Positions 1 to 64,000 of a stretch of DNA of 64,000 nt are shown piece after piece. The position numbers were made by a program, and so were the translations under genes. Positions within the stretch are counted from its first letter, which is position 1. The number at the start of each line of letters is the position of its first letter. Below the pieces are notes generated by a model, which saw only the letters and a program-made list of their open reading frames with translations, was not told the DNA's origin and did no database searches. Origin of the DNA: Bacteroidota bacterium (GTDB lineage Bacteria; Bacteroidota; Bacteroidia; Flavobacteriales_D; Crocinitomicaceae); contig JASBTZ010000008.1 of NCBI GenBank assembly GCA_030148165.1, positions 124,001-188,000 of the forward strand. The letters run 5' to 3'.

Positions 1-1154
1 ATGCTGAAATCACCAGGATCGTGGTGAAGAATCCTAACAAGGAAAGAACCATTGGAAGAGAAAATTTCTCGTACGATGTCAACGTGATTCTTAATGATCC
101 TGAGATCAACGTAGTAGTTGAATTGATCAATGATACGGAGGCAGCGTATCACATTGTCAAGGAAGCATTAAGCCGCGGTAAAAACGTGGTTTCTGCGAAT
201 AAGAAATTAATCGCTGAAAATCTCGAAGAGTTGGTAGGTCTGGCAAAAAGAAATCAAACTTCTTTCTTGTACGAAGCGGCTGTAGGTGGATCAATTCCGA
301 TTATCAGAAACCTGGAGGAGTATTATAACAACGATACGCTTAATTCCATTGAAGGGATCGTTAACGGAACAACAAACTACATTCTTTCAAGATCGAATCA
401 AGGTGTCGATTATCAATCAGCTCTGACAGAAGCTCAGAATTTAGGTTTCGCTGAAATAGATCCGAGCTTGGATGTCGAAGGCTTTGATTCAAAATACAAA
501 TTGGTATTGCTGTTGAAACATGCTTTCGGATTGAGTGTTGTTCCTGAGGAAGTAATCAATATTGGTATTAGTTCACTATCGAATAGTGCTATTGAATATG
601 CGCAGGAGAAAGGATACAGAATTAAACTCATTTCCAGAGCAGAGAAAATAAGTAACAGGATAGTGGCATTCGTAGCTCCGCACTTTGTTGGACCTGATCA
701 TTTTGCCTACAACATTAACAATGAATTTAACGCAGTTATTGTCGAGGCTTTATTCAGTGATAAACAGCTTTTTATAGGTAAAGGGGCCGGAAGTTACCCA
801 ACGGCTAGTGCTGTCTTGTCGGATATCTCCGCATTGAAATATGACTACCAGTATGAGTACAAGAAAGAAAGTGATCAGTTAAATCTCATTCACGATAATG
901 ATATATATGTCAACGTATTCGTGAGCAGTAACTCAATTTCTTTCATTGAGAAGTATGAACTGAAGGAGCAAAATGAAATTTATGTATCGCGAGACTCTGT
1001 CTTTAGAACAGGATGGATAAAGCTGCGCGATCTGGATCAAATTGGAAGAGATTTGAACACTTCTGTAATCATACTTCCGGGTAGCTTCAAATCAGAGAGT
1101 GAATTCAAGAGTAAAGGCGAAAAAACGCTTTTAATCGAAAATACCGGAACGTAA
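1..1154 (+). CDS. hom: Homoserine dehydrogenase (5' truncated by window edge)
   Basis: Catalyses NAD(P)H-dependent reduction of aspartate semialdehyde to homoserine, feeding methionine and threonine synthesis. The frame is open from base 3 to the left edge, and residues before the first possible GTG at 21 fit the family, so the N-terminal part of the Rossmann domain is missing from the window. Visible family features are AAVGGSIPIIRN and the NGTTNYILS signature followed by ...DPSLDVEGFDSKYK, which form the catalytic homoserine-binding region. The C-terminal ~90 residues resemble a regulatory extension. The stop overlaps the next ATG by one base (TAATG), so it leads an operon of sulfur and methionine genes. 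Family assignment is secure; the exact start lies outside the window. Confidence 0.95.
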   Translation, partial: AEITRIVVKNPNKERTIGRENFSYDVNVILNDPEINVVVELINDTEAAYHIVKEALSRGKNVVSANKKLIAENLEELVGLAKRNQTSFLYEAAVGGSIPIIRNLEEYYNNDTLNSIEGIVNGTTNYILSRSNQGVDYQSALTEAQNLGFAEIDPSLDVEGFDSKYKLVLLLKHAFGLSVVPEEVINIGISSLSNSAIEYAQEKGYRIKLISRAEKISNRIVAFVAPHFVGPDHFAYNINNEFNAVIVEALFSDKQLFIGKGAGSYPTASAVLSDISALKYDYQYEYKKESDQLNLIHDNDIYVNVFVSSNSISFIEKYELKEQNEIYVSRDSVFRTGWIKLRDLDQIGRDLNTSVIILPGSFKSESEFKSKGEKTLLIENTGT

Positions 1155-1615
1155 TGAACAACTATTTAGCATGGTATATAGCAGGTCCCTTGATCGGACT
1201 TATGGTTCCGATTTTACTTATAATCAGGTCAAAACAACTTGGGATATCATCGGGTCTGAGATGGCTGGGTTCGCTTCTGACCCCCGGTTTATCCTATTTT
1301 GATTATAACAGAAAGAAGGATTTCTGGCAGATCGAATTTACGATTGGGATCTTATTGGTTTCAGTACTCTTCGGAAGTCTGGGTTTGATACCTGAATTTA
1401 AGGGAGATAAAGAAATATTGATTGCAGAAAATGCACCTGTCTTTTTGGTAGGAGGAATATTAATAGGCTTCGGTTCTCGCATGGCTAATGGTTGTACAGC
1501 CGGACATTGTATCATGGGTACCTCGCAGTTTTCGACGGCTTCAATAATTGCAACGATATTCTTTTTCATTGGGGGATGGATCGCATCTAACTTTTTAACA
1601 AGCATAATTTTTTAA
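1154..1615 (+). CDS. YeeE/YedE-type sulfur transporter, first half
   Basis: A 153-residue membrane protein with about four hydrophobic segments. The family hallmark near residues 107-120 is a glycine/cysteine loop, GSRMANGCTAGHCIMG, whose Cys residues are thought to carry thiosulfate or sulfide-like sulfur through the membrane in the YeeE/YedE (TsuA, DUF395) family. Full-length TsuA is about twice this size. Here the second half is the next gene, as in many Bacteroidota split pairs. It sits between homoserine dehydrogenase and a sulfhydrylase, which supports import of reduced sulfur for homocysteine synthesis. The substrate is inferred from family and context only. Confidence 0.85.
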   Translation: MNNYLAWYIAGPLIGLMVPILLIIRSKQLGISSGLRWLGSLLTPGLSYFDYNRKKDFWQIEFTIGILLVSVLFGSLGLIPEFKGDKEILIAENAPVFLVGGILIGFGSRMANGCTAGHCIMGTSQFSTASIIATIFFFIGGWIASNFLTSIIF

Positions 1616-1616
1616 A

Positions 1617-2069
1617 ATGAAGACACTAATAACCATTGCTATGGGAATGATCTTTGGATCTATTATAATCGCCTCAGGTGCATTTTCCTGGTCGGTAATT
1701 AATGATATGTTTCATTTCAGATCGTTTCATATGTTCGGGCTTTTATTTTCCGCTATCGCAACGGCAGCCATTTCACTTATAGTCATTAAAAAGTGGAAAA
1801 TCAGAGACATTACGAAGCAGAAAATTGAAATAAAACCAAAACCCCTGGAATTGAAGAACAATGCGATCGGTGGATTGATCTTCGGTATCGGATGGGGAAT
1901 TACTGGTGCTTGTACTGCTCCGATATTTATAATTTTAGGTATTAAATGGTACATTGGTTTGAGTCTTTTGTCAGGAGCAATAATTGGCGTTGTGTTGTAT
2001 GCCTTATTGAGACAGGGATTCAAACTCAAATTAAAGCTTAAACATGAAAGTAGAATTAGCAAGGCGTAA
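1617..2069 (+). CDS. YeeE/YedE-type sulfur transporter, second half (DUF6691-like)
   Basis: A 150-residue integral membrane protein with four predicted hydrophobic segments. A conserved-looking loop, GIGWGITGACTAPIF, places a single Cys where the YeeE/YedE family carries its second sulfur-handling cysteine motif. It starts one base after the stop of the first half, so the pair is translationally linked and probably assembles as one transporter. The last ~26 bases overlap the next gene. Assignment as the partner half is strong from order, size and the Gly/Cys motif. The transported species (thiosulfate, sulfide or other) cannot be read from sequence. Confidence 0.8.
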   Translation: MKTLITIAMGMIFGSIIIASGAFSWSVINDMFHFRSFHMFGLLFSAIATAAISLIVIKKWKIRDITKQKIEIKPKPLELKNNAIGGLIFGIGWGITGACTAPIFIILGIKWYIGLSLLSGAIIGVVLYALLRQGFKLKLKLKHESRISKA

Positions 2070-2460
2070 TGAGCGATTTCATTTCGAAGCAAGGGACTCG
2101 GAAGGTCGAATCATTAATATGGACTGTGATCCTAAAAACGGAGGAGAAGGAAAGGGAACGCGACCTACGGAGCTCTTATTAATGGCAGCAGGTGGTTGTG
2201 CCAGTATTGATCTTGGATTAATACTAAGTAAAATGAGACAGAAACTGGATGATTACAAGGTTGAAGTTTCCGGTGAGAGACACACCGATGAAGGCAAGGC
2301 ATTTAAATCGATCCATTTTTCCTTTAAACTTTGGGGAGAAATTGAAACGGATAAATTGGAGAAGGCAATTGAATTGACCATCAATAAGTACTGCTCTGTA
2401 ATTCTAAGTCTCGACCAGCGAATATTAATAGACTACAATTATAAGATCAATCCAAAATGA
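2044..2460 (+). CDS. OsmC/Ohr-family protein
   Basis: A 138-residue cytoplasmic protein with the OsmC fold layout: an N-terminal beta region, then LLLMAAGGCASIDLGLIL with the first conserved Cys on the central helix, and NKYCSVILSL carrying the second conserved Cys about 70 residues later. Family members are thiol peroxidases or sulfur-trafficking proteins. The start overlaps the transporter gene by 26 bases, and the end overlaps metZ by four (ATGA). OsmC-like proteins beside YeeE/YedE transporters suggest handling of persulfide or imported sulfur, rather than classic organic hydroperoxide defence. That role is inference from context. Confidence 0.85.
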   Translation: MKVELARRNERFHFEARDSEGRIINMDCDPKNGGEGKGTRPTELLLMAAGGCASIDLGLILSKMRQKLDDYKVEVSGERHTDEGKAFKSIHFSFKLWGEIETDKLEKAIELTINKYCSVILSLDQRILIDYNYKINPK

Positions 2461-3614
2461 AACAGGAGACCGAATTAATAAGAACCCAAATAGAACGGAG
2501 TCAAAACAATGAAAATTCTTCTCCACTTTATCTAAACAGTAGTTATGCGTTTGCGGATTCGGAAGATATGCGTGCGCAATTTGCGGAGGAGAAAGAGGGA
2601 CATGTTTATTCCAGATACGCAAACCCTAATGTGGCAGAGCTAATTGAGAAGATGTCCAAATTGGAAGGCGCTGAAAATGGTTGGGCAACAGCAACCGGAA
2701 TGGCTGCCGTTTTCACCTTGTTTGGTGCTCTTTTAAAATCGGGCGATGAAATCATATCGTCCAGATCTGTATTTGGTTCTACGCACAAGTTATTTACGGA
2801 GATCTTACCAAAGTGGAATATTCACACTTCCTACGTTAACTCGAACGATTACGAGGCATACGATTCTGCCATTACTGAACGGACGAAAATCATCTATATC
2901 GAAAGTCCCAGTAACCCCGCCCTTGATATCATTGACATTGAAAGAGTATCAGTCATTGCACGAAACAAAGGGCTGTTATTAGTGATTGATAATTGTTTTG
3001 CTACGCCATTGTTGCAGCAACCATTGAAATTGGGAGCAGATGTATCGATTCACTCTGCCACAAAATATATTGATGGTCAAGGTCGAACAATGGGAGGGTT
3101 GATTTTATCCAGTAATGAGATAATCAAACAAGTGCGTGCTTTTGCTCGGCATACGGGGCCAGCCATGAGTCCATTTAATGCCTGGGTGCTTTCCAAATCA
3201 TTGGAAACATTGGATGTGCGTATGGAACGGCATTGTTCGAATGCGCTTGAAATTGCGGATCGACTTGAAGGGCATAATGCCATAGAATGGGTGAGATATC
3301 CTTTTTTAAGATCACATCCTGATTACGAAATCGCTCAACGGCAAATGACAAAAGGAGGAGGTATTGTGAGCTTTGAATTAAAGGCAGGATTGGAAGCAGG
3401 TAAGAAGTTTTTGGATAAGTTGCAGCTGTTTACCCTGACAGCTAACTTGGGTGATGTTCGTAGCATTGCTACACATCCGGCATCCACAACACATTCAAAA
3501 CTTACGCTTAAAGAGCGAAAGGAAGTTGGAATTGGTGATGGACTGGTTAGACTCTCCATCGGTTTAGAGCATGTCGACGATCTTTGGGAGGACATTTCGA
3601 ACGCTCTTTCGTAA
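2457..3614 (+). CDS. metZ: O-succinylhomoserine sulfhydrylase / Cys-Met PLP enzyme
   Basis: A 385-residue fold-type I PLP enzyme of the Cys/Met metabolism family. The PLP lysine is in the SIHSATKYIDGQGRTMGG stretch (near residue 203). The GQGR form is typical of O-succinylhomoserine sulfhydrylases rather than cystathionine gamma-synthases (usually GHSD). It would join sulfide to an activated homoserine to give homocysteine. N-terminal YSRYANPNVAELIEKM and C-terminal SIGLEHVDDLWED are also family typical. Position after hom, the sulfur transporter and OsmC makes direct sulfhydrylation the likely pathway. Cystathionine synthase or lyase activity cannot be excluded from sequence alone. Confidence 0.88.
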   Translation: MKQETELIRTQIERSQNNENSSPLYLNSSYAFADSEDMRAQFAEEKEGHVYSRYANPNVAELIEKMSKLEGAENGWATATGMAAVFTLFGALLKSGDEIISSRSVFGSTHKLFTEILPKWNIHTSYVNSNDYEAYDSAITERTKIIYIESPSNPALDIIDIERVSVIARNKGLLLVIDNCFATPLLQQPLKLGADVSIHSATKYIDGQGRTMGGLILSSNEIIKQVRAFARHTGPAMSPFNAWVLSKSLETLDVRMERHCSNALEIADRLEGHNAIEWVRYPFLRSHPDYEIAQRQMTKGGGIVSFELKAGLEAGKKFLDKLQLFTLTANLGDVRSIATHPASTTHSKLTLKERKEVGIGDGLVRLSIGLEHVDDLWEDISNALS

Positions 3615-3641
3615 ACAAACGTGTTGGCAGATTTAAAACCT

Positions 3642-3649
3642 TATCTTTG
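3642..3649 (+). promoter_or_regulatory. Bacteroidota -7 element (TATCTTTG)
   Basis: TATCTTTG matches the Bacteroidota TAnnTTTG -7 element and lies 16 bases before the FKBP gene start. A TTG at 3624-3626 is closer than the usual ~19-base spacing, so only the -7 element is well supported. It separates the FKBP pair from the sulfur operon. Confidence 0.55.
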
Positions 3650-3665
3650 TCGAAAAAAATAAAAG

Positions 3666-4265
3666 ATGTCAGAAGAAATAACAAAAGTAAGTTATTGTGT
3701 AGGATTGAGTCTTGGTAGCAGTTTGATGCAACAGGGTTTGAAAGATTTACAGCCGGACGCCATTGCAGAAGCTATTAATGATTTGTTTACAGGAAACCAA
3801 CCAAAGTACTCTCCTCAGGAGGTTAACGAAACCGTTCAGAGTTATTTGCAATCTATAAGCGAAGAACAGTATAGTTCAAATAAAGAAGCCGGAGAGAAAT
3901 TTTTAGCTGAAAACGCCAATAAAGAGGGTGTGAATGTAACGGATTCGGGATTGCAATATGAAGTTATTGATGCAGGTTCTGGTGATAAGCCGGCCCCAAC
4001 CAGTCAGGTTACAGTGCATTACCATGGAACGTTGATTGATGGAACAGTATTCGATAGCTCAATGCAGCGAGGAGAACCAGCTACATTTGGTGTTAACCAG
4101 GTGATTCCGGGGTGGACCGAAGCATTGCAGCTTATGCCTAAAGGTGCGAAGTACAGATTGTATATTCCGCAGGACCTTGCCTATGGTGCGAATCCTCACC
4201 CAGGAGGACCAATTGAACCATTCATGGCGCTAATTTTTGACGTCGAATTACTTGAAATAGCCTAA
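3666..4265 (+). CDS. FKBP-type peptidyl-prolyl cis-trans isomerase (FklB-like, cytoplasmic)
   Basis: A 199-residue protein with an N-terminal helical dimerisation region (about 1-80, FKBP_N type) and a C-terminal FKBP domain. Catalytic-pocket residues are visible: HYHGTLIDGTVFDSS, VIPGWTEALQLMP, LAYGANPHPGG and the closing LIFDVELLEI strand. No signal peptide or lipobox is present, so a cytoplasmic FklB/FKBP22-like enzyme is likely. It accelerates prolyl isomerisation in folding proteins. It shares one base with the following lipoprotein gene (TAATG), so the two are co-expressed. The family is secure; the exact subgroup is less so. Confidence 0.92.
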   Translation: MSEEITKVSYCVGLSLGSSLMQQGLKDLQPDAIAEAINDLFTGNQPKYSPQEVNETVQSYLQSISEEQYSSNKEAGEKFLAENANKEGVNVTDSGLQYEVIDAGSGDKPAPTSQVTVHYHGTLIDGTVFDSSMQRGEPATFGVNQVIPGWTEALQLMPKGAKYRLYIPQDLAYGANPHPGGPIEPFMALIFDVELLEIA

Positions 4266-5179
4266 TGAGAAGTTTTTATATAATAGCCCTGACTTCAGTT
4301 TTACTCGGGGCATGTGATGATCCCGTTGAAACGGTTGATGTTGTTGAACTGGAGACATATGAAGATCGGTTATCCTATACCTTAGGAGCGATGAATGCTG
4401 AAGCACTAATGAGTAGCCCTGATCCAAACGTTAGCCGTCTCGACTTGGAGAAGGTAATCAGTGGGTTTGAAAACAATTATAACGATGGGTCAATTGAAGA
4501 CTGTAAGGCCACGTTTGAGAAATTTTACGGTCCTTATTACACGGATTTTGACACTACCTACTTGAAAGAAGGATCCGAATGCCGTGGAAGGGAAATTGCG
4601 TATGTACTTTATAGTGATATGGTGACCTTTGATCGCTTGAAAGATATAAAGAAGGATAAGCTTTTAGCCGGATTCAAGGATGGTCTTTACGATCGAGATA
4701 CTTTGATTAGTGATATGGACCAGCGTCAGTTGATTAATGAATTCTATACAGGGATTATGGCAGATGCATCTTCTAAGATGTTCGAGGAAGCACGTAAAAA
4801 GGAAAATATCCGTGAGATCGATGGAGGCATTATTATTGAAACGATCAAAGAGGGAACGGGAGGATCACCAACCGACCAGGATGATGTCAAAGTAGATTAC
4901 ATTCTGACCAATTTCATGGGGGATACTGTTCAATCCAGTTTCGATTTCAGAGAAGATAAAAACAATATTTCGGAATCACCGGCATTTAATCTGCAGGGAG
5001 TTTTTCCGGGTTGGACGAAAGCTTTTCCTGAACTAAAAAAGGGTGGCATCTACCGTTTGTACCTTCCGTTCGAAATGGTGCAACATCCGGATTTTCAGGG
5101 TCAATCGGTTTGTTTCTACGTAGAATTCTACGATTATGGACCGGCATTTACTTTAGCAGAGCGACCTCCAGGGATGTAG
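4265..5179 (+). CDS. FKBP-like lipoprotein with degenerate isomerase domain
   Basis: A 304-residue protein with a lipoprotein signal (TSVLLGAC, Cys near residue 17). Two N-terminal helical regions look like FKBP_N-type segments (YEDRLSYTLGAMNAEAL and the later SECRGREIAYVLYSDM). The C-terminal ~110 residues keep FKBP landmarks (FPGWTKAFPELKKGGIYRLYLP) but lack the loop normally carrying the LAYG tyrosine, and the first-strand pocket is altered. It is probably exported and anchored, acting as a chaperone or binding protein more than an efficient isomerase; that is inference. It is coupled to the cytoplasmic FKBP upstream. Confidence 0.75.
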   Translation: MRSFYIIALTSVLLGACDDPVETVDVVELETYEDRLSYTLGAMNAEALMSSPDPNVSRLDLEKVISGFENNYNDGSIEDCKATFEKFYGPYYTDFDTTYLKEGSECRGREIAYVLYSDMVTFDRLKDIKKDKLLAGFKDGLYDRDTLISDMDQRQLINEFYTGIMADASSKMFEEARKKENIREIDGGIIIETIKEGTGGSPTDQDDVKVDYILTNFMGDTVQSSFDFREDKNNISESPAFNLQGVFPGWTKAFPELKKGGIYRLYLPFEMVQHPDFQGQSVCFYVEFYDYGPAFTLAERPPGM

Positions 5180-6097
5180 TTATTGAATTGAATTTATTGA
5201 TTCAGCAAGTGCATTAATTACTTTACTCATCCGATTGAGGTCCAATGTTTCAATTGTATCGGTCATTTGATGATAGTTTTTATTGCGATAAAATGCTGTA
5301 TCTGTGATCATAACCGCGCTAATGCCATACTTCCAGTAATTGAGATGATCTGAGAAATCTACACCCGGTAAATTAGCAGGGCCTGTAAATTTTTTAGTTT
5401 TGATTCGCTTCGTTCGCTTATATTCCCCGGAGAATTTTCGGGTGAACTTACCCTTACGGAATTTTCTTACGAGCGTTATATAATCACCCTTTTTACCATA
5501 GATTAATGCAAGGGGTCTAACTGGATACTCTTGAGACCCTCTGTTGGTATCAAAATACCCGATCATCTCCAGGCAAACCATTCCATAAATAGTTACATCA
5601 TTTTCGATCATGGACTTTGCATGTACATAGCTTCCCATGTTTTCGGTTCGAAAATGGGGTGGTTCTTCCAGTGTGTATGCTACGATCTCTATACGATGAG
5701 ATAACTCTTTGCTCTTTAACAGTCTGGCTAACTCCAGTAAACCGACTACTCCAGAGGCATTGTCATCTGCTCCATCCTGTTCTTCACATACATCGTAATG
5801 AGCACCTACTACAATGGTCTGATCATTTTGAGACCCAAATACACAAATGACATTCTTATACTTTTTACCATCAACAATGTAAGTTTGGTAATAGCTGGTA
5901 TCCGCATATTTGCTAAACTCTTGGTAGATGTATTCTGCAACCTGATCCAAAACATCAACATTAAGATGATTTCGGGGTTTTTCAGTCTCAATAATAGATT
6001 GTAAATGACCGCGAATAATTGATGTGTCAGCTTCTTGTGCCTGAACGCAAAGAATGACGAACAGTAGCATAGACAAGGAAATTGCTTTCATGATCAA
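5180..6097 (-). CDS. M28-family zinc peptidase, secreted
   Basis: A 305-residue protein with an N-terminal signal peptide ending near VQAQEAD. M28 aminopeptidase metal ligands are visible: GAHYDV (His ~100, Asp ~102), DGADDNASG (bridging Asp ~111), the catalytic EE pair in TLEEPP (~144-145), and a C-terminal DFSDHLNYW with the final His. The family cleaves N-terminal residues from peptides with two zinc ions in the periplasm or outside the cell. The start overlaps the upstream gene by four bases (ATGA); an alternative ATG is two codons further in. No sorting domain is seen, so it is periplasmic rather than T9SS-exported. Confidence 0.88.
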   Translation of the reverse strand: MIMKAISLSMLLFVILCVQAQEADTSIIRGHLQSIIETEKPRNHLNVDVLDQVAEYIYQEFSKYADTSYYQTYIVDGKKYKNVICVFGSQNDQTIVVGAHYDVCEEQDGADDNASGVVGLLELARLLKSKELSHRIEIVAYTLEEPPHFRTENMGSYVHAKSMIENDVTIYGMVCLEMIGYFDTNRGSQEYPVRPLALIYGKKGDYITLVRKFRKGKFTRKFSGEYKRTKRIKTKKFTGPANLPGVDFSDHLNYWKYGISAVMITDTAFYRNKNYHQMTDTIETLDLNRMSKVINALAESINSIQ

Positions 6098-6696
6098 CTC
6101 AAGGGAAAAAATATAGCAATTCGATAGAGGACAGGTATAACAACTCCGGTATTATTATTCTTCATTACATATGGTTGTAACGGACTATTCGGATTTGGGT
6201 TTGTAGGGTCGGCAGGATTTGGTCGATCCAGGATATCGTAAAAGATTCCGGCATTTAACCTCCAGCTTTCGTTAAATTCTTTTGAGAATCCACCACCTAC
6301 AAGACATGTCGATACCCAATTCCCTTGTTGGTTGGTCAAGTATCCATTATTGGTATACGGAGATTTGAGTACTTCAAACTCTATTCCGCCAAATAAGACT
6401 TCAGCAAATCTTCCATGGATAAAGGCTCCTCCACCATATATGCTGTAACGACCAGAGGTACCCGTAAAGTTGTTGTTTGCCCATGCAATTTGATAACGCA
6501 CAGAAGGACCCAATATAATTTCCTCACTCAGTTTGACTCCATATTTTAATCCTACTCCAACTGTTCCACTATTAAATGCCCCGGAAGACGCCCAAAACGT
6601 TCCGTCAATACCGAATTCAGTTCCGGCAACTTCCTGACTAAAGGAGAAGAGTGAATTGCAAAAGACTGCTATGGGGATTAATAAATTTCTCATCAT
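6094..6696 (-). CDS. Probable outer-membrane beta-barrel protein
   Basis: A protein of about 200 residues with a signal peptide (MRNLLIPIAVFCNSLFSFSQ). Alternating hydrophobic/polar strands (SGTVGVGLKYGVKLSEEI, GPSVRYQIAWANN, YGGGAFIHGRFAEV, STCLVGGGFSKEF) and a C-terminal RIAIFFPLS strand are typical of small Bacteroidota outer-membrane barrels. The reading frame continues upstream to 6738, but the signal peptide and a TATATTTG element at 6703-6710 favour the ATG at 6696 or 6693. It is the first gene of a two-gene operon with the M28 peptidase. No specific family is recognised. Confidence 0.7.
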   Translation of the reverse strand: MMRNLLIPIAVFCNSLFSFSQEVAGTEFGIDGTFWASSGAFNSGTVGVGLKYGVKLSEEIILGPSVRYQIAWANNNFTGTSGRYSIYGGGAFIHGRFAEVLFGGIEFEVLKSPYTNNGYLTNQQGNWVSTCLVGGGFSKEFNESWRLNAGIFYDILDRPNPADPTNPNPNSPLQPYVMKNNNTGVVIPVLYRIAIFFPLS

Positions 6697-6702
6697 GTGG
6701 AT

Positions 6703-6710
6703 CAAATATA
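6703..6710 (-). promoter_or_regulatory. Bacteroidota -7 element for the barrel/peptidase operon
   Basis: On the minus strand this reads TATATTTG, matching TAnnTTTG, with the proposed ATG only 6-9 bases downstream. If used, the transcript would be almost leaderless. No clear -33 TTG at the expected distance. Confidence 0.5.
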
Positions 6711-6743
6711 AGTACTTTTTAAAACGAAAATCGTTCACGACCC

Positions 6744-6773
6744 TTGAAAAAGACAGACGTTCTCTTATATTTG
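6744..6773 (+). promoter_or_regulatory. Promoter for folD (TTG-N19-TATATTTG)
   Basis: TTG at 6744-6746 and TATATTTG at 6766-6773 are separated by 19 bases, the canonical Bacteroidota spacing. The folD ATG is 13 bases after the -7 element, so the mRNA leader is very short. It is the cleanest promoter in the window. Confidence 0.75.
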
Positions 6774-6786
6774 AAAGAAAAAAACC

Positions 6787-7665
6787 ATGCGACTACTAGA
6801 CGGAAAAGCAACAGCAGAAGAAATCAGAAGAGAGCTTAGAAAAGCAGTAAATGCAAGACGTGAAAACGGTCAAAAGATACCACATCTTGCAGCGGTACTG
6901 GTTGGAAACGATGGCGGGTCACTGACTTATGTTAACGCAAAAGTAAAGGCCTGTGAAGATATTGGTTTTGAAAGTTCGCTAATCCGCTATGACGATGATG
7001 TGACTGAAGACGAATTGCTTCGTAAGGTTGATGAATTAAATAACGATCCGGATATTGATGGATTCATTGTTCAACTTCCTTTACCGAATCACATTGATGA
7101 ACTAAAAGTAACCGAAGCTATTGACCCGACTAAGGATGTCGATGGATTCCATCCAACCAATCTGGGTAGAATGGTATTGAATTTACCTTGCTTCTTACCA
7201 GCCACACCAGCAGGTATAATGGAATTGCTAAAACGAAACGGAATTAAAACTTCGGGCATGGATTGCGTGATCATCGGAAGAAGTAACATTGTAGGAACAC
7301 CGCTAAGTGTAATGTTGTCCAGAAGTTCGGAACCCGGTAACTGTACGGTAACACTAACACATTCAAGCACGAAGGATCTGGAGGAAAAAGTGAAGAAAGC
7401 CGATTTGATAATTGCCGCGATTGGAGCTCCTGGTTTTGTTACTGCAGAAATGGTCAAAGAGGGCGCAGTTGTCGTCGATGTTGGAACTACGCGTGTTGCT
7501 GATGAAACAAAAAAGAGGGGGTGGGCTTTAAAAGGAGACGTCGATTTTGAAAACGTCGCGGAAAAATGTAGCTTTATTACACCGGTCCCTGGGGGTGTTG
7601 GACCGATGACTATCGCATCGTTGATGATCAACACGCTGAAGGCGATGGAATTAAATAATAAATAA
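6787..7665 (+). CDS. folD: Bifunctional methylene-THF dehydrogenase / methenyl-THF cyclohydrolase
   Basis: A 292-residue enzyme interconverting 5,10-methylene-, methenyl- and 10-formyl-tetrahydrofolate with NADP in one-carbon metabolism. Visible motifs are [12 protein letters not shown] (catalytic Tyr ~48 and Lys ~52), [24 protein letters not shown] and the NADP-binding [14 protein letters not shown], then [15 protein letters not shown] near the C-terminus. Length and motif order match standard FolD. It has its own promoter at 6744-6773 and is followed 18 bases later by the YqaE lipoprotein gene. Confidence 0.97.
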
Positions 7666-7683
7666 CCAAACAATTTAGAAGAC

Positions 7684-8364
7684 ATGAGGAATTTAAGATC
7701 GATTATTGCGCTAGGAATTATCGGGATATTTATAGCATCTTGTTCGAATACCAACAATGTTGTAAGTAATAAACTGATATCAAAAAGAAAGTATACTAAG
7801 GGCTTTCACTTTAATAAGAAGTCACATTATGGAACTCAGGGAGACAATGTGGCGGAAGAAGATTTTAATAAAGAAAACAAGCGGAATAGCGAGGGTCATA
7901 TTCATTCATCTAATACCAGGATTGAAGAGACTTACGTGCCGGATAATACTACAGTAGCTGAAGAAAACATTGAAACAGCTGAGCAAACGAATGTCGAATC
8001 ACCAAATAAACAATACACGACTGATGGAGTTGAAGAATCTGGTAAACAGCTGGAAAACGATATCAGAGAAACATATAAAGGTGAGTTAAGCGCTGAAGCA
8101 GAAGATGACATCGAAGTCAATCAGAATCAGCAGAGTAATAGGCCTGATACGAGTGATCCGGTAATGCTTATTTTGCTGGTTATATTAGCAATTATTCTAC
8201 CTCCTTTGGCGATACTGATTTATGAAGGCGCAACAGGAATTTTCTGGATCGATTTAATTTTATTTTTACTTGCCTGGGGAGGATTTTGGTTCTTCCGACT
8301 TTCAGGTCTGTTAGGTTTAGCTGCAGTGATTATAGCACTATTAGTTATCTTTGAGGTGTTGTAA
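7684..8364 (+). CDS. Lipoprotein with C-terminal YqaE/Pmp3-like membrane domain
   Basis: A 226-residue protein starting with a lipoprotein signal (GIFIASCSN, Cys ~20). It has the TKRKY-like motif common to this Bacteroidota family (SKRKYTKGFHFNKKSH), then an acidic, Asn/Gln-rich low-complexity linker (about 50-155) and two or three hydrophobic segments at the C-terminus. The ILPPLAILIYEG stretch matches the YqaE/Pmp3 membrane-peptide signature. The family is associated with stress-responsive membrane proteins in general; no activity can be assigned here. It probably shares the folD transcript and ends at the bidirectional terminator at 8384. Confidence 0.75.
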   Translation: MRNLRSIIALGIIGIFIASCSNTNNVVSNKLISKRKYTKGFHFNKKSHYGTQGDNVAEEDFNKENKRNSEGHIHSSNTRIEETYVPDNTTVAEENIETAEQTNVESPNKQYTTDGVEESGKQLENDIRETYKGELSAEAEDDIEVNQNQQSNRPDTSDPVMLILLVILAIILPPLAILIYEGATGIFWIDLILFLLAWGGFWFFRLSGLLGLAAVIIALLVIFEVL

Positions 8365-8383
8365 TTGGGATAACAGAATTATC

Positions 8384-8412
8384 AAAAAGGGAAGTTTACG
8401 CTTCCCTTTTTT
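8384..8412. terminator. Bidirectional intrinsic terminator
   Basis: Perfect 11-bp stem AAAAAGGGAAG / CTTCCCTTTTT with a 6-base loop, A-tract on one side and T-tract on the other. It lies between two convergent genes (ends 8364 and 8418), so it can serve both strands. Confidence 0.85.
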
Positions 8413-8417
8413 AATGT

Positions 8418-9908
8418 TTATAACCTTTGTAGCGGGGTCTTAACGCCATCGACCAGGGAATAACAAGACATCTTATCTTTAAATACAGTCGATTTGAAGA
8501 TGGATTTATTTAAAAGCATACGCACACATTCCTGAATTCCTTCAACAATCGATGGGTGAGGATGTACAAGTTCCGAAAGAACTTCAATAGGCGCGTTCAT
8601 TTTAATTAGAAGCCCAACACCTTCAATTGCTGTTGAAGCGTGCTCACCGACAGCGCGCATTCCTAATATTCGCATTTCAACATCGTTGGTGACAATGATT
8701 TTGAAGAATCCTTCCGTTTTTCGCATGGCCACTGCCCGGGCAATTAATGAATAATCAATCTTAACAACTTTTACAGGGATATTCTGTTCGATGCATTTTT
8801 TCTCATTGAGTCCAACAGAGGCTACTTCAGGTTTCAAGAACATAAGTGTACAAACATTGTCGTAACTTATTCTGGTCGTCTTATTTCCAAATATTCTTTC
8901 AACAGCATGTCTTGCTTCAATTTCCCCCATATTTACAAGGGCTATACGACCAGACACGTCACCTACGGCATATATATGATCGACGTTGGTTTGCGTATCG
9001 TCATCTCCAATATGGATACCTCTTTTCGACATGTGCACACCGGCATTTTCAATGTTTAAACTATGAATGTTTGGCACCCGTCCAATCGATAATAAAGCCT
9101 TTTCAACCCGAATAACCTCTTCTCGCCCATCTGTGTATTCCAATTCGTATTCAACCATGTCACCGACTTGTTCAAGTCGTTTCAGGTTGGCGTTATGATG
9201 TATCGTTACACCTTGATTTTCCAGGTTTCGAGCAACCATCGAGATGATGTCATCATCTTCAAATGGAAGAATCTTGTCCTGACGATCGATCAGGTAAACC
9301 TTAGTCTTTCCAAAGTTTGAAAATATCGTTGCGTACTCGCAGCCAATCACCCCAGCACCTACAATAACCAAACTTCGGGGATAATCATCGATATGTTCAA
9401 TTCCATCACTGGTTAAAATATGTTTTTCATCTACATTTAAATGATCGAGCTTTCTAGGTCTACTTCCGGATGCGATAATTATATTTTCTCCATAGACAAC
9501 CTTTTCATTCTCTAGCGATTGAATCTTGATCTCATGTTCATTGATGAAACTTGCTGCTCCTCTTTCAAATTGTAGAAGACCACTTATCTCTTCGTTCTGT
9601 AGCAACTTGATGTGACAAGAATATTGAAACTTCCGTTCAAAAATGGCCTCTCCAACTATTTTTTGAACGTGTTCCCAACTTAGCTCATAAGGTTCCCTGC
9701 CATCGCGCAGAAGGAATGTATTGATGTAGTTAACTCTGTTGGAAACTTCCCACAGGGTTTTGGATGATAAGGCACCGTTGTATACTCCAGCTCCACCAAC
9801 CCGTTTACTTTCGATCAGGCAAACACTTTTACCAAAATCAATTCCCCTCATTGCGGCTGCATATCCAGCTGGACCGCCACCAATAACCACAAGATCGTAC
9901 TTCTCCAT
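8418..9908 (-). CDS. Lipoamide-dehydrogenase/SthA-like flavoprotein lacking redox cysteines
   Basis: A 496-residue FAD/NAD(P) oxidoreductase of the class I pyridine nucleotide-disulfide family. FAD site GGGPAGYAAA (10-19), NAD(P) site VGAGVIGCEYATIF, second FAD motif YAVGDVSG, and the dimerisation domain ending with HPHPSIVEG are all present. The disulfide loop, normally GGTCLNVGCIPSK, reads GGAGVYNGALSSK (38-50), so both redox Cys positions are Gly41 and Ala46. It cannot work as a classical lipoamide dehydrogenase. A cysteine-independent NAD(P)H oxidoreductase or transhydrogenase role (SthA-like) is the more likely reading, by inference. It is a monocistronic gene, divergent from the YkgJ-type gene. 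Confidence 0.85.
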   Translation of the reverse strand: MEKYDLVVIGGGPAGYAAAMRGIDFGKSVCLIESKRVGGAGVYNGALSSKTLWEVSNRVNYINTFLLRDGREPYELSWEHVQKIVGEAIFERKFQYSCHIKLLQNEEISGLLQFERGAASFINEHEIKIQSLENEKVVYGENIIIASGSRPRKLDHLNVDEKHILTSDGIEHIDDYPRSLVIVGAGVIGCEYATIFSNFGKTKVYLIDRQDKILPFEDDDIISMVARNLENQGVTIHHNANLKRLEQVGDMVEYELEYTDGREEVIRVEKALLSIGRVPNIHSLNIENAGVHMSKRGIHIGDDDTQTNVDHIYAVGDVSGRIALVNMGEIEARHAVERIFGNKTTRISYDNVCTLMFLKPEVASVGLNEKKCIEQNIPVKVVKIDYSLIARAVAMRKTEGFFKIIVTNDVEMRILGMRAVGEHASTAIEGVGLLIKMNAPIEVLSELVHPHPSIVEGIQECVRMLLNKSIFKSTVFKDKMSCYSLVDGVKTPLQRL

Positions 9909-9918
9909 GAATAACTAA

Positions 9919-9930
9919 ATTAGCGCTAAT
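9919..9930. promoter_or_regulatory. 12-bp palindrome in divergent intergenic region
   Basis: ATTAGCGCTAAT is a perfect palindrome in the 48-base gap between the divergent flavoprotein (start 9908) and YkgJ-type gene (start 9957). Reading leftward, TTG and TATATTAG elements resemble a promoter overlapping this site. It is an operator candidate; no regulator is identified. Confidence 0.35.
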
Positions 9931-9956
9931 ATAACGATTCTGATAGTCAAGGGAAA

Positions 9957-10439
9957 ATGGATGTTTTACAAGAACTGGTTACGGATAAGAAAGAGTATGA
10001 TGAATTAAATCGCTCTCTTAAAAAACTGAAATCTGGAAACACAAAAGACCTGGATAAAAAGTTTCATCAATTACATGATGAAGCATTCGACAGAATTGAC
10101 TGTTTAGATTGTGCAAATTGCTGTAAAACAACTAGTCCTATATTCAGAGATGTCGATATAGCAAGACTTTCAAAACATCTTAAAATGAAACCGGGTGTAT
10201 TTATTGACACCTATATGCGATTGGATAATGATGGAGATTATATTTTAAAACAATCTCCTTGTTTTTTCCTGGGCGAAGACAATAAGTGCTCTGTCTATGA
10301 TCATCGACCATTGGCTTGTAGAGAATATCCGCACACAAATCGAAAAAAAATGTATCAGATTCTGAACCTAACAATGAAGAATACACAGGTTTGCCCAGCG
10401 GTGGCAGGTATTGTCCGCGAGCTAATTAAATCAAGTTAA
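9957..10439 (+). CDS. YkgJ-family cysteine cluster protein
   Basis: A 160-residue cytoplasmic protein with the conserved cysteine arrangement of the YkgJ/UPF0153 family: CLDCANCC (about 49-56), SPCFFLGEDNKCSVYDHRPLACREYP in the centre and a last Cys in NTQVCPAV. These Cys residues are believed to bind a metal or Fe-S cluster; the biological reaction is unknown. N-terminal ~40 residues are charged and helical. Length and Cys spacing fit the family well. It is a single gene between the divergent flavoprotein and the giant adhesin. Confidence 0.88.
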   Translation: MDVLQELVTDKKEYDELNRSLKKLKSGNTKDLDKKFHQLHDEAFDRIDCLDCANCCKTTSPIFRDVDIARLSKHLKMKPGVFIDTYMRLDNDGDYILKQSPCFFLGEDNKCSVYDHRPLACREYPHTNRKKMYQILNLTMKNTQVCPAVAGIVRELIKSS

Positions 10440-10493
10440 TTCCAACTTTTTTTCATTAAATTCGTCTGTATCTACAGAACACCAGACGAAACT

Positions 10494-13400
10494 ATGAAAC
10501 TTATATTCCGATTATTATCGTTACTAATAATTCTATCCCTACCATTTGCAACATTTGCACAGCGTGCTAAGGATGGAAATTATACCGTGTCATCAGCGAA
10601 TGATGTGGTAAACACATATACCTATTTAACTGCAAATGCTGCGGTCGGCGCTACGTCGATCACTGTCAATAGCAACGCCATGTCAGGTGGTGTATTTGCA
10701 GGCAACCTGGCAGCGGGAGACTTAATTTTAATCATCCAGATGTACGGAGCAAATGTGGATATTAATGTCTGGCCTGTAGTTGGCTGGGGTGATGTCTATA
10801 CTGTTCCTGATAGTTATTTCAATCCGGGGCCCTTTGGTACAAATCCGGAAACATTCGGACAAGTGCTCAATTATAATCAAGCCGGTAAGTTTGAAAGAGT
10901 TGAAGTTGCAAGTGTGTCTGGCGGTAACACGATTAATTTACAATGTGCGCTTACTAATAATTATGTCGCTACAAAACGAGTTCAAATAGTTAGAATTCCT
11001 CGTTTTGACAATCTGACGGTAAATGCGGCAGCATCTATCACTCCGTTGCTTTGGGATGGAATGACTGGCGGAATTGTAGCTGTAGAGGTTGATCAAAACT
11101 TAAATATTAATGCAGGTGGCGACATAAGTGCAGATGCGGCTGGGTTCAGAGGTGGCGAATTAGACCCAAACCCAAGTTTGACGGGTCAGCCGGGGGTTGC
11201 TTCAGCTAATAGATTTTTAGGAACACTTGATGAAGTCCAGGGTTCCGAACATGGTGAAAGTATTTTTGGATATCACGCGGAATATGATGCCGTTTACTCG
11301 AGATGGGGTAAAGGGGCAATCGCTAATGGTGGTGGAGGCGCCGGATATCAGAATTGCGGTGGTGGCGGAGGTTCCAATATTCAAGTTGGAGCAGGTCCAT
11401 ACACGGGTCACGGAAATCCGATTGGTTATCCCGGCCCCTGGTCATTAGATCCGACAGCTACCGGGTCTTCTGGTGGTGGACGAGGTGGTTACGCTCTTTC
11501 ACAGAACAATTCGAATCCTACAATTAATGGTCCCAACAATACCATTTGGGGAGGCGATACAAGAAAGAATAACGGAGGATGGGGAGGACACCCTTTAACT
11601 TATGACCCTACGCGACTCTTCTTTGGTGGAGGTGGAGGTGCCGGAGATCACGATAGTGATCAAGGTGGAGCCGGTGGTCGCGGAGGAGGAATCGTCTATA
11701 TCGTTAATTATGGAACGATTACCGGAAGTGGTACGATTGAAGCGAATGGTGAAGCAGGACAGAAAACCAATCCCAATAACCAACCTTTAGGTTTCAACGC
11801 CTACCGTGGTAATGACGGAGCAGGTGGCGGTGGAGCAGGTGGTTCAGTTTATATAGAGAACGCTACAGCTGTTCCTGGCACGATCTCAATAAATGCAATA
11901 GGTGGAGACGGTGGAGACCATGATTTATTGGTTAATATAGCACAAACTCCCGAAGCTTCTGGTCCTGGTGGTAGTGGATCTGGTGGTAGCATCGCGTTTA
12001 ACTCAGGAGCTCCAGCTCAGGATGTATCTGCCGGTGCAAATGGTACTTCTAATTCTGCCCACATGACCCAGTTTCCACCAAATGGTGCAACAGAAGGTTC
12101 TGCAGGAGCAGCAAATTTACCAGCCCCTTATTTTGATCTTCAGATAAATGATACAACAATCTGCACAGGTAATTCGGTGGATCTTACCGTAAATGTTCTT
12201 GGAACGTTACCAGGAGGAACAACGATCGTTTGGTATACGCAGCAATTTGGAGGCGCGCCAGTTGGTTCAGGTCCAACATATACGACTCCTGTTTTAGTAG
12301 CAACAACAACATATTATGTGGGAACTTGCCCGGGGACGTTTAGAATTCCGGTGGTTGTTACAATTATTACTGCACCGAATCTCGTGATCACTGACCCTGC
12401 AGCTGTTTGTGCACCTGCTACGGTTGACATCACAGATCCTGCTGTAACGGCGGGAAGTGACCCTGGTACTCTAACTTATTGGGATGATGCGGGAGCAACA
12501 ATTCCTACAGCGACTCCGGGAGCAATTGCTACCTCAGGAACTTACTATATACAATTAGATGCAGGTGGAGGATGTACATCGATCCAGCCAGTAAACGTTA
12601 CGGTGAACCCGGTTGAAGATCCTTCGTTTACCATGACTCCGACTTGTGATGGCGGAACTGCAACCATTACGGGTGATCCGGGTGGGACTTTTGCCTTCAA
12701 TCCGGCTCCGGGAGATGGTGCGATTGTCGATGTCAATACAGGGACGGTATCTAATGGCACTTTAGGAACAACTTATTTTGTCGAATATACAACGGGTGGA
12801 CCATGTCCTGCTAGTTTGACTCAGTCAGTAACAGCATTTACGGATCTTACCTATAGTGTTACTATCACGGATGAAAACTGTGGAGGTGGAGATGGAATTA
12901 TTGATCTTGTTGGACAGTTAGGAGCAGGTGGTCCTTACCAGTATTCAATTACCGGTGGAGCACCGTATTCAGGTTCAGGAACCTTTAATGGTTTGAGTGC
13001 CGGGGCATACAACATTTCGATTCTGGACGCTTCCGGATGTGAGGTTACAGGAACTGAAATAGTAAATACCTCTGGAGCTCCGACTATTGATTCGATTGTT
13101 GGAGTAGATCCAACATGTAACGGAGATTGCGATGGTAGCATTACTGTTTATGTAAGTGGTGGAACGCCTCCATATTCTTATCAATGGTATGACGGTTTAA
13201 GCAATCCAATCGGCCCAGATAACATGACGATCACCGGATTATGCGCTGATAATTACAGTGTCGAAGTGACAGATGCATCGGGAGGATTGGTATTTTATTT
13301 CGATGAAGATTTTGGAACGGATGGAGCCGCTTGTACAAGCCAGGGAACTGTTGCTGCAGGATATAATAGTGGAGCGGGAGCATGGAGCGTTACGTATACC

Positions 13401-16400
13401 GGAGCGAACGATCCGGAAGCTAATATTTGGTTTGTCAGTACGATGGAGGCAGGCGTTGGAGCAGGCAACTGTGGTGATGGTTGTGGAGTAACTCCAGGTC
13501 ATTTAGATAGAACACTTCATTTGAGTAACGCGGCAATTCCAGCTTTCGGATTAGCTGCCGATCAGGGTGCAGCCTATAACGCCGGCGGCGGATGTCCAGG
13601 ATTCTTTTGTATAGCTACTGATAAACGAGCCGAATCTCCGGCAATTAATCTCGGAGGTACTTCTATGACTTTGACATTTGATTACATTCATCAGAGTGAT
13701 GGGACAGATGAGTGTGAGTTACTTTATTATGACGGAGGTGCCTGGAACAGTTTAGGGATCCTACCAAATACAGTAACCGGAGCATGTGCACCTCAGCATA
13801 CATGGGCTCAATATACCTGGCCAATTCCAGCTGTGTTGAATGGAACGCCTAACTTCCAAATTGGATTTAGATGGTTTAATAATGATGATGGAGCAGGAAC
13901 AGATCCATCGGTAGCAATAGACAACATTCAAATCACGGAATCATCAGGAGGATGTCCTGCGGTTACAAATACGACATTGACAAACCCACCACTATTAGTT
14001 ATTACAAATGTTGCTACAACAGATCCAACGTGTAATGGAGATACGGATGGTTCCATTGATATTACAGCAAGTGGAGGCACGGGTGTACTGCAGTACTCTG
14101 TAGACAATGGAACGACTTTCCAGGGCGGTAATGTATTTACTGGTCTTGGAGCAGGAATCTATGATATCGTAGTAGAAGACGCCAATGGTTGCCAGGCGAC
14201 AACTCAGGCAACTATTACGAATCCGCCTGCCGTTGCAATAACGAATGTTGCTACGACTGATCCACTTTGTAATGGAAGTACGGATGGTACGATTGACATT
14301 ACGGCGACTGGAGGAACAGGAGCACTACAATATTCAATTGATAACGGAACAACATTCCAGGCAGGCAGCTTGTTCACCGGTTTAGGTTCAGGAACGTATG
14401 ATATCGTTGTAGAAGATGCGAATGGCTGTCAGGCAACTACTCAGGTGACGCTTACAGATCCTACAGCTGTTACCATTTCTAATGTTGCTACAACAGATCC
14501 ATTATGTAATGGTTCATTAGACGGTTCAATAGATATCACAGCTTCAGGAGGAACAGGAGCATTGCAATACTCCATTGATAACGGAACAACATTCCAGGCA
14601 GGTAACTTGTTTACTGGATTAGGTTCAGGAACGTATGATATCGTAGTTGAAGACGTGAACGGCTGTCAGGCAACTACTCAGGTAACACTAACAGACCCGG
14701 CTGCCGTTTCGATCACAAATGTAACTACTTCAGATCCACAATGTAATGGCTCACTTGATGGCGGAATTGCAATTACAGCCTCAGGAGGAACAGGGGCATT
14801 ACAATACTCCATTGATAACGGAACGACTTTCCAGGGCGGAAATATCTTTATTGGTCTTGGAGCTGGAACCTATGATATTGTAGTTGAAGACGCGAATGGC
14901 TGTCAGGCAACTACCCAGGTGACGCTTACAGATCCTGCAGCTGTTACCATTACCAATGTTGTAACAACAGATCCATTATGTAATGGTTCTTTGGATGGCA
15001 CGATAGATATCACAGCTTCAGGCGGAACGGGAGCATTACAATACTCGATAGATAACGGAACGACCTTCCAGGGTGGAAACGTATTTACTGGTCTTGGAGC
15101 AGGAACATATGATATCGTAGTTGAAGACGTAAACGGATGTCAGGCAACTACTCAGGTAACACTTACCGATCCTACTGCGGTCGCAATCACAAACGTATCC
15201 GTGTTAGACCCATTATGTAATGGTGCGTCAGATGGATCTATTAGTATCACGGCATCAGGTGGAACCGGAGCTTTGCAATATTCAATTGATAATGGAACGA
15301 CATTCCAGGCAGGAAACAGCTTTGTTGGATTAGGAGCTGGAACCTATGATATTGTAGTCGAAGACGTAAACGGATGTCAGGCGACTACGCAGGTGACGCT
15401 AACAGAACCTACAGCTGTAAACATTTCAAACGTAGCGGTATCAAACCCATTATGTAATGGTTCATTAGATGGCTCAATAAATATTACGGCATCCGGAGGA
15501 ACAGGAGCTCTTCAATATTCAATTGATAACGGAACAACATTCCAGGGAGGATCATTATTCTCTGGATTGGGATCAGGTACTTACGATATTGTAGTCGAAG
15601 ATGTGAATGGTTGTCAGGCTACTACGCAGGTAACGCTCACGGATCCTGCGGCTGTTACCATCACCAATGTTGCAACAACCGATCCGGCATGTAACGGCAA
15701 TACGGATGGTTCAATAGATATCACAGCTTCAGGAGGAACAGGAGCATTACAATATTCAATTAATAATGGAACAACCTTCCAGGCTGGAAACGTATTTACA
15801 GGATTAGGAGCTGGAACCTATGATATTGTTGTGGAAGATGCGAATGGATGTCAGGCAACAACTCAGGTGACATTAACCGATCCCGCAGCGATTAACATCA
15901 CAAACGTCGTAACAACGGATCCCACATGTGGTAATGCAGATGGTTCAATTGACATCACTGCGAGTGGTGGTGCCGGAGGACTACAATATTCGATCGATAA
16001 TGGAACCACATTTCAGGGTGGAAACGTATTCACAGGGCTAGGCGCAGGAACGTATAATATTGTTGTTGAAGATGTCAATGGATGTCAGGCGACCACGCAG
16101 GTAACTTTGTCTAATATTGGTGGTCCAACTATTAACGGTGTTGTAACGGTTGATCCGACCTGTAATGGATCGACGGATGGAAGTATTGATATCACAGCCT
16201 CAGGTGGAGCGGGAGTTCTTCAGTATTCAATTGATAACGGAACGACATTCCAGGGTGGAAACGTGTTTACCGGTCTTGGAGCAGGAACGTACGATATCAT
16301 TGTCGAAGATGCGAATGGTTGTCAGGCCGTCACGCAGGTTATCCTTACTGATCCTGCAGCTGTTTCAATTACAAATGTTACTTCAACAGATCCAACATGT

Positions 16401-17834
16401 AATGGTGATACAGATGGTTCAATCGACATTACTGCATCCGGAGGTACTGGTGTTCTTCAATATTCAATAGACAATGGAACGACATTCCAGGCAGGTAATG
16501 TATTTACTGGCCTTGGAGCTGGAACCTATGATATAGTGGTAGAAGATGCGAATGGTTGTCAAGCTACTACTCAGGTAACCTTGACGGATCCAGCTGCTAT
16601 AATAATTTCAAATGTCAACACTGTTGACCCTACTTGTGGTAACACAGATGGTTCGATTGATATTATTGCATCTGGAGGAACCGGAGCACTGCAATACTCT
16701 ATTGATAATGGAACGACCTTCCAGGCAGGTGGATTATTCGCAGGTCTGGGAGCCGGTATCTATGACATTGTTGTAGAAGACGCAAATGGTTGTCAGGCTA
16801 CCCAGCAGATTACCTTGTCCAATGCCGGAGGTCCTGTAATAAATAATGTGACTGTTACTGATCCCCTTTGTAATGGATCAAATGATGGAAGCATTGATAT
16901 CACGGCATCCGGAGGAGTAGGTACCCTTCAGTATTCTATCGATAATGGAACGACTTTCCAGGCAGGTAATGTTTTTACCGGTCTTAGTCCTGGCACTTAT
17001 AATATCGTTGTAGAAGACGCAAATGGTTGTCAGACGAGTACGCAGGTTACTATTACCGATCCGGCTGCTCTCAGTGTAACTGAAACGATAACAGATGAAA
17101 ATTGTGGTCAGAGTGACGGAGCAATCAGTCTAACAGCCTCAGGCGGAACAGGTTCTTACACGTACCTATGGTCTCCGGGAGGTGAAACAACAAGTAGTAT
17201 TACTGGTGTTACAGGTGGCTCGTATAGTGTGACAGTAACGGATGGAAATGGTTGTACCTTTAATGGTAACTATACGGTTAACACTGTTGGGTCATTGCCG
17301 GTTTCAGCTACGCCTTCCGTAACAACAATTAATGCCGGAGAAACTGTTCAGTTAAACGCAACAGGAGCTACGACCTATACATGGTCACCTTCTACAGGCT
17401 TAAGCTGTACAAGTTGTCCAGATCCAATTGCTTCACCAACGGAAACTACTACGTATGTAGTTGTTGGTACGGATCCATCGGGTTGTACGGGGTCAGATAG
17501 TGTTTTGATTATTGTGGACGAAACCTGTGCTGATATTTATGTTCCGAACATGTTCTCACCTGGATCAGCGAGTAATCCTGATAACGAATATGTCTGCGTT
17601 TATGGAGGATGTATTTCTCAACTTACATTTAGGATATACAATAGATGGGGAGAGTTGATCTTCGAAACAGAAACTCCTTATACAGTCTCCAATGCGGACA
17701 TGAGCGATGTTTGTTGGGATGGAACTTATAAAGGGCAACTCGTTCAGAGCGGGGTGTATGTGTATACGCTTAACGCTGTTCTGACAAATGGCGAGACAGT
17801 TGAACAATCAGGAAATATTACAGTAGTTAGATAA
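10494..17834 (+). CDS. Giant SprB-repeat adhesin with T9SS type B C-terminal domain
   Basis: A 2446-residue secreted protein. Layout: signal peptide (1-22, ending ATFAQ); N-terminal beta domain; glycine-rich region (about 260-520, GGGG clusters); Ig/SprB-like modules to ~920; a beta-sandwich insert (about 930-1160, VFYFDEDFGTDG to SVAIDNIQITES, MAM/jelly-roll-like); 13 near-identical SprB repeats of 78-79 residues; one divergent SprB/PKD-like module; and a gliding-associated C-terminal domain (YVPNMFSPGSASNPDNEY ... FRIYNRWGELIFETE ... WDGTYKGQLVQSGVYVYTL). The last domain directs export by the type IX secretion system. SprB in Flavobacterium is the mobile gliding adhesin; this could be a gliding or attachment adhesin. 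The PorP/SprF gene follows 10 bases later, as for SprB-type cargo. Confidence 0.93.
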   Translation: MKLIFRLLSLLIILSLPFATFAQRAKDGNYTVSSANDVVNTYTYLTANAAVGATSITVNSNAMSGGVFAGNLAAGDLILIIQMYGANVDINVWPVVGWGDVYTVPDSYFNPGPFGTNPETFGQVLNYNQAGKFERVEVASVSGGNTINLQCALTNNYVATKRVQIVRIPRFDNLTVNAAASITPLLWDGMTGGIVAVEVDQNLNINAGGDISADAAGFRGGELDPNPSLTGQPGVASANRFLGTLDEVQGSEHGESIFGYHAEYDAVYSRWGKGAIANGGGGAGYQNCGGGGGSNIQVGAGPYTGHGNPIGYPGPWSLDPTATGSSGGGRGGYALSQNNSNPTINGPNNTIWGGDTRKNNGGWGGHPLTYDPTRLFFGGGGGAGDHDSDQGGAGGRGGGIVYIVNYGTITGSGTIEANGEAGQKTNPNNQPLGFNAYRGNDGAGGGGAGGSVYIENATAVPGTISINAIGGDGGDHDLLVNIAQTPEASGPGGSGSGGSIAFNSGAPAQDVSAGANGTSNSAHMTQFPPNGATEGSAGAANLPAPYFDLQINDTTICTGNSVDLTVNVLGTLPGGTTIVWYTQQFGGAPVGSGPTYTTPVLVATTTYYVGTCPGTFRIPVVVTIITAPNLVITDPAAVCAPATVDITDPAVTAGSDPGTLTYWDDAGATIPTATPGAIATSGTYYIQLDAGGGCTSIQPVNVTVNPVEDPSFTMTPTCDGGTATITGDPGGTFAFNPAPGDGAIVDVNTGTVSNGTLGTTYFVEYTTGGPCPASLTQSVTAFTDLTYSVTITDENCGGGDGIIDLVGQLGAGGPYQYSITGGAPYSGSGTFNGLSAGAYNISILDASGCEVTGTEIVNTSGAPTIDSIVGVDPTCNGDCDGSITVYVSGGTPPYSYQWYDGLSNPIGPDNMTITGLCADNYSVEVTDASGGLVFYFDEDFGTDGAACTSQGTVAAGYNSGAGAWSVTYTGANDPEANIWFVSTMEAGVGAGNCGDGCGVTPGHLDRTLHLSNAAIPAFGLAADQGAAYNAGGGCPGFFCIATDKRAESPAINLGGTSMTLTFDYIHQSDGTDECELLYYDGGAWNSLGILPNTVTGACAPQHTWAQYTWPIPAVLNGTPNFQIGFRWFNNDDGAGTDPSVAIDNIQITESSGGCPAVTNTTLTNPPLLVITNVATTDPTCNGDTDGSIDITASGGTGVLQYSVDNGTTFQGGNVFTGLGAGIYDIVVEDANGCQATTQATITNPPAVAITNVATTDPLCNGSTDGTIDITATGGTGALQYSIDNGTTFQAGSLFTGLGSGTYDIVVEDANGCQATTQVTLTDPTAVTISNVATTDPLCNGSLDGSIDITASGGTGALQYSIDNGTTFQAGNLFTGLGSGTYDIVVEDVNGCQATTQVTLTDPAAVSITNVTTSDPQCNGSLDGGIAITASGGTGALQYSIDNGTTFQGGNIFIGLGAGTYDIVVEDANGCQATTQVTLTDPAAVTITNVVTTDPLCNGSLDGTIDITASGGTGALQYSIDNGTTFQGGNVFTGLGAGTYDIVVEDVNGCQATTQVTLTDPTAVAITNVSVLDPLCNGASDGSISITASGGTGALQYSIDNGTTFQAGNSFVGLGAGTYDIVVEDVNGCQATTQVTLTEPTAVNISNVAVSNPLCNGSLDGSINITASGGTGALQYSIDNGTTFQGGSLFSGLGSGTYDIVVEDVNGCQATTQVTLTDPAAVTITNVATTDPACNGNTDGSIDITASGGTGALQYSINNGTTFQAGNVFTGLGAGTYDIVVEDANGCQATTQVTLTDPAAINITNVVTTDPTCGNADGSIDITASGGAGGLQYSIDNGTTFQGGNVFTGLGAGTYNIVVEDVNGCQATTQVTLSNIGGPTINGVVTVDPTCNGSTDGSIDITASGGAGVLQYSIDNGTTFQGGNVFTGLGAGTYDIIVEDANGCQAVTQVILTDPAAVSITNVTSTDPTCNGDTDGSIDITASGGTGVLQYSIDNGTTFQAGNVFTGLGAGTYDIVVEDANGCQATTQVTLTDPAAIIISNVNTVDPTCGNTDGSIDIIASGGTGALQYSIDNGTTFQAGGLFAGLGAGIYDIVVEDANGCQATQQITLSNAGGPVINNVTVTDPLCNGSNDGSIDITASGGVGTLQYSIDNGTTFQAGNVFTGLSPGTYNIVVEDANGCQTSTQVTITDPAALSVTETITDENCGQSDGAISLTASGGTGSYTYLWSPGGETTSSITGVTGGSYSVTVTDGNGCTFNGNYTVNTVGSLPVSATPSVTTINAGETVQLNATGATTYTWSPSTGLSCTSCPDPIASPTETTTYVVVGTDPSGCTGSDSVLIIVDETCADIYVPNMFSPGSASNPDNEYVCVYGGCISQLTFRIYNRWGELIFETETPYTVSNADMSDVCWDGTYKGQLVQSGVYVYTLNAVLTNGETVEQSGNITVVR
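14019..17090 (+). repeat. 13 tandem SprB repeats (234-237 bp each)
   Basis: Thirteen in-frame units beginning TDPxCNGxxDGSIDITASGG and carrying LQYSIDNGTTFQ, FTGLGAGTYDIVVEDANG and CQATTQVTLTDP. Ten are 79 residues and three are 78, together exactly 3072 bases. Two units have CGN instead of CNGxx and two end in a GGP variant (SNIGGP, SNAGGP). Protein identity is very high, while codons vary between units. The pattern fits expansion by recombination with purifying selection. Confidence 0.95.
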
Positions 17835-17844
17835 TAGTAAGACA

Positions 17845-18879
17845 ATGAAGATGAAAAGACTTATTCACTTATTTATTTGCTTGTTGGTTACCGGCGTATC
17901 GTTCGGTCAGGATATTCATTTCTCGCAAATGGAATATTCCCCAATGACACTTAACCCTGCTTTGGCTGGTGCGAATGCTACTATGCAGGGAATCATCAAT
18001 TATCGGTCACAGTGGAATAGTGTTGCTGCACCATTTCAAACGATGGCCGCCTCTTTTGACGGGAGATTCAATCCCAAATCCGCAGCAAAGAATGGAATTA
18101 TTGCGGGAGGAATCAACTTCTTTAATGATGTGGCCGGATCAAATAAAGTGACGACGAACAATGTCAATCTGAGTTTAGCGTATCACTTAAATCTGGATAG
18201 GAAGAGCACGGTGGGATTGGGAATCTATGGAGGGTTTGGTCAGCGATCAATTTTAGCTTCTGATGCACAATGGAATTCACAGTACAACGGCCTAGCCTAT
18301 GACCCATCAATAGCTGGTGAGCTGATTGATAATAATTCTTTCAGCTTTTTAGATGCTGGGGCAGGATTGTTATATAACTATAAGAAATTTACAGGTTCAA
18401 CATCACAGCGCAATCAACGAGCTGTAACAGGTGGTGTTGCCTTCTATCATGTGAATACACCATCTTATTCGTTTATTTCAACTAGCGACGAAAAGCTTTA
18501 TATGCGATGGTCACTTTTTGCGAACGGGTTAATTGCTCTAAATAATTCAAATGGTGCTGTGCTTCCGGGAGCGTATTTTAACAGACAAGGAACGAGTATG
18601 GAAATATTATTTGGTACATACTATCGGATTTCATTGACGGAGAGTTCGCAAATTACAGGTCGAGTAAAACCATTCTATCTTCATTTCGGATTATTCCACC
18701 GATGGAATGATGCTTTGATTGCCAAAACAATTTTGGAATGGAACACGATATCTGCTGGATTCGCTTATGATATTAACACATCAACGCTTAATTCAGTCTC
18801 AAGAATGAAAGGCGGGTTTGAGCTGTTCCTTCGTTATAACCTGGAAACTACAGGTGGATCAATGTCTAGTTTTAGATAA
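17845..18879 (+). CDS. PorP/SprF-family type IX secretion membrane protein
   Basis: A 344-residue outer-membrane protein with signal peptide (LLVTGVSFGQ). The family start QDIHFSQMEYSPMTLNPALAG is clearly present, followed by many amphipathic strands (NVNLSLAYHLNL, VGLGIYGGFGQ, GGVAFYHVN) and a final FELFLRYNL strand. PorP/SprF proteins act at the outer membrane and attach or guide cargo with type B sorting domains; in Flavobacterium, SprF is needed for SprB export. The gene is 10 bases after the giant adhesin, a typical cargo-partner pair, so this copy is probably dedicated to it. Confidence 0.95.
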   Translation: MKMKRLIHLFICLLVTGVSFGQDIHFSQMEYSPMTLNPALAGANATMQGIINYRSQWNSVAAPFQTMAASFDGRFNPKSAAKNGIIAGGINFFNDVAGSNKVTTNNVNLSLAYHLNLDRKSTVGLGIYGGFGQRSILASDAQWNSQYNGLAYDPSIAGELIDNNSFSFLDAGAGLLYNYKKFTGSTSQRNQRAVTGGVAFYHVNTPSYSFISTSDEKLYMRWSLFANGLIALNNSNGAVLPGAYFNRQGTSMEILFGTYYRISLTESSQITGRVKPFYLHFGLFHRWNDALIAKTILEWNTISAGFAYDINTSTLNSVSRMKGGFELFLRYNLETTGGSMSSFR

Positions 18880-18897
18880 TTAAAAGAAAGAATTCAG

Positions 18898-19482
18898 GTG
18901 CCACAGGTTAGAAACAATACTGCTTCCATAGCGTTACGAGAGATTTTTCAGGATAAATGCGATGAACTTTCACAAGCGGAAGGCTCGTCCGTTGTCTTAT
19001 CTCATTTAGGCACCTTTTCGTTGGATCTCGTTAATGCGCTCACCGATCGAGTAGAGTTTCTGATGATCTCTTCCGGAGATAAGAAATTAGTGATTAAGCG
19101 CATGTTTACCATTCTGATAGAAGGCTTAAATAATGTGCGTAAACATGGTGAGCTGGATGCAAATAATGAACAACTTGGATTCGTTATCGTCAATCGAAGA
19201 CAGGACGAATATGTTATTTCAATGGCTAATCTCGTCCGATCTGATACCAAGGATGACCTGATTGAATACATCGAACGAATCAATAAGCTTACGCGAGAAC
19301 AAATGGAAGAAAAAATGCAGGCTGCATTGGATTATGAATTTGTTGATCATGGAACTGGAGCAGGATTGGGGATGATCGTTACCCGAGTTAAAACCGGTAA
19401 TAGCTTAAGTTATGCAACCAGTAACGTGGATGACGGTCTTGAGTTATTTGTTTTTGAGGTTAAGTTGTCGAGAGAAGAATAA
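18898..19482 (+). CDS. SiaB-like (DUF6272) GHKL-type signalling protein
   Basis: A 194-residue cytoplasmic protein that resembles the SiaB family protein kinases. An N-box-like helix (ILIEGLNNVRKHGE, about 76-89) and a glycine loop (HGTGAGLGMIVTR, about 151-163) suggest a GHKL ATPase fold. In SiaABCD-type pathways the kinase phosphorylates a STAS-type partner to control biofilm or aggregation. The start is a GTG 18 bases after the PorP/SprF stop, so it probably shares the adhesin transcript. A STAS protein is encoded at 21857. The DUF6272 assignment is from memory of the family; the kinase role is inferred. Confidence 0.7.
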   Translation: MPQVRNNTASIALREIFQDKCDELSQAEGSSVVLSHLGTFSLDLVNALTDRVEFLMISSGDKKLVIKRMFTILIEGLNNVRKHGELDANNEQLGFVIVNRRQDEYVISMANLVRSDTKDDLIEYIERINKLTREQMEEKMQAALDYEFVDHGTGAGLGMIVTRVKTGNSLSYATSNVDDGLELFVFEVKLSREE

Positions 19483-19521
19483 TTTATCCATTATGACTTC
19501 AAAAGTATTCGATTATTTAGG

Positions 19522-19529
19522 TACATTTG
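19522..19529 (+). promoter_or_regulatory. Bacteroidota -7 element (TACATTTG)
   Basis: TACATTTG fits TAnnTTTG and sits only 6 bases before the ATG of the 46-residue gene at 19536, so a leaderless transcript is expected. No good TTG at -33. Confidence 0.5.
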
Positions 19530-19535
19530 TTTAGA

Positions 19536-19676
19536 ATGAATCTAAATAGGTTGGATAAGCCATTCGAAATATCGACGTTTAATCTTGATTCCGAGCTGCA
19601 GTGTTCTAAAAAAAAGAAGTGCTGTAAAAAGTACAAGAAGAAGGGCTATTTCTGTAAAAAGTGTCCAAAGGCCTAA
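19536..19676 (+). CDS. Small Cys/Lys-rich protein (46 residues)
   Basis: A short gene encoding a 46-residue protein. The C-terminal half is dense in Cys and Lys (CSKKKKCCKKYKKKG then FCKKCP), giving six cysteines and a strong positive charge. The first half is ordinary (MNLNRLDKPFEISTFNLD). It resembles a metal-binding or nucleic-acid-binding knuckle, but I do not recognise a named family. Evidence that it is real: a TACATTTG element directly upstream, ATG start, compact size and a 13-base gap to the SUI1 gene. It overlaps, in another frame, the false N-terminal extension of that gene. Confidence 0.65.
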   Translation: MNLNRLDKPFEISTFNLDSELQCSKKKKCCKKYKKKGYFCKKCPKA

Positions 19677-19689
19677 CCAATTAATAGAC

Positions 19690-20028
19690 TTGAGTAAGAA
19701 AAATCGCAAACATATTGTTTATTCCACAAACCCGGACTTCGAATACGATTACAACGAAGATGATGAGTTGGAGACAAAGGATCCACAGGATCAGCTACTC
19801 TACGTATCTATCGACAGAAAAAATCGAGGAGGAAAAGAAGTCACGTTGATTGAAGGGTTCGTTGGATCAACGGAAGATATGAAGGATTTAGCAAAACTTC
19901 TAAAAAGTAAGTGTGGTGTTGGTGGAGGAGTGAAATCCAGTGAGATTCTAATTCAAGGTAACTTCCGCGATAAAGTTGTTCAAATCCTGTCTGATTTGGG
20001 CTATGGGGTTAAGAAAAAAGGAGGATAA
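19690..20028 (+). CDS. SUI1/eIF1-family translation factor (YciH-like)
   Basis: A 112-residue protein. The C-terminal ~80 residues are a SUI1 domain: YVSIDRKNRGGKEVTLIEGF, the K-C-GVGGGVK loop (LLKSKCGVGGGVKSSEILIQG) and FRDKVVQILSDLGY. Bacterial YciH-type proteins bind the small ribosomal subunit and affect initiation fidelity. The frame is open further upstream to 19585, but that extension overlaps the Cys/Lys gene and is unlike the family, so I choose the TTG at 19690. The product then starts LSKKNRKHIVYST, matching family length. Confidence 0.85.
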   Translation: MSKKNRKHIVYSTNPDFEYDYNEDDELETKDPQDQLLYVSIDRKNRGGKEVTLIEGFVGSTEDMKDLAKLLKSKCGVGGGVKSSEILIQGNFRDKVVQILSDLGYGVKKKGG

Positions 20029-20351
20029 AAAAGAACTGCCTGACCTCACTTGAAATTCTCTAACCAAAACTAACGAGCAACTTTGTAAGATCAGACAGTT
20101 AAACCAAAAACAAACGAAAACAATTAGTTTAAAGACTAACTAATTACTTCACTAAGATATGTCTTAAAGTCAAATTTTTTACAGCCATTATGTAAAAGGT
20201 ATCGACCATTGAGTTAAACGCTTTTATCAGCATTTAACCGTATAAAGATATATAATAAACCGATTTAGTAAAAGCGCTTTTGCAATAAAAAAGTTTATTT
20301 TTTTTTCACTACTTGTTAATTCAGGATGTAATTAGTTTATCTTTGTTCCTG
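20029..20351. other. AT-rich intergenic region with palindrome before pyrR
   Basis: About 320 bases without a supported gene. It holds a perfect 12-bp palindrome AAAAGCGCTTTT at 20270-20281 and a looser inverted repeat (GTTAAA ... TTTAAC) around 20214-20239. These are operator candidates for the pyrimidine genes. No RNA gene or convincing small ORF was recognised. Confidence 0.4.
20313..20345 (+). promoter_or_regulatory. Promoter for pyrRB (TTG-N22-TATCTTTG)
   Basis: TTG at 20313-20315 and TATCTTTG at 20338-20345; spacing of 22 bases is at the long end. The pyrR ATG is 6 bases after the -7 element, so the mRNA is nearly leaderless and leaves no room for a PyrR attenuation leader. Confidence 0.6.
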
Positions 20352-20900
20352 ATGGAAAGACAACTCATTCTGAATGCCAAACATTTTGAGCTTACATTAA
20401 ATCGTCTTTGTTATCAATTAATAGAATCTCACAACGACTTTTCGGAAACAGTATTGATTGGTCTTCAACCTAGAGGCATCAATGTGTTGACACGCTTGAA
20501 AGAGCGTCTCGAAAGCATACTTGGTCATTCAATCGTGTGCGGTAATCTCGATATAACATTCTATCGCGATGATTTCAGAAGACGCGAAACACCTTTAATT
20601 CCAAGCGCCACGAATATTGACTTCGTTATTGAGAATAAAAGAGTCGTCTTAATAGATGATGTATTATACACAGGTAGATCAATTCGTTCCGGACTGGACG
20701 CACTGTTGGCCTTTGGTCGACCGGAGCAGGTAGAACTGCTGGCACTTATTGATCGAAGATTTAAAAGACATTTACCCATTCAACCGGATTACGTCGGTAA
20801 GACAGTGGATACATTGATCTCGGAGCGAGTATCTGTTGAGTGGAAAGAAATTGAAGGAGAAGATAAAGTGATATTATATACACCGGAAGCAAATGGATAG
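20352..20900 (+). CDS. pyrR: PyrR-type pyrimidine regulator / uracil phosphoribosyltransferase
   Basis: A 182-residue phosphoribosyltransferase-fold protein. The PRPP-binding motif VVLIDDVLYTGRSIRSGLDAL and the preceding TFYRDDFRRRE and LIGLQPRGI segments are typical of PyrR, which binds pyr mRNA and can make UMP from uracil and PRPP. An upstream in-frame start at 20313 lies before the promoter -7 element, so ATG 20352 is chosen. It overlaps pyrB by 8 bases. With so short a leader, RNA attenuation upstream of this operon is unlikely; it may act as an enzyme or on other targets. Confidence 0.9.
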   Translation: MERQLILNAKHFELTLNRLCYQLIESHNDFSETVLIGLQPRGINVLTRLKERLESILGHSIVCGNLDITFYRDDFRRRETPLIPSATNIDFVIENKRVVLIDDVLYTGRSIRSGLDALLAFGRPEQVELLALIDRRFKRHLPIQPDYVGKTVDTLISERVSVEWKEIEGEDKVILYTPEANG

Positions 20901-21822
20901 TTTAAGTGCAGATCACCTGATCGGTATTAAGGATCTCAGCTCAAAAGATATCGAGCTTATTTTTAAAACAGCGGATGCTTTTAAAGAAGTAATTAATCGA
21001 CCTATTAAAAAGGTGCCTTCACTTAGAGATATAACCATTGCTAATCTCTTCTTTGAGAACTCAACCAGAACCAGGCTTTCCTTCGAATTAGCCGAGAAGC
21101 GATTGTCTGCTGATATCGTAAATTTTTCAGCGGCAAGTTCATCGGTTAAAAAAGGAGAGACACTGGTAGACACGGTCAACAACATTCTTTCGATGAAGGT
21201 TGATATGGTAGTCATGAGACACCCAAATCCGGGGGCTGCTAAGTTCCTATCAGAAAGGGTTGATGCGAGAATAGTAAATGCTGGTGACGGGACACATGAA
21301 CATCCGACCCAGGCGCTTCTGGATTCTTATTCAATTCGCGAAAGACTCGGGTCCATTGAAGGTAAGAAAGTGGTCATTGTAGGAGATATTCTTCACTCAC
21401 GCGTAGCGCTTTCTAATATTTACGCACTGCAAAAGCAGGGTGCAGAAGTGATGGTTTGTGGGCCAACAACCTTAATTCCTAAATACATTGACAAGCTTGG
21501 TGTAAAGGTTGAGCACAACCTCAGAAAAGCACTCGAATGGTGTGATGTTGCCAACATGTTGAGAATCCAACTGGAAAGACAAGACATCAAGTATTTTCCT
21601 TCGCTTAGAGAGTACTCAATGCAATTCGGGCTGACCAAAGAAATTCTGGATTCACTTGACAAAAAGATCGTTGTAATGCATCCCGGACCAATAAACAGAG
21701 GGGTGGAGATTACTAGTGATGTTGCAGATTCTGACCAGGCAATCATACTTCAACAGGTCGAAAATGGTGTGGCGGTTAGAATGGCAGTGATATATTTATT
21801 AGCATCAAAGATCAAGAGATAA
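20893..21822 (+). CDS. pyrB: Aspartate carbamoyltransferase catalytic subunit
   Basis: A 309-residue enzyme joining carbamoyl phosphate and aspartate, the first committed step of pyrimidine synthesis. Carbamoyl-phosphate loop FFENSTRTRLSFELAEKRL (STRTR at 57-61), HPTQALLDSYSIRE and the late MHPGPINRGVEI are diagnostic. Length matches stand-alone bacterial PyrB. Its start overlaps the pyrR stop region by 8 bases, so the two are co-translated. No regulatory-subunit gene (pyrI) is nearby. Confidence 0.97.
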   Translation: MDSLSADHLIGIKDLSSKDIELIFKTADAFKEVINRPIKKVPSLRDITIANLFFENSTRTRLSFELAEKRLSADIVNFSAASSSVKKGETLVDTVNNILSMKVDMVVMRHPNPGAAKFLSERVDARIVNAGDGTHEHPTQALLDSYSIRERLGSIEGKKVVIVGDILHSRVALSNIYALQKQGAEVMVCGPTTLIPKYIDKLGVKVEHNLRKALEWCDVANMLRIQLERQDIKYFPSLREYSMQFGLTKEILDSLDKKIVVMHPGPINRGVEITSDVADSDQAIILQQVENGVAVRMAVIYLLASKIKR

Positions 21823-21828
21823 ATTTTG

Positions 21829-21836
21829 TACATTTG
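21829..21836 (+). promoter_or_regulatory. Bacteroidota -7 element (TACATTTG)
   Basis: TACATTTG lies 20 bases before the STAS-gene ATG at 21857 and 6 bases after the pyrB stop. It gives the STAS-rnz pair its own likely promoter. Confidence 0.5.
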
Positions 21837-21856
21837 GTTGAAACAAGAATACGTTC

Positions 21857-22198
21857 ATGGACTTTATAGTAAATCAGAATAACAGCACGGCAGTAGTTAA
21901 AACAAACGTTGAACGTTTAAACGCTTCTAATGCATCTGAATTGAAATCAGAGCTGGTCTTTCTCAACAAGAGTAGCGTGAACAATATTGTGATTGACATG
22001 TCTAAAACCAAGTATTGTGATTCATCAGGGTTAAGTGCAATTCTGGTAGCAAACAGACTTTGTAAAGACACGAACGGTAAATTCATTCTTTGTGGACTGC
22101 AACCGAACGTTGAAAAATTGATTCAGATTGCTCAGCTTGACCGTGTTCTGGTTATTGAGGCTGACGAGAAAAACGCATTGTCAAAGATCAATTCGTGA
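21857..22198 (+). CDS. STAS-domain anti-sigma-factor antagonist-like protein
   Basis: A 113-residue single STAS domain. The phosphorylation loop is TKYCDSSGLSAILVANRL, with the expected Ser in DSSGLS (about 55-60). Such proteins switch partners after phosphorylation by a GHKL kinase. No sigma factor or RsbW-type kinase lies beside it, but a SiaB-like GHKL protein is 2.4 kb upstream (18898) and is a plausible partner; this is inference. The next gene starts with GTG inside the STAS stop (4-base overlap), linking it to RNase Z expression. Confidence 0.88.
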   Translation: MDFIVNQNNSTAVVKTNVERLNASNASELKSELVFLNKSSVNNIVIDMSKTKYCDSSGLSAILVANRLCKDTNGKFILCGLQPNVEKLIQIAQLDRVLVIEADEKNALSKINS

Positions 22199-23106
22199 GC
22201 TTTACGGTCCGCATATTAGGTAGCGGCTCCGCAATTCCAACATCCAGACGAATCCCAAGTTCTCAGCACGTGATGTGTTGTAGTCGAAGTATTTTGATCG
22301 ACTGTGGTGAAGGTGCTCAATTACAATTAAGGAAATTCGGAATCAAATTTCAACGTATCAACCATATTCTGATCTCCCATCTTCATGGTGATCACTACTT
22401 TGGCTTAATGGGACTTCTCAGTACGATGCACTTATTGGGAAGAGTAGTGCCAATCAATATTTATGGTCCACCGAAATTAGAAAGTATTATCCAAACAATA
22501 TTAGAAGCTGGTGAGTCACGTTTCGCCTACGAAATAGTTTTTCACGCTATCAATGACGACTTTTCAGGGAAAATATTCGAAGATGAAAAAATTGAAATTC
22601 ATACTTTTCCTATGATCCATAAGATTCCCACCCATGGTTTTCGTATAGTTGAAAAATCAAAACCACGTAAATTACTGGCCGATCTAGCAAAAAAAGATGA
22701 CGTTCCGGTGGAATGTTATCATCGATTGAAGAACGGTGAAGATGTTAAGGTTGGGGAAATACTGTATCGATCATCTGACTATACAGAGCAAGGCGATCCT
22801 TCAAAAAGTTATGCGTACTGTTCAGATACCATGTACAACGAGCAAATGCTGAAGGAAATACAAAATGTAGACTTGTTATATCACGAAGCGACCTTTGTGG
22901 AACATCTTAAGGATAGGGCGAAAGAAACGAAACATTCCACCGCGATGGATGCTGCAAACATTGCAAAAAAAGCTAAGGTGGGTAAGCTGCTACTGGGTCA
23001 TATAAGTGCGCGGTATGACAGTGGTGATATACATCTGAATGAAGCACTTACGATTTTTTCGCAAGCTCAAGTTGTGGAAGACGGGGACATTTTTGAAATC
23101 GAATAA
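22195..23106 (+). CDS. rnz: Ribonuclease Z
   Basis: A 303-residue metallo-beta-lactamase-fold endonuclease that trims tRNA 3' ends. The zinc motif SHLHGDHYFGLMGLL (His62, His64, Asp66, His67), the GSGSAIPTSRR N-terminus, YCSDTMYN and the HEATF...THSTA-like region (LLYHEATFVEHLKDRAKETKHSTA) and GHISARYD are all characteristic of RNase Z/ElaC. GTG start overlaps the STAS gene by four bases. Length fits the short RNase Z form. Confidence 0.96.
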   Translation: MSFTVRILGSGSAIPTSRRIPSSQHVMCCSRSILIDCGEGAQLQLRKFGIKFQRINHILISHLHGDHYFGLMGLLSTMHLLGRVVPINIYGPPKLESIIQTILEAGESRFAYEIVFHAINDDFSGKIFEDEKIEIHTFPMIHKIPTHGFRIVEKSKPRKLLADLAKKDDVPVECYHRLKNGEDVKVGEILYRSSDYTEQGDPSKSYAYCSDTMYNEQMLKEIQNVDLLYHEATFVEHLKDRAKETKHSTAMDAANIAKKAKVGKLLLGHISARYDSGDIHLNEALTIFSQAQVVEDGDIFEIE

Positions 23107-23194
23107 TTCGATCGCCTCTTAAGCCCTTAGTTTTTAACTGATTTTCGTGAATAAGTTGTGCAAAACTTCACTGGATTCATGCGCATAGGTTGAT

Positions 23195-23202
23195 TATATT
23201 TG
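23195..23202 (+). promoter_or_regulatory. Bacteroidota -7 element (TATATTTG)
   Basis: TATATTTG 24 bases before the chosen ATG (23227) of the topoisomerase IV B gene. The apparent upstream TTG start at 23200 falls inside this element, supporting the downstream ATG. Confidence 0.6.
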
Positions 23203-23226
23203 AAGTTCTCCAAAATACATACGAAG

Positions 23227-25095
23227 ATGGCGGAAAATCAATACACAGAAGAAAACATCCGATCCCTGGATTGGAAGGAGCACATCCGTCTCAGACCCGG
23301 TATGTATATCGGTAAGCTGGGGGATGGGTCTTCAGTAGATGACGGGATTTATATATTGGTTAAGGAAACGGTAGATAATTGTATCGATGAATTTGTCATG
23401 GGGAATGGCAAAAAAGTCGATGTAAAAATCAAAGACGGACTGGTTAGTGTTAGAGATTACGGACGCGGTATTCCTTTGGGAAAAGTAATCGAATGTGTTT
23501 CTCAAATTAACACGGGAGGAAAGTATGATTCAAAAGCGTTTAAGAAATCAGTTGGATTAAACGGTGTAGGTACGAAAGCTGTGAATGCCTTGTCGAGCTA
23601 TTTCATGGTTTATTCGGTTAGAGACGGAAAGAAAAAACAGGCTTCTTTTGAGCGTGGCGAATTGGTTGAAGACCTGAAAGAGACTACAACGGATGAGCGA
23701 AACGGAACCTATGTTGAGTTTAGGCCGGATGAACAAGTATTTAAAAAACATTCATTCAAAACAGCTTATCTGGAGAAGATGTTTTGGAATTACTGTTACC
23801 TGAACAGAGGTTTAACAATTAATTATAACGGTCAAAAATTTAAGTCGGAAAATGGATTGAAAGATTTATTGGAAGACAACATGGACGGAGATCCACTTTA
23901 TCCAATCATTCATCTGGAAGGAGATGACATTGAGGTGGCTTTTACACATGGTAAGACTTACGGTGAGGATTACTATTCGTTTGTCAATGGACAGCATACC
24001 ACCCAGGGAGGTACACATCAAAGTGCGTTTAGGGAATCAGTCGCTAAGGTTATCAAAGACTTCTACGGTAAAAATTATGAGTCATCAGATGTTCGTCAAT
24101 CGATTGTAGCTGCAATTTCTGTAAAGGTGATTGAGCCTGTTTTTGAATCGCAAACGAAGACGAAATTAGGATCGCTGGAAATTGAACCAGGTGGTAAATC
24201 GATGAGAGCCTTCATCAATGATTTCCTCAAAGAAAAACTCGATAATTTCCTGCATCGAAATCCCGATATTGTTGAGATTCTTGAAAAGAAGATCAGACAG
24301 TCAGAAAAGGAACGTAAAGAACTTTCCGGAATTCGTAAAATTGCTAGAGAGCGCGCAAAGAAGGCAAACCTGCACAATAAGAAATTACGGGATTGTCGCG
24401 TACACTTGACCGATCTCAAGCATGATCTAAGGGAAAAGACGACGCTATTCATAACAGAAGGAGACTCCGCAAGTGGGTCTATCACGAAATCAAGGGATGT
24501 GAATACTCAGGCGGTCTTCTCGCTGAGAGGTAAGCCATTAAACAGTTATGGATTGACAAAGAAGGTGGTCTATGAGAATGAAGAGTTTAATTTGATTCAG
24601 GCTGCACTTGATATTGAAGACGATATGGACAACTTGCGATACAATAACATTGTAATTGCAACGGATGCCGATGTCGATGGAATGCACATTCGGATGCTGT
24701 TATTGACCTTCTTCTTACAGTTCTTCCCGGACCTGGTAAAGCGCAATCATGTCTACGTATTGCAAACACCTTTGTTCAGGGTTCGAAATAAGAAAGAAAC
24801 AATCTATTGTTACTCAGAGGAAGAACGGGTAAAAGCAATGGAGAAATTAGGTAGAAATCCTGAAATAACGCGATTCAAAGGACTTGGAGAGATATCCCCT
24901 GATGAGTTTAAAAACTTCATTGGCGAAGACATTCGTTTAGAGCCGGTTGTGCTATCAAAAGAATCTTCAATCGACGAGATACTTTCGTACTATATGGGTA
25001 AGAATACACAGGAGCGACAAGATTTTATCATCAATAACCTTCGCGTTGAAGTTGATGTGGAGGAAACAGATGACGAATTAGAAAAAGCATCGTAA
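23227..25095 (+). CDS. parE: DNA topoisomerase IV subunit B
   Basis: A 622-residue type IIA topoisomerase ATPase subunit. GHKL ATP site: [32 protein letters not shown] and [21 protein letters not shown] motifs: [12 protein letters not shown] and [19 protein letters not shown], followed by [10 protein letters not shown]. Length lacks the long GyrB-type insert, and the direct pairing with a GyrA/ParC-like subunit fits the Bacteroidota topoisomerase IV operon. It decatenates daughter chromosomes. One base separates its stop from the subunit A ATG. Confidence 0.93.
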
Positions 25096-25096
25096 A

Positions 25097-27793
25097 ATGG
25101 CAGAGGATAACGAGGATTTGGAGGGAAATGAATTAGGCAACGATGATTCGAATCAGGCTGATCACACCGATGATAAGATAACACCGGTAGGTGGTCTGTA
25201 TGAGAATTGGTTTCTTGATTATGCTTCCTATGTGATTCTGGAACGAGCTGTTCCTTCTTTGTATGACGGGTTAAAACCGGTGCAGAGACGAATCATGCAT
25301 TCCATGAAAGAGATGGATGATGGCCGTTACAACAAGGTGGCGAATATCATCGGTAATACCATGAAGTATCACCCACACGGAGATGCTTCCATTGGAGATG
25401 CCTTGGTTCAGCTAGGTCAGAAAGATATTCTCGTTGATTGCCAGGGAAACTGGGGCAATACATTAACTGGAGATAGTGCAGCAGCTCCGCGATATATCGA
25501 GGCAAGATTATCAAAATTCGCCGCGGAAGTTGTCTTTAACGCCAAAACAACCAATTGGTTAAAGAGCTATGATGGTCGAAATAACGAACCGGAACAGCTG
25601 CCCGTTAAGTTCCCACTGCTTTTAGCTCAGGGTGCAGAGGGTATTGCGGTTGGAATGGCTTGTAAAATTCTACCTCATAACTTTAACGAATTGATCGATC
25701 AGTCGATTAATCATCTTAGAGGTAAAAAGGTGACATTATATCCTGATTTCCCGAATGGCGGAATGATCGATGTTTCCAATTATAACGATGGTCTGCGAGG
25801 AGGCAAGGTACGTGTAAGGGCAAAGATCCGAAAGGAGGACAAGAAGACGCTTGTGATACACGAGGTTCCCTATGGCACAACAACTTCATTGATCGAATCG
25901 ATCCTTAAAGCCAACGATAAAGGAAAGATCAAGATTAAAAAGATCGAAGACAATACGGCTGCTGATGCTGAAGTGATTGTTCATTTGGCAACAGGAGTTT
26001 CTCCGGATAAAACGGTAGATGCCCTATATGCCTTCACGGATTGCGAAGTTTCTATTTCACCTAACGCTTCTGTTATTGATGGGGATACGCCTCGATTTAT
26101 GGGGGTGACGGAAATCCTCAAGGTGAACACGGACAACACCTTAGAGTTACTTAAAAGGGAGCTCGAGATTCGATTGGATGAATTGGAACGTCAGTGGCAT
26201 TTCTCAACACTTGAAAAGATCTTTATCAACGAGGAAATGTACATCGACTTTAAGCTGTATTCAGATAAAGCAACGCTTTATGAATACTTATATAAAGCAT
26301 TTAAGCCATTCCAGAAAAAGTTGATCCGCGAGATTACTGATGAAGACCTGCACAAGCTCACGCAGATACCGATGATCCGAATCACACGCTTTGATGCAGA
26401 TAAGGCAGATGATAATATTGCTAAGATCGAAGGAGAAATTGCGGAGGTAAAGGAGAAGCTTGCGAATCTCATTGAATATGCGATCGATTACTTCAAGGAA
26501 TTAAAGAAAAAATATGGCGGTGAACGCGATCGTAAGTGTGAGATTAAAACATTCGATTCCATTGCTGCCAAAAAAGTGATCATTGCGAACAGAAAATTGT
26601 TTGTCGATTACGATGAAGGATTTATCGGATACAATCTCCGCAAAGCAGAACATGTTGCCGATTGTTCTGAAATAGATGACGTTATCATTTTCTTCAACAC
26701 CGGTAAGATGATGGTGACGAAGGTGGCTGATAAGAAGTTTGTCGGTAAAGGAATTATGTACGCAAATGTTTGGAAACGCGGAGACAAGCGTACGGTTTAT
26801 CATATGCTTTATCAGGATGGCAAAGGTGGTCCTACGATGATGAAACGTTTCAATGTGAAATCCATTACCCGTGATACGGAGTACGATCTAACAAAAGGAT
26901 CAAAAGGATCCAAGGTTCTTTACTTCAGTGTCCATCCGAATGGAGAGCGAGAGGTCATTACCATTGTTCTTAGGGCCAGACCGCACTTGAAGCGTCTGAA
27001 GTGGGATATCGACATGGGAGAGCAATTGATCAAAGGCCGTAGTGCTGTAGGAAACAGAGTAACGAAAGAGATCGTATCAAAAGTTATTCAGAAGGAAGTG
27101 GGAGGTTCTACTCTTGCCGCAAGAAAGATTTGGTATGATGATGTTGTGCATAGACTCAACGATGAAGGGCGTGGTAAATTCCTTGGTGCCTTTAAAGGAG
27201 ATGATAAGATTTTGACCATCTATCGAAATGGTGAATATCGTTTATCTCCATTTGATCTTGCGACTCACTTTGATGAAGATATGATCCACATTGAGAAATG
27301 GAATCCGGATCATGCGATAACAGCAGTTTATTTTGATGGTGAAAAAGAACTGCACTATGGTAAAAGATTCTTATGTGAGATCACAACTGATAAGCGAATT
27401 CCTTTTATCACCGAATCAGAAGGCTCACATTTGGACCTGGTGTCGACAGCATACAAACCTAAGATTCGCGTGGTTTATAACAAGCAGCTGAAAGCAACTA
27501 AAAATCTACCGGATACCGTGATAGAAATGGAGGATTTCATTGATATTAAAGGGATGAAGGCACAAGGTAATCAGATCACGAAGCTTAAGGTGAAAGAAAT
27601 CGTTGTCGATGAACCGGAAGATGGCTTTGAACCATGGCCTGATGAAGTTCAGGAGGAAGAACCAGATAATGAGACCGAAGAAAATGACGAAGGGGGTGCT
27701 GAAAAAAAGGATAATGGCTCCGGTGATGAGGAGTCAGTAACGATCGAGTGGGAAATCAATACAGATGATGACGGTCAATCCAAACTATTTTAA
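25097..27793 (+). CDS. parC: DNA topoisomerase IV subunit A
   Basis: An 898-residue DNA-cleaving subunit. Start region YASYVILERAVPSLYDGLKPVQRR, the quinolone-region motif KYHPHGDASIGDALVQLGQ, and the active-site Tyr in AAPRYIEARLSKFA are clear. The C-terminal part carries beta-pinwheel-like blades, ending in a highly acidic tail (from about 840, EEEPDNETEENDEGG). Ala occupies the position equivalent to E. coli GyrA Ser83, and Asp the position of Asp87. It is coupled to parE by a single-base gap. Confidence 0.93.
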   Translation: MAEDNEDLEGNELGNDDSNQADHTDDKITPVGGLYENWFLDYASYVILERAVPSLYDGLKPVQRRIMHSMKEMDDGRYNKVANIIGNTMKYHPHGDASIGDALVQLGQKDILVDCQGNWGNTLTGDSAAAPRYIEARLSKFAAEVVFNAKTTNWLKSYDGRNNEPEQLPVKFPLLLAQGAEGIAVGMACKILPHNFNELIDQSINHLRGKKVTLYPDFPNGGMIDVSNYNDGLRGGKVRVRAKIRKEDKKTLVIHEVPYGTTTSLIESILKANDKGKIKIKKIEDNTAADAEVIVHLATGVSPDKTVDALYAFTDCEVSISPNASVIDGDTPRFMGVTEILKVNTDNTLELLKRELEIRLDELERQWHFSTLEKIFINEEMYIDFKLYSDKATLYEYLYKAFKPFQKKLIREITDEDLHKLTQIPMIRITRFDADKADDNIAKIEGEIAEVKEKLANLIEYAIDYFKELKKKYGGERDRKCEIKTFDSIAAKKVIIANRKLFVDYDEGFIGYNLRKAEHVADCSEIDDVIIFFNTGKMMVTKVADKKFVGKGIMYANVWKRGDKRTVYHMLYQDGKGGPTMMKRFNVKSITRDTEYDLTKGSKGSKVLYFSVHPNGEREVITIVLRARPHLKRLKWDIDMGEQLIKGRSAVGNRVTKEIVSKVIQKEVGGSTLAARKIWYDDVVHRLNDEGRGKFLGAFKGDDKILTIYRNGEYRLSPFDLATHFDEDMIHIEKWNPDHAITAVYFDGEKELHYGKRFLCEITTDKRIPFITESEGSHLDLVSTAYKPKIRVVYNKQLKATKNLPDTVIEMEDFIDIKGMKAQGNQITKLKVKEIVVDEPEDGFEPWPDEVQEEEPDNETEENDEGGAEKKDNGSGDEESVTIEWEINTDDDGQSKLF

Positions 27794-27851
27794 AGTCCCG
27801 TTACCATTTCTTTCTGTCAGCTGATTCCATAGATTTTCCTAATTAATTGAA

Positions 27852-27859
27852 TATCTTTG
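27852..27859 (+). promoter_or_regulatory. Bacteroidota -7 element (TATCTTTG)
   Basis: TATCTTTG in the 116-base gap before the ornithine aminotransferase gene; it predicts a leader of about 45 bases to ATG 27910, or about 75 to the alternative ATG at 27940. Confidence 0.5.
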
Positions 27860-27909
27860 TTTCGGATGATTTCTCTCCGTGAATGAGGAAAGGATAAGCG
27901 TTCTCCGAG

Positions 27910-29184
27910 ATGAACGTATTATTTCAAAAATTACACGGTATGAACGAAACTATGGAAAAATTATCGTCAAAAGACCTGATGAATTTGGAGGACCGTTATG
28001 GAGCTCATAACTATCATCCTCTGGGAGTTGTTATCGCACGTGGTGAAGGCGTGCACGTTTGGGACGTGGAAGGAAAGAAATATTACGATTTCCTTTCAGC
28101 GTATTCAGCAGTTAACCAGGGACATTGTCACCCGAGAATTGTTGAAGCCATGATTGATCAGGCAAAGACTTTAACGCTCACTTCAAGAGCTTTTTATAAT
28201 GATGCTCTCGGTCCTTATGAAAAATATGTAACAGAATACTTCAACTACGATAAGGTCCTACCTATGAATACAGGGGCAGAAGCAGTTGAGACGGCTATTA
28301 AACTATGCCGTAAATGGGGTTATGAAAAGAAGGGAGTAGATGAAAACGAGGCAAAAATAGTGGTATGTGAGAATAACTTTCACGGAAGAACAACGACTAT
28401 TATTTCATTTTCAAATGACCCGGATGCGAATAAGAATTTTGGCCCTTATACACCTGGTTTTATTAGAATTCCATATGATGATATTGACTCATTGGCTAAC
28501 GCTTTAAATGATGATAATGTCGTTGGGTTTTTAGTAGAGCCTATTCAAGGTGAAGCCGGTGTATTTGTTCCTTCAGAAGGCTATTTATCGAAAGCAAAGG
28601 AGCTTTGTGAAGCTGCAAATGTGCTGTTTATAGCTGATGAAGTACAAACTGGAATTGCGAGAACAGGAAAGTTATTAGCTGTAGAACACGAAAATGTTAA
28701 ACCGGATATATTAATATTAGGGAAGGCACTTTCTGGTGGTGCGTATCCTGTTTCAGCGGTATTGGCAAATGATGATATTATGTTGGTTATTAAGCCCGGA
28801 CAACATGGTTCCACATTTGGAGGTAATCCCGTTGCTGCGAAGGTAGCTATAGCTGCCCTGGAAGTTGTTCGTGATGAGGAACTTGCTGAAAATGCGGAGC
28901 GTTTGGGACAGCTTTTCAGAGCGGAAATGCAAAAGATAATTGATCAAACGGACCTGGTGGTAAAAGTAAGAGGTAAAGGGCTGTTGAATGCAATTATTGT
29001 TAATGATACGCCTGATAGTGATACGGCCTGGAATCTATGTTTGGCATTAAAACAGAATGGACTTTTAGCCAAGCCAACACATGGGAATATTATTCGCTTT
29101 GCACCTCCATTGGTAATGAATGAGGAGCAATTATTGGATTGTGTTGATATCATTCGTCGCACTATTAGTGAATTCAAAAAATAA
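27910..29184 (+). CDS. rocD: Ornithine--oxo-acid aminotransferase
   Basis: A 424-residue class III PLP aminotransferase converting ornithine and 2-oxoglutarate to glutamate semialdehyde and glutamate. Motifs: [65 protein letters not shown] and the PLP lysine in [17 protein letters not shown], then GSTFGGNP. These match ornithine aminotransferase more closely than other class III enzymes. The start could be ATG 27910 or 27940; the second removes ten residues without touching motifs. It ends at a strong terminator. Confidence 0.92.
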
Positions 29185-29191
29185 CGCAATT

Positions 29192-29219
29192 CCTCCCGTC
29201 TCAGGCGGGAGGTTTTTTC
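29192..29219 (+). terminator. Intrinsic terminator after rocD
   Basis: Seven-base GC-rich stem CCTCCCG / CGGGAGG with a 7-base loop, followed by six T. It ends immediately before the GTG start of the histidine kinase. Confidence 0.85.
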
Positions 29220-29222
29220 TTT

Positions 29223-30641
29223 GTGAAACCCAATATTGAAAATAGGATTCGACAGTTGGAAAATGAACTTCGCGAGCTTAAATCACAGGCAAATGCGAAT
29301 GCTCAGGATCCCACAACAGTAATTGTTCCGGATGAGATTAGCGAATTGTTTGGCACAATCGAAGTGATGATTCGTGAATACTTTAATGATGTGAATTTTG
29401 ATCCTAATTCGGGAGAGATTACCATTCACGGTCAACGCTATGTATTATTCAGGTCGGATTCATTGAGTTATGAGTTTTTAGATCTGATTAAAGAGCGCTA
29501 TTCAAATCGACCTGAACAAGAAGCGATCAGTATTGGAAATAATTTCTTGTATGATAATGCCAAAGTAATCGGTAAGAAAGATGCCATTGCATTTCACAAG
29601 AGCCTGGGATTGGCTGAGCCGATTGAAAAATTATCTGCCGGACCCATCCATTTTGCATTTACAGGTTGGGCGAATGTGGAGATATTTGAAGACAGTAGAC
29701 CCACACCGGATGATAACTACTTCTTATCCTTTCAGCATCACAATTCCTTTGAGGCACAGTCCTGGATAAAAGCTGGCAAGAAATCAAATATTCCGGTTTG
29801 CACCATGAATTGTGGTTATTCAGCTGGGTGGTGTGAAGAGAGCTTTAGTTTGGCGTTAACAACGGTGGAAATAACCTGCGAAGCAAAAGGAGATGACGCA
29901 TGCACCTTCATCATGGCTCCATCGGATAAAATTGAGCAATACGTTGGGGAGCGAGTTGATTTGTCAGAAGTTGAACAATTTGAAATCCCCGTCTTCTTTA
30001 AACGAAAGAATATCGAGGAGCAGCTGAGGGAATCGCTTGATCAGAAAGAAATGCTGATACGCGAGATTCATCACCGGGTAAAAAATAATCTGCAGGTCAT
30101 TAGTAGTCTTCTACGGCTCCAGATGGATACTATTGATAATAAGAAGTTCAAAGAAGAATTTGAGGCAAGCATCAATCGGGTTAACACAATGGCCGTAGTA
30201 CATGAGTTAATGTATCAGCGCGAAGATTTCGATAAGGTTAATTTGAGTTCGTATCTAAATGAATTAACGAAGTCATTGGTTCAGCTCTATGCACTTAACA
30301 ACGAAGTTAAAATCGATATAGACGTGGAGGTAGATGATGTTGAGGTGAACCTGGAACAATCAATTCCACTATCACTCGTCATAAACGAAATTACATGTAA
30401 TTCGTTCAAACATGCATTAAGAGAAGGGCAAGGTGCGTTCTATTTGCGGCTGGATCAACAGGATGATACGTACTTGCTGACCATTGGAGATACAGGTCCA
30501 GGTATTAGTGATCAGAAAGGAAGCAATGGATTAGGACTCGCATTGATCAATATACTTTGTGAGCAGTTGAATGCAGAACTAAAAGTAAATAATTCCGAAG
30601 AGGGATTGGAATATCAGATATGCTTTGAATTAGAGGATTAA
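29223..30641 (+). CDS. Sensor histidine kinase with N-terminal V4R-type domain (HisKA_2)
   Basis: A 472-residue cytoplasmic kinase. N-terminal coiled coil (1-20), then a region (about 60-255) resembling XylR_N plus 4-vinyl-reductase ligand-binding domains (AISIGNNFLYDNAKVIG ... CGYSAGWCEESFSLALTTVEITCEAKGDDACTFIMAP). A HisKA_2 dimerisation helix follows with the phospho-His in IREIHHRVKNNLQVISSLL (~283), then HATPase_c motifs NEITCNSFKHAL and GDTGPGISDQKGSNGLGLALI. There is no membrane segment, so it senses a cytoplasmic small molecule. The Cys residues in CGYSAGWC and CEAKGDDAC suggest a metal or redox element. GTG start; no response regulator gene is adjacent. Confidence 0.85.
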   Translation: MKPNIENRIRQLENELRELKSQANANAQDPTTVIVPDEISELFGTIEVMIREYFNDVNFDPNSGEITIHGQRYVLFRSDSLSYEFLDLIKERYSNRPEQEAISIGNNFLYDNAKVIGKKDAIAFHKSLGLAEPIEKLSAGPIHFAFTGWANVEIFEDSRPTPDDNYFLSFQHHNSFEAQSWIKAGKKSNIPVCTMNCGYSAGWCEESFSLALTTVEITCEAKGDDACTFIMAPSDKIEQYVGERVDLSEVEQFEIPVFFKRKNIEEQLRESLDQKEMLIREIHHRVKNNLQVISSLLRLQMDTIDNKKFKEEFEASINRVNTMAVVHELMYQREDFDKVNLSSYLNELTKSLVQLYALNNEVKIDIDVEVDDVEVNLEQSIPLSLVINEITCNSFKHALREGQGAFYLRLDQQDDTYLLTIGDTGPGISDQKGSNGLGLALINILCEQLNAELKVNNSEEGLEYQICFELED

Positions 30642-30654
30642 GTCTTGTACTTAG

Positions 30655-30662
30655 TATATTTG
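30655..30662 (+). promoter_or_regulatory. Bacteroidota -7 element (TATATTTG)
   Basis: TATATTTG 23 bases before the GTG start of the phosphohexomutase gene. It serves the phosphohexomutase-aroC pair. Confidence 0.6.
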
Positions 30663-30685
30663 CAAACAAAAAAATCAATTAAGAA

Positions 30686-32083
30686 GTGGCGAACAAAATC
30701 AAATTTGGAACAGACGGCTGGAGAGCGATTATAGCTGAAGAATTTACGGTTGACAATGTGGCAAGAGTGTCTTTGGCAACTGCAAAATGGGTTAAAGAGA
30801 ATTACGAGGATCCAAAGATTGTTATCGGTCATGATTGTCGCTTTGGAGGAGAACTATTTGTGGAAACCGCTGTCAAGGTATTTGTAAGCGAAGGAATAGC
30901 AGTAAAGATGGCAGTTGGATTTGTTTCAACACCAATGGTGTCTTTGGCTGCAGTTGAGTTGAAATGTTCGATCGGGGTCGTTATCACCGCAAGTCATAAT
31001 CCACCATCTTACAATGGCTTTAAGTTAAAATCGGAGCACGGCGGACCATTGTCTCCGGAGAAAGTTCAGGAAATTGAAGACATCATTCCTGACGAACACG
31101 GTTTAGACTTGAGTCAACTCAAATTAGATTCCGATCTCGTTGCAGTGGTGGATCTTGAAACCATGTATGTGGAGCATGCTAAAAACAACTTCGATCTAAA
31201 AGCAATTGAAGATTCAGGTCTTATCTTGGCTTATGATGCCATGTATGGAGCCGGTCAGAGTGCACTCAGAAGACTTCTTCCAAACACTAAGTTGTTGCAT
31301 TGTGAGTACAATCCTTCATTTATGGGGCAGGCACCTGAGCCAATCGCAAAAAATCTAAAGGAGTTAGAAGCCTTCATAAAGAAAGAAGGAAACATTGATT
31401 GTGCTCTGGCGACGGATGGCGATGCTGATCGAATTGGCTTATACAACAGTAAAGGTGAATTCATCGATTCTCATCATATTATTTTACTTCTGATACATTA
31501 CCTCGCGAAATACAAAGGTCAGAGAGGTAAGGTCGCAACGGCTTTTAGTACGACACCGAGAGTAGGGAAAATGGCCGAGCATTACGGGTTAGATTCTGAA
31601 GTGGTAAAGATCGGATTTAAATATATAGCAGGATTAATGGTCGATGAAGACGTTCTTGTTGGAGGAGAGGAATCTGGTGGTATAGCCGTAAAAGGACATA
31701 TACCGGAGCGAGATGGAATCTGGATGGGATTAATCATTTGGGAATTCATGGCGAAGTCAGGTAAGTCACTGGACGATCTGATAAATGAAGTATATGAAAT
31801 CGTGGGGCCATTCAAATTCGAGCGAAATGACCTCCATATTACGGAAGACCTGAAAGAGAAGATAATAGAGAATTGTAAGAATGACGCTTATAAAAACTTC
31901 GGAAGGTATCATGTTCAAGAAGTAGGAACGATCGATGGTTACAAATACTTCTTCGATGAAAATAGATGGGTGATGATTAGACCATCCGGTACAGAACCAG
32001 TGCTACGAACGTATGCCGAAGCGCCAACCATGGATGAGGTAAGGGAGATCCTAAGAATTACCGAAGAAACAATTTGCCAATAG
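30686..32083 (+). CDS. Phosphoglucomutase/phosphomannomutase-family enzyme
   Basis: A 465-residue alpha-D-phosphohexomutase. FGTDGWRAIIAEEFT at the N-terminus, the phosphoserine loop VVITASHNPPSYNGFK, the metal loop ATDGDADRIGLY, the sugar-binding GGEESGGIAV and the phosphate-binding RPSGTEPVLRTYAEAP are all present, so it should be active. It moves phosphate between C1 and C6 of a hexose or glucosamine phosphate. Whether the substrate is glucose, mannose or glucosamine phosphate is not settled by sequence. GTG start; the aroC ATG follows the stop directly. Confidence 0.92.
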   Translation: MANKIKFGTDGWRAIIAEEFTVDNVARVSLATAKWVKENYEDPKIVIGHDCRFGGELFVETAVKVFVSEGIAVKMAVGFVSTPMVSLAAVELKCSIGVVITASHNPPSYNGFKLKSEHGGPLSPEKVQEIEDIIPDEHGLDLSQLKLDSDLVAVVDLETMYVEHAKNNFDLKAIEDSGLILAYDAMYGAGQSALRRLLPNTKLLHCEYNPSFMGQAPEPIAKNLKELEAFIKKEGNIDCALATDGDADRIGLYNSKGEFIDSHHIILLLIHYLAKYKGQRGKVATAFSTTPRVGKMAEHYGLDSEVVKIGFKYIAGLMVDEDVLVGGEESGGIAVKGHIPERDGIWMGLIIWEFMAKSGKSLDDLINEVYEIVGPFKFERNDLHITEDLKEKIIENCKNDAYKNFGRYHVQEVGTIDGYKYFFDENRWVMIRPSGTEPVLRTYAEAPTMDEVREILRITEETICQ

Positions 32084-33142
32084 ATGAGTTCAACCATTGG
32101 TCATATCTTTCAATTGACGACATTTGGAGAGTCGCATGGCAAAGCTATAGGTGGAATTATCGAGGGGTGTCCTTCGGGAATTGAACTGGATCTGAACGCA
32201 ATTCAACTCGAACTTGACAGAAGAAAACCGGGTCAGTCCGACATTACTACACCTCGAAAGGAATCAGACCAGGTTGAGTTTTTATCGGGATTGATTGATG
32301 GGACAACAACTGGAGCACCGATTGGGTTTACTATCCCAAATACAAATACAAAATCAGAAGACTACGATCATTTGAAGGATACATTTCGTCCTTCACATGC
32401 GGATTATTCTTACGACAAGAAGTATGGAGTTCGTGATCATAGAGGAGGAGGAAGAGCAAGCGCGAGAGAAACAGCCAATTGGGTTGTAGCAGGGGCGATC
32501 GCTAAACAAATTCTAGGTAAGAAGAACGTTAAGATCACCGCTTATGTAGATCAGGTCGGGTCTATTAAATTAGAGGGTGATATCGATTTTGAAGTAATTG
32601 ATAAAAACGAAGTTCGAACCGCAAACCTGGAAGTGGCAACTAGAATGAATGACCTGATTGATACGATACGGGATGAAGGTAATACGATCGGCGGAAGCAT
32701 TGCCTGTAATATCATTGGAGTTCCAGCCGGATTGGGCGAACCTGTTTTTGCTAAGCTGTCCGCATCGCTGGGTAAAGCAATGCTGTCGATCAATGCTGTA
32801 AAAGGATTTGAAATTGGATCGGGATTTTCAGCGGTGGCAATGAAAGGATCAGAACACAATGATCTCTTTAATGAGGACTTCTCTACAAAATCAAACCACT
32901 CAGGAGGTATACAGGGAGGAATCTCGAATGGTATGCCCATTAACTTTCGCGTAGCTTTCAAACCGGTTTCGACGGTCATGCAACATCAACCTAGCGTAGA
33001 TAGTGATGGAGCCGAGATCACATTGGAAGGAAAGGGTAGACATGACCCATGCGTTGTTCCACGTGCCGTAGCTATAGTTGAAGCCTTAAGCGCAATCGTT
33101 CTTTTGGATGCTTACCTGACAGCTAAGACAAACACTATTTAG
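32084..33142 (+). CDS. aroC: Chorismate synthase
   Basis: A 352-residue FMN-dependent enzyme forming chorismate from EPSP, the last common step of aromatic amino acid synthesis. Signatures: [54 protein letters not shown] and the C-terminal [15 protein letters not shown]. Length is normal. It starts immediately after the stop of the mutase gene. Its last 8 bases overlap the convergent lipoprotein gene. Confidence 0.97.
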
Positions 33143-33530
33143 ACTCGTCTTTTAAACCATGGTCTAAATAAACCTTTCGACCACCTTTCGAAAGAATCAA
33201 CTCATCGCGAGATATTTCTTCAATGACATAGGTTCCGTCATCCGAAAGTTCGGTCTCTGACGTTATCGTAATTGAACGATCTTTTTTATTAAACTCCCAT
33301 CTGCCTTTTTTGTTAGGTTCTTCACCGATGCGTCCACCCGTCATGGTGTTGTCTTCATTCAATTGAATATACTTGTTTCGCTTTTCCTTAGGATATCCTT
33401 CATGCCCTTCTTCGATCTTATATATTTCCCAGTAACCGATCAATTTTGAACGCATACTCTTACATGCACTGGAACTAAGCGCCAATATCAAAAGCATCAT
33501 GATCGTACTATAGAGTATATTCTTAGTCAT
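33135..33530 (-). CDS. Small lipocalin-like lipoprotein
   Basis: A 131-residue protein with a lipoprotein signal (LALSSSAC, Cys ~23). The mature part reads as a short beta-sheet domain: [46 protein letters not shown], resembling the lipocalin-like (DUF4923/lipocalin_4-type) lipoproteins of Bacteroidota. Function unknown. The gene overlaps the end of aroC by 8 bases on the opposite strand. It has no obvious operon partner. Confidence 0.7.
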
Positions 33531-33556
33531 TGTTTCTTTTCTTAGGACTTAACAAG

Positions 33557-33652
33557 TCAATTACACGTTAGACCGATTAACAACAATCCGGCCATAGCAA
33601 TTAAGATAGCAATTTTAAAAGCAGATGATACATCTATTTTGTTCTTGACCAT
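33557..33652 (-). CDS. Possible 31-residue single-span membrane peptide
   Basis: An ATG-to-TGA frame giving a peptide with a charged N-terminus (MVKNKIDVSS) and one hydrophobic helix (AFKIAILIAMAGLLLIGLT). It lies in the gap between two genes, directly upstream of and co-directional with the lipoprotein gene. The shape is typical of small membrane proteins, but no promoter or homologue could be confirmed, so it is weakly supported. Confidence 0.3.
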   Translation of the reverse strand: MVKNKIDVSSAFKIAILIAMAGLLLIGLTCN

Positions 33653-33703
33653 GAGATTTTGTAACCAATTATCAATAAATTGATATACTTTATAAACTTG
33701 CTT

Positions 33704-34579
33704 ATGAAATTATTGGCCACTTCTATAGTCTTGTTTACATCGGGATGGTTTTTTGCACAGGAATCCATCGACTCTATCTATTCAAATGGTATGCTGAACG
33801 GTCATTATGAATCGTTCTATTCGAATGGCATTAAAAAAGCTTCGGGTGATTTCGTTAACAATCAGAGGGTAGGAGAGTGGAAACTTTGGGACTCTACCGG
33901 AGTATTAAGAATGCAACGAACTTACGAGGATAATTTGAATTTTGAGATTGAGTTGGCACTTTCACCGGAGGGAAATCATATTCCAGACTTAGAAGGATAT
34001 ACCCACAAAAATGAACGACCCAAAACAGGATTATTGAAGTTTGATTTTGTGGAAGAAGCGGATGTTGCGATAAGTAAACGCCTCTGGAGAAGAATTGACG
34101 CGAATGATCTTCATAATGACTTGTTCACTATTGTTATGAATGATGTGATAGAACATGATGCGAAAGTTTATCATCCAAGCTACGATGATTTAAGGGAACG
34201 ATTAGCAGATGATTCGGTCGCTATTTTAGAAGATAAACAAGCCGTTGCATACAAGATTAAGGAGGATTGGTTTTACGACAAGAAGAGACACCTTGCTGAA
34301 ATTAGAATGATCGGAGTTTGTCCGGTAGCTGAAATTGACGGCAGGGAAAGAGATTTATTTTGGGTATTCTATCCGCATTTGCGCAAGATATTAATTGATG
34401 AAGGAATCAATGATGATCAACTGGTGTTGAGAAATTTCAAAAGTACGATCATAAAAGAGTCAAATGTGAATGATCGAAGTCTCGCCGACTATGAGGAGGA
34501 CCTTGAAAAAGCAAACAGACGAATAGCCGCAGAGCTTATCGATATGGAACACGATCAATGGTTAAACGAATTGAAATAA
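33704..34579 (+). CDS. GldN/PorN-like protein with N-terminal MORN-type region
   Basis: A 291-residue secreted protein (signal peptide MKLLATSIVLFTSGWFFAQ; ATG 33704 chosen over 33680, which adds 8 unlikely residues). Residues about 25-75 contain MORN-like repeats (YSNGMLNGHYESFYSNGIKK, SGDFVNNQRVGEWKLWD). From ~115 on it follows the GldN/PorN pattern: AISKRLWRRIDANDLHN, AYKIKEDWFYDKKRHLAEIRMIGVCPVAE and DLFWVFYPHLRKIL. GldN forms the periplasmic ring of the type IX secretion system with GldK. The usual neighbours gldKLM are absent, so this is probably a stand-alone paralogue. Its function is inferred only from homology. Confidence 0.75.
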   Translation: MKLLATSIVLFTSGWFFAQESIDSIYSNGMLNGHYESFYSNGIKKASGDFVNNQRVGEWKLWDSTGVLRMQRTYEDNLNFEIELALSPEGNHIPDLEGYTHKNERPKTGLLKFDFVEEADVAISKRLWRRIDANDLHNDLFTIVMNDVIEHDAKVYHPSYDDLRERLADDSVAILEDKQAVAYKIKEDWFYDKKRHLAEIRMIGVCPVAEIDGRERDLFWVFYPHLRKILIDEGINDDQLVLRNFKSTIIKESNVNDRSLADYEEDLEKANRRIAAELIDMEHDQWLNELK

Positions 34580-34584
34580 TGGAC

Positions 34585-34620
34585 ACAAAAAAGGCGGACA
34601 CTTGTCCGCCCTTCAATTTA
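34585..34620. terminator. Bidirectional intrinsic terminator
   Basis: GGCGGACA / TGTCCGCC stem at 34593-34610 (8 bp, tiny loop) flanked by an A-run on the left and a T-rich tract on the right, between convergent genes ending at 34579 and 34635. Confidence 0.8.
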
Positions 34621-34634
34621 TTTACGCTATTGAA

Positions 34635-36440
34635 TTAATTCTTGATCAGCTTGTATTTTGCTGTACTCGATCCGGAATCAATCTCCAGATAATAGAATCC
34701 ATCCGGTTGAGACGTAATATCTAGTTTCACAGATACATTTTGATCATCCGTATGAAGCGTATTGATCTCTTTACCATTAGCGTCAATCACTCGTAGCGTG
34801 TATGATTCGAGCGTGTTGTTTTTAAACTCGACGGTAAATAATCCTTCGCCCGGATTCGGATAAATTGTTAATCCTTCAATTGAACCGTATTCTTCGATAT
34901 TTGCACAAGATTCAACGGTGATAGAAGTGGAGTCCATACCGACGCATTCGGTTGCTGTATCAATGTATGTGTATACAACCCAGAACGTTCCGATACCACT
35001 TGCGTTAGGGTCGAAATTACCTCCTGATACGCCTGTTCCTGAATAAGTTCCATTTGCAGGTGTTCCACCCGGAAGAGCAACAGGATCATCATAGACGCAA
35101 ATCGTTGAGTCCGTGAAAGCACTTAATGAAACTGACGGAGCCGGATTGATAGTCACATCGAAAGATGAACTATCCATATTTCCAGACTGATCTGTTACGA
35201 TATACCATACTGTTGTTGTACCAACATTAAATGATGTACCACTGGCATCTCCACTTCCTGAACCGGTTGTTGCTCCGGTCATATTGTAACTTACCGTTTC
35301 ACCACCGCAGTTATCCCAGGTCGTAGGAGCGATTCCGTTAACAACAGGATCACATTGTGTTATGTTTGCAGGAGAAGTTACTGTTGGTGCGATCGAATCT
35401 GTAACGATCACATTAAACGAACAGAAAGCAGAATCTCCAAAGGCATTAATAACTGCGTAAGTTTCTGTAGTTGTACCTACCGGGAATGTTCCTCCAGTAC
35501 CAATCCCTGAAACAAAGGTAGTTGTCGTTCCACCACCATAGGTGATTTTAACCATACCATGACCTAAATTTACTCCACCTGTATTATTTTGGTTGGTACC
35601 ACCATTGAAAGAAGCGCCTCCACCTCCAACACCGCCACTTCCGACGCTATTAGAACCAGCACCACCACCAGAGTAGCCACCGCCACCGCCACCAACGACG
35701 TATCCGGAACCATTTCCACCTCCACCGAAGCCACCAATTCCAAATCCAACATTGGCACCAGCTCCACCATTAACAAAGGCATCTCCACCAGAATTTGCAG
35801 TCCAACCATCAGCGCCATCAGTTAGCAATCCACCTCCGGCACCTGAAGAGAATGAGCCACCGGCAGAACCGCCATTTCCGGCAGTACCGCCGGCACCACC
35901 ACCACCTGTTCCCATGCCTCCGGTTGTTCCAACCTGACCATGTTTATTTGGTGAATCAAGAGCTGCGGCTGAACCACCGCCACCACCAGCAACAATGAGT
36001 GGGTTATTAGACATGTCAACGACGAATGTACCGCCGCCTCCGCCATTACCACCAGTTGAATGATATTGCTGTCCTACTAGAATCTGAAGCGTTTGGCCTG
36101 GTGTCACTGTGAAGTCACCAATCATAATAGCACCAAGGCCCGCTGGCACCCCAGAACTTGTATTATTACTTCCTTGAGCCCCACGAGCTTCAATCGTTAC
36201 GGAGGTAACGCCTGCAGGAACTATCCAGCTGTCAATTGTTCCCGTATAATTGAATATGATCGAATCCAAGTCACAAGGATCATAACCCTGAGGGATTGTA
36301 TAACTCACCACCGCATTACACGTAGAGTCGGCATTCACATATATGTCTGCCGGACATGTAACCGTTGGACATTGAGCAAAAAGTGATCCGGTTGCCAGAA
36401 CACTTATTGCAATAAGTATATTTTGCGTAATATTTTTCAT
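34635..36440 (-). CDS. Glycine-rich secreted protein with HYR-like and T9SS type A domains
   Basis: A 601-residue exported protein. Signal peptide (1-22); a cysteine-bearing HYR-like start (CPTVTCPADIYVNADSTC); a jelly-roll-like strand region; a long glycine-rich tract (about 130-300, GGGGG clusters) as in glycine-rich secreted proteins; a second HYR-like module (DSIAPTVTSPANITQC ... VWYIVTDQSGNMDSS); and a C-terminal type A sorting domain (GLTIYPNPGEGLFTVEFKN to KYKLIKN, last ~80 residues). The sorting domain sends it through the type IX system to the cell surface. Likely role is adhesion or matrix; no enzyme domain is seen. It is second in an operon, 10 bases after the small protein gene. 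Confidence 0.88.
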   Translation of the reverse strand: MKNITQNILIAISVLATGSLFAQCPTVTCPADIYVNADSTCNAVVSYTIPQGYDPCDLDSIIFNYTGTIDSWIVPAGVTSVTIEARGAQGSNNTSSGVPAGLGAIMIGDFTVTPGQTLQILVGQQYHSTGGNGGGGGTFVVDMSNNPLIVAGGGGGSAAALDSPNKHGQVGTTGGMGTGGGGAGGTAGNGGSAGGSFSSGAGGGLLTDGADGWTANSGGDAFVNGGAGANVGFGIGGFGGGGNGSGYVVGGGGGGYSGGGAGSNSVGSGGVGGGGASFNGGTNQNNTGGVNLGHGMVKITYGGGTTTTFVSGIGTGGTFPVGTTTETYAVINAFGDSAFCSFNVIVTDSIAPTVTSPANITQCDPVVNGIAPTTWDNCGGETVSYNMTGATTGSGSGDASGTSFNVGTTTVWYIVTDQSGNMDSSSFDVTINPAPSVSLSAFTDSTICVYDDPVALPGGTPANGTYSGTGVSGGNFDPNASGIGTFWVVYTYIDTATECVGMDSTSITVESCANIEEYGSIEGLTIYPNPGEGLFTVEFKNNTLESYTLRVIDANGKEINTLHTDDQNVSVKLDITSQPDGFYYLEIDSGSSTAKYKLIKN

Positions 36441-36450
36441 AATTTGATGA

Positions 36451-36831
36451 TTATAAGTTAATGTCTACTTTAAATTCCGATAACGATTGACCCGGTTGAA
36501 TCTCTATTAGTCGAGATGCGTCAAATATTTCGATCGTCACTCCGGCGTCTAATTTGTTATGAATCGAACCAAAGTACAGTTCCGATCCTGCGTAAATAGT
36601 CCAATCAACGTCAACCATATCATTGGTTGAATTCGTCAGGCTAAGCACCAAATAGGTCTTATCGTTCATACTTCTGGAAGTTAAATACGCATCAACTCCA
36701 TTTTCGGAAGCTGCCAAATAAGCTGTTTCAAGATTGGATTCTGATTGCTGTGTGTTCTCTGATTGCGCAAATGATGTACTCATCATTGACGCGGCGAAGA
36801 AAAAGACACACGCTCGTAAGCATTTTTTCAT
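36451..36831 (-). CDS. Small secreted protein, unknown function
   Basis: A 126-residue protein with a signal peptide (RACVFFFAASMMSTSFAQ). The mature part has a short polar stretch followed by a beta-rich domain (TYLVLSLTNSTNDMVDVDWTIYAG) ending without a sorting domain. I do not recognise the family. It is transcribed first, immediately before the glycine-rich T9SS cargo gene, and might be a partner of that surface protein. The reverse-strand upstream region has a TAAATTTA element resembling the Bacteroidota -7 box. Confidence 0.65.
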   Translation of the reverse strand: MKKCLRACVFFFAASMMSTSFAQSENTQQSESNLETAYLAASENGVDAYLTSRSMNDKTYLVLSLTNSTNDMVDVDWTIYAGSELYFGSIHNKLDAGVTIEIFDASRLIEIQPGQSLSEFKVDINL

Positions 36832-37123
36832 AGTAGTAATTTTTGATTGAGTAGTAAATTTACAATGATTCTCGAAAGAAAAAAATGATCTTTTGTTAAA
36901 TCCTAAAAAACAAAAACCCTGAGATCTTGCGAATCCTAGGGTTTTCTATTCCTCCAGCCATAGAGGCGTATTTTGTTGGCGGTCCGGACGGTCCTGTTCG
37001 GACCGCAAAAATGGGCTTTTCGTAAGTTTTCGTAAGTTGATCTAAATTTGCTGTATATCCCTTTAATACTGGGGGTTTTTGTTGATAAATAATTATTTTT
37101 CGTTAATAAGAAAAAAGTTAAAA
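36832..37123. other. Intergenic region with inverted and tandem repeats beside integrase
   Basis: No gene is supported. It contains an inverted repeat AAAACCCT (36913-36920) / AGGGTTTT (36938-36945), a GC-rich inverted repeat GCGGTCCG (36979-36986) / CGGACCGC (36999-37006), and two tandem copies of TTTTCGTAAG (37017-37026, 37027-37036). Such repeats next to a tyrosine integrase could be arm-type binding sites or remains of an older insertion. No tRNA was recognised. Confidence 0.5.
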
Positions 37124-37147
37124 CATCCCCGGTTCCATCCCCTCATA
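37124..37147 (+). repeat. Left direct repeat (candidate attL)
   Basis: CATCCCC-ggtt-CCATCCCCTCATA. It matches 48589-48612 at 20 of 24 positions, all mismatches being in the central four bases. It abuts the integrase promoter element. Confidence 0.6.
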
Positions 37148-37148
37148 T

Positions 37149-37156
37149 TATCTTTG
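37149..37156 (+). promoter_or_regulatory. -7 element for the integrase gene (TATCTTTG)
   Basis: TATCTTTG ends 11 bases before the integrase ATG and begins one base after the candidate att repeat, so integrase binding at the repeat could repress its own gene. Confidence 0.5.
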
Positions 37157-37167
37157 GGGGACAGATT

Positions 37168-38424
37168 ATGTCAGGATTAAAATTCTACATAAGAGACAAA
37201 AATGCCAGGGTTGATTCTTCAATTCAGATGGTGCTATACTATGATGGTTATCGCTTGAAAGTGTCAACGGGAATTAATGTGCCTCCTGCCTATTGGAATG
37301 CAAAAAAGCAACGGGCAAAAGTATTATTGGAATTTCCGGATGCAGTGATTATTAATGATGAGCTGGATCAAATGGAAGAAGCAATGAACTCATTACTTAG
37401 AAAATATCGTGATTTTGGATATTACCCCGTTCCGGCAACACTGAGAAAGGAGTTCCTTGCACTGGGTGGAAACCCATTGAAAGATCGCAGGGATAAAACA
37501 TTTTGGGACTACTTTGAAGAGTTTATTGTCTATAAGGAGAAACAACTAAGTGATATTCGTGATTACAATAACTCACTGCGTAAGCATTTGGTAAATGCAG
37601 AGAAAAAAATGGGTAGAGAGCATCGCTTTGATCTGATTGCGAACCCGGAGAGTGATTTTGCCGAAAACTGGAATCACTACTTGCTTTATGAAGCGATAAA
37701 TAGTGAAGGTAATCCGGGGCTAGCAAGAAACACTGCCGGGAAGATGAATAAATGTTTCAAGGTGTTTTTGAATTGGTGCTTTGATCGAAATATCATTCCT
37801 CGATTTAGTTTGAAGAAATTTCCGACGGTACATGAGGATGTGGATAAGGTGTATGTGACCGAGGAAGAACTGGAATTAATTACTGAAGTAGAGTTGGAAG
37901 ACGAATTGGAGCAAATTGTTCGGGATCTTTTCGTAATTGGATGCGAAACCGGTCTGCGTTTTTCCGATTTCATCCGAATTGATTCGAGAGATATTCGAAA
38001 TAATCAGATTCATTTCAGACCGAAAAAGACCAGGAAACAAGCGAATAACAAAGTAATTATACCAATTAGTGAGCGATTGGATGATACATTAAAGAAATAC
38101 GAATATAACCCACCCTCATTCAATGGTAAAAGAATTACGCAATTCAATACAACCATTCGCGAGGTATGCAGAAAAGCAGGTTTGACAACGGATATTGTCC
38201 GGTACAAACACAAAGGTGGAGTAGAAGTGAAGGAAGTTAAATTCAAGTTCGAGGAAATTTCATCTCATACATGCCGTCGGACGTTTTGTACACTCAAATT
38301 TTTAAAGGGAATGCCTGCCCAAGCCATCATGAAATTCAGTGGGCATCGATCGGAACGGAATTTTTTGAAATATCTGAAATTGGATGCGGAGTTGACGGCG
38401 AGTAAGTATGGGGAGTTTTTTTAA
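37168..38424 (+). CDS. Tyrosine site-specific recombinase (integrase)
   Basis: A 418-residue phage-type integrase of the Bacteroidota class. N-terminal arm-binding domain (KFYIRDKNARVDSSIQMVLY ... GINVPPAYWN), a SAM-like core-binding domain (about 110-220), and the catalytic domain with Arg in GCETGLRFSDFIRID, the HTCRRTF (H-x-x-R) box, GHRSE, and the nucleophilic Tyr in NFLKYLKL. All catalytic residues are present, so it should be active. It lies at the very edge of the island, next to a direct repeat, and drives into it. No excisionase is adjacent; a HTH protein at 49222 could serve. Confidence 0.95.
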   Translation: MSGLKFYIRDKNARVDSSIQMVLYYDGYRLKVSTGINVPPAYWNAKKQRAKVLLEFPDAVIINDELDQMEEAMNSLLRKYRDFGYYPVPATLRKEFLALGGNPLKDRRDKTFWDYFEEFIVYKEKQLSDIRDYNNSLRKHLVNAEKKMGREHRFDLIANPESDFAENWNHYLLYEAINSEGNPGLARNTAGKMNKCFKVFLNWCFDRNIIPRFSLKKFPTVHEDVDKVYVTEEELELITEVELEDELEQIVRDLFVIGCETGLRFSDFIRIDSRDIRNNQIHFRPKKTRKQANNKVIIPISERLDDTLKKYEYNPPSFNGKRITQFNTTIREVCRKAGLTTDIVRYKHKGGVEVKEVKFKFEEISSHTCRRTFCTLKFLKGMPAQAIMKFSGHRSERNFLKYLKLDAELTASKYGEFF

Positions 38425-38507
38425 AAATAATATTACCTAAGAGATTGTAGTGATCTTAATTATTCGTTCTACTTTTTATAAATAGAAATAGCCTAATACA
38501 TTTTTCT

Positions 38508-38515
38508 TAGATTTG
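38508..38515 (+). promoter_or_regulatory. -7 element for the defence operon (TAGATTTG)
   Basis: TAGATTTG lies 30 bases before the ATG of the DUF4007 gene; no clear -33 TTG. It is the only candidate promoter seen before the five-gene run. Confidence 0.4.
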
Positions 38516-38545
38516 ATAGGAAGTTGGACCTTAATACAATATTCG

Positions 38546-39415
38546 ATGCGCACAGACATAATTAAATATAATTTTTCAGGACATGAGACCTTTCATTGTA
38601 GAGGGTTTTGGTTGAAGAAGGGGTTTGACTATGCAAATAAACCCGACGCTGTTTTTAACGATTCAGCAGTTGTTGAGTTAGGTGTTGGTCGAAATATGGT
38701 TGGTTCTATCCGCTATTGGCTAAGAGCTTTTGGATTGTTTGATGGCAAAGATCAATTGAATGAACTCGCTCAAAAGATTTTCCAAGACAAAGGGTTAGAC
38801 CCATATTTAGAGGATGAAGGAACATTATGGCTTCTTCATTATTCACTCATCAGAAATAAGTCGAGAGCATCAATTTATCATTTGATCTTTGGTGAACTAA
38901 GGAAAATCAAACCAGAGTTTACGAAGCTTCATTTCAAAGCACTTGCGCTAGAAAAGGATAATTCTGCCAACGAGAACACAATTGACAAGGATTTTTCGGT
39001 CTTTATCCGGACTTATTTTTCGAAACCATCTAAGGATATCGAAGAGAGTTTTTCTGGATTATTGACTGAACTTGGTCTATTACATGATTTGGGTAGAAAA
39101 GATGAACTCAAAAATCCCGTATATAGAATAGAAAACAGAAGGCAGCTTGCAATACCAAAGGAGATTGTTCTATATACAATACTTGACAATGAAAGCTATG
39201 GAGACTCTATTAGTTTTAATTCTTTGTTTGAATCACATGAAAGTCCAGGCAATGTCTTCTGCTTCAACAAGGATAACCTTGAAACCATTTTAACTGAAAT
39301 AGAAAAGGATTTTCAAGGAGTTGTTTATAAAAATGATGCTGGAATCAAAGAGTTACAATTTAAAGGTGATAAACCTAACAAGTACAAAGTATTAGAGAAA
39401 TATTATGGCCAGTAA
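38546..39415 (+). CDS. DUF4007 protein, SspB-like DNA phosphorothioation component
   Basis: A 289-residue protein beginning with the DUF4007 hallmark KYNFSGHETFHCRGFWLKKGFDYA followed by VVELGVGRNMVGSIRYWLRAFGL. In the Ssp phosphorothioation system, SspB is (as I recall) a DUF4007-type protein that nicks one DNA strand to allow sulfur insertion. The frame opens at 38513, but residues from the ATG at 38546 (MRTDIIKYNFSG) match the family start. It overlaps the ATPase gene by 11 bases. The order DUF4007-ATPase-sulfurtransferase equals sspB-sspC-sspD. Confidence is high for DUF4007, moderate for the Ssp role. Confidence 0.82.
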   Translation: MRTDIIKYNFSGHETFHCRGFWLKKGFDYANKPDAVFNDSAVVELGVGRNMVGSIRYWLRAFGLFDGKDQLNELAQKIFQDKGLDPYLEDEGTLWLLHYSLIRNKSRASIYHLIFGELRKIKPEFTKLHFKALALEKDNSANENTIDKDFSVFIRTYFSKPSKDIEESFSGLLTELGLLHDLGRKDELKNPVYRIENRRQLAIPKEIVLYTILDNESYGDSISFNSLFESHESPGNVFCFNKDNLETILTEIEKDFQGVVYKNDAGIKELQFKGDKPNKYKVLEKYYGQ

Positions 39416-42400
39416 TTATAGTCCATCAGTAAATATTATTCGTGATGAAGAATCGAACCTAGATTACTTTGTAACTCCAAATGCACAAAAGTCTGTATTC
39501 ACAATTTTTAATGAATTTAAAAAAGGCATTCATTCGTTTACTCTGATTGGGTCTTATGGAACTGGCAAGTCTTCGTTTCTTTGGGCATTGGAGCAGACAC
39601 TCAAAGGGAAGAGAACTTTTTTTGATTTATCCCTTCCCAAGGAAATTCAATCTGTGGAGTTTATTAATGTGGTTGGTGTATATGAGTCCATGATTGACCA
39701 TTTTCATGAATTATTAAATGTCTCTAACTCCCATAGTGGAAATCAAGAGTTGTTTGATGCCTTATTTCAAAAGTATGAAGAAGCGGGAAAGGATGAAGGA
39801 CTCTTAGTCATCCAAATTGATGAGATGGGCAAGTTTCTAGAATATGCTGTCAAAAACGACCCTGAAAGAGAATTATACTTTATACAGCAGCTTGCAGAAT
39901 TTGCAAACACCCCGAAGCGAAATATATTATTCATTTCTACACTTCATCAAGCATTTGACACCTACGGTACTGAATTATCAGAGGTAGAAAGAAATGAATG
40001 GAGAAAAATAAAAGGTCGCTTGAAAGAGCTTCCATTTAATGAGCCCATTGAACAACTCTTGTTTTTAGCTGCAGAAAAGATTAATTCGGGTGAAGTTGAT
40101 AACAAGATTGTAAAAAATAGTCTATCCCTTGGTAAGCTTATTGTAGAGCATAAACTATTCAAAATAGGTCAAGAGTTCTTTGAATCTTCGGCAAACCAAT
40201 TATTTCCATTAGACCCAATTTCTGCTTACATCTTAACCTCATCTTTGCAGCGATATGGCCAAAATGAAAGATCGCTGTTTTCATTTTTATCAAAATTAGA
40301 GGAGCTTGAAAATAATAAGGCATTCGAGTATTTTTCATTGGAGAAAGTATATGATTACCTGTGGGGTGATTTTTACACCTTTATGTCCGCACGGAGTAAC
40401 CCAGATTATATCCAATGGGCGTCTATAAGGTCAGCTATAGAAAGAGTTGAAACAAGGGTTGAAGAAAATCAAGAAATATCAGTTGTCATTGTTAAATCAA
40501 TTGGACTGTTTGGTCTGTTTTCGAACAAAGGAGCTACGATCGACTCTAGGTTACTGACCAACTACCTCTCAACAGTGAAGCAGATAAAACAAGAAGTTAT
40601 AGAAAAAGCTCTATCAGAATTAACGAGGCTCCAAATAATCCGTTTTAATAAATTTAATAGCTCATATAAGTTATTTGAAGGAACCGATCTTGACATTGAA
40701 GGTGCTCTTTTGAAAGCTGAAAATCAAGTTGAAAATGATATTGATATTGTTTCTAAGCTAAAAGAGTCATTCGAATTTTCAGTTGTCACCGCAAAAGCTT
40801 TTTCGTATAAAACAGGAACACCTCGACTTTTTGAGTTTAGAATTACACAATCACCTATTGATGAGATTCCAAAAGATGAAATAGACGGATTTATCAATCT
40901 CCTTTTTAACGAAGATTTATCTCAAAAACAATTAAAACAGATATCAAAAGACCAAGAAAATGCAATAATCTACTGTTTATTTCAAAATACCAGTGACATT
41001 AAAAGCTCTTTGTTTGAGATTGAAAAGTCAACAAAGGTTTTGCAGAATATTGATAATGATGATTTGGTCGCGAGAAAGGAGCTAAAGAACATTATTGAGA
41101 GTCATAAATCTTTACTCAATCATTATGTTAAGGATGCTCTTTACACGGATAAGGTAATTTGGCTTTGGGGCGGACGAAAGGTTGAAATAAATTCATCCAA
41201 AAATCTTAATCAAGAACTGTCAAAAATATCTGAATATGTTTACTCTGGTACTCCAGAACTTAGGAATGAGCTGTTCAATAAACACAAAATTTCTTCGGCT
41301 ATTCATACAGCAAGGAAGAACCTATTCTTAGCAATGGCCGAACACTGGGATAAAAAGGATTTAAATTTTTCTGAATCTAAATTCCCTGCTGAGAAAACCA
41401 TTTATATATCGCTTCTTAAAGATACTGGAATACATAAAAAGGTAGAAAATAACTATGAGCTGGTTTTACCTTCTGGGAATTCTTCGGTAAGTCAAATATG
41501 GGAGGCTTCAGAAGTTTTTTTACAGAGCTGTAGAGGTGAAAGGAAGAGACTTACTGAATTAAACAAGATTCTTGAAAATAAACCATATAAGCTAAAAAAA
41601 GGCTTAGTTGATTTTTGGGTTCCAATCTTCCTCTTTATTAAACGAGGAGATTATGCATTATATGGAGATGAAGGCTTCATCCCGAAAATTGATGAAACTA
41701 GATTACACCTCATATCAAGACAACCGAAAGAATATGAAATTAAATCTTTTGAGCTGTCGGATGCACGAATCAAACTGTTCAATAAGTACAGGGAATTATT
41801 GAATTTGGATAGTCAAGATACAATGACCGTCCAATCTTTTATTGAATGTATCGGACCAATCATTGTGCTCTATAAAAACCTCCCTGAATATTCGAAAAAT
41901 ACCAAGCGTTTATCAAAAGAGGCTATTAATTTACGCACAGCAATCACCAAATCCGAAGATCCAGAAAAGGTTTTCTTTGAAGACTTTCCCGAAGCATTGG
42001 AGTTTAGAAGTATTGATGTCTCAACCTCACAAGATACCTATGAACAGTACATCTTAAAGTTCCAAGGAACAATTTCGGAGATTAGAGGCGCTTACCCTAG
42101 TTTAATCGATCGCATTGAAAAGTTTATAACAGATGAGATTATTGGTGCTGATGTTCGGTTTTCTGAATATAAAGGTGTTTTACAAAAGCGATACAGAAAA
42201 ATCAAAGATCATAAGCTGTTAAAACATCAGAAAACCTTTTTATTACGGCTTAACTCACCAATTGATGATAGAAATAGTTGGATTGAATCTATTTCACATG
42301 CGGTTTTAAGTAAACGCCTAGCAGATATACAGGATCCAGAGGAAGATATTTTAAAGGATAAGCTTCAACACCTATTTCAAGAACTTGATAATCTCCTTGA

Positions 42401-42617
42401 AATCGAAGAGATATCAGGAGAAAAGGATGAGGCATTTAAATTAGATATAACCACAAAAGGTGGTAGAATGCAGGGGTTAGTTATAAAACTGAATTCATCT
42501 AAAGAAAAAGAATTGGAACAAATCATGGCTAAGCTAGACAAAGAATTGAAAGGGGATAGAAACCTTAAAATGATGGCTCTAGCCAAGTTGTTAAAAAAAG
42601 AATTAGATAATGAGTAA
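39405..42617 (+). CDS. Large P-loop ATPase, SspC-like
   Basis: A 1070-residue protein with an N-terminal STAND/AAA-like ATPase: Walker A GSYGTGKSS (49-57), Walker B LLVIQIDEMGKF (133-144) and a sensor-like NILFISTLHQAFD. The rest is helical, with winged-helix-like segments and coiled coils and no recognisable nuclease. It overlaps both neighbours (11 bases with DUF4007, 8 with the sulfurtransferase), as expected for a complex made in fixed ratio. By gene order it corresponds to SspC, the ATPase that works with SspB and SspD in DNA backbone sulfur modification. Direct homology cannot be confirmed without a search. Confidence 0.75.
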   Translation: MASNYSPSVNIIRDEESNLDYFVTPNAQKSVFTIFNEFKKGIHSFTLIGSYGTGKSSFLWALEQTLKGKRTFFDLSLPKEIQSVEFINVVGVYESMIDHFHELLNVSNSHSGNQELFDALFQKYEEAGKDEGLLVIQIDEMGKFLEYAVKNDPERELYFIQQLAEFANTPKRNILFISTLHQAFDTYGTELSEVERNEWRKIKGRLKELPFNEPIEQLLFLAAEKINSGEVDNKIVKNSLSLGKLIVEHKLFKIGQEFFESSANQLFPLDPISAYILTSSLQRYGQNERSLFSFLSKLEELENNKAFEYFSLEKVYDYLWGDFYTFMSARSNPDYIQWASIRSAIERVETRVEENQEISVVIVKSIGLFGLFSNKGATIDSRLLTNYLSTVKQIKQEVIEKALSELTRLQIIRFNKFNSSYKLFEGTDLDIEGALLKAENQVENDIDIVSKLKESFEFSVVTAKAFSYKTGTPRLFEFRITQSPIDEIPKDEIDGFINLLFNEDLSQKQLKQISKDQENAIIYCLFQNTSDIKSSLFEIEKSTKVLQNIDNDDLVARKELKNIIESHKSLLNHYVKDALYTDKVIWLWGGRKVEINSSKNLNQELSKISEYVYSGTPELRNELFNKHKISSAIHTARKNLFLAMAEHWDKKDLNFSESKFPAEKTIYISLLKDTGIHKKVENNYELVLPSGNSSVSQIWEASEVFLQSCRGERKRLTELNKILENKPYKLKKGLVDFWVPIFLFIKRGDYALYGDEGFIPKIDETRLHLISRQPKEYEIKSFELSDARIKLFNKYRELLNLDSQDTMTVQSFIECIGPIIVLYKNLPEYSKNTKRLSKEAINLRTAITKSEDPEKVFFEDFPEALEFRSIDVSTSQDTYEQYILKFQGTISEIRGAYPSLIDRIEKFITDEIIGADVRFSEYKGVLQKRYRKIKDHKLLKHQKTFLLRLNSPIDDRNSWIESISHAVLSKRLADIQDPEEDILKDKLQHLFQELDNLLEIEEISGEKDEAFKLDITTKGGRMQGLVIKLNSSKEKELEQIMAKLDKELKGDRNLKMMALAKLLKKELDNE

Positions 42618-43749
42618 AGTAAGACATGTGCTAGGAATATCGGGAGGTAAGGATAGTGCTGCTATGGCGATCTACCTCCGTGACAAGTACCCAGAATTAG
42701 AGTTTGATTATTACTGCTGTGATACAGGAAAAGAACTTGATGAAACATATCAACTTATTGATAATTTGGAATCCTATCTTGGTAAGAAAATCAAAAGGTT
42801 AATTGCCCACGAAGCAGAAAAAAGTAATGAAAATCCGTTTGATTATTTCTACAAGGTATTCAAAGGATACCTTCCTTCACCTCAAGCGAGATGGTGCACC
42901 AATATGATGAAATTACAGCCATTTGAGCGATACGTAGGGACGGCTCCGACGGTTTCCTATGTTGGTATTCGAGGTGATGAAAGCAGAGAGGGTTATGTGT
43001 CAAAAAAGGAAAACATTCAGTCTATTTTCCCTTTTCGAAGAAATATTTGGAGTGAAGATGTATGGAAAAAGTTCTTTGCCAATGAAAATGAAGAAAAGGC
43101 TTTAGACATCTTTAGTACTGTTAACGGAGCGTCTGATTTGGATAGGTTTAAAAATGCACTTTCCATTGAAATTCCAAAGGACTTTAATGAACGAGTTTTA
43201 GCACAAAAGAACTTACACAAGAAGATTGACTCTAGTTTGGATCTTTCAATTGCTGGTATGAACAAGGTCATTTTCGAATTCCTAAAGGATACAAATTATT
43301 CTCTCTCATTAGAAGATGATTTTCCCCTATTAGAAAATGAAGATGTATTAGTTAGGGATGACATTTTTAAAATATTGGAAGAAAGTGGTGTTGGAGTGCC
43401 AGGGTACTACAACAAAATTGAATATGAAGTGGATGGTAAAAAAGGCGAATATGCAAGGAGTAGGTCGGGTTGCTTCTTTTGCTTCTTCCAACAAAAAATT
43501 GAATGGGTATGGCTTTATGAGCAACACCCGGATTTATTCGAACAAGCTAAGCACTATGAAAACCTTGATGAGTTTTTTACTTGGAACCAGCATGAGTCAT
43601 TGGATGAACTAACAGAACCAAGCAGAATTGAGCAAATTAAAAGAGAGCATCTTAATCGAACTGGTCGTGAGAAATCAAAAGGCTCGAAGTTCTTGCTTGA
43701 CATTTTAGACGACACTGAAGAAGAAAGTTGTATTTCTTGCTTTGTATAA
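42610..43749 (+). CDS. PAPS-reductase-like sulfurtransferase, SspD/DndC-like
   Basis: A 379-residue ATP-pyrophosphatase. PP-loop GISGGKDSAAMAIYL (SGGKDS at 11-16), ARWCTNMMKLQPFE with Cys96, and GIRGDESREGY are typical of the phosphoadenosine-phosphosulfate-reductase-like enzymes that activate DNA for sulfur insertion (DndC, SspD). Cysteine pairs occur at GCFFC (288, 291) and in the last residues, SCISCFV (374, 377); with Cys96 they could hold an Fe-S cluster or sulfur. A DNA sulfurtransferase fits better than an assimilatory PAPS reductase, because of the long insert and the SspB/SspC neighbours. No cysteine desulfurase is encoded nearby, so a host IscS/SufS may supply sulfur. Confidence 0.85.
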   Translation: MSKVRHVLGISGGKDSAAMAIYLRDKYPELEFDYYCCDTGKELDETYQLIDNLESYLGKKIKRLIAHEAEKSNENPFDYFYKVFKGYLPSPQARWCTNMMKLQPFERYVGTAPTVSYVGIRGDESREGYVSKKENIQSIFPFRRNIWSEDVWKKFFANENEEKALDIFSTVNGASDLDRFKNALSIEIPKDFNERVLAQKNLHKKIDSSLDLSIAGMNKVIFEFLKDTNYSLSLEDDFPLLENEDVLVRDDIFKILEESGVGVPGYYNKIEYEVDGKKGEYARSRSGCFFCFFQQKIEWVWLYEQHPDLFEQAKHYENLDEFFTWNQHESLDELTEPSRIEQIKREHLNRTGREKSKGSKFLLDILDDTEEESCISCFV

Positions 43750-43758
43750 AAAATATTA

Positions 43759-44865
43759 ATGGAATATAGAATTGAAATTTGGAGCATTAAAGATCTGGTA
43801 GAGAAGTATAATGATAGTGTCCTATCATTAAATCCACCATATCAAAGAAGATTTATTTGGTCTATTCGTGATCAACAGACACTAATAGATTCCATTCTCA
43901 GAGGTTATGCAATTCCTAACATATTTTTACATGAATATGAACCAAATAAGTATGAAATGGTTGATGGCCAACAAAGAACAAGAACAATTTTGGGCTTTAT
44001 TAAAGGTGAATTTAAAACCTCGGATGAGAAACAATTTACAGAAAAGGAATTTGGTAAAAAACTGAATAAGTATTTGATTCCAGTGACAATTATTGAGAAA
44101 ATTGATGCTGGAGAGACAATAGAGGAATTTTATGCACTAGTTAATAAATCTGGGATTCACTTGAATAGACCAGAATTAAAGAAAGCTGAACATTTTGACA
44201 CAAAGTTCTTAAAACTCGCAACCGAATTAGCCGACTCGAAAGAATTCAAAAGCCTTGGATTGTTTACCGAACGTTCATCAAAAAGGATGACAGATTTAGA
44301 TTTTGTGTCAGAGTTGATAGCGCAAATAAAAGTTGGAATCACAGACAAAAAGCTTAAAGTTGACCAGTTGTTTGAAAAAGATATTGATAATAAGGAGTTT
44401 AAAGAGCTTAAGACTAATTTCCAAAAGATTATGAAGGTCTTCACAGCCTTCAACAAAATAAAGGAAATAAAATACACTAGATACAAACAACGTAACGATT
44501 TCTATACATTATTCGGATTTGTTAGCAACAATCTAGATTTACCTCAAAAAGACCTTAATTATATTTATGAATTATTGGTTGAATTCAATAATGATATTAT
44601 CCCCTCGAATGAAGAGTGTGAGCCATTCCAATTATACGCATTCCACTGTATAAGTCAATCAAATTCTAAATCAGCACGCGAGGAAAGACTTAAAATATTA
44701 GAGAATCTTTTTATGAACTCTAGCACAAAGCCTAATTCAACCCAAAAAAAAGTGTTGAAATATCTTAAGTTAACAGCGGATGACATGGTTGAAGTATCTA
44801 AGTTCCTAATGTTTGATTTAAAGTCAGTAAAAAAGTCAAAATTAGATTTACAATCAGCCAAATAG
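43759..44865 (+). CDS. DUF262 protein lacking an HNH domain
   Basis: A 368-residue protein with the ParB/Srx-like DUF262 domain: LNPPYQRRFIWSIRDQQTLIDSIL (24-47) and the nucleotide-binding VDGQQRTRTI (68-77). SspE and GmrSD effectors begin with this domain but carry a C-terminal DUF1524 HNH nuclease. Here the rest (about 200-368) is helical, and I see no H-x-x-P/HNH motif. It may sense modified DNA or nucleotide without cutting, passing the signal to another protein. It lies 10 bases after the sulfurtransferase gene and overlaps the kinase GTG by one base. Confidence 0.85.
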   Translation: MEYRIEIWSIKDLVEKYNDSVLSLNPPYQRRFIWSIRDQQTLIDSILRGYAIPNIFLHEYEPNKYEMVDGQQRTRTILGFIKGEFKTSDEKQFTEKEFGKKLNKYLIPVTIIEKIDAGETIEEFYALVNKSGIHLNRPELKKAEHFDTKFLKLATELADSKEFKSLGLFTERSSKRMTDLDFVSELIAQIKVGITDKKLKVDQLFEKDIDNKEFKELKTNFQKIMKVFTAFNKIKEIKYTRYKQRNDFYTLFGFVSNNLDLPQKDLNYIYELLVEFNNDIIPSNEECEPFQLYAFHCISQSNSKSAREERLKILENLFMNSSTKPNSTQKKVLKYLKLTADDMVEVSKFLMFDLKSVKKSKLDLQSAK

Positions 44866-45776
44866 TGAATTTCAAATTTGGAAATATCAATCTCTCAAAA
44901 GATGATTACAAAAACATTATTCGTTATGAAAATGTAGATTATCTTATTAAGCCTTTGAGTGAGAACTACAATGGCAGTAAAGGCGGTAATTCTAACGTTT
45001 TTATACTAATTGACCCGGAGGATGAGTCTGAATCAATAATTAAGTTTTGTAAATATGACCTTAATAAACCAAACCCATTTACAATAAAAAGAATCGCTAG
45101 GTTTAATAGAGAAATTGAAGCATTAGAAGCAGCAAAAGAAGAAGGGTTTAATAACATTATCGATATTATTTTTGATGGATATCATACCATTGGGAATAAA
45201 AAATTCCATTACTACGTGATGGAAAAGGCAGATTATGATTTAACCGAATACCTAAACTCTGAAGAAGTTAGTAATCAACAACGTTTTCTATTGTGTTTAG
45301 ATATTCTTCAAGGAATTAAAGAACTCCATAGCATCGACATTTATCATCGTGACATTAAACCCGATAATATTCTTTTTGTAAATGGAGTATGGAAAATCGG
45401 AGATTTAGGTTTAATTGATTACAGGGAATCAGATTTTGAAATTAAAGAAGAAGGAGAGAGGATAGGACCTATTGGTTGGTTATCGCCAGAAGCAATGAAC
45501 AAATATCTCAATGAAGGTGAAAATAGGATAAACAGATATGAACTAGATTGTCTTTTAGATTCTGCGTCTGACGTTTTTCAGCTAGGAAAGGTGTTTTGGT
45601 ATATTTTTCAAGGAAATATACCAATTGGTCAGATTAGGCGAGGTGACTTTAAAATAGCTGATAAGGTGTTATATAAGGTTTTCACCAAGATGATTAGACA
45701 TTCTAAAAGAGAGCGATATAGTCTCAATCAAATAGAAAGTCAACTTAGTTCTAGGATAGAATTTTATGGTGTTTAA
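44865..45776 (+). CDS. Ser/Thr protein kinase (Hanks type) in defence operon
   Basis: A 303-residue soluble kinase. Catalytic elements are intact: ATP-binding Lys60 in SIIKFCKY, helix-C Glu (NREIE, 81-85), the catalytic loop HRDIKPDN (161-168), GDLG in place of DFG (179-182) and SPEAM in place of APE. No membrane segment or extracellular domain is present. GTG start overlaps the stop of the DUF262 gene, so it is translated with it. In phage defence, kinases such as Stk2 cause abortive infection; here a kinase sits where a nuclease effector would be expected. That role is inference. Confidence 0.9.
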   Translation: MNFKFGNINLSKDDYKNIIRYENVDYLIKPLSENYNGSKGGNSNVFILIDPEDESESIIKFCKYDLNKPNPFTIKRIARFNREIEALEAAKEEGFNNIIDIIFDGYHTIGNKKFHYYVMEKADYDLTEYLNSEEVSNQQRFLLCLDILQGIKELHSIDIYHRDIKPDNILFVNGVWKIGDLGLIDYRESDFEIKEEGERIGPIGWLSPEAMNKYLNEGENRINRYELDCLLDSASDVFQLGKVFWYIFQGNIPIGQIRRGDFKIADKVLYKVFTKMIRHSKRERYSLNQIESQLSSRIEFYGV

Positions 45777-45795
45777 TAATTTCACATTTTTATCC

Positions 45796-48261
45796 TTATT
45801 CCGCTATACTCTGCATCATTTCTTCCATTCCTCCAAAATTGAGAATGAAAGTTGAATAGTAGTGATCAAACACATCTTTCAGGTAGGTTCCCACATCTAC
45901 AATTTCTAAATCTTCTTTACCCTCCATTTTCTGCTGGATTTGATAACCACGATTTTTGGTGATTGTGTATAGGAAAAGTGTATGAAAGTACACAGAAGTA
46001 TAGTACTTCCTGTTAGCTAGCTCTATTTGCTCGGCATTTGGGTTTCTGTACTTCGATTTGAAGTTCATGAGAACGGTACTTTCCATGTTAACGAAAATTC
46101 TCTTCAAGCTATCACCCTCTGCCTCTGGTATCATTACTGTATCATAGCCTATATCAAGTCCAGTTGCTTCTTCTACATCCTCCCAGTTAACAGACTTGTC
46201 ATCTCTTCCTTCGTTATCCTTGTAGGTGAACACCAAAGGGGGTAGGCCTAAAGGTTCATCATCTACCTCCGGCTTCGGTACTTTTTGCTTTGGTTTTTCT
46301 GGTTCAACTATCTGAACCATAAAGATTTCATCAAATTCCCCTCCGGGAGCTGTAAGGGACACTTTCATTTCTATTGCGTCACCAACCTTCAGTTTATCTT
46401 TTGGACTTAAAGTTAGTTTGATTGTTCCTTCGTGTGGACTTGATCTCACTACATTGAACAACTCAGTGGGTTCTTTTGGTGTACCCGGAGCAGTGCCACC
46501 GTCTGTTTCATTTTGTTTAACATTCAGAATAGCAATCTTGAACTCTCCCGGCTCATCAACTCGGTCGAAATAATCATTTTCAACATCAGTAGAAAACCTA
46601 ATCGTTCGTTCACCGTTTAAAGGAATTTTTGAAACAGGGGTATCTCCCTTCTTATTATGATCAATCTTAAATTGACTTGGAAACCTTTGAGGTTGAAATG
46701 GTACATCTTCAAAGTCTTCTTTTGGCTTAACAGGCTTATTTATCTTTGGTTTATCTTGCTTAATATCTAGTTTGAAAGTCTGATTGATCAGTTTCATTAG
46801 ATCAGAATCAAGCGGCATGTTTTTAGTAAAGTTCTTTAAGAGCTGTTGTGTATTTGAGGTTGTATCTATATCTACGGCTTGTTTACGCCTTTTCTCTATA
46901 AGAGCCAGTCTTCCATCCTTATTGCTCAATTTATTCCCTAAATACCATCTCAGTTGTTGGGTTTCCTCCCCATCCTTGAGCCTGTCTCTTGATGCCATAA
47001 AAAGCTCCTTCCTGAATTCGTAGTTCATTTCGGTACAATCAACATGAATAAGTAGGTGACTCTTAAGCAAGTTCAGTTTAAGTGACCTTGTAATAAATTC
47101 GGAGGTATAATGACCATGAACTTGTCCATTTAACGAGAACATGACACTCATGCTATTTTTAAAATACCTGTCCTGTATAATCTGTTTAGTTCTTTTAAGG
47201 TCATAGTCTTTCACCTTCGTTTTAAAAACGAAACAAGACACCTTCATTTTACCGAACAACTCATCCTCAAAGTTTTCGGAAAACTTGTCTTCTAAATATT
47301 CTTCTTCCTCCCGAAACAGCCTTCTTTTTAATCCGTAGAGGTCGGTAACTAAAACTTTATTGTTAGGATACCTTTCTTCAGTATCCTTTGTAAGAACAGG
47401 AAGAGCAGGGCTAAATAGATATTCGTTTATACTTTGATTTAAATCTTGTGCAAATGCTGAATATCCCTTCGGAAACTGATAGGAATAAAGTTTTATAATT
47501 GTTCCAGTTTTGAATCTTCTGTTTTCCAATCCAAGATCTAAATCATCAATTGGAAAAGATGGAATCTGGTCGTCAATCATTAGGTATTCATACCATGTTT
47601 CTTTGGCTTTATCTTCTTCTGTTTTAGGGTGTTCTCGTACGAGAGTAAAACCAAATTCACCATCATTTGTGTATCGCTTTGAAGCAATTAGCTGATATCG
47701 CTTCTTCCCGCAAAACACAACTGCACCACTTCCCCCCATGTTGTATTTACCCTGCACAAAGTGAATATCATTCTTATTTCCACGTAGTAAAGAAAGAAAG
47801 GTGTTCTCAAATTTCTCCGGGTGCTGTCCTTCGCCATTATCATAAATAATCACCGAGGTGGGATATTGATTCTTTTGATTCCTTGGTCCTTTCCCATCAG
47901 CTATAACCTGGATTTCTTCAGCTTGAGCTCTTTTCATTTGTTGTAAATCCCAGTTATTATGTGGAAAAAAGGTTTCAATGGCATCGTCCATAGATTTGGG
48001 TGCGGTATCTGATTTTGGATCAATCCCTTTAGTGTAACATTCTTTGGTTAAAATGGCATCAATTGAGTTTGTCACCTTTTCTATCAAAGCAGCGATCGGG
48101 TTAGCTTGTTGGTTTTTTACAACACCATAATTACTCTTGTTATCTCCTAGTGGCTTCCAGTTAGAATTATCAAAAATGGACGAGTTTTTGTCTATTAAGG
48201 CTGCTAATTCAGATTCATCTTTAGCGTCGAACAGTTTGAAAAAGAGCTCTTTGTTCTCCAT
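45796..48261 (-). CDS. GHKL (HSP90/MutL-like) ATPase of the island
   Basis: An 821-residue protein with an N-terminal GHKL ATPase: N-box ALIEKVTNSIDAIL (Glu61, Asn65, Asp68), G1 box IIYDNGEGQHPEKF (Asp141-Gly145) and glycine-rich GKYNMGGSGAVVF (171-183). A middle domain to ~470 includes LFMASRDRLKDGEE. A Pro/Lys-rich linker is followed by two or three beta-sandwich segments (about 570-700) and a C-terminal helical domain. It resembles large stand-alone ATP-binding proteins of defence loci and not a sensor histidine kinase, as no phospho-acceptor His domain is found. Its stop faces the kinase stop with a 19-base gap. Confidence 0.82.
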   Translation of the reverse strand: MENKELFFKLFDAKDESELAALIDKNSSIFDNSNWKPLGDNKSNYGVVKNQQANPIAALIEKVTNSIDAILTKECYTKGIDPKSDTAPKSMDDAIETFFPHNNWDLQQMKRAQAEEIQVIADGKGPRNQKNQYPTSVIIYDNGEGQHPEKFENTFLSLLRGNKNDIHFVQGKYNMGGSGAVVFCGKKRYQLIASKRYTNDGEFGFTLVREHPKTEEDKAKETWYEYLMIDDQIPSFPIDDLDLGLENRRFKTGTIIKLYSYQFPKGYSAFAQDLNQSINEYLFSPALPVLTKDTEERYPNNKVLVTDLYGLKRRLFREEEEYLEDKFSENFEDELFGKMKVSCFVFKTKVKDYDLKRTKQIIQDRYFKNSMSVMFSLNGQVHGHYTSEFITRSLKLNLLKSHLLIHVDCTEMNYEFRKELFMASRDRLKDGEETQQLRWYLGNKLSNKDGRLALIEKRRKQAVDIDTTSNTQQLLKNFTKNMPLDSDLMKLINQTFKLDIKQDKPKINKPVKPKEDFEDVPFQPQRFPSQFKIDHNKKGDTPVSKIPLNGERTIRFSTDVENDYFDRVDEPGEFKIAILNVKQNETDGGTAPGTPKEPTELFNVVRSSPHEGTIKLTLSPKDKLKVGDAIEMKVSLTAPGGEFDEIFMVQIVEPEKPKQKVPKPEVDDEPLGLPPLVFTYKDNEGRDDKSVNWEDVEEATGLDIGYDTVMIPEAEGDSLKRIFVNMESTVLMNFKSKYRNPNAEQIELANRKYYTSVYFHTLFLYTITKNRGYQIQQKMEGKEDLEIVDVGTYLKDVFDHYYSTFILNFGGMEEMMQSIAE

Positions 48262-48267
48262 GGGGTA

Positions 48268-48498
48268 TTAAAATTTGAACTGATTTTTCTTTGATTTGTT
48301 AAGTTCACTTTCAAATGCAGATTCGGTTTGAAATAACTTCTCTTTTATTGCTTTAATCATTTTCTTTACATCTTCTTCTGAGTACTCGTAATTGTTCTTA
48401 TTACTACATTTTGAAAGGCTGTCAAGATAATCAAGAATATTTTGCGTTCTGCGAGCTGCAACTTTTTCAAAGCGCTGTCTTCTAGTAGATTTTTTCAT
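48268..48498 (-). CDS. Small charged helical protein paired with the GHKL ATPase
   Basis: A 76-residue basic/acidic helical protein (RRQRFEKVAARRTQNILDYLDSLSKCSNKNNYEYSEEDVKKMIKAIKEKLFQ). The pattern R-x-x-R-x-N-I-L-x-x-L ... C-SNKNNYEYSEEDV is, from memory, seen in small proteins accompanying various DNA-defence or methylase loci; I cannot name the family. It starts the minus-strand pair, ending 6 bases before the GHKL ATPase start, so the two are likely co-expressed and may interact. Confidence 0.7.
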   Translation of the reverse strand: MKKSTRRQRFEKVAARRTQNILDYLDSLSKCSNKNNYEYSEEDVKKMIKAIKEKLFQTESAFESELNKSKKNQFKF

Positions 48499-48588
48499 TA
48501 ATAACTATATATTCATAAATGTAATGAAATATACAGTAATATGTATACATAAGTTAAATAAAGTTTAAACATGAGTTCGAAATAACCC

Positions 48589-48612
48589 CATCCCCCCAAC
48601 CATCCCCTCATA
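48589..48612 (+). repeat. Right direct repeat (candidate attR)
   Basis: CATCCCC-ccaa-CCATCCCCTCATA; same spacing as 37124-37147. It lies 90 bases past the start of the last island gene. Confidence 0.6.
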
Positions 48613-48655
48613 AAACTCAATAGGCAGATAACCAATGATTTACGATCCGGATCAG

Positions 48656-48673
48656 CGGTCTGATAATAGACCG
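48656..48673. repeat. Short inverted repeat CGGTCT-N6-AGACCG
   Basis: A 6-bp stem just beyond the stop of the small membrane protein gene (48677) on the minus strand. It lacks a T-run, so it is a weak terminator or a protein-binding site. Confidence 0.35.
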
Positions 48674-48676
48674 AAT

Positions 48677-48832
48677 CTATTTATCAAATTGATCTCGATA
48701 TTTTTTACGCACGTGATATACAATGAGTCCGCCAATAATCGCCATACCTACTGCGAATAGAACTCCTCCTAAGGCGTTGGCTGATGAGCCGTCTGAGGGG
48801 GGTGTAAATGAGTTGTCTGGTATAAATTCCAT
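48677..48832 (-). CDS. Small single-span membrane protein (51 residues)
   Basis: A 51-residue protein (ATG 48832; the longer upstream frame overlaps the preceding gene and is not favoured). N-terminal polar Ser/Pro segment, one hydrophobic helix (ALGGVLFAVGMAIIGGLIVYHV) and a basic tail (RKKYRDQFDK), consistent with an inner-membrane protein with a cytoplasmic C-terminus. It starts one base after the stop of the zinc-ribbon-type gene. The family is unknown; small membrane proteins of this shape are common in mobile elements. Confidence 0.6.
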   Translation of the reverse strand: MEFIPDNSFTPPSDGSSANALGGVLFAVGMAIIGGLIVYHVRKKYRDQFDK

Positions 48833-48833
48833 A

Positions 48834-49220
48834 TTATTTGTATTTAAATATTTGTACATATTTTTTATCATCCGAAAGTCTAAATGCTAAGTCAAGTATG
48901 TGTTTATATCGATTGCCATCTTTACCGGTTAAACCTTTTGTTGCAACTTCAGGATCGAATCCAAGTTTAGTCAGCTTACCGATATAAACCCAATTATCTT
49001 TATCAACATTCTTGATTCCTATCTGAAGGGCCCTATATGAGATTATCATCTCATCAAACCAAGGCTTAAATTTCTCGTTTCGCTTGTCACGCTTGGCATT
49101 ATTCACTTTGGACTTATGGCTAGGATCGAAGTACTTCTGATTCCTTCGTCCATAAAACTCGGCTCCACAATCGCATTCGCAGATCTTATAGTGCGGACCT
49201 CCTAATTGAATCGGTTCCAT
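48834..49220 (-). CDS. Zinc-ribbon-type mobile-element protein
   Basis: A 128-residue basic protein. The N-terminus has a Cys cluster (YKICECDCGAEFYGRRNQKYF) followed by a basic stretch (SHKSKVNNAKRDKRNEKFK). This resembles the small GRRNQ-type zinc-finger proteins of Bacteroidota elements, although the second Cys pair is replaced (DPSH). The C-terminal half is helical (GIKNVDKDNWVYIGKLTKLGFDPEV). It probably binds nucleic acid. It is one base downstream of the HTH gene, forming an operon with it. Confidence 0.6.
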   Translation of the reverse strand: MEPIQLGGPHYKICECDCGAEFYGRRNQKYFDPSHKSKVNNAKRDKRNEKFKPWFDEMIISYRALQIGIKNVDKDNWVYIGKLTKLGFDPEVATKGLTGKDGNRYKHILDLAFRLSDDKKYVQIFKYK

Positions 49221-49221
49221 T

Positions 49222-49554
49222 TTACTTTGTTTTTCTGTTGTTTAACATTTCCATGATTTCATTTTTGAGATAATAAACCCTTCCAGCCATTTTTATCGGT
49301 TTGGGTAAGAGGCCGGCTCGTTTCCACTTGTCAAGAGAGACCGTACTTACGCCGAACATCTTGGCAAGGTCCTGACGACCAATGAGTGACTGCTTCATAT
49401 CATCATCATGTGCCGATGGTTGACCAAAATCAAAATGTTCCTTAAACAGCTTCTCAAGTTCAATTTTCACTTGATTGCTGATTGCATCCTGAAGTTCCTG
49501 GACGGTGAGGGTTACAATATGTCTGTCATCATCTGAGTTTTGACTTAATTCCAT
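49222..49554 (-). CDS. Helix-turn-helix protein (excisionase/MerR-like)
   Basis: A 110-residue protein with a C-terminal HTH_17 domain: LIGRQDLAKMFGVSTVSLDKWKRAGLLPKPIKMAGRVYYLKNEIMEML. Such proteins bind DNA as recombination directionality factors or repressors in integrative elements. The first 50 residues are a helical leader (LTVQELQDAISNQVKIELEKLFKEHFD). The gene lies outside the right repeat of the defence island, so it may belong to a second or larger element. It leads the three-gene cluster with the zinc-ribbon and membrane proteins. Confidence 0.85.
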   Translation of the reverse strand: MELSQNSDDDRHIVTLTVQELQDAISNQVKIELEKLFKEHFDFGQPSAHDDDMKQSLIGRQDLAKMFGVSTVSLDKWKRAGLLPKPIKMAGRVYYLKNEIMEMLNNRKTK

Positions 49555-49656
49555 AATGATGTGATGTTATCATCAACAACATTAGAAATTATTAAGCACA
49601 AAATTTTGCTATCCACCAATACCCAATTAATTACACTAGAAATTCCACCAAATTAG

Positions 49657-50640
49657 TTATGAAAAAGGGTAGTATCGTGGATTTGCTCCCGCCATTTTCT
49701 TGCTCACATTCTCCGGCAAGTCATTCTTAAATGATTCGAAATTCATTACAAGAAAACTACTATACTCCATCTGACGTCCGGCATATGACTCACCGTCAAC
49801 ATTAAGATAAAAATGATAAACGAATTTCATTAATGCTTGTTTGGAAACGTTAGCTGTTAAAAGTTTTCTCTTCTTTTTAGGGAACCCCTGGAAGTTACTC
49901 GCAATTAAAGTCTCGATATTTTGCTCATTAAGTATTAATTCACCTTTGCGATTTAAGGTGTTCAATTGCATAAAATACTTTCGGATTTCAACATTTGATA
50001 ATTCAGTCTTGATTCTGTCATCGAAAACAGTCGATTTTTTTTCAGTTGAATCTGTCAATTTCGCCATGGAACTCCCGACGAATGTATCAATAAAATCTTC
50101 TATAAATGGTACATTTTCCTGATTGTAAGTCAAATTAGGAGGATCGCCTAACTGGAGAGGTAAGTCGGGTTCGTTCTCATTAACAAATTTTCTTTGCTCC
50201 CTGATCCAATTTGAAATTGCCGTTTTTTGGTCAATGCAATCATGACATATTAGCGTCTTTATAATGTCATTCAGCACATAGTGTTCAGTTTCATTGACAA
50301 ATTGATTGTTGGGCTTATTGGATTTCTTCATCAACTCGTCTAGTACCAAAGGAATTTCGAAAGGTTCAATAAGTGACAATTTAATTCCTAACCAATAAGT
50401 AAAATCTGGAGAATTCGTACTTACGTAGAACACTTGCTTTTTTGCAATATCCGTCCATTCTTTTTGATACCCTTTAATTCTTGCGTAGTTGATTACCGCA
50501 AAGCGAATTCCGTTGAGATATTCCTCTTTTGGAATATTTGGTTTGAAAGAATCATTATTATATACCTTATTGAGTAGATCTCTATAGCATTCGAGTGAGC
50601 TGATGTCATATGGGCCGATTTTAAAAAAGAGGGGAGTCAT
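49657..50640 (-). CDS. Hypothetical element-associated protein (327 residues)
   Basis: A soluble, helix-rich protein without membrane segments or a recognised catalytic motif. Visible features: LLNKVYNNDSFKPNIPKEEYLNGIRFAVINYARIKGY at the start, a Cys-His pair (TLICHDCIDQ), and a basic C-terminal third (FPKKKRKLLTANVSKQALMKFVYHFYLN). The last part could contact DNA. Its place beside a HTH protein suggests a regulatory or maintenance protein of a mobile element. I do not recognise the family. Confidence 0.6.
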   Translation of the reverse strand: MTPLFFKIGPYDISSLECYRDLLNKVYNNDSFKPNIPKEEYLNGIRFAVINYARIKGYQKEWTDIAKKQVFYVSTNSPDFTYWLGIKLSLIEPFEIPLVLDELMKKSNKPNNQFVNETEHYVLNDIIKTLICHDCIDQKTAISNWIREQRKFVNENEPDLPLQLGDPPNLTYNQENVPFIEDFIDTFVGSSMAKLTDSTEKKSTVFDDRIKTELSNVEIRKYFMQLNTLNRKGELILNEQNIETLIASNFQGFPKKKRKLLTANVSKQALMKFVYHFYLNVDGESYAGRQMEYSSFLVMNFESFKNDLPENVSKKMAGANPRYYPFS

Positions 50641-50882
50641 TTATTAGTGTAATGGTGAGTGACTGTTTGAGTCAAATTTATAGCACTTTTATCCAAATAA
50701 AAAGAAATCTGAAATGAATTGAACCGTTTCCATTCGTATTAATACACATTGATACGTATTCAGCTCGATTTGTCATATAATTTTCTTTTATGGAGCGACA
50801 TGATCTCGGCGGCCAATCAAATCAATTTTATTAGATTTAATCAGCCTCAAAGGGAGGAAGTTCAACTTAATAAAGGGTAATT

Positions 50883-51221
50883 ATGGAAGCTGGTATATTT
50901 GCATTAATGGGAACATTGATAGGTGGTGGAATAACATACTTTTTACAGTGGCAAAGATATAAGCATGAGATAAAGGTCAAACAGGAAGAGAATAAGACCG
51001 ATTTTATGGCCGAAAATACTGTCAAACACTTTCTAAATCACCAAGGATATACGGACCGATCATTTGAAACTTTAAAGAAGCATTTGGGGGGCTTTGAAGA
51101 TGATGAACTTCGAAAAATACTCGTACGAGCAGGAGCTATTAGAGTTTACCGAGAAGGTGAAGAATGGTGGAGACTCCTATCTCGCATGGAAGAATTCCTT
51201 GAGAAGAAGAATCAAGCATGA
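50883..51221 (+). CDS. Small membrane-anchored protein, unknown
   Basis: A 112-residue protein with an N-terminal membrane helix (IFALMGTLIGGGITYFLQ), a charged coiled-coil stretch (RYKHEIKVKQEENK) and a cytoplasmic domain (NHQGYTDRSFETLKKHLGGFEDDELRKILVRAGAIRVYREGEEWWRLL) that reads as a small winged-helix-like fold. An AGGGAGG purine-rich run sits upstream. It is the only plus-strand gene between 45.8 kb and the right edge and is convergent with the cytochrome-like gene (3-base gap). Function unknown. Confidence 0.6.
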   Translation: MEAGIFALMGTLIGGGITYFLQWQRYKHEIKVKQEENKTDFMAENTVKHFLNHQGYTDRSFETLKKHLGGFEDDELRKILVRAGAIRVYREGEEWWRLLSRMEEFLEKKNQA

Positions 51222-51224
51222 AAT

Positions 51225-51881
51225 CTATTTTTTAATCACATAATCTAATATGGCATCTATCTGCTCGTTGGAGAGTTCCTGGAACATGTGTCTGTTAGGT
51301 TTGTTTTCAGACATTATCTCCAACGCTTTCTGATCCCCAGATTCTGCCAATGAATCAGAATTTCGGATAAATTTATATATCCATTCGTTATTGGGCACGT
51401 TTGATTCAACAGATGCAAAGCGATTATTATTTTCTGAATGGCAAGTGAAACATTTTGTCTTAAATAAAGCGGTGCCGTCATTGTTAAGACTAGTTGATGA
51501 TGTAGGAATCTTAAACACAGGAAAATCCCCGGAATCAATTGTTTTTCGAATCGAACTGTCTGGATCTTCAATATACCCGAACTCAATGAATTTGTCCAGA
51601 AGACGTATTGCCTCCGCATCTCCTTTTTCAGCAAGTGAAAGCATGATAGAGGAATTTTGCCTATAGCGTTCTAAATCTATTTGGTTTGAATTAGATAGGT
51701 AAGTTGTTATAATGCTAGCAATAAAGGCCAGCAGTGCTGTGATAATCGTTGCTGAGATTGGTGTGATTAACTTTCGTTTTGTTTGCTCCTTTTCTTTCAG
51801 TTCAATCTCTTTCCACCTAAGCTTCAGCTCTTCTTCCCTTATTTTCTTATCTAACTTGAACTTTTCTTCTTCAATATTCAT
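51225..51881 (-). CDS. Membrane-anchored c-type cytochrome-like protein
   Basis: A 218-residue protein: N-terminal Glu/Lys coiled coil (1-36), one membrane helix (about 40-65, ISATIITALLAFIASIITTYL), a linker with a Sel1-like helical pair (MLSLAEKGDAEAIRLLDKFIEFGY), and a C-terminal cytochrome c domain with the heme site CFTCH and a distal Met in NRHMFQELSNEQIDAILDYV. Its orientation would place the heme outside the inner membrane, where c-type heme is attached. It is the last gene of the minus-strand accessory operon. A role in electron transfer is uncertain; a heme-binding signalling role is possible. Confidence 0.72.
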   Translation of the reverse strand: MNIEEEKFKLDKKIREEELKLRWKEIELKEKEQTKRKLITPISATIITALLAFIASIITTYLSNSNQIDLERYRQNSSIMLSLAEKGDAEAIRLLDKFIEFGYIEDPDSSIRKTIDSGDFPVFKIPTSSTSLNNDGTALFKTKCFTCHSENNNRFASVESNVPNNEWIYKFIRNSDSLAESGDQKALEIMSENKPNRHMFQELSNEQIDAILDYVIKK

Positions 51882-51924
51882 CCTATTCGAATTTGATGAT
51901 TTTGAATAATCTCGATATCGTGAT

Positions 51925-52959
51925 CTATGATGTAGCTCTGTTTGATGAAACAGTTCTATTTAAAACATATCCGGATATTCCACCAATAAGAGTTCCAAGT
52001 ACTTCGGGGGTTAATAGCCCTGATAACCCAAGTATTAAAATAGTCATTGTTAGTAAGAACACTGTTATTAATTGGAGAAGTGATGAATAGTTGATTTTCT
52101 TATCTGGATTGTTTCGAGAAAGCCATTCTGGGATAAGATATAACAAAAGAATAGTGAGGCAAAAGGCTGGTAACCCTACCCAAATAGCTAGTACGTTGAT
52201 ATCAAATTTATCATTCTCTTTATTATAAATTTCACTAAGCTTATATTTCGCATCCTTTATTTTTATCTCCTTCGATTTAATTTTATCGTCTATAGATTTA
52301 ATGCAGGAATTAAGTTGAGTTGGTATCTCTGTCTTAAATGCAGTTACAACAATGTCCATATATGCTTCTAGATCCGTAACAGTTTGAAATATTAAGCTTT
52401 CCTTTGTTACTGCTAAGGTTCCATAATACATACTAAAACGTTGATCACGTTTGCTTATCCTATTAATAATTTCATTGATTATTTGAATAAATGACTGAAC
52501 CTCGGAAACTACTTCACGAGATTGAATAGATTGTAGCCAGTCTAATCTGTATCTTAATTCCTCTGGTATTAAAGCATCTACCTCGGACAATAATCGCATC
52601 TCGAGCTTATATTGGGAATTTATCTCAGTACTTCTGAAATTCCTTTTATTTGTCTCTTCAATAGCAGTTTTTAAATCAGCGACAAGTTTATTCAACATGG
52701 AAAAATCATTGAAAGCTGACATGTAATTCGTAGCGCTTTCTATTTTTAACCTGAAACTTTCCAGTTCTTCAATGTCATTTTTACTCGATTCAATTGTTTC
52801 TTCGAGTTCATCCATTAATTGAAGGGTTTCAAACTGAGTTTCCGGCACTTCAAACTTAGTTTTGTTTATAGTTGGTTGTGTCGTAGTAGGCTCGGGAGAC
52901 GTTGCATAACTTGCTGTTCCGGCTAAAACACTTAAAAGAAAAAATAGATTTTTATACAT
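51925..52959 (-). CDS. Coiled-coil membrane protein with signal peptide, unknown
   Basis: A 344-residue protein: signal peptide (FFLLSVLAGTASYATS), a long helical extracytoplasmic region (about 30-250, with LMDELEETIESSKNDIEELESFRLKIE and IKSIDDKIKSKEIKIKDAKYKLSEI), then two membrane helices (NVLAIWVGLPAFCLTILLLYLI and LLQLITVFLLTMTILILGLSGLL) and a short tail. There is no enzyme motif. The layout suggests a periplasmic helical sensor or scaffold anchored to the inner membrane. Gaps to its neighbours are 43 and 29 bases, so it is part of the minus-strand operon. Confidence 0.6.
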   Translation of the reverse strand: MYKNLFFLLSVLAGTASYATSPEPTTTQPTINKTKFEVPETQFETLQLMDELEETIESSKNDIEELESFRLKIESATNYMSAFNDFSMLNKLVADLKTAIEETNKRNFRSTEINSQYKLEMRLLSEVDALIPEELRYRLDWLQSIQSREVVSEVQSFIQIINEIINRISKRDQRFSMYYGTLAVTKESLIFQTVTDLEAYMDIVVTAFKTEIPTQLNSCIKSIDDKIKSKEIKIKDAKYKLSEIYNKENDKFDINVLAIWVGLPAFCLTILLLYLIPEWLSRNNPDKKINYSSLLQLITVFLLTMTILILGLSGLLTPEVLGTLIGGISGYVLNRTVSSNRATS

Positions 52960-52988
52960 TTCGTTCGGTTTAAATTGAATTAGATTTT

Positions 52989-53804
52989 CTACTTAATATA
53001 TTTAGCGTACACCCAACCTTCTACTCCGGTTCTTACTTTATACCAACCTTCTTTTTCTTCAAGAATTTCAACTTTGGTTCCTTGTGGTAGCGCTTCTGCG
53101 ACTTTATCCATTTCTACATCAGGGCCTTTCCTAATATTTAATGACGATGCCACAACCTTACCAGAGATGATTTGAGGTTCGATTTCTTCTGTGTTCTCAC
53201 TGCGATCAGATTCAAATATTTTTTCCCGGAATTTATCCAACGGAAAAGCCGGCCCTGGGTCTATCTTTCTTTTTGGGGATATTTCTTCATGACCAAGAAT
53301 TGTCTTAATGTTATATTCTTCGATTAGGAGTTCACAAATTTCTTTACACTTTTCAATCTGCCATTCAGTATACCGATGCCAATATCTTGGTGTACTTTCA
53401 TTGCGGTGAACAGCTTTGATTACTTCATCGTCATGATACTCTTTACCAAACCAGGAAATATATTTGTCTCCCGTTTTCGTCAGCAAACCTGCATTGTCTA
53501 TTTCAATTCCAATCGCAAATTGATTGAATCCGACACGCCCATCGTACTCACTCCTCCCTGCATGCCACGAAATTGTGTCAAAAGGAACCAATTGCGTTAT
53601 TTTTTCATCTCTACCTAATACCAGATGTGCTGATGCCTTTCTTGATGGTGTTAATAATGTTCGAACCGACGATTCCCTTGATCCTCCTGCCGTATAATGA
53701 AGTATTATCGTATCAGGCAAGCTCGTTTTGAATTTACCACTATGATTTGGTGATAGTTGGAAATCAGTGTTATCGTCAATGAGTTTGTGGTTGGTTATTT
53801 TCAT
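52989..53804 (-). CDS. N-acetylmuramoyl-L-alanine amidase with SH3 domain
   Basis: A 271-residue Amidase_2 enzyme. Zinc ligands are visible at IILHYTAGG (first His), AHLVLG/SWHAGRS and [20 protein letters not shown] (last His plus Lys/Asp). The C-terminal ~65 residues form a bacterial SH3 domain ([42 protein letters not shown]). It cleaves the sugar-peptide bond of peptidoglycan. It has no signal peptide, so it would need lysis or a dedicated secretion route to reach the wall, as for phage-tail- or injection-type systems. It starts 11 bases after the SGNH-like gene. Confidence 0.9.
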
Positions 53805-53815
53805 AGTAGTTTGAA

Positions 53816-54955
53816 TTAAAAATCTTTGGATCTAACTATACGGTTGTCGCCGATGGACTCGTAATTACGAATTATATGCTCATATGCTTTGGCAACTCTT
53901 TTATAGTATGACTTCTTTAAATGCAATTCATCATACCAATCTTTTTGCCCACTTGTAAGACCTCTGCTATCCACGTGGAATATTTTCTCATATTTTTTCG
54001 AAAAACCGCTAAGCATTTCATTGAATTCAAATATCATGGCAAACATGATTGATCTTTGTGCGTATTCGTCAATTATTCCTTTTATTTTCAAAGGTGTATA
54101 CAACCAGTTTCCGGTGTCTAGGACACTATTCACTAATGGTTGAAGCGGTGTTCTAAACGATACTCTTCTCTTTGGACTTGGAACTGGATAATCATAGCCC
54201 TGTGTAATTGTGATCATTTCGCTGAACTTACTTTTTTCAGCGTATAGCTGCCCGAACATAAGACTGTATTGTAATTCGAAAACAGCGAGCAAAGCATAGA
54301 ATTCCTTATTCAGATGCTTTTGAGCGTCGAGGATCATTTGCTTTTCCTTGTCATTCAGAATAGGTGAATTAATCTCACCTAGAGAATTGTATTTTTTCGT
54401 TTTAATCCTTGATTCTTTGCTAACCATAACCGCAAGTCGATGGTCTCCTACTAGATCATTTCCCCCGCCACTTATTAAGAATGCGTCAGGTGGATATGTT
54501 GTTAATCCTTCAATGTATTGCCCCTCATAGATGATATTCGTTATCCAGTCCCCCCCATAAGCATCGGATTTAATCAGAAAATCGTCATGATCGTTCAACC
54601 AGTCGATAATATCCTTCATAAAACGTGGAAATTGAAACCAGGAATCACCTTCCACATATAAACGATAGTATTTTTTTCCAAGCTCCTGCTTGTCAATTTT
54701 CTTTTCGTATAGTTTATTTCTATTTTTGGTTGATTTTCTATTGAGCTTGCCCAGTGTTCCTTTATTAGCATTAGATATTTCATGAAGTCGATCTTCGTTA
54801 ATGTCATAAATTCTGCAAATCATTCCACGAAGATGTTTATAATCAATACCGACACTTATTAAATCTTGAATACCTCCGTCTTGAACAAAATGTACAGGGT
54901 CTGACAAAAGCTCATTGATTAATCGCTGTTGCTCCGAGGTGACTATCTTATCCAT
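53816..54955 (-). CDS. SGNH/GDSL-hydrolase-like protein
   Basis: A 379-residue protein showing all three SGNH landmarks: block [13 protein letters not shown] (Ser of GDS), block [15 protein letters not shown] (Asn) and block [13 protein letters not shown] (Asp-x-x-His). A ~100-residue helical N-terminal extension precedes the domain. SGNH enzymes hydrolyse esters of lipids, sugars or peptidoglycan acetyl groups. No signal peptide is present. It is encoded between the giant protein (11-base gap) and the amidase, which suggests that the two hydrolases serve one envelope-directed function. The substrate is unknown. Confidence 0.72.
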
Positions 54956-54966
54956 GACAATTGATT

Positions 54967-57900
54967 CTAAACATTATATTTCACCGTGTATGTGATCAAC
55001 ACCCCTTCAGGCAATAAATCAGTTATTACACGTACAATTATTGTAAACTCGTTGTTCGGATTGGTCGCGCCTAAATTAAGTCCGCCATCTCCATCGTTGA
55101 AAGTAACGGAACCTCCGATTGTGTTAATTGTTTTCTCATCTACACCACCCAAATTATCAACTAGTTGAACTACGAGGCTGTCAAACGTTTGCAGTGGAGG
55201 AACATTAGAGCTAAATAAATCTGTTATAGTTATTGAACCAGGGTAATTAGGTCCAGAGTTAATCTCTTGTGTCTCAAGAAGAGGTGAAATGCTATTTGAA
55301 TTACTATCAGAGAAAGCGACAATATCAGATACATTTAAAACATCGATTGATGGATCTGAGGCATACGAAAGAGTATATTGGAACTCCGCTCCAGAATTAC
55401 AGGCATCCGTAAATAATGTTAGTTTAATAATATACTGTTGATTTGGATCGTTGGGAGATAAGGTTAAGCCTCCATCGCCTTCATTATATGTGACAGAGCC
55501 TCCAACTGAATTAATTGTTTGGGAATATGAATTTCCATAGGAGTCTTTAACTTCGATTATCATCGAATCAAATACCTGAGTTGTAGGTAACGATGATAAG
55601 TCAGAAGAATCAGTTAATGTAAGTGAATTTGGTGCTGGATAACCATCATCAACAGTTGTGGTTCCAACAACTGATTTTGTTGTACTATTTCCATCAGTAA
55701 CGCTTATTAGCTCAGTCAATGATAAAAGATCAAAACAAGGGCCTGCCACATATTCTAATGTTTGTGACTGAAACGCACCACCTACACATCTATCAGTAAA
55801 CACAAGTGTTTCTATTGTATATGTTCTGTTTGGGTTCGTAGCATCTAATTGCAATCCACCATCACCATGATTAATAGAGATACTTCCACCAACAGTTGTA
55901 ATTGATTGTGAGTATGTGTTAGATAAATCATCCGTAATAATAATTTTAATTTCATTTAAGGTTGTGTGACCATTAGGCAAATTACTGCCAATAATGTCAG
56001 TAAATGTCATTTGGTTAGGGTGGTTGCTACCAGCATTAATTTGTGCTGAAAGTAATTTTGGTTGTGAAAAGCTAAAATCATCTTGGTAACTAACTGGTGA
56101 ACCTAAATCAAGTAGTTCGTTAACACCAATACCAATAATTAATGGATTGTCTTCAAGGTTTAGTAGTCCGCTAGAATTCTCTACTTGTACCCGGAACCTG
56201 TGTACAACAACGTTTCCATCGACATCTTTTCTCTCGAGTAGCTGGGTTTCTGGGAAATTGGTAAAATCCGGAGATCCAGAAACAAGAGGTGGATATTGAT
56301 TAATGGATTCGTTTGATTTGATTTGATATATGTCTGTCCAATTTCCATTTTCATCAGCCATTTGCAAGGTGTAGGTGGCATTATATGCTACTTGTGGCCA
56401 TGTAAGAACAACGTCTTCCAATGCATTTTTTGTTGCATTACCAATGCTTAATGCAATGTCAGGCGCAGGAGGATTAATCGGGTCAACTAAGCTTGTTATT
56501 TTGATGTTTGAGGGTTTCGACGGTATATGCTCTTCTGTGGTGCCATCCTCCAAGGTGATTTTTCGCATAGCAACTAATCTATAATGAATGTCTTCACCAT
56601 ATAGGGGAAATGGCAATCCGTTAAAATCATCAATAAGATCAAAATTACCAGTACCATCAATGTCTATTTCACCTACCAGGTCCATTGTTCGAACAGTTAA
56701 TGCTTCAATGCTATCAATACTTCGGTAAATTTGAATCCTTTCGACTTCTTCACTTGAAATGTAGTCTTCTACCTTAAATGTAACCGCCGTTGGAACACTG
56801 TTTTCGGGATCTTCAACCTGAGTTAATATTTCCTTAATACTTGGGGCATCTGCAGGACTTGTATTTATAAGTTGAATTGGCCCAACTATAGTACTTGGAT
56901 CACTCTTGATCTGACGGTCAGAAAGTTCAATAGCGTAGTAGAAATAGAAACTATTGGACCCTCCATCGATGTTGTAATCACAAAATCTTAGATCTCCACT
57001 TGAAAGTTTTCCTGCAAAAGGAAACGCATTATATCCAGCACCACCTGGAGGAATGAGATCATCATTTTCATCTCGAATTACCGGTGGTGTATTGCTGGTA
57101 CGATCTCCTGTCACCAAATGCTCATATATCATTGGGGATTCTGTTTGTGAGACAAATGCCGAGGCTATCGCCTCTTTAACTGCTTGTTCCATTGATACAT
57201 CAATTCCAAGTTCTGGTATATTGAATAACACTCCAGAACCGGGTGCATCGGAACCGTTAAACGGGTTGATCTGAGTCGATGCTGTAAAACTCTGGGGTAA
57301 TATATAATCGGTATTATCCGGAATTGGAAAACGAAAAGTACTATTAGGATAAACCAGGAATTCTCCAATATTCGAACCTGAAGTTTCTAAAACGACATTT
57401 ACTAAATCACTCCATTTTTGGGTGAAGTAGTTATCTGGTTCCGGTATCGTAGCCAGTTCTTGTATTATGGTTTGAACTGTTGAAGGAGAATATAGTGTAT
57501 CGAGAATCTTACGTTCATTAGCTTTATAGACGAGCACAGAATACGGAATATTATTAAAGCTAATATCCATTGTATATGTCGACTTCCCATAGAAGTCAGG
57601 ACGTGTTGCATATAGTGGTCCAGCGGGTGGGTTTGGTGGTTCAGGATCTCTGATTTCTTGTGCATTAATTGCAGCTGGTGTACCAACATGAGAAGCGCAG
57701 TCATCAACTGTCGGATCATTATTAAATCCGTCAATTGCCCGAATTCCTATGAACGTTTTTCTAGATCCTTCTTCAAAAGCGGGGAGAATTGAAGTTTCAT
57801 TAAACTCATTTTGGTTAGGCCCAGATTCTATTTGAGTTTCATCTACTTTTAAATAGAGTAGATAGGACGGATGATAATTCACTTCTATGTTAGAGCCTGT

Positions 57901-60900
57901 AATTATTGGGACATATTCTCCTGAAGGCGTATAAGTCGTTGGTACGCCTGCAGGATCAACCTGGAATGTAGGATCAACAGCTACTAATACGAGGTTACCG
58001 CTATCTTCATAGACATTCTCGACGTTTAATTCTTTCATTTTAGGATCAGTTCTAGTATCCAATGGGGTAGGTAAGTATAAATCATCTTCGAGGACGCGTA
58101 CTTTCCCTCTAAACCATGCAACTTCCGGATCAATATGAGGAGGAAGTGGGTTTCCTGTAAAAGTCATTGTATATACTCCTGTTCGGGAACCAGGAATCGG
58201 ATCACCTGGGTTCGAACCACTGACAACATTACCAGGATTATAAACATCTAGCTCTTCTGCTATAGTGCATTCAGCAACCAATCCTCCAATGACCAGTTCA
58301 GTTGTCGTGCCATCAGTATTTTGTCTGATTTCTTTATATGATGGCTTAAGTTCATTAGTATAATCACCTGACAATGTTATCAGACTATTCGCTGTGTCAT
58401 ATGATAAAATCGCTACTTGTTTCCTTAGGCCGATACATCCAACATAACTATTTAGGAAAATAGATTCATTAACAACTACATCCGTTTCGCTACCGTTAGT
58501 AGTAACCGAGGCAATTGTGTAATCTCCATCATTATCAAGACTTCCAAATATTTTTAGATCTGTGATACCTGAAAAGTCCGTAGTAACATCTCCTGAGATA
58601 AGGAATCCATCATTGGTTGAATTGAAACCAATAACACGAAGAATTTTATTGAATTCAACCGATCCGTCAGTAACACTATCATCAACAGATTCCGCTACTT
58701 CAATTTCTGTATCTGCACCAGACAATGTGGATTCTAAAATGGTGTATTTTCCATCATTATTTGTAGATCCAATTATATCTAAATTTTCGTTTGAACTAAA
58801 GGATTCGAGGTAAACAGATTTCGCTAATTTGTTATCCCAATTTTCTGCGTTACCCATATTCTCGGAAACAAGGAAACGATCGCCAACAGAAGGGCTTATA
58901 TAAGTTTCCGTAGTTATCCAAACATTTGATCCAGTAGGAGTTTCAACCGAATTAGTTTCTTTTATTTGGTGTAAAATAAATGTCGGATTATCACCAGCGG
59001 TGCTACTTGTATCAAAAACAGACTCTACACGGTAATTCGCTCCACCAACCGCAAATAGACTTTCCGAAAAGTGATCCTCAATTCCTGGAGCAATATTAGG
59101 TTGAACATTTTGGATAGGAGAGGTGCTAAGAATATCGTAAGGTCCAGTGGTAACCTGTATGCGGTTATCTGTCAGTTGAGTTATACTTAGAATTTCTCCT
59201 TTTACTATGCGTTTCTCTTGTTTATTAAAGAAGAACTGAGCTTTGTGTCCGAACTGATAAGCCTGGTGATGAATATAGTTCCAGTCGAAAGTAACTCGTA
59301 AGTAAGTCTTGTCGCCTGTTAGAGCATCATAATCCGCTTGTTCCTGCGAAGTTGTTAGAATTGGAGGCGACTCAGGTTGTACTAATTGAACAGCTAGGTT
59401 CATCGGAGGTAAGATGGTATTTCGCTTAGGAAATTCCGTATAGTCTGTGCATATTTCAGTACTTACTTCGGAAGGCCTTGAAAACCAGTTTACACTGTAA
59501 AGACCGTAACAGTGAATTCCTTCTTCCGTTTCCTGATGACTGTAAACGGGATTATCGCCGGTATTAGGTATTATTATTGTCTCAGCAATCCCGGAAGGAT
59601 CATTATATGTCTGCTCATGAAGTAACTCGGGTTTAATCCATGGGCTTCCTTCGAGAGCATACTCCATTCCAAATGCAACCGTTTCTGTTTCGTCACAAAG
59701 AGAAAATTCAGTTGCGTTTTCAAAAAATGTTTCAAAGTCTTTTTCGAATTGAAAAGGGTCACGATTAATATTCACAAACCGGATATCCGCAAAAGAAGTA
59801 TAACCCTGATCATCTGTAAGTAATATTGGATTCGCAGTTCCATTATCAACCGTTATTCCATAAGTTGGTGGGTCCTGGAGAACAGGTACAGGAGGATATT
59901 TGAAGTCTAAAATAGTTAAATGCGGCGTCATGTAAATATGCTTAACCGGTCTTGCACCTCCGCCATCTTCGAGGTCTCCCAGAGTGTCATATTCCATTAA
60001 GTAGATAAATTTATCATCAGGCTGAGCATTATTATACGCATCAATATGCCCAAACCCTAGCATTCTTCCCAAATGATAATCTAGCCCAGCCACCTGAATC
60101 AAATCAAAGTAGCTTATATCCATTGAGCTATTATCCGGTATGCTACCGATTGGATCTGCAGCAACGGTCTCCACAGCTTCATAATTACCGGATGTTTGAG
60201 ATAGATCGAGATACCGCTCTACACCATAGCTTAATCCTTCAGAATTCGACCATCGATTTTGATAATTTGTAACGTTGACCTTAAATTCACCTGTTGTGAT
60301 ATTATCCTCATTAAACTTTGGCCATTCATTGTCGATTTGGAAAGTAGGAGAATCTTCAAGACGTTTATAAGCAATAGGTTGATTCAATGTAAGTGAGAAA
60401 TCATTTATTTTTTCCCATCCCTCAACTTCGTTTGTACCCTGTAAGTAATCAATGTACGTGTACAATCTAAATCCGGTCGTAAAGACATTTACTCTATCAA
60501 ATCTTACGTGATCAATATCTTCGCATAACGTAACCGGTGTTCCTGAAAAATTCGGTTCGGTAAGGATCCGTCGTTCGGTAATTTTAACTGAAGACGGGTT
60601 TGTAACGTCATTGAGTGAAACCGATTCGTAGCGCAGTTTAGCATTAGCGATGTCAGCTGGGTTTACTAAATCCAACATCCATTCTATTCTAAAGCAAGGC
60701 TTTCCATCCAAACGTACCCTGATTTCACCGGAATATGCCTTTAAAAAATCAAGTATTGATGAAGAGGGGTCAGTAGATGAGGCTTGTGTATCGTAAGCAG
60801 TTACATCCGGGAATGAGACAATAACATTAGCTGATATACCACCACTTACTCCAGCCGGGATAATATTTTGAAACTCCCATTCGCGAACTGCCCCGCTGAC

Positions 60901-62409
60901 GTTAAATACATCGGGTTGCGTGTTGAAATCAACATCTGAATAATAATTTTCCTGAAAAGGTGTTCTATAAACTTTCACATAATCGTCATCCTTGTTGAAG
61001 TCATACGTTGCGGGATACAAACCATAATTTCCCGATAAAGAACCTTTCGCTATGTGTCTTTCCGCAAGTATTTGTCGGAAATCCCATCGAAGATGATACC
61101 CCGTTGGAGTATCGTCAGAATTGTCTGATCCCGCAGCTTGAAGATATACAAACGGAGATTGAACAAGTGTTTCCCCTGACAGATCGATGATCTTTCTGGG
61201 ACAAAGCTCTTGTTTGTTGGGTTCATCCATCGACTCAATTAAAGGAATATCTTCTGCTTTTACCTGTGCTTCATTCTGTAAGACAGTCCAGTCAGAGACC
61301 TTAAACTGTACAGGATTAATTGTAGGAGTAGTAAGATCAGTTGCTGCACAAACTGTTAACTGATCATCAGTACGCAGGAGCAACCCTCCATCTAACTTCT
61401 GTCCTGTATCACCACAAACACGAATACGCTCATCTCCATTATTATGAATATGTAAGTCACTAATCAAGTGTTTTGAATCAGTATCTACCTCTTTATGCCA
61501 AATGGGAGTTAAGTTATTGTCAACCCTGGTATATCTGGAAGGGTCATTTCCTGAATACTGGGAGGCTATTAAATACTCATTCCCTCCTGAAGGCATATTA
61601 ATAGCTGCTAGACGCTTAAATCCGTCATCTTTCCCAACTAATAAGTCCATCACGTTGACCGCTAATGAGGCCTGGTTTGGATCAAGACGATATATAAAGC
61701 TGTCCTGTGTTCTTCCATGTTCTCCGGTTACAATAAATTCACTATCAGTAATATGGAGCACATGCTTTGTTACCTGATAGTCCCCGTTTCCAACTAATTT
61801 TGACCATTGTATAAAAAGATCAGTATCCAATTGGATGAAAAAATTGTCCCAATCTCTCGCTTCTTCTGAGCCACCGTAAACTACAAAACCATTTGTGGTG
61901 CGAACTAAACCTGATGCCTTTTCATCACTGTCCGGGACAATGTTAATGGCCTTAACAGGATTACCTATACCATCAATTTTGACAAGTGCAATGTCTTCAG
62001 TACGTCCCTTACCCTTTATACGTGCACCAAAAACATAGGTGTCGTTTCCGATATTAATTAAATTCAGAAATGCAGTTACTCCTTCCTGTATGTATCTCTT
62101 AGACCATATCAGTTTTCCGTTATTGTCCGTTCGAACCACAATAGCCGTATCTGTATTCCTAAGACTTTCAACGCCAAAAATGAGAAAGTCGGAATTATCA
62201 GCCTGAATAGCATTAATAAACTGGCAGGTGCCTTCATTCAAGTGATACCTTTTGTTCCAAACAGTATTTCCTTCTTGAGAAAATACAGCAAACAATCCAT
62301 CAGAAGCCATTTGTCCGACAATATAGCTTAGCGCCTCATTGTCTTGAACAACAATATCCTTAAAATGAACTTCTTTGTCTTTGTTGTAGTGATTTAAGAA
62401 AATAGACAT
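54967..62409 (-). CDS. Giant multi-domain protein without signal peptide (2480 residues)
   Basis: Residues about 1-350 look like a beta-propeller built from degenerate blades (GKLIWSKRYIQEG, FIQWSKLVGNGDY, PIWHKEVDTD). A region from ~410 (SPFVYLQAAGSDNSDDTPTGYHLRWDFRQI) continues into long beta-rich stretches with repeated short domains (NDGKYTILESTLSGADTEIEV, DNDGDYTIASVTTNGSETDVVV). One or more fibronectin-III-like domains lie around 1950-2110, and three C-terminal repeats of about 129 residues end the protein. There is no signal peptide, membrane helix or sorting domain, so standard export is not expected. The partner upstream gene ends 31 bases before. Family not recognised; a tail-, needle- or matrix-like structural role is only a guess. 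Confidence 0.75.
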   Translation of the reverse strand: MSIFLNHYNKDKEVHFKDIVVQDNEALSYIVGQMASDGLFAVFSQEGNTVWNKRYHLNEGTCQFINAIQADNSDFLIFGVESLRNTDTAIVVRTDNNGKLIWSKRYIQEGVTAFLNLINIGNDTYVFGARIKGKGRTEDIALVKIDGIGNPVKAINIVPDSDEKASGLVRTTNGFVVYGGSEEARDWDNFFIQLDTDLFIQWSKLVGNGDYQVTKHVLHITDSEFIVTGEHGRTQDSFIYRLDPNQASLAVNVMDLLVGKDDGFKRLAAINMPSGGNEYLIASQYSGNDPSRYTRVDNNLTPIWHKEVDTDSKHLISDLHIHNNGDERIRVCGDTGQKLDGGLLLRTDDQLTVCAATDLTTPTINPVQFKVSDWTVLQNEAQVKAEDIPLIESMDEPNKQELCPRKIIDLSGETLVQSPFVYLQAAGSDNSDDTPTGYHLRWDFRQILAERHIAKGSLSGNYGLYPATYDFNKDDDYVKVYRTPFQENYYSDVDFNTQPDVFNVSGAVREWEFQNIIPAGVSGGISANVIVSFPDVTAYDTQASSTDPSSSILDFLKAYSGEIRVRLDGKPCFRIEWMLDLVNPADIANAKLRYESVSLNDVTNPSSVKITERRILTEPNFSGTPVTLCEDIDHVRFDRVNVFTTGFRLYTYIDYLQGTNEVEGWEKINDFSLTLNQPIAYKRLEDSPTFQIDNEWPKFNEDNITTGEFKVNVTNYQNRWSNSEGLSYGVERYLDLSQTSGNYEAVETVAADPIGSIPDNSSMDISYFDLIQVAGLDYHLGRMLGFGHIDAYNNAQPDDKFIYLMEYDTLGDLEDGGGARPVKHIYMTPHLTILDFKYPPVPVLQDPPTYGITVDNGTANPILLTDDQGYTSFADIRFVNINRDPFQFEKDFETFFENATEFSLCDETETVAFGMEYALEGSPWIKPELLHEQTYNDPSGIAETIIIPNTGDNPVYSHQETEEGIHCYGLYSVNWFSRPSEVSTEICTDYTEFPKRNTILPPMNLAVQLVQPESPPILTTSQEQADYDALTGDKTYLRVTFDWNYIHHQAYQFGHKAQFFFNKQEKRIVKGEILSITQLTDNRIQVTTGPYDILSTSPIQNVQPNIAPGIEDHFSESLFAVGGANYRVESVFDTSSTAGDNPTFILHQIKETNSVETPTGSNVWITTETYISPSVGDRFLVSENMGNAENWDNKLAKSVYLESFSSNENLDIIGSTNNDGKYTILESTLSGADTEIEVAESVDDSVTDGSVEFNKILRVIGFNSTNDGFLISGDVTTDFSGITDLKIFGSLDNDGDYTIASVTTNGSETDVVVNESIFLNSYVGCIGLRKQVAILSYDTANSLITLSGDYTNELKPSYKEIRQNTDGTTTELVIGGLVAECTIAEELDVYNPGNVVSGSNPGDPIPGSRTGVYTMTFTGNPLPPHIDPEVAWFRGKVRVLEDDLYLPTPLDTRTDPKMKELNVENVYEDSGNLVLVAVDPTFQVDPAGVPTTYTPSGEYVPIITGSNIEVNYHPSYLLYLKVDETQIESGPNQNEFNETSILPAFEEGSRKTFIGIRAIDGFNNDPTVDDCASHVGTPAAINAQEIRDPEPPNPPAGPLYATRPDFYGKSTYTMDISFNNIPYSVLVYKANERKILDTLYSPSTVQTIIQELATIPEPDNYFTQKWSDLVNVVLETSGSNIGEFLVYPNSTFRFPIPDNTDYILPQSFTASTQINPFNGSDAPGSGVLFNIPELGIDVSMEQAVKEAIASAFVSQTESPMIYEHLVTGDRTSNTPPVIRDENDDLIPPGGAGYNAFPFAGKLSSGDLRFCDYNIDGGSNSFYFYYAIELSDRQIKSDPSTIVGPIQLINTSPADAPSIKEILTQVEDPENSVPTAVTFKVEDYISSEEVERIQIYRSIDSIEALTVRTMDLVGEIDIDGTGNFDLIDDFNGLPFPLYGEDIHYRLVAMRKITLEDGTTEEHIPSKPSNIKITSLVDPINPPAPDIALSIGNATKNALEDVVLTWPQVAYNATYTLQMADENGNWTDIYQIKSNESINQYPPLVSGSPDFTNFPETQLLERKDVDGNVVVHRFRVQVENSSGLLNLEDNPLIIGIGVNELLDLGSPVSYQDDFSFSQPKLLSAQINAGSNHPNQMTFTDIIGSNLPNGHTTLNEIKIIITDDLSNTYSQSITTVGGSISINHGDGGLQLDATNPNRTYTIETLVFTDRCVGGAFQSQTLEYVAGPCFDLLSLTELISVTDGNSTTKSVVGTTTVDDGYPAPNSLTLTDSSDLSSLPTTQVFDSMIIEVKDSYGNSYSQTINSVGGSVTYNEGDGGLTLSPNDPNQQYIIKLTLFTDACNSGAEFQYTLSYASDPSIDVLNVSDIVAFSDSNSNSISPLLETQEINSGPNYPGSITITDLFSSNVPPLQTFDSLVVQLVDNLGGVDEKTINTIGGSVTFNDGDGGLNLGATNPNNEFTIIVRVITDLLPEGVLITYTVKYNV
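55000..56080 (-). repeat. Three C-terminal repeats of ~129 residues in the giant protein
   Basis: Each unit carries a GGSxxxxxGDGGL core (GGSISINHGDGG, GGSVTYNEGDGG, GGSVTFNDGDGG), whose codons lie near 55857-55892, 55469-55503 and 55082-55116, followed by P-N-x-x-(F/Y)-x-I and VFTD/LFTD/VITD. The regular ~387-base spacing shows duplication. Boundaries are approximate. Confidence 0.8.
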
Positions 62410-62440
62410 ATATCAATGGTTTGGCTTGTGTTCTTAATAA

Positions 62441-64000
62441 TTAAATAGTTGCATTTATTGTAAATGTGACCGGTATAGATTGTACAGTAACATACTGTTG
62501 ACCATCCCATTCACGGTAATCAAATGTGAAAGCATAGTCTCCAGCAGGCATATTAAGTGAACCATCACTATTGGTCACAAATACCTCCCGTACATCTTTC
62601 GAGAATATCGACTGATAATTACTTTCACTATCTCCATCTACTGAAAGGCGAATAGTGGTAGACATTTCTGAATCAGGTAATTTTGGATCATTAAATGGTT
62701 CCGGGCATCGAATCCAAATTCCAAGCAAATTACCGCCTGTATCCGTATTCCGAACAATATTGAATTCATTACTTATTGCCGGATGCAAAGTACCTAACTT
62801 AAATGCACCCTGTAAAACTCGTTCAATTAAATCAGCATAATCTTGTAGGAGATCATCATTTGAAGATGGAGGGATCATTCCTGACGCGAGTGTAACGTTT
62901 ACGGAAGGAATAACTTTATTGACCTCAAAAATAGCCTCTTTCAAAACGGTTCCAGCTCCATCATCAGCTAGAATGTAACTGTTAACTTGTTCTTCGAACG
63001 TACCATAACGGGATGTTCTGAATGGATATCTATGAACCTCACGGGTGGTAGTCGGTGTTCCGGCATCTGCATCTCGCTGATATGTATTGCTGAAGATCGC
63101 CGTATAAAGTTTTAACGGTTCCAGTTCATTAATGTCAACTTGTGCGTTTACACTATTTTGATTCAAAGATTCCGGTGGGCAATCCGCCGGATCACTATTC
63201 TCAATAATGTTACCAATGGCTTGAATATCACTTCCTGCAATGGCAAAATCATCCAGTTGCCAGGTAAGGGATGGGACAGGTGGTGTTTGGGGTTCTATGG
63301 CATCTTGTATCAATACTTGCATATTCCCATTAACCTGACCATTATTAAATAATGGATCCCAATTTCCAAACATCGCGTATACGTATTGCTTTTTAAAGAA
63401 CAACAAGAGTCTGGGATCCTTGTAAAACAGTGGTTTTGCATTTAATAAATCACCGTCAGCATTAGGATAAGAACGTCTGTAATCCACATAATGCTGTAAC
63501 TTGCTGAGTTTATAGCTGTCTTCCTGGTCAGCATCCAACAAATTCTGATAATCCTCTCGTATTACCTCAGCATTTGTATCATCCAAATACTGATGGAAAT
63601 GACCAATTGGTCCTTTCGTACGGAATCCATAGTAGAATGTATTGCGATGGTTATTAGAACCACCTCCACTAACAGCTTCGTTTGTTTTAATTGCAATCGC
63701 GTAAGTTGTATTTGGGCGCCAGATTGGTTGAAAGGTCTTCTCTATAGCGTCCATCATACTTTGTGTCTCTGCATCAACTTCTGAAGCTCCCGGAATAGTT
63801 TGATTATAAGTGTAATCTTCATCTGTTAAGAAACACAACTTGAACAAATATGTACTACACAATCCTCGACAATTAATTATGTTATAACAACTTGTTTTCC
63901 CTGTTAATGTAACAGTTGAACCGTTACTTAAAGTTGCGTCAATTAAGAATGAGTAATTAGGACCTACTACTAGGTTGTCTTCATCATGTCTTAAATTAGA
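62441..64000 (-). CDS. Large beta-rich protein, N-terminus beyond window edge
   Basis: The frame is open from 62441 to base 64000 on the minus strand; the apparent start at 63862 is only an internal TTG, and preceding residues (DNLVVGPNYSFLIDATLSNG, TVTLTGKTSCYN) read as coding. At least 519 residues are present. Features: WRPNTTYAIAIKTNEAVSGGG, FYYGFRTKGPIGHFHQYL, several beta-sandwich-like stretches and a last domain with PAGDYAFTFDYREWDGQQYVTVQSIPVTFTIN. No enzyme motif is recognised. It is immediately upstream of the giant protein and in the same operon, and is probably a structural partner of it. Confidence 0.7.
   Translation of the reverse strand, partial: SNLRHDEDNLVVGPNYSFLIDATLSNGSTVTLTGKTSCYNIINCRGLCSTYLFKLCFLTDEDYTYNQTIPGASEVDAETQSMMDAIEKTFQPIWRPNTTYAIAIKTNEAVSGGGSNNHRNTFYYGFRTKGPIGHFHQYLDDTNAEVIREDYQNLLDADQEDSYKLSKLQHYVDYRRSYPNADGDLLNAKPLFYKDPRLLLFFKKQYVYAMFGNWDPLFNNGQVNGNMQVLIQDAIEPQTPPVPSLTWQLDDFAIAGSDIQAIGNIIENSDPADCPPESLNQNSVNAQVDINELEPLKLYTAIFSNTYQRDADAGTPTTTREVHRYPFRTSRYGTFEEQVNSYILADDGAGTVLKEAIFEVNKVIPSVNVTLASGMIPPSSNDDLLQDYADLIERVLQGAFKLGTLHPAISNEFNIVRNTDTGGNLLGIWIRCPEPFNDPKLPDSEMSTTIRLSVDGDSESNYQSIFSKDVREVFVTNSDGSLNMPAGDYAFTFDYREWDGQQYVTVQSIPVTFTINATI

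Follow-up and report, generated by a model that had tools for sequence, protein, structure and literature searches.

A candidate phosphorothioation-based defence locus in which SspBCD and a GHKL ATPase accompany an exchangeable cassette

Closest described systems

In the SspABCD-SspE system, sspB, sspC and sspD act together with SspE, and the PxYQ and DGQQR residues have been tied to phosphorothioate (PT) sensing and GTP hydrolysis (PMC9646914 and PMC13251355, in the accessible sections of both papers). The locus described here has the same sspB-C-D genes, with a DUF262 protein where SspE would stand, and three other loci of the same GHKL type carry an SspE-type gene at that place. It differs in that a DUF1524/HNH nuclease is missing, that the predicted reader and effector are separate proteins, the latter probably a kinase, and that a GHKL ATPase is added. 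The 368-aa DUF262 protein matches neither DUF1524 (GmrSD_C) in Pfam, the nuclease half being absent, nor any SspE model in PADLOC, and SspE membership was rejected on these two grounds.

The SspABCD-SspFGH system likewise joins SspBCD to a multi-gene second module, in which SspF carries a Walker A motif and the end of SspH resembles FtsK. The part of its description that is available also records neither sspE nor sspFGH at 2,211 of 2,678 sspBCD loci and raises the possibility of unknown restriction partners of sspBCD (PMC8092258). In contrast, no protein of the window (the whole 64,000-nucleotide stretch of DNA that was analysed) could be matched to SspF, SspG or SspH; for ten window proteins PADLOC gave no listed SspFGH or DndFGH match at E<=0.01, in a set that may lack F, G and H models.

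MADS (methylation-associated defence) joins a DNA-mark writer to a protein kinase. The kinase of the window has mad6 as its closest PADLOC model (5e-25), but this model spans 659 positions against the 303 aa of the kinase, and the element contains no methyltransferase. No mad2-5, mad7 or mad8 is present among the PADLOC matches listed (for the kinase, the best 25 of 33), and the mad1 match (5.5e-5) is an HTH protein outside the element. With no methyltransferase, and with mad6 and mad1 alone among the matches listed, MADS membership was rejected.

Menshen (NsnABC) comes near through its DUF262 gene, which is paired with a predicted OLD nuclease in the portion of the source at hand (PMC10952713); NsnA is the best PADLOC match of the DUF262 protein (7.5e-29). 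The window, however, has phosphorothioation genes and no OLD/TOPRIM nuclease, and NsnB is absent from the PADLOC matches listed. As no NsnB match is listed and NsnC is matched by a 76-aa ORF alone (0.0015, PADLOC), Menshen was rejected too. BREX type 4 shares DUF4007, an SspC-like ATPase and a PAPS reductase, according to the accessible text of PMC12839542, but was rejected because PADLOC matched neither PglZ nor BrxL to any of the ten window proteins scanned.

A GHKL ATPase beside the DNA-modification genes of restriction-modification systems is known from the paraMORC/MORC families, although a phosphorothioation context is not described in the available part of that source (PMC2292703), and the present element has no SF2 helicase. 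The window GHKL protein is not assigned here to any of paraMORC1-5 or to MORC. A paper on dnd origins contains no GHKL protein and no kinase, and the literature search listed no paper describing SspBCD with GHKL. No named system of this composition was found, in support of the sequence-only reading, and the GHKL protein gives no PADLOC or NCBIfam match at E<=0.01.

The element and its proteins

The seven genes at 38546-48498 are all open, with one terminal stop each in the reading-frame check. Together with a tyrosine recombinase/integrase of 418 aa (37168..38424, + strand; phrog_1 integrase, 1.4e-29; NCBIfam XerA-type, 5.7e-12, under that model's cut-off) they are enclosed by two copies of an imperfect 24-nt direct repeat. 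The left copy, a probable attachment-site copy, is at 37124..37147 and the right copy, the probable right end, at 48589..48612. In the 3.5-Mb genome the 13-nt core of the repeat has exactly two occurrences, both at the element ends, and the same pattern read backwards, used as a control, occurs once; the pattern was drawn up from both known copies, which makes its shuffle test post hoc. A scan of the window for tRNA genes was negative. Integrase, repeat pair and seven genes thus probably form an integrative element of 11.5 kb. The coordinates first proposed for the gene set stand, but the element begins further left, with the integrase inside the repeat pair.

The modification genes lie on the + strand in the canonical order. 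SspB (38546..39415, 289 aa; PADLOC SspB 1e-96, Pfam DUF4007 1.4e-73) would by family be the DNA-binding and nicking subunit of phosphorothioation. It overlaps by 11 bases with the SspC P-loop ATPase (39405..42617, 1070 aa; PADLOC SspC E=0, 1293.5 bits; Walker A GSYGTGKS at residue 49), which in turn overlaps by 8 bases with SspD (42610..43749, 379 aa), a PAPS-reductase-like sulfurtransferase (PADLOC SspD 2.4e-92, Pfam PAPS_reduct 1.9e-10) with SGGKDS at residue 11 and cysteines at 288/291 and 374/377. The gene order and the 8-11 base overlaps noticed at first sight are thereby confirmed. No cysteine desulfurase (SspA) was seen within the element; homologues occur elsewhere in the genome, the best of which (E 1.2e-58, at C18:51919-53025) is a candidate for the SspA role.

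After a gap of 9 bases follows, as originally read, the DUF262-only protein (43759..44865, + strand; Pfam GmrSD_N 9.8e-21). It is a ParB-like NTPase of the type that makes up the N-terminal part of SspE and GmrS. In the alignment its PxYQR and DGQQR motifs are intact. A fold search against the PDB placed BrxU and SspE (6jiv, second, E 4e-3) on top, with low TM-scores, and PDB sequence searches with this protein and with GHKL gave nothing useful. The protein is predicted to be an SspE-like PT reader without a nuclease. This function is proposed by analogy, because NsnA is the best match, no SspE model is matched and the two motifs are, as far as is known, generic DUF262 residues.

The Ser/Thr protein kinase (44865..45776, + strand, 303 aa, GTG start; Pfam Pkinase 2.5e-20) overlaps the DUF262 gene by 1 base and is the predicted exchangeable effector. 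It is complete, in agreement with its first description: K60, H161-R-D-x-K-x-D-N168, D180-L-G and S207-P-E are invariant in 12 aligned sequences. No nuclease family was recognised by PADLOC or Pfam among the seven proteins.

The convergent GHKL gene (45796..48261, - strand, 821 aa) lies 19 bases beyond the kinase and is separated by 6 bases from the 76-aa ORF upstream of it (48268..48498, - strand). Its product, an unnamed ATPase and the proposed core component, has a match to Pfam HATPase_c_3 (0.0011, under the Pfam cut-off) as its sole domain hit. The ATP-site residues E61xxxN65, D141xGxG and G171...GGxG are invariant in 34 aligned relatives, and the structural model (pLDDT 73.5, middling) matches the folds of the topoisomerase IV ATPase (3.6e-9) and TRAP1 (1.9e-7). 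The GHKL assignment is based on these three observations combined. The fold alignment to the topoisomerase IV ATPase region and TRAP1 covers about 450 columns, the matched range not being given, and suggests that the protein may contain an S5-type part. No domain for DNA binding or compaction was recognised in it.

The recurring unit and the variable slot

Ssp genes lie at most 6.6 kb away in 70 of the best 80 of 269 relatives of the GHKL protein. Of the remaining ten, nine have less than 2.1 kb of contig on one side, yet locus L113 has ample flanks and no ssp gene. All six Bacteroidota genomes with a GHKL of >=55% identity (the genome studied included) have SspC adjacent to it, as compared with 22 SspC-positive genomes out of 395 overall, and all three plasmids with a GHKL of >=46% identity, two of them alphaproteobacterial, carry the ssp link. 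The combination ranges over Bacteroidota, Poribacteria and Alphaproteobacteria. What recurs is the unit of GHKL and SspBCD, in which GHKL is the constant partner. Sixteen of the 22 SspC-positive genomes do not have this GHKL, and in the stretch examined another MORC/GHKL-type ATPase lies near ten of these 16 SspC loci. The GHKL and SspC trees correlate with a Spearman coefficient of 0.134 (68 shared rows, permutation p 0.003), an agreement so weak that GHKL need not contact SspC; strong co-evolution of the two, as an argument for a direct complex, was rejected.

Farther away, three of five distant GHKL loci (L018, L021, L022) pair with DNA methyltransferases. A GHKL of 46% identity on a viral contig adjoins DndB and a D12-class adenine methyltransferase, with no ssp gene in the 15.7 kb examined. 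IMG/VR contains two relatives, both lacking ssp genes over the stretch covered, and phage carriage was rejected, no match being present among 50,697 phage records.

The place between SspD and GHKL is occupied by about nine cassettes. In 75 ssp-linked loci it contains DUF262 with the kinase (13 loci besides the window), DUF262 with SIR2 (8), DUF262 with HEPN (2), an SspE-type gene (3), or DndB, MORC with GIY-YIG and others, in counts that overlap between slot families. Most families were profile-scanned by one member each. The one scanned of the three SspE-type genes, that of L056, matches SspE at 3.2e-220. DUF262 is always present with SIR2, and the scanned SIR2 member matches ThsA (6.6e-34) and LmuA (1.7e-24). 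HEPN was recognised in L064 (3.7e-19), with a 51% homologue in L097 and RNxxxH in both; the expected motifs are found in most of the SIR2 and HEPN slot proteins read. Families f22/f28/f39, f26/f27, f36 and f7 have no recognised domain. In L073, GHKL follows SspD after 35 bases with no recognised slot gene, and the next protein has no Pfam match. SIR2 and HEPN proteins are effectors in other systems; as the slot elsewhere holds ThsA-like SIR2, HEPN or SspE, a kinase acting in place of cutting fits the position of the kinase.

The slot changes at least 33 times over 63 labelled rows of the GHKL tree, against a mean of 43.0 and a minimum of 38 in 200 shuffles. There is thus some inheritance and much swapping, and loyalty of the slot to lineage was rejected in view of the 33 changes. 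The kinase state changes 11 times for 14 rows (shuffled mean 12.9, minimum 10), within the shuffled range and therefore with no clear lineage signal. The tree was built rapidly (LG+G4), and 11 of its 74 rows are unlabelled and left out of the change counts. Slots were labelled by a priority rule, by which L081 (SIR2 and DndB) counts as SIR2 and L068 as MORC-GIY; L070, which duplicates the contig of L013, was removed, and the GHKL piece of L062 is too short for the tree.

The kinase (E<=1e-20) is present in three of the 395 Bacteroidota genomes, each with SspBCD, DUF262 and GHKL, and close DUF262 proteins (E<=1e-75) are confined to these three; across 90 loci DUF262 accompanies the kinase wherever it occurs. 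All 13 other kinase loci share the order GHKL (convergent), kinase, DUF262, SspD, SspC, SspB, and four of them have insertions. The kinase locus L014 has an internal stop in its DUF262 frame and may therefore not work; its kinase reads HRDLKPEN.

The 76-aa ORF is rare. It is present in the window, L056, L065, L018 and L021, which includes only two of the 75 other ssp-linked GHKL loci, and it also accompanies GHKL beside DNA methyltransferases. Of the convergent GHKL and small partner proposed at the outset, the GHKL protein holds and the regular partnership does not. Other genomes do keep the set together, in line with the sequence-only reading, but seven genes as one fixed system had to be rejected, given the frequencies of the 76-aa ORF (2/75) and of the DUF262-kinase cassette (13/75). 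The latter represents one cassette out of about nine and not part of a fixed set.

Possible mechanism and alternative explanations

The locus can be understood as a mobile phosphorothioation-based defence, modular in design, in which SspBCD and GHKL are combined with a swapped-in effector, here the kinase; the probability of this reading is put at about 0.52. Judging from their families, SspBCD and a cysteine desulfurase encoded elsewhere would place phosphorothioate marks on the host DNA. The DUF262 protein, comparable to the NTPase half of SspE, which senses PT, would then read the marks and, instead of nicking DNA, would free a separate effector. This is suggested by the other occupants of the slot, as relatives have, in place of the kinase, a protein resembling SIR2 NADases, one resembling HEPN RNases, or whole SspE. 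Phosphorylation of proteins by the kinase may then halt the infected cell or the phage. GHKL, whose association with SspBCD is observed, is probably a clamp on DNA of the kind formed by MutL, topoisomerases or paraMORC, which might distinguish marked DNA from DNA that is unmarked or incoming and relay the decision to the installed effector. A wider proposal, offered tentatively, is that GHKL is a general coupler of a DNA self-mark (phosphorothioate, or methylation in distant relatives) to plug-in effectors, the kinase here being phosphorothioate-gated.

The constancy of GHKL while the slot swaps, the gap of 35 bases in L073 and the methyltransferases beside three of the five distant GHKL loci would also suit a scheme in which GHKL itself restricts, clamping or compacting unmarked DNA and blocking phage replication without a cut, with DUF262 and the kinase as a fail-safe back-up. 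We consider this unlikely, since 16 of 22 SspC genomes manage without this GHKL, phage restriction by SspBCD together with SspE is described in the accessible sections of the published accounts (PMC9646914, PMC13251355), and the protein shows no identified DNA-binding or compaction domain. The kinase, for its part, might be a regulator and not a toxin, phosphorylating SspC, DUF262 or GHKL or countering a phage protein, while GHKL or an unlinked nuclease restricts. Its constant company with DUF262, on which it may act, and the lack of a recognised nuclease family among the seven proteins argue for such a role, which nevertheless appears improbable because SIR2 and HEPN proteins, effectors elsewhere, occupy the same place beside DUF262. 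That the genes are independent neighbours which share a mobile element but no function is very improbable. The weak tree correlation, and a 76-aa ORF and integrase that come and go among loci, are compatible with it, but ssp genes near 70 of the 80 GHKL relatives, the confinement of kinase and close DUF262 to three genomes with SspBCD and GHKL, and the gene order kept in 13 of 13 kinase loci are all against it.

If the modular defence with a kinase effector is correct, it would be a clear natural case of one self/non-self mark with several outputs, namely nicking of DNA, loss of NAD, cleavage of RNA and phosphorylation of proteins. On the wider proposal a bacterium could exchange a nuclease for a kinase, NADase or RNase with the mark unchanged, and immunity by protein phosphorylation would in this locus be controlled by the sulfur state of DNA. 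SspBCD-GHKL with its interchangeable cassettes is a candidate, partial answer for the partnerless sspBCD loci. Close Aquimarina GHKLs, and likewise close Hymenobacter GHKLs, bear different slots (in Hymenobacter relatives the kinase with DUF262, SIR2 with DUF262, or an SspE-type gene), and these near-matched loci, which differ in the effector cassette, form a natural comparison set.

Gene content of the window and its putative integrative element

The genome carrying the window is 3.5 Mb in size, and the window corresponds to positions 124001-188000 of its contig 18. All seven ORFs (38546-48498) described in the sequence-only reading are present. The identity of the first three genes as sspB, sspC and sspD is borne out by PADLOC models, which they match at 1e-96, 0 and 2.4e-92, respectively; the Walker A motif of SspC and the SGGKDS motif of SspD read as intact. 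The fourth gene does encode a DUF262-only protein and the fifth a Ser/Thr kinase and, as had been proposed, the opposite strand carries a convergent gene for an 821-residue GHKL ATPase (hereafter GHKL) with a 76-residue ORF upstream of it.

A tyrosine recombinase gene (37168-38424; phrog_1, 1.4e-29) lies to the left of sspB. The two copies of a 24-nt imperfect direct repeat are located 20 bases before this gene (37124-37147) and 90 bases past the 76-residue ORF (48589-48612). In 100 shuffles, a search pattern built from both copies, and hence tested after the fact, never matched twice. The 13-nt core of the repeat occurs exactly twice in the genome, both times at these sites. Read backwards as a control it occurs once; a single core copy would therefore carry little weight, and the argument rests on where the two copies lie. 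The G+C content is 34.6% in 38501-48500 versus 39.3% across the window. As judged from these sequence features, 37124-48612 is probably one integrative element. No cysteine desulfurase gene is found in the element, and homologues are present elsewhere in the genome.

Just beyond the right repeat, an excisionase/HTH-like protein (49222-49554, minus strand; phrog_66, 9.9e-10) is flanked by two ORFs without matches (48834-49220 and 49657-50640 (-)), and the three are possibly relics of another mobile element. A 601-residue glycine-rich repeat protein is encoded at 34635-36440 on the minus strand; by eye, its C-terminal segment resembles a type IX secretion tail.

Linkage of the GHKL ATPase to SspBCD

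GHKL was found in 11 of 395 sampled Bacteroidota genomes (E<=1e-10) and SspC in 22. SspC adjoins GHKL in six of the 11, those at 55% identity or more (the window's own genome included). In the other five (24-41% identity) no ssp gene was found in the stretch examined, and DNA methyltransferases adjoin GHKL in three of them (loci L018, L021 and L022). A scan of GTDB species genomes returned 269 relatives. Among the best 80 of these, 70 have one or more ssp genes in the stretch examined, no farther than 6.5 kb away. In nine of the remaining ten the contig extends less than 2.1 kb on one side; L113, with ample flanks, is a true exception. Once ten loci from the 395 genomes are added, 75 of 90 loci are linked to ssp genes, or 74 of 89 distinct loci, since L013 and L070 come from a single contig. 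Plasmids of Hymenobacter, Ensifer and Devosia supply three relatives (46-56% identity), each annotated 'hypothetical protein' and each with SspBCD nearby; among five weaker plasmid matches, the two examined have no ssp genes. Judged by the titles of the records, GHKL occurs in Bacteroidota, Poribacteria and Alphaproteobacteria, among others, as well as in one metagenome bin labelled Gammaproteobacteria. We consider it very likely (probability about 0.9) that GHKL is a functional partner of SspBCD.

Of the 16 SspC loci that lack this GHKL (L136-L151), ten encode some other MORC/GHKL-type ATPase in the stretch examined. Together with the six loci mentioned, GHKL-type ATPases thus lie near 16 of the 22 SspC genes of the sample. 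In a scan of ten further neighbours, L136 and L145 proved to encode an SMC-like AAA ATPase with an SF2 helicase, to which L145 adds a PLD-like domain; L143 has a weak SMC-like match, and L139 a GmrSD_N protein with a NERD helicase. It is possible that the SMC-like set of L136, L143 and L145 is another Ssp partner set.

In L018 (5015-15205) a GHKL relative (41%) accompanies the same kind of 76-residue ORF, next to a C5 methyltransferase, a MutH-type protein, a metallophosphatase and a MORC-type ATPase. GHKL and this kind of ORF are also found as a pair with methylation-based systems. At the alphaproteobacterial plasmid loci L156 (Ensifer) and L157 (Devosia), the genes for GHKL and a sensor-histidine-kinase-like protein accompany class V aminotransferase, DUF4007, SspC-type and PAPS-reductase genes, close to genes for plasmid replication. 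An IMG/VR viral contig (L164, 6229-11433) carries a GHKL relative (46%) whose neighbours include DndB and a D12-class adenine methyltransferase; the 15.7 kb examined contain no ssp gene.

The structural model of GHKL has moderate confidence (pLDDT 73.5, pTM 0.53). Its best fold matches are the topoisomerase IV ATPase and TRAP1, over about 450 alignment columns, and its weaker ones are Ig-like domains. Judging by the motif positions, the predicted ATPase part is probably N-terminal and is followed by the Ig-like part.

Variable genes between sspD and GHKL

The content of the slot between sspD and GHKL varies among loci. The following counts, out of 75 ssp-linked loci, overlap, and each family was annotated from one scanned member. 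DUF262 occurs in 25 loci: with the kinase in 13, with SIR2 in eight, with HEPN in two, in L069 with a C-terminus that is HNH-like and matches REase_II models, and in L096 with no partner recognised. DndB is found in 19 loci, in 15 of them together with an unclassified 173-residue family; a MORC-type ATPase with a GIY-YIG protein in 11; further MORC-type sets in six and three; a set without recognised domains in six; an SspE-type gene in three (that of L056 is SspE at 3.2e-220); and a DndB-like 775-residue protein in three. A class V aminotransferase of the cysteine desulfurase type is present in 23. The SIR2 protein scanned (L085) matches ThsA (6.6e-34) and LmuA (1.7e-24), and a plain TTNYD motif is seen in five of the eight; L057, L081 and L103 do not fit the pattern. 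HEPN was matched in L064 (3.7e-19) and has a 51% homologue in L097, both with RNxxxH. Wherever the kinase or the SIR2 family occurs among the 90 loci, DUF262 is present as well.

These cassettes are exchanged. A quick GHKL tree (74 rows, 63 labelled, nine slot types) needs at least 33 slot changes, against a mean of 43.0 and a minimum of 38 for 200 shuffles of the labels; the SspC tree has 35 across 61 rows. Close Aquimarina GHKLs have DndB (L091), a MORC-type set (L095) or DUF262 with HEPN (L097), and in Hymenobacter L074 and L079 have DUF262 with the kinase and their near relative L094 an SspE-type gene. The tree distances of GHKL show only a weak correlation with those of SspC (rho 0.134, n=68, permutation p 0.003), and the parts therefore exchange all round. 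The slot is probably the effector position.

The DUF262-kinase cassette and its proposed action

Three of the 395 genomes carry the kinase (E<=1e-20); the same three carry DUF262 (E<=1e-75), and each has SspBCD and GHKL. The order SspB-C-D-DUF262-kinase, convergent with GHKL, is kept in 13 of 13 other kinase loci, with insertions in four. In one of the three genomes, G188 (L014), an internal stop interrupts the DUF262 frame (L014 12016-12888). L017 (9517-15398) has a short SspC and GHKL, and SspD was not found there; the systems of L014 and L017 may be decaying.

The beta-3 lysine, HRDxKxDN, DLG and SPE are conserved in 12 aligned kinases, among which the L042 row ends early; the two left out read HRDLKPEN (L014) and HRDIKSDN (L016). 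PxYQR and DGQQR are conserved in 22 aligned DUF262 proteins; among those not aligned, PFQR is found in L016 and DGRQR in the HEPN-linked proteins of L064 and L097. To our knowledge such motifs are general across DUF262, so they allow phosphorothioate (PT) reading and do not prove it. The top two PDB matches of the DUF262 model (pLDDT 87.6) are BrxU (E 9.8e-4) and SspE (4e-3), with low TM-scores by query of 0.28 and 0.26.

Excerpts of PMC9646914 and PMC13251355 link Y30, Q31 and DGQQR of StSspE, and the patch P61/Y63/Q64 of EcSspE (Y63 having been mutated), to PT sensing and GTP hydrolysis. In excerpts of PMC11662687, the PT-sensing DndI has the same DUF262 and HNH plan as SspE, and DUF262 and DndB are placed in one ParB-like superfamily. 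It is thus natural to view the slot as holding a reader and an effector: DUF262 or DndB would read and something else would act. The kinase is taken as the effector because of its position: it stands beside the same type of reader next to which relatives carry families toxic as effectors in other systems. The full chain would consist of PT marking, reading of the mark, release of the kinase and GHKL as the switch, and we give it about even odds. Among the open-access PMC matches listed, none treats SspBCD together with a GHKL or kinase partner, which is not proof that such work is absent from the wider literature, subscription journals and bioRxiv included.

In three ssp loci (L060, L046 and L101) a 975-residue family is inserted near GHKL. 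The sole member scanned, that of L060, is a STAND-type NTPase, and the family is perhaps an extra sensor.
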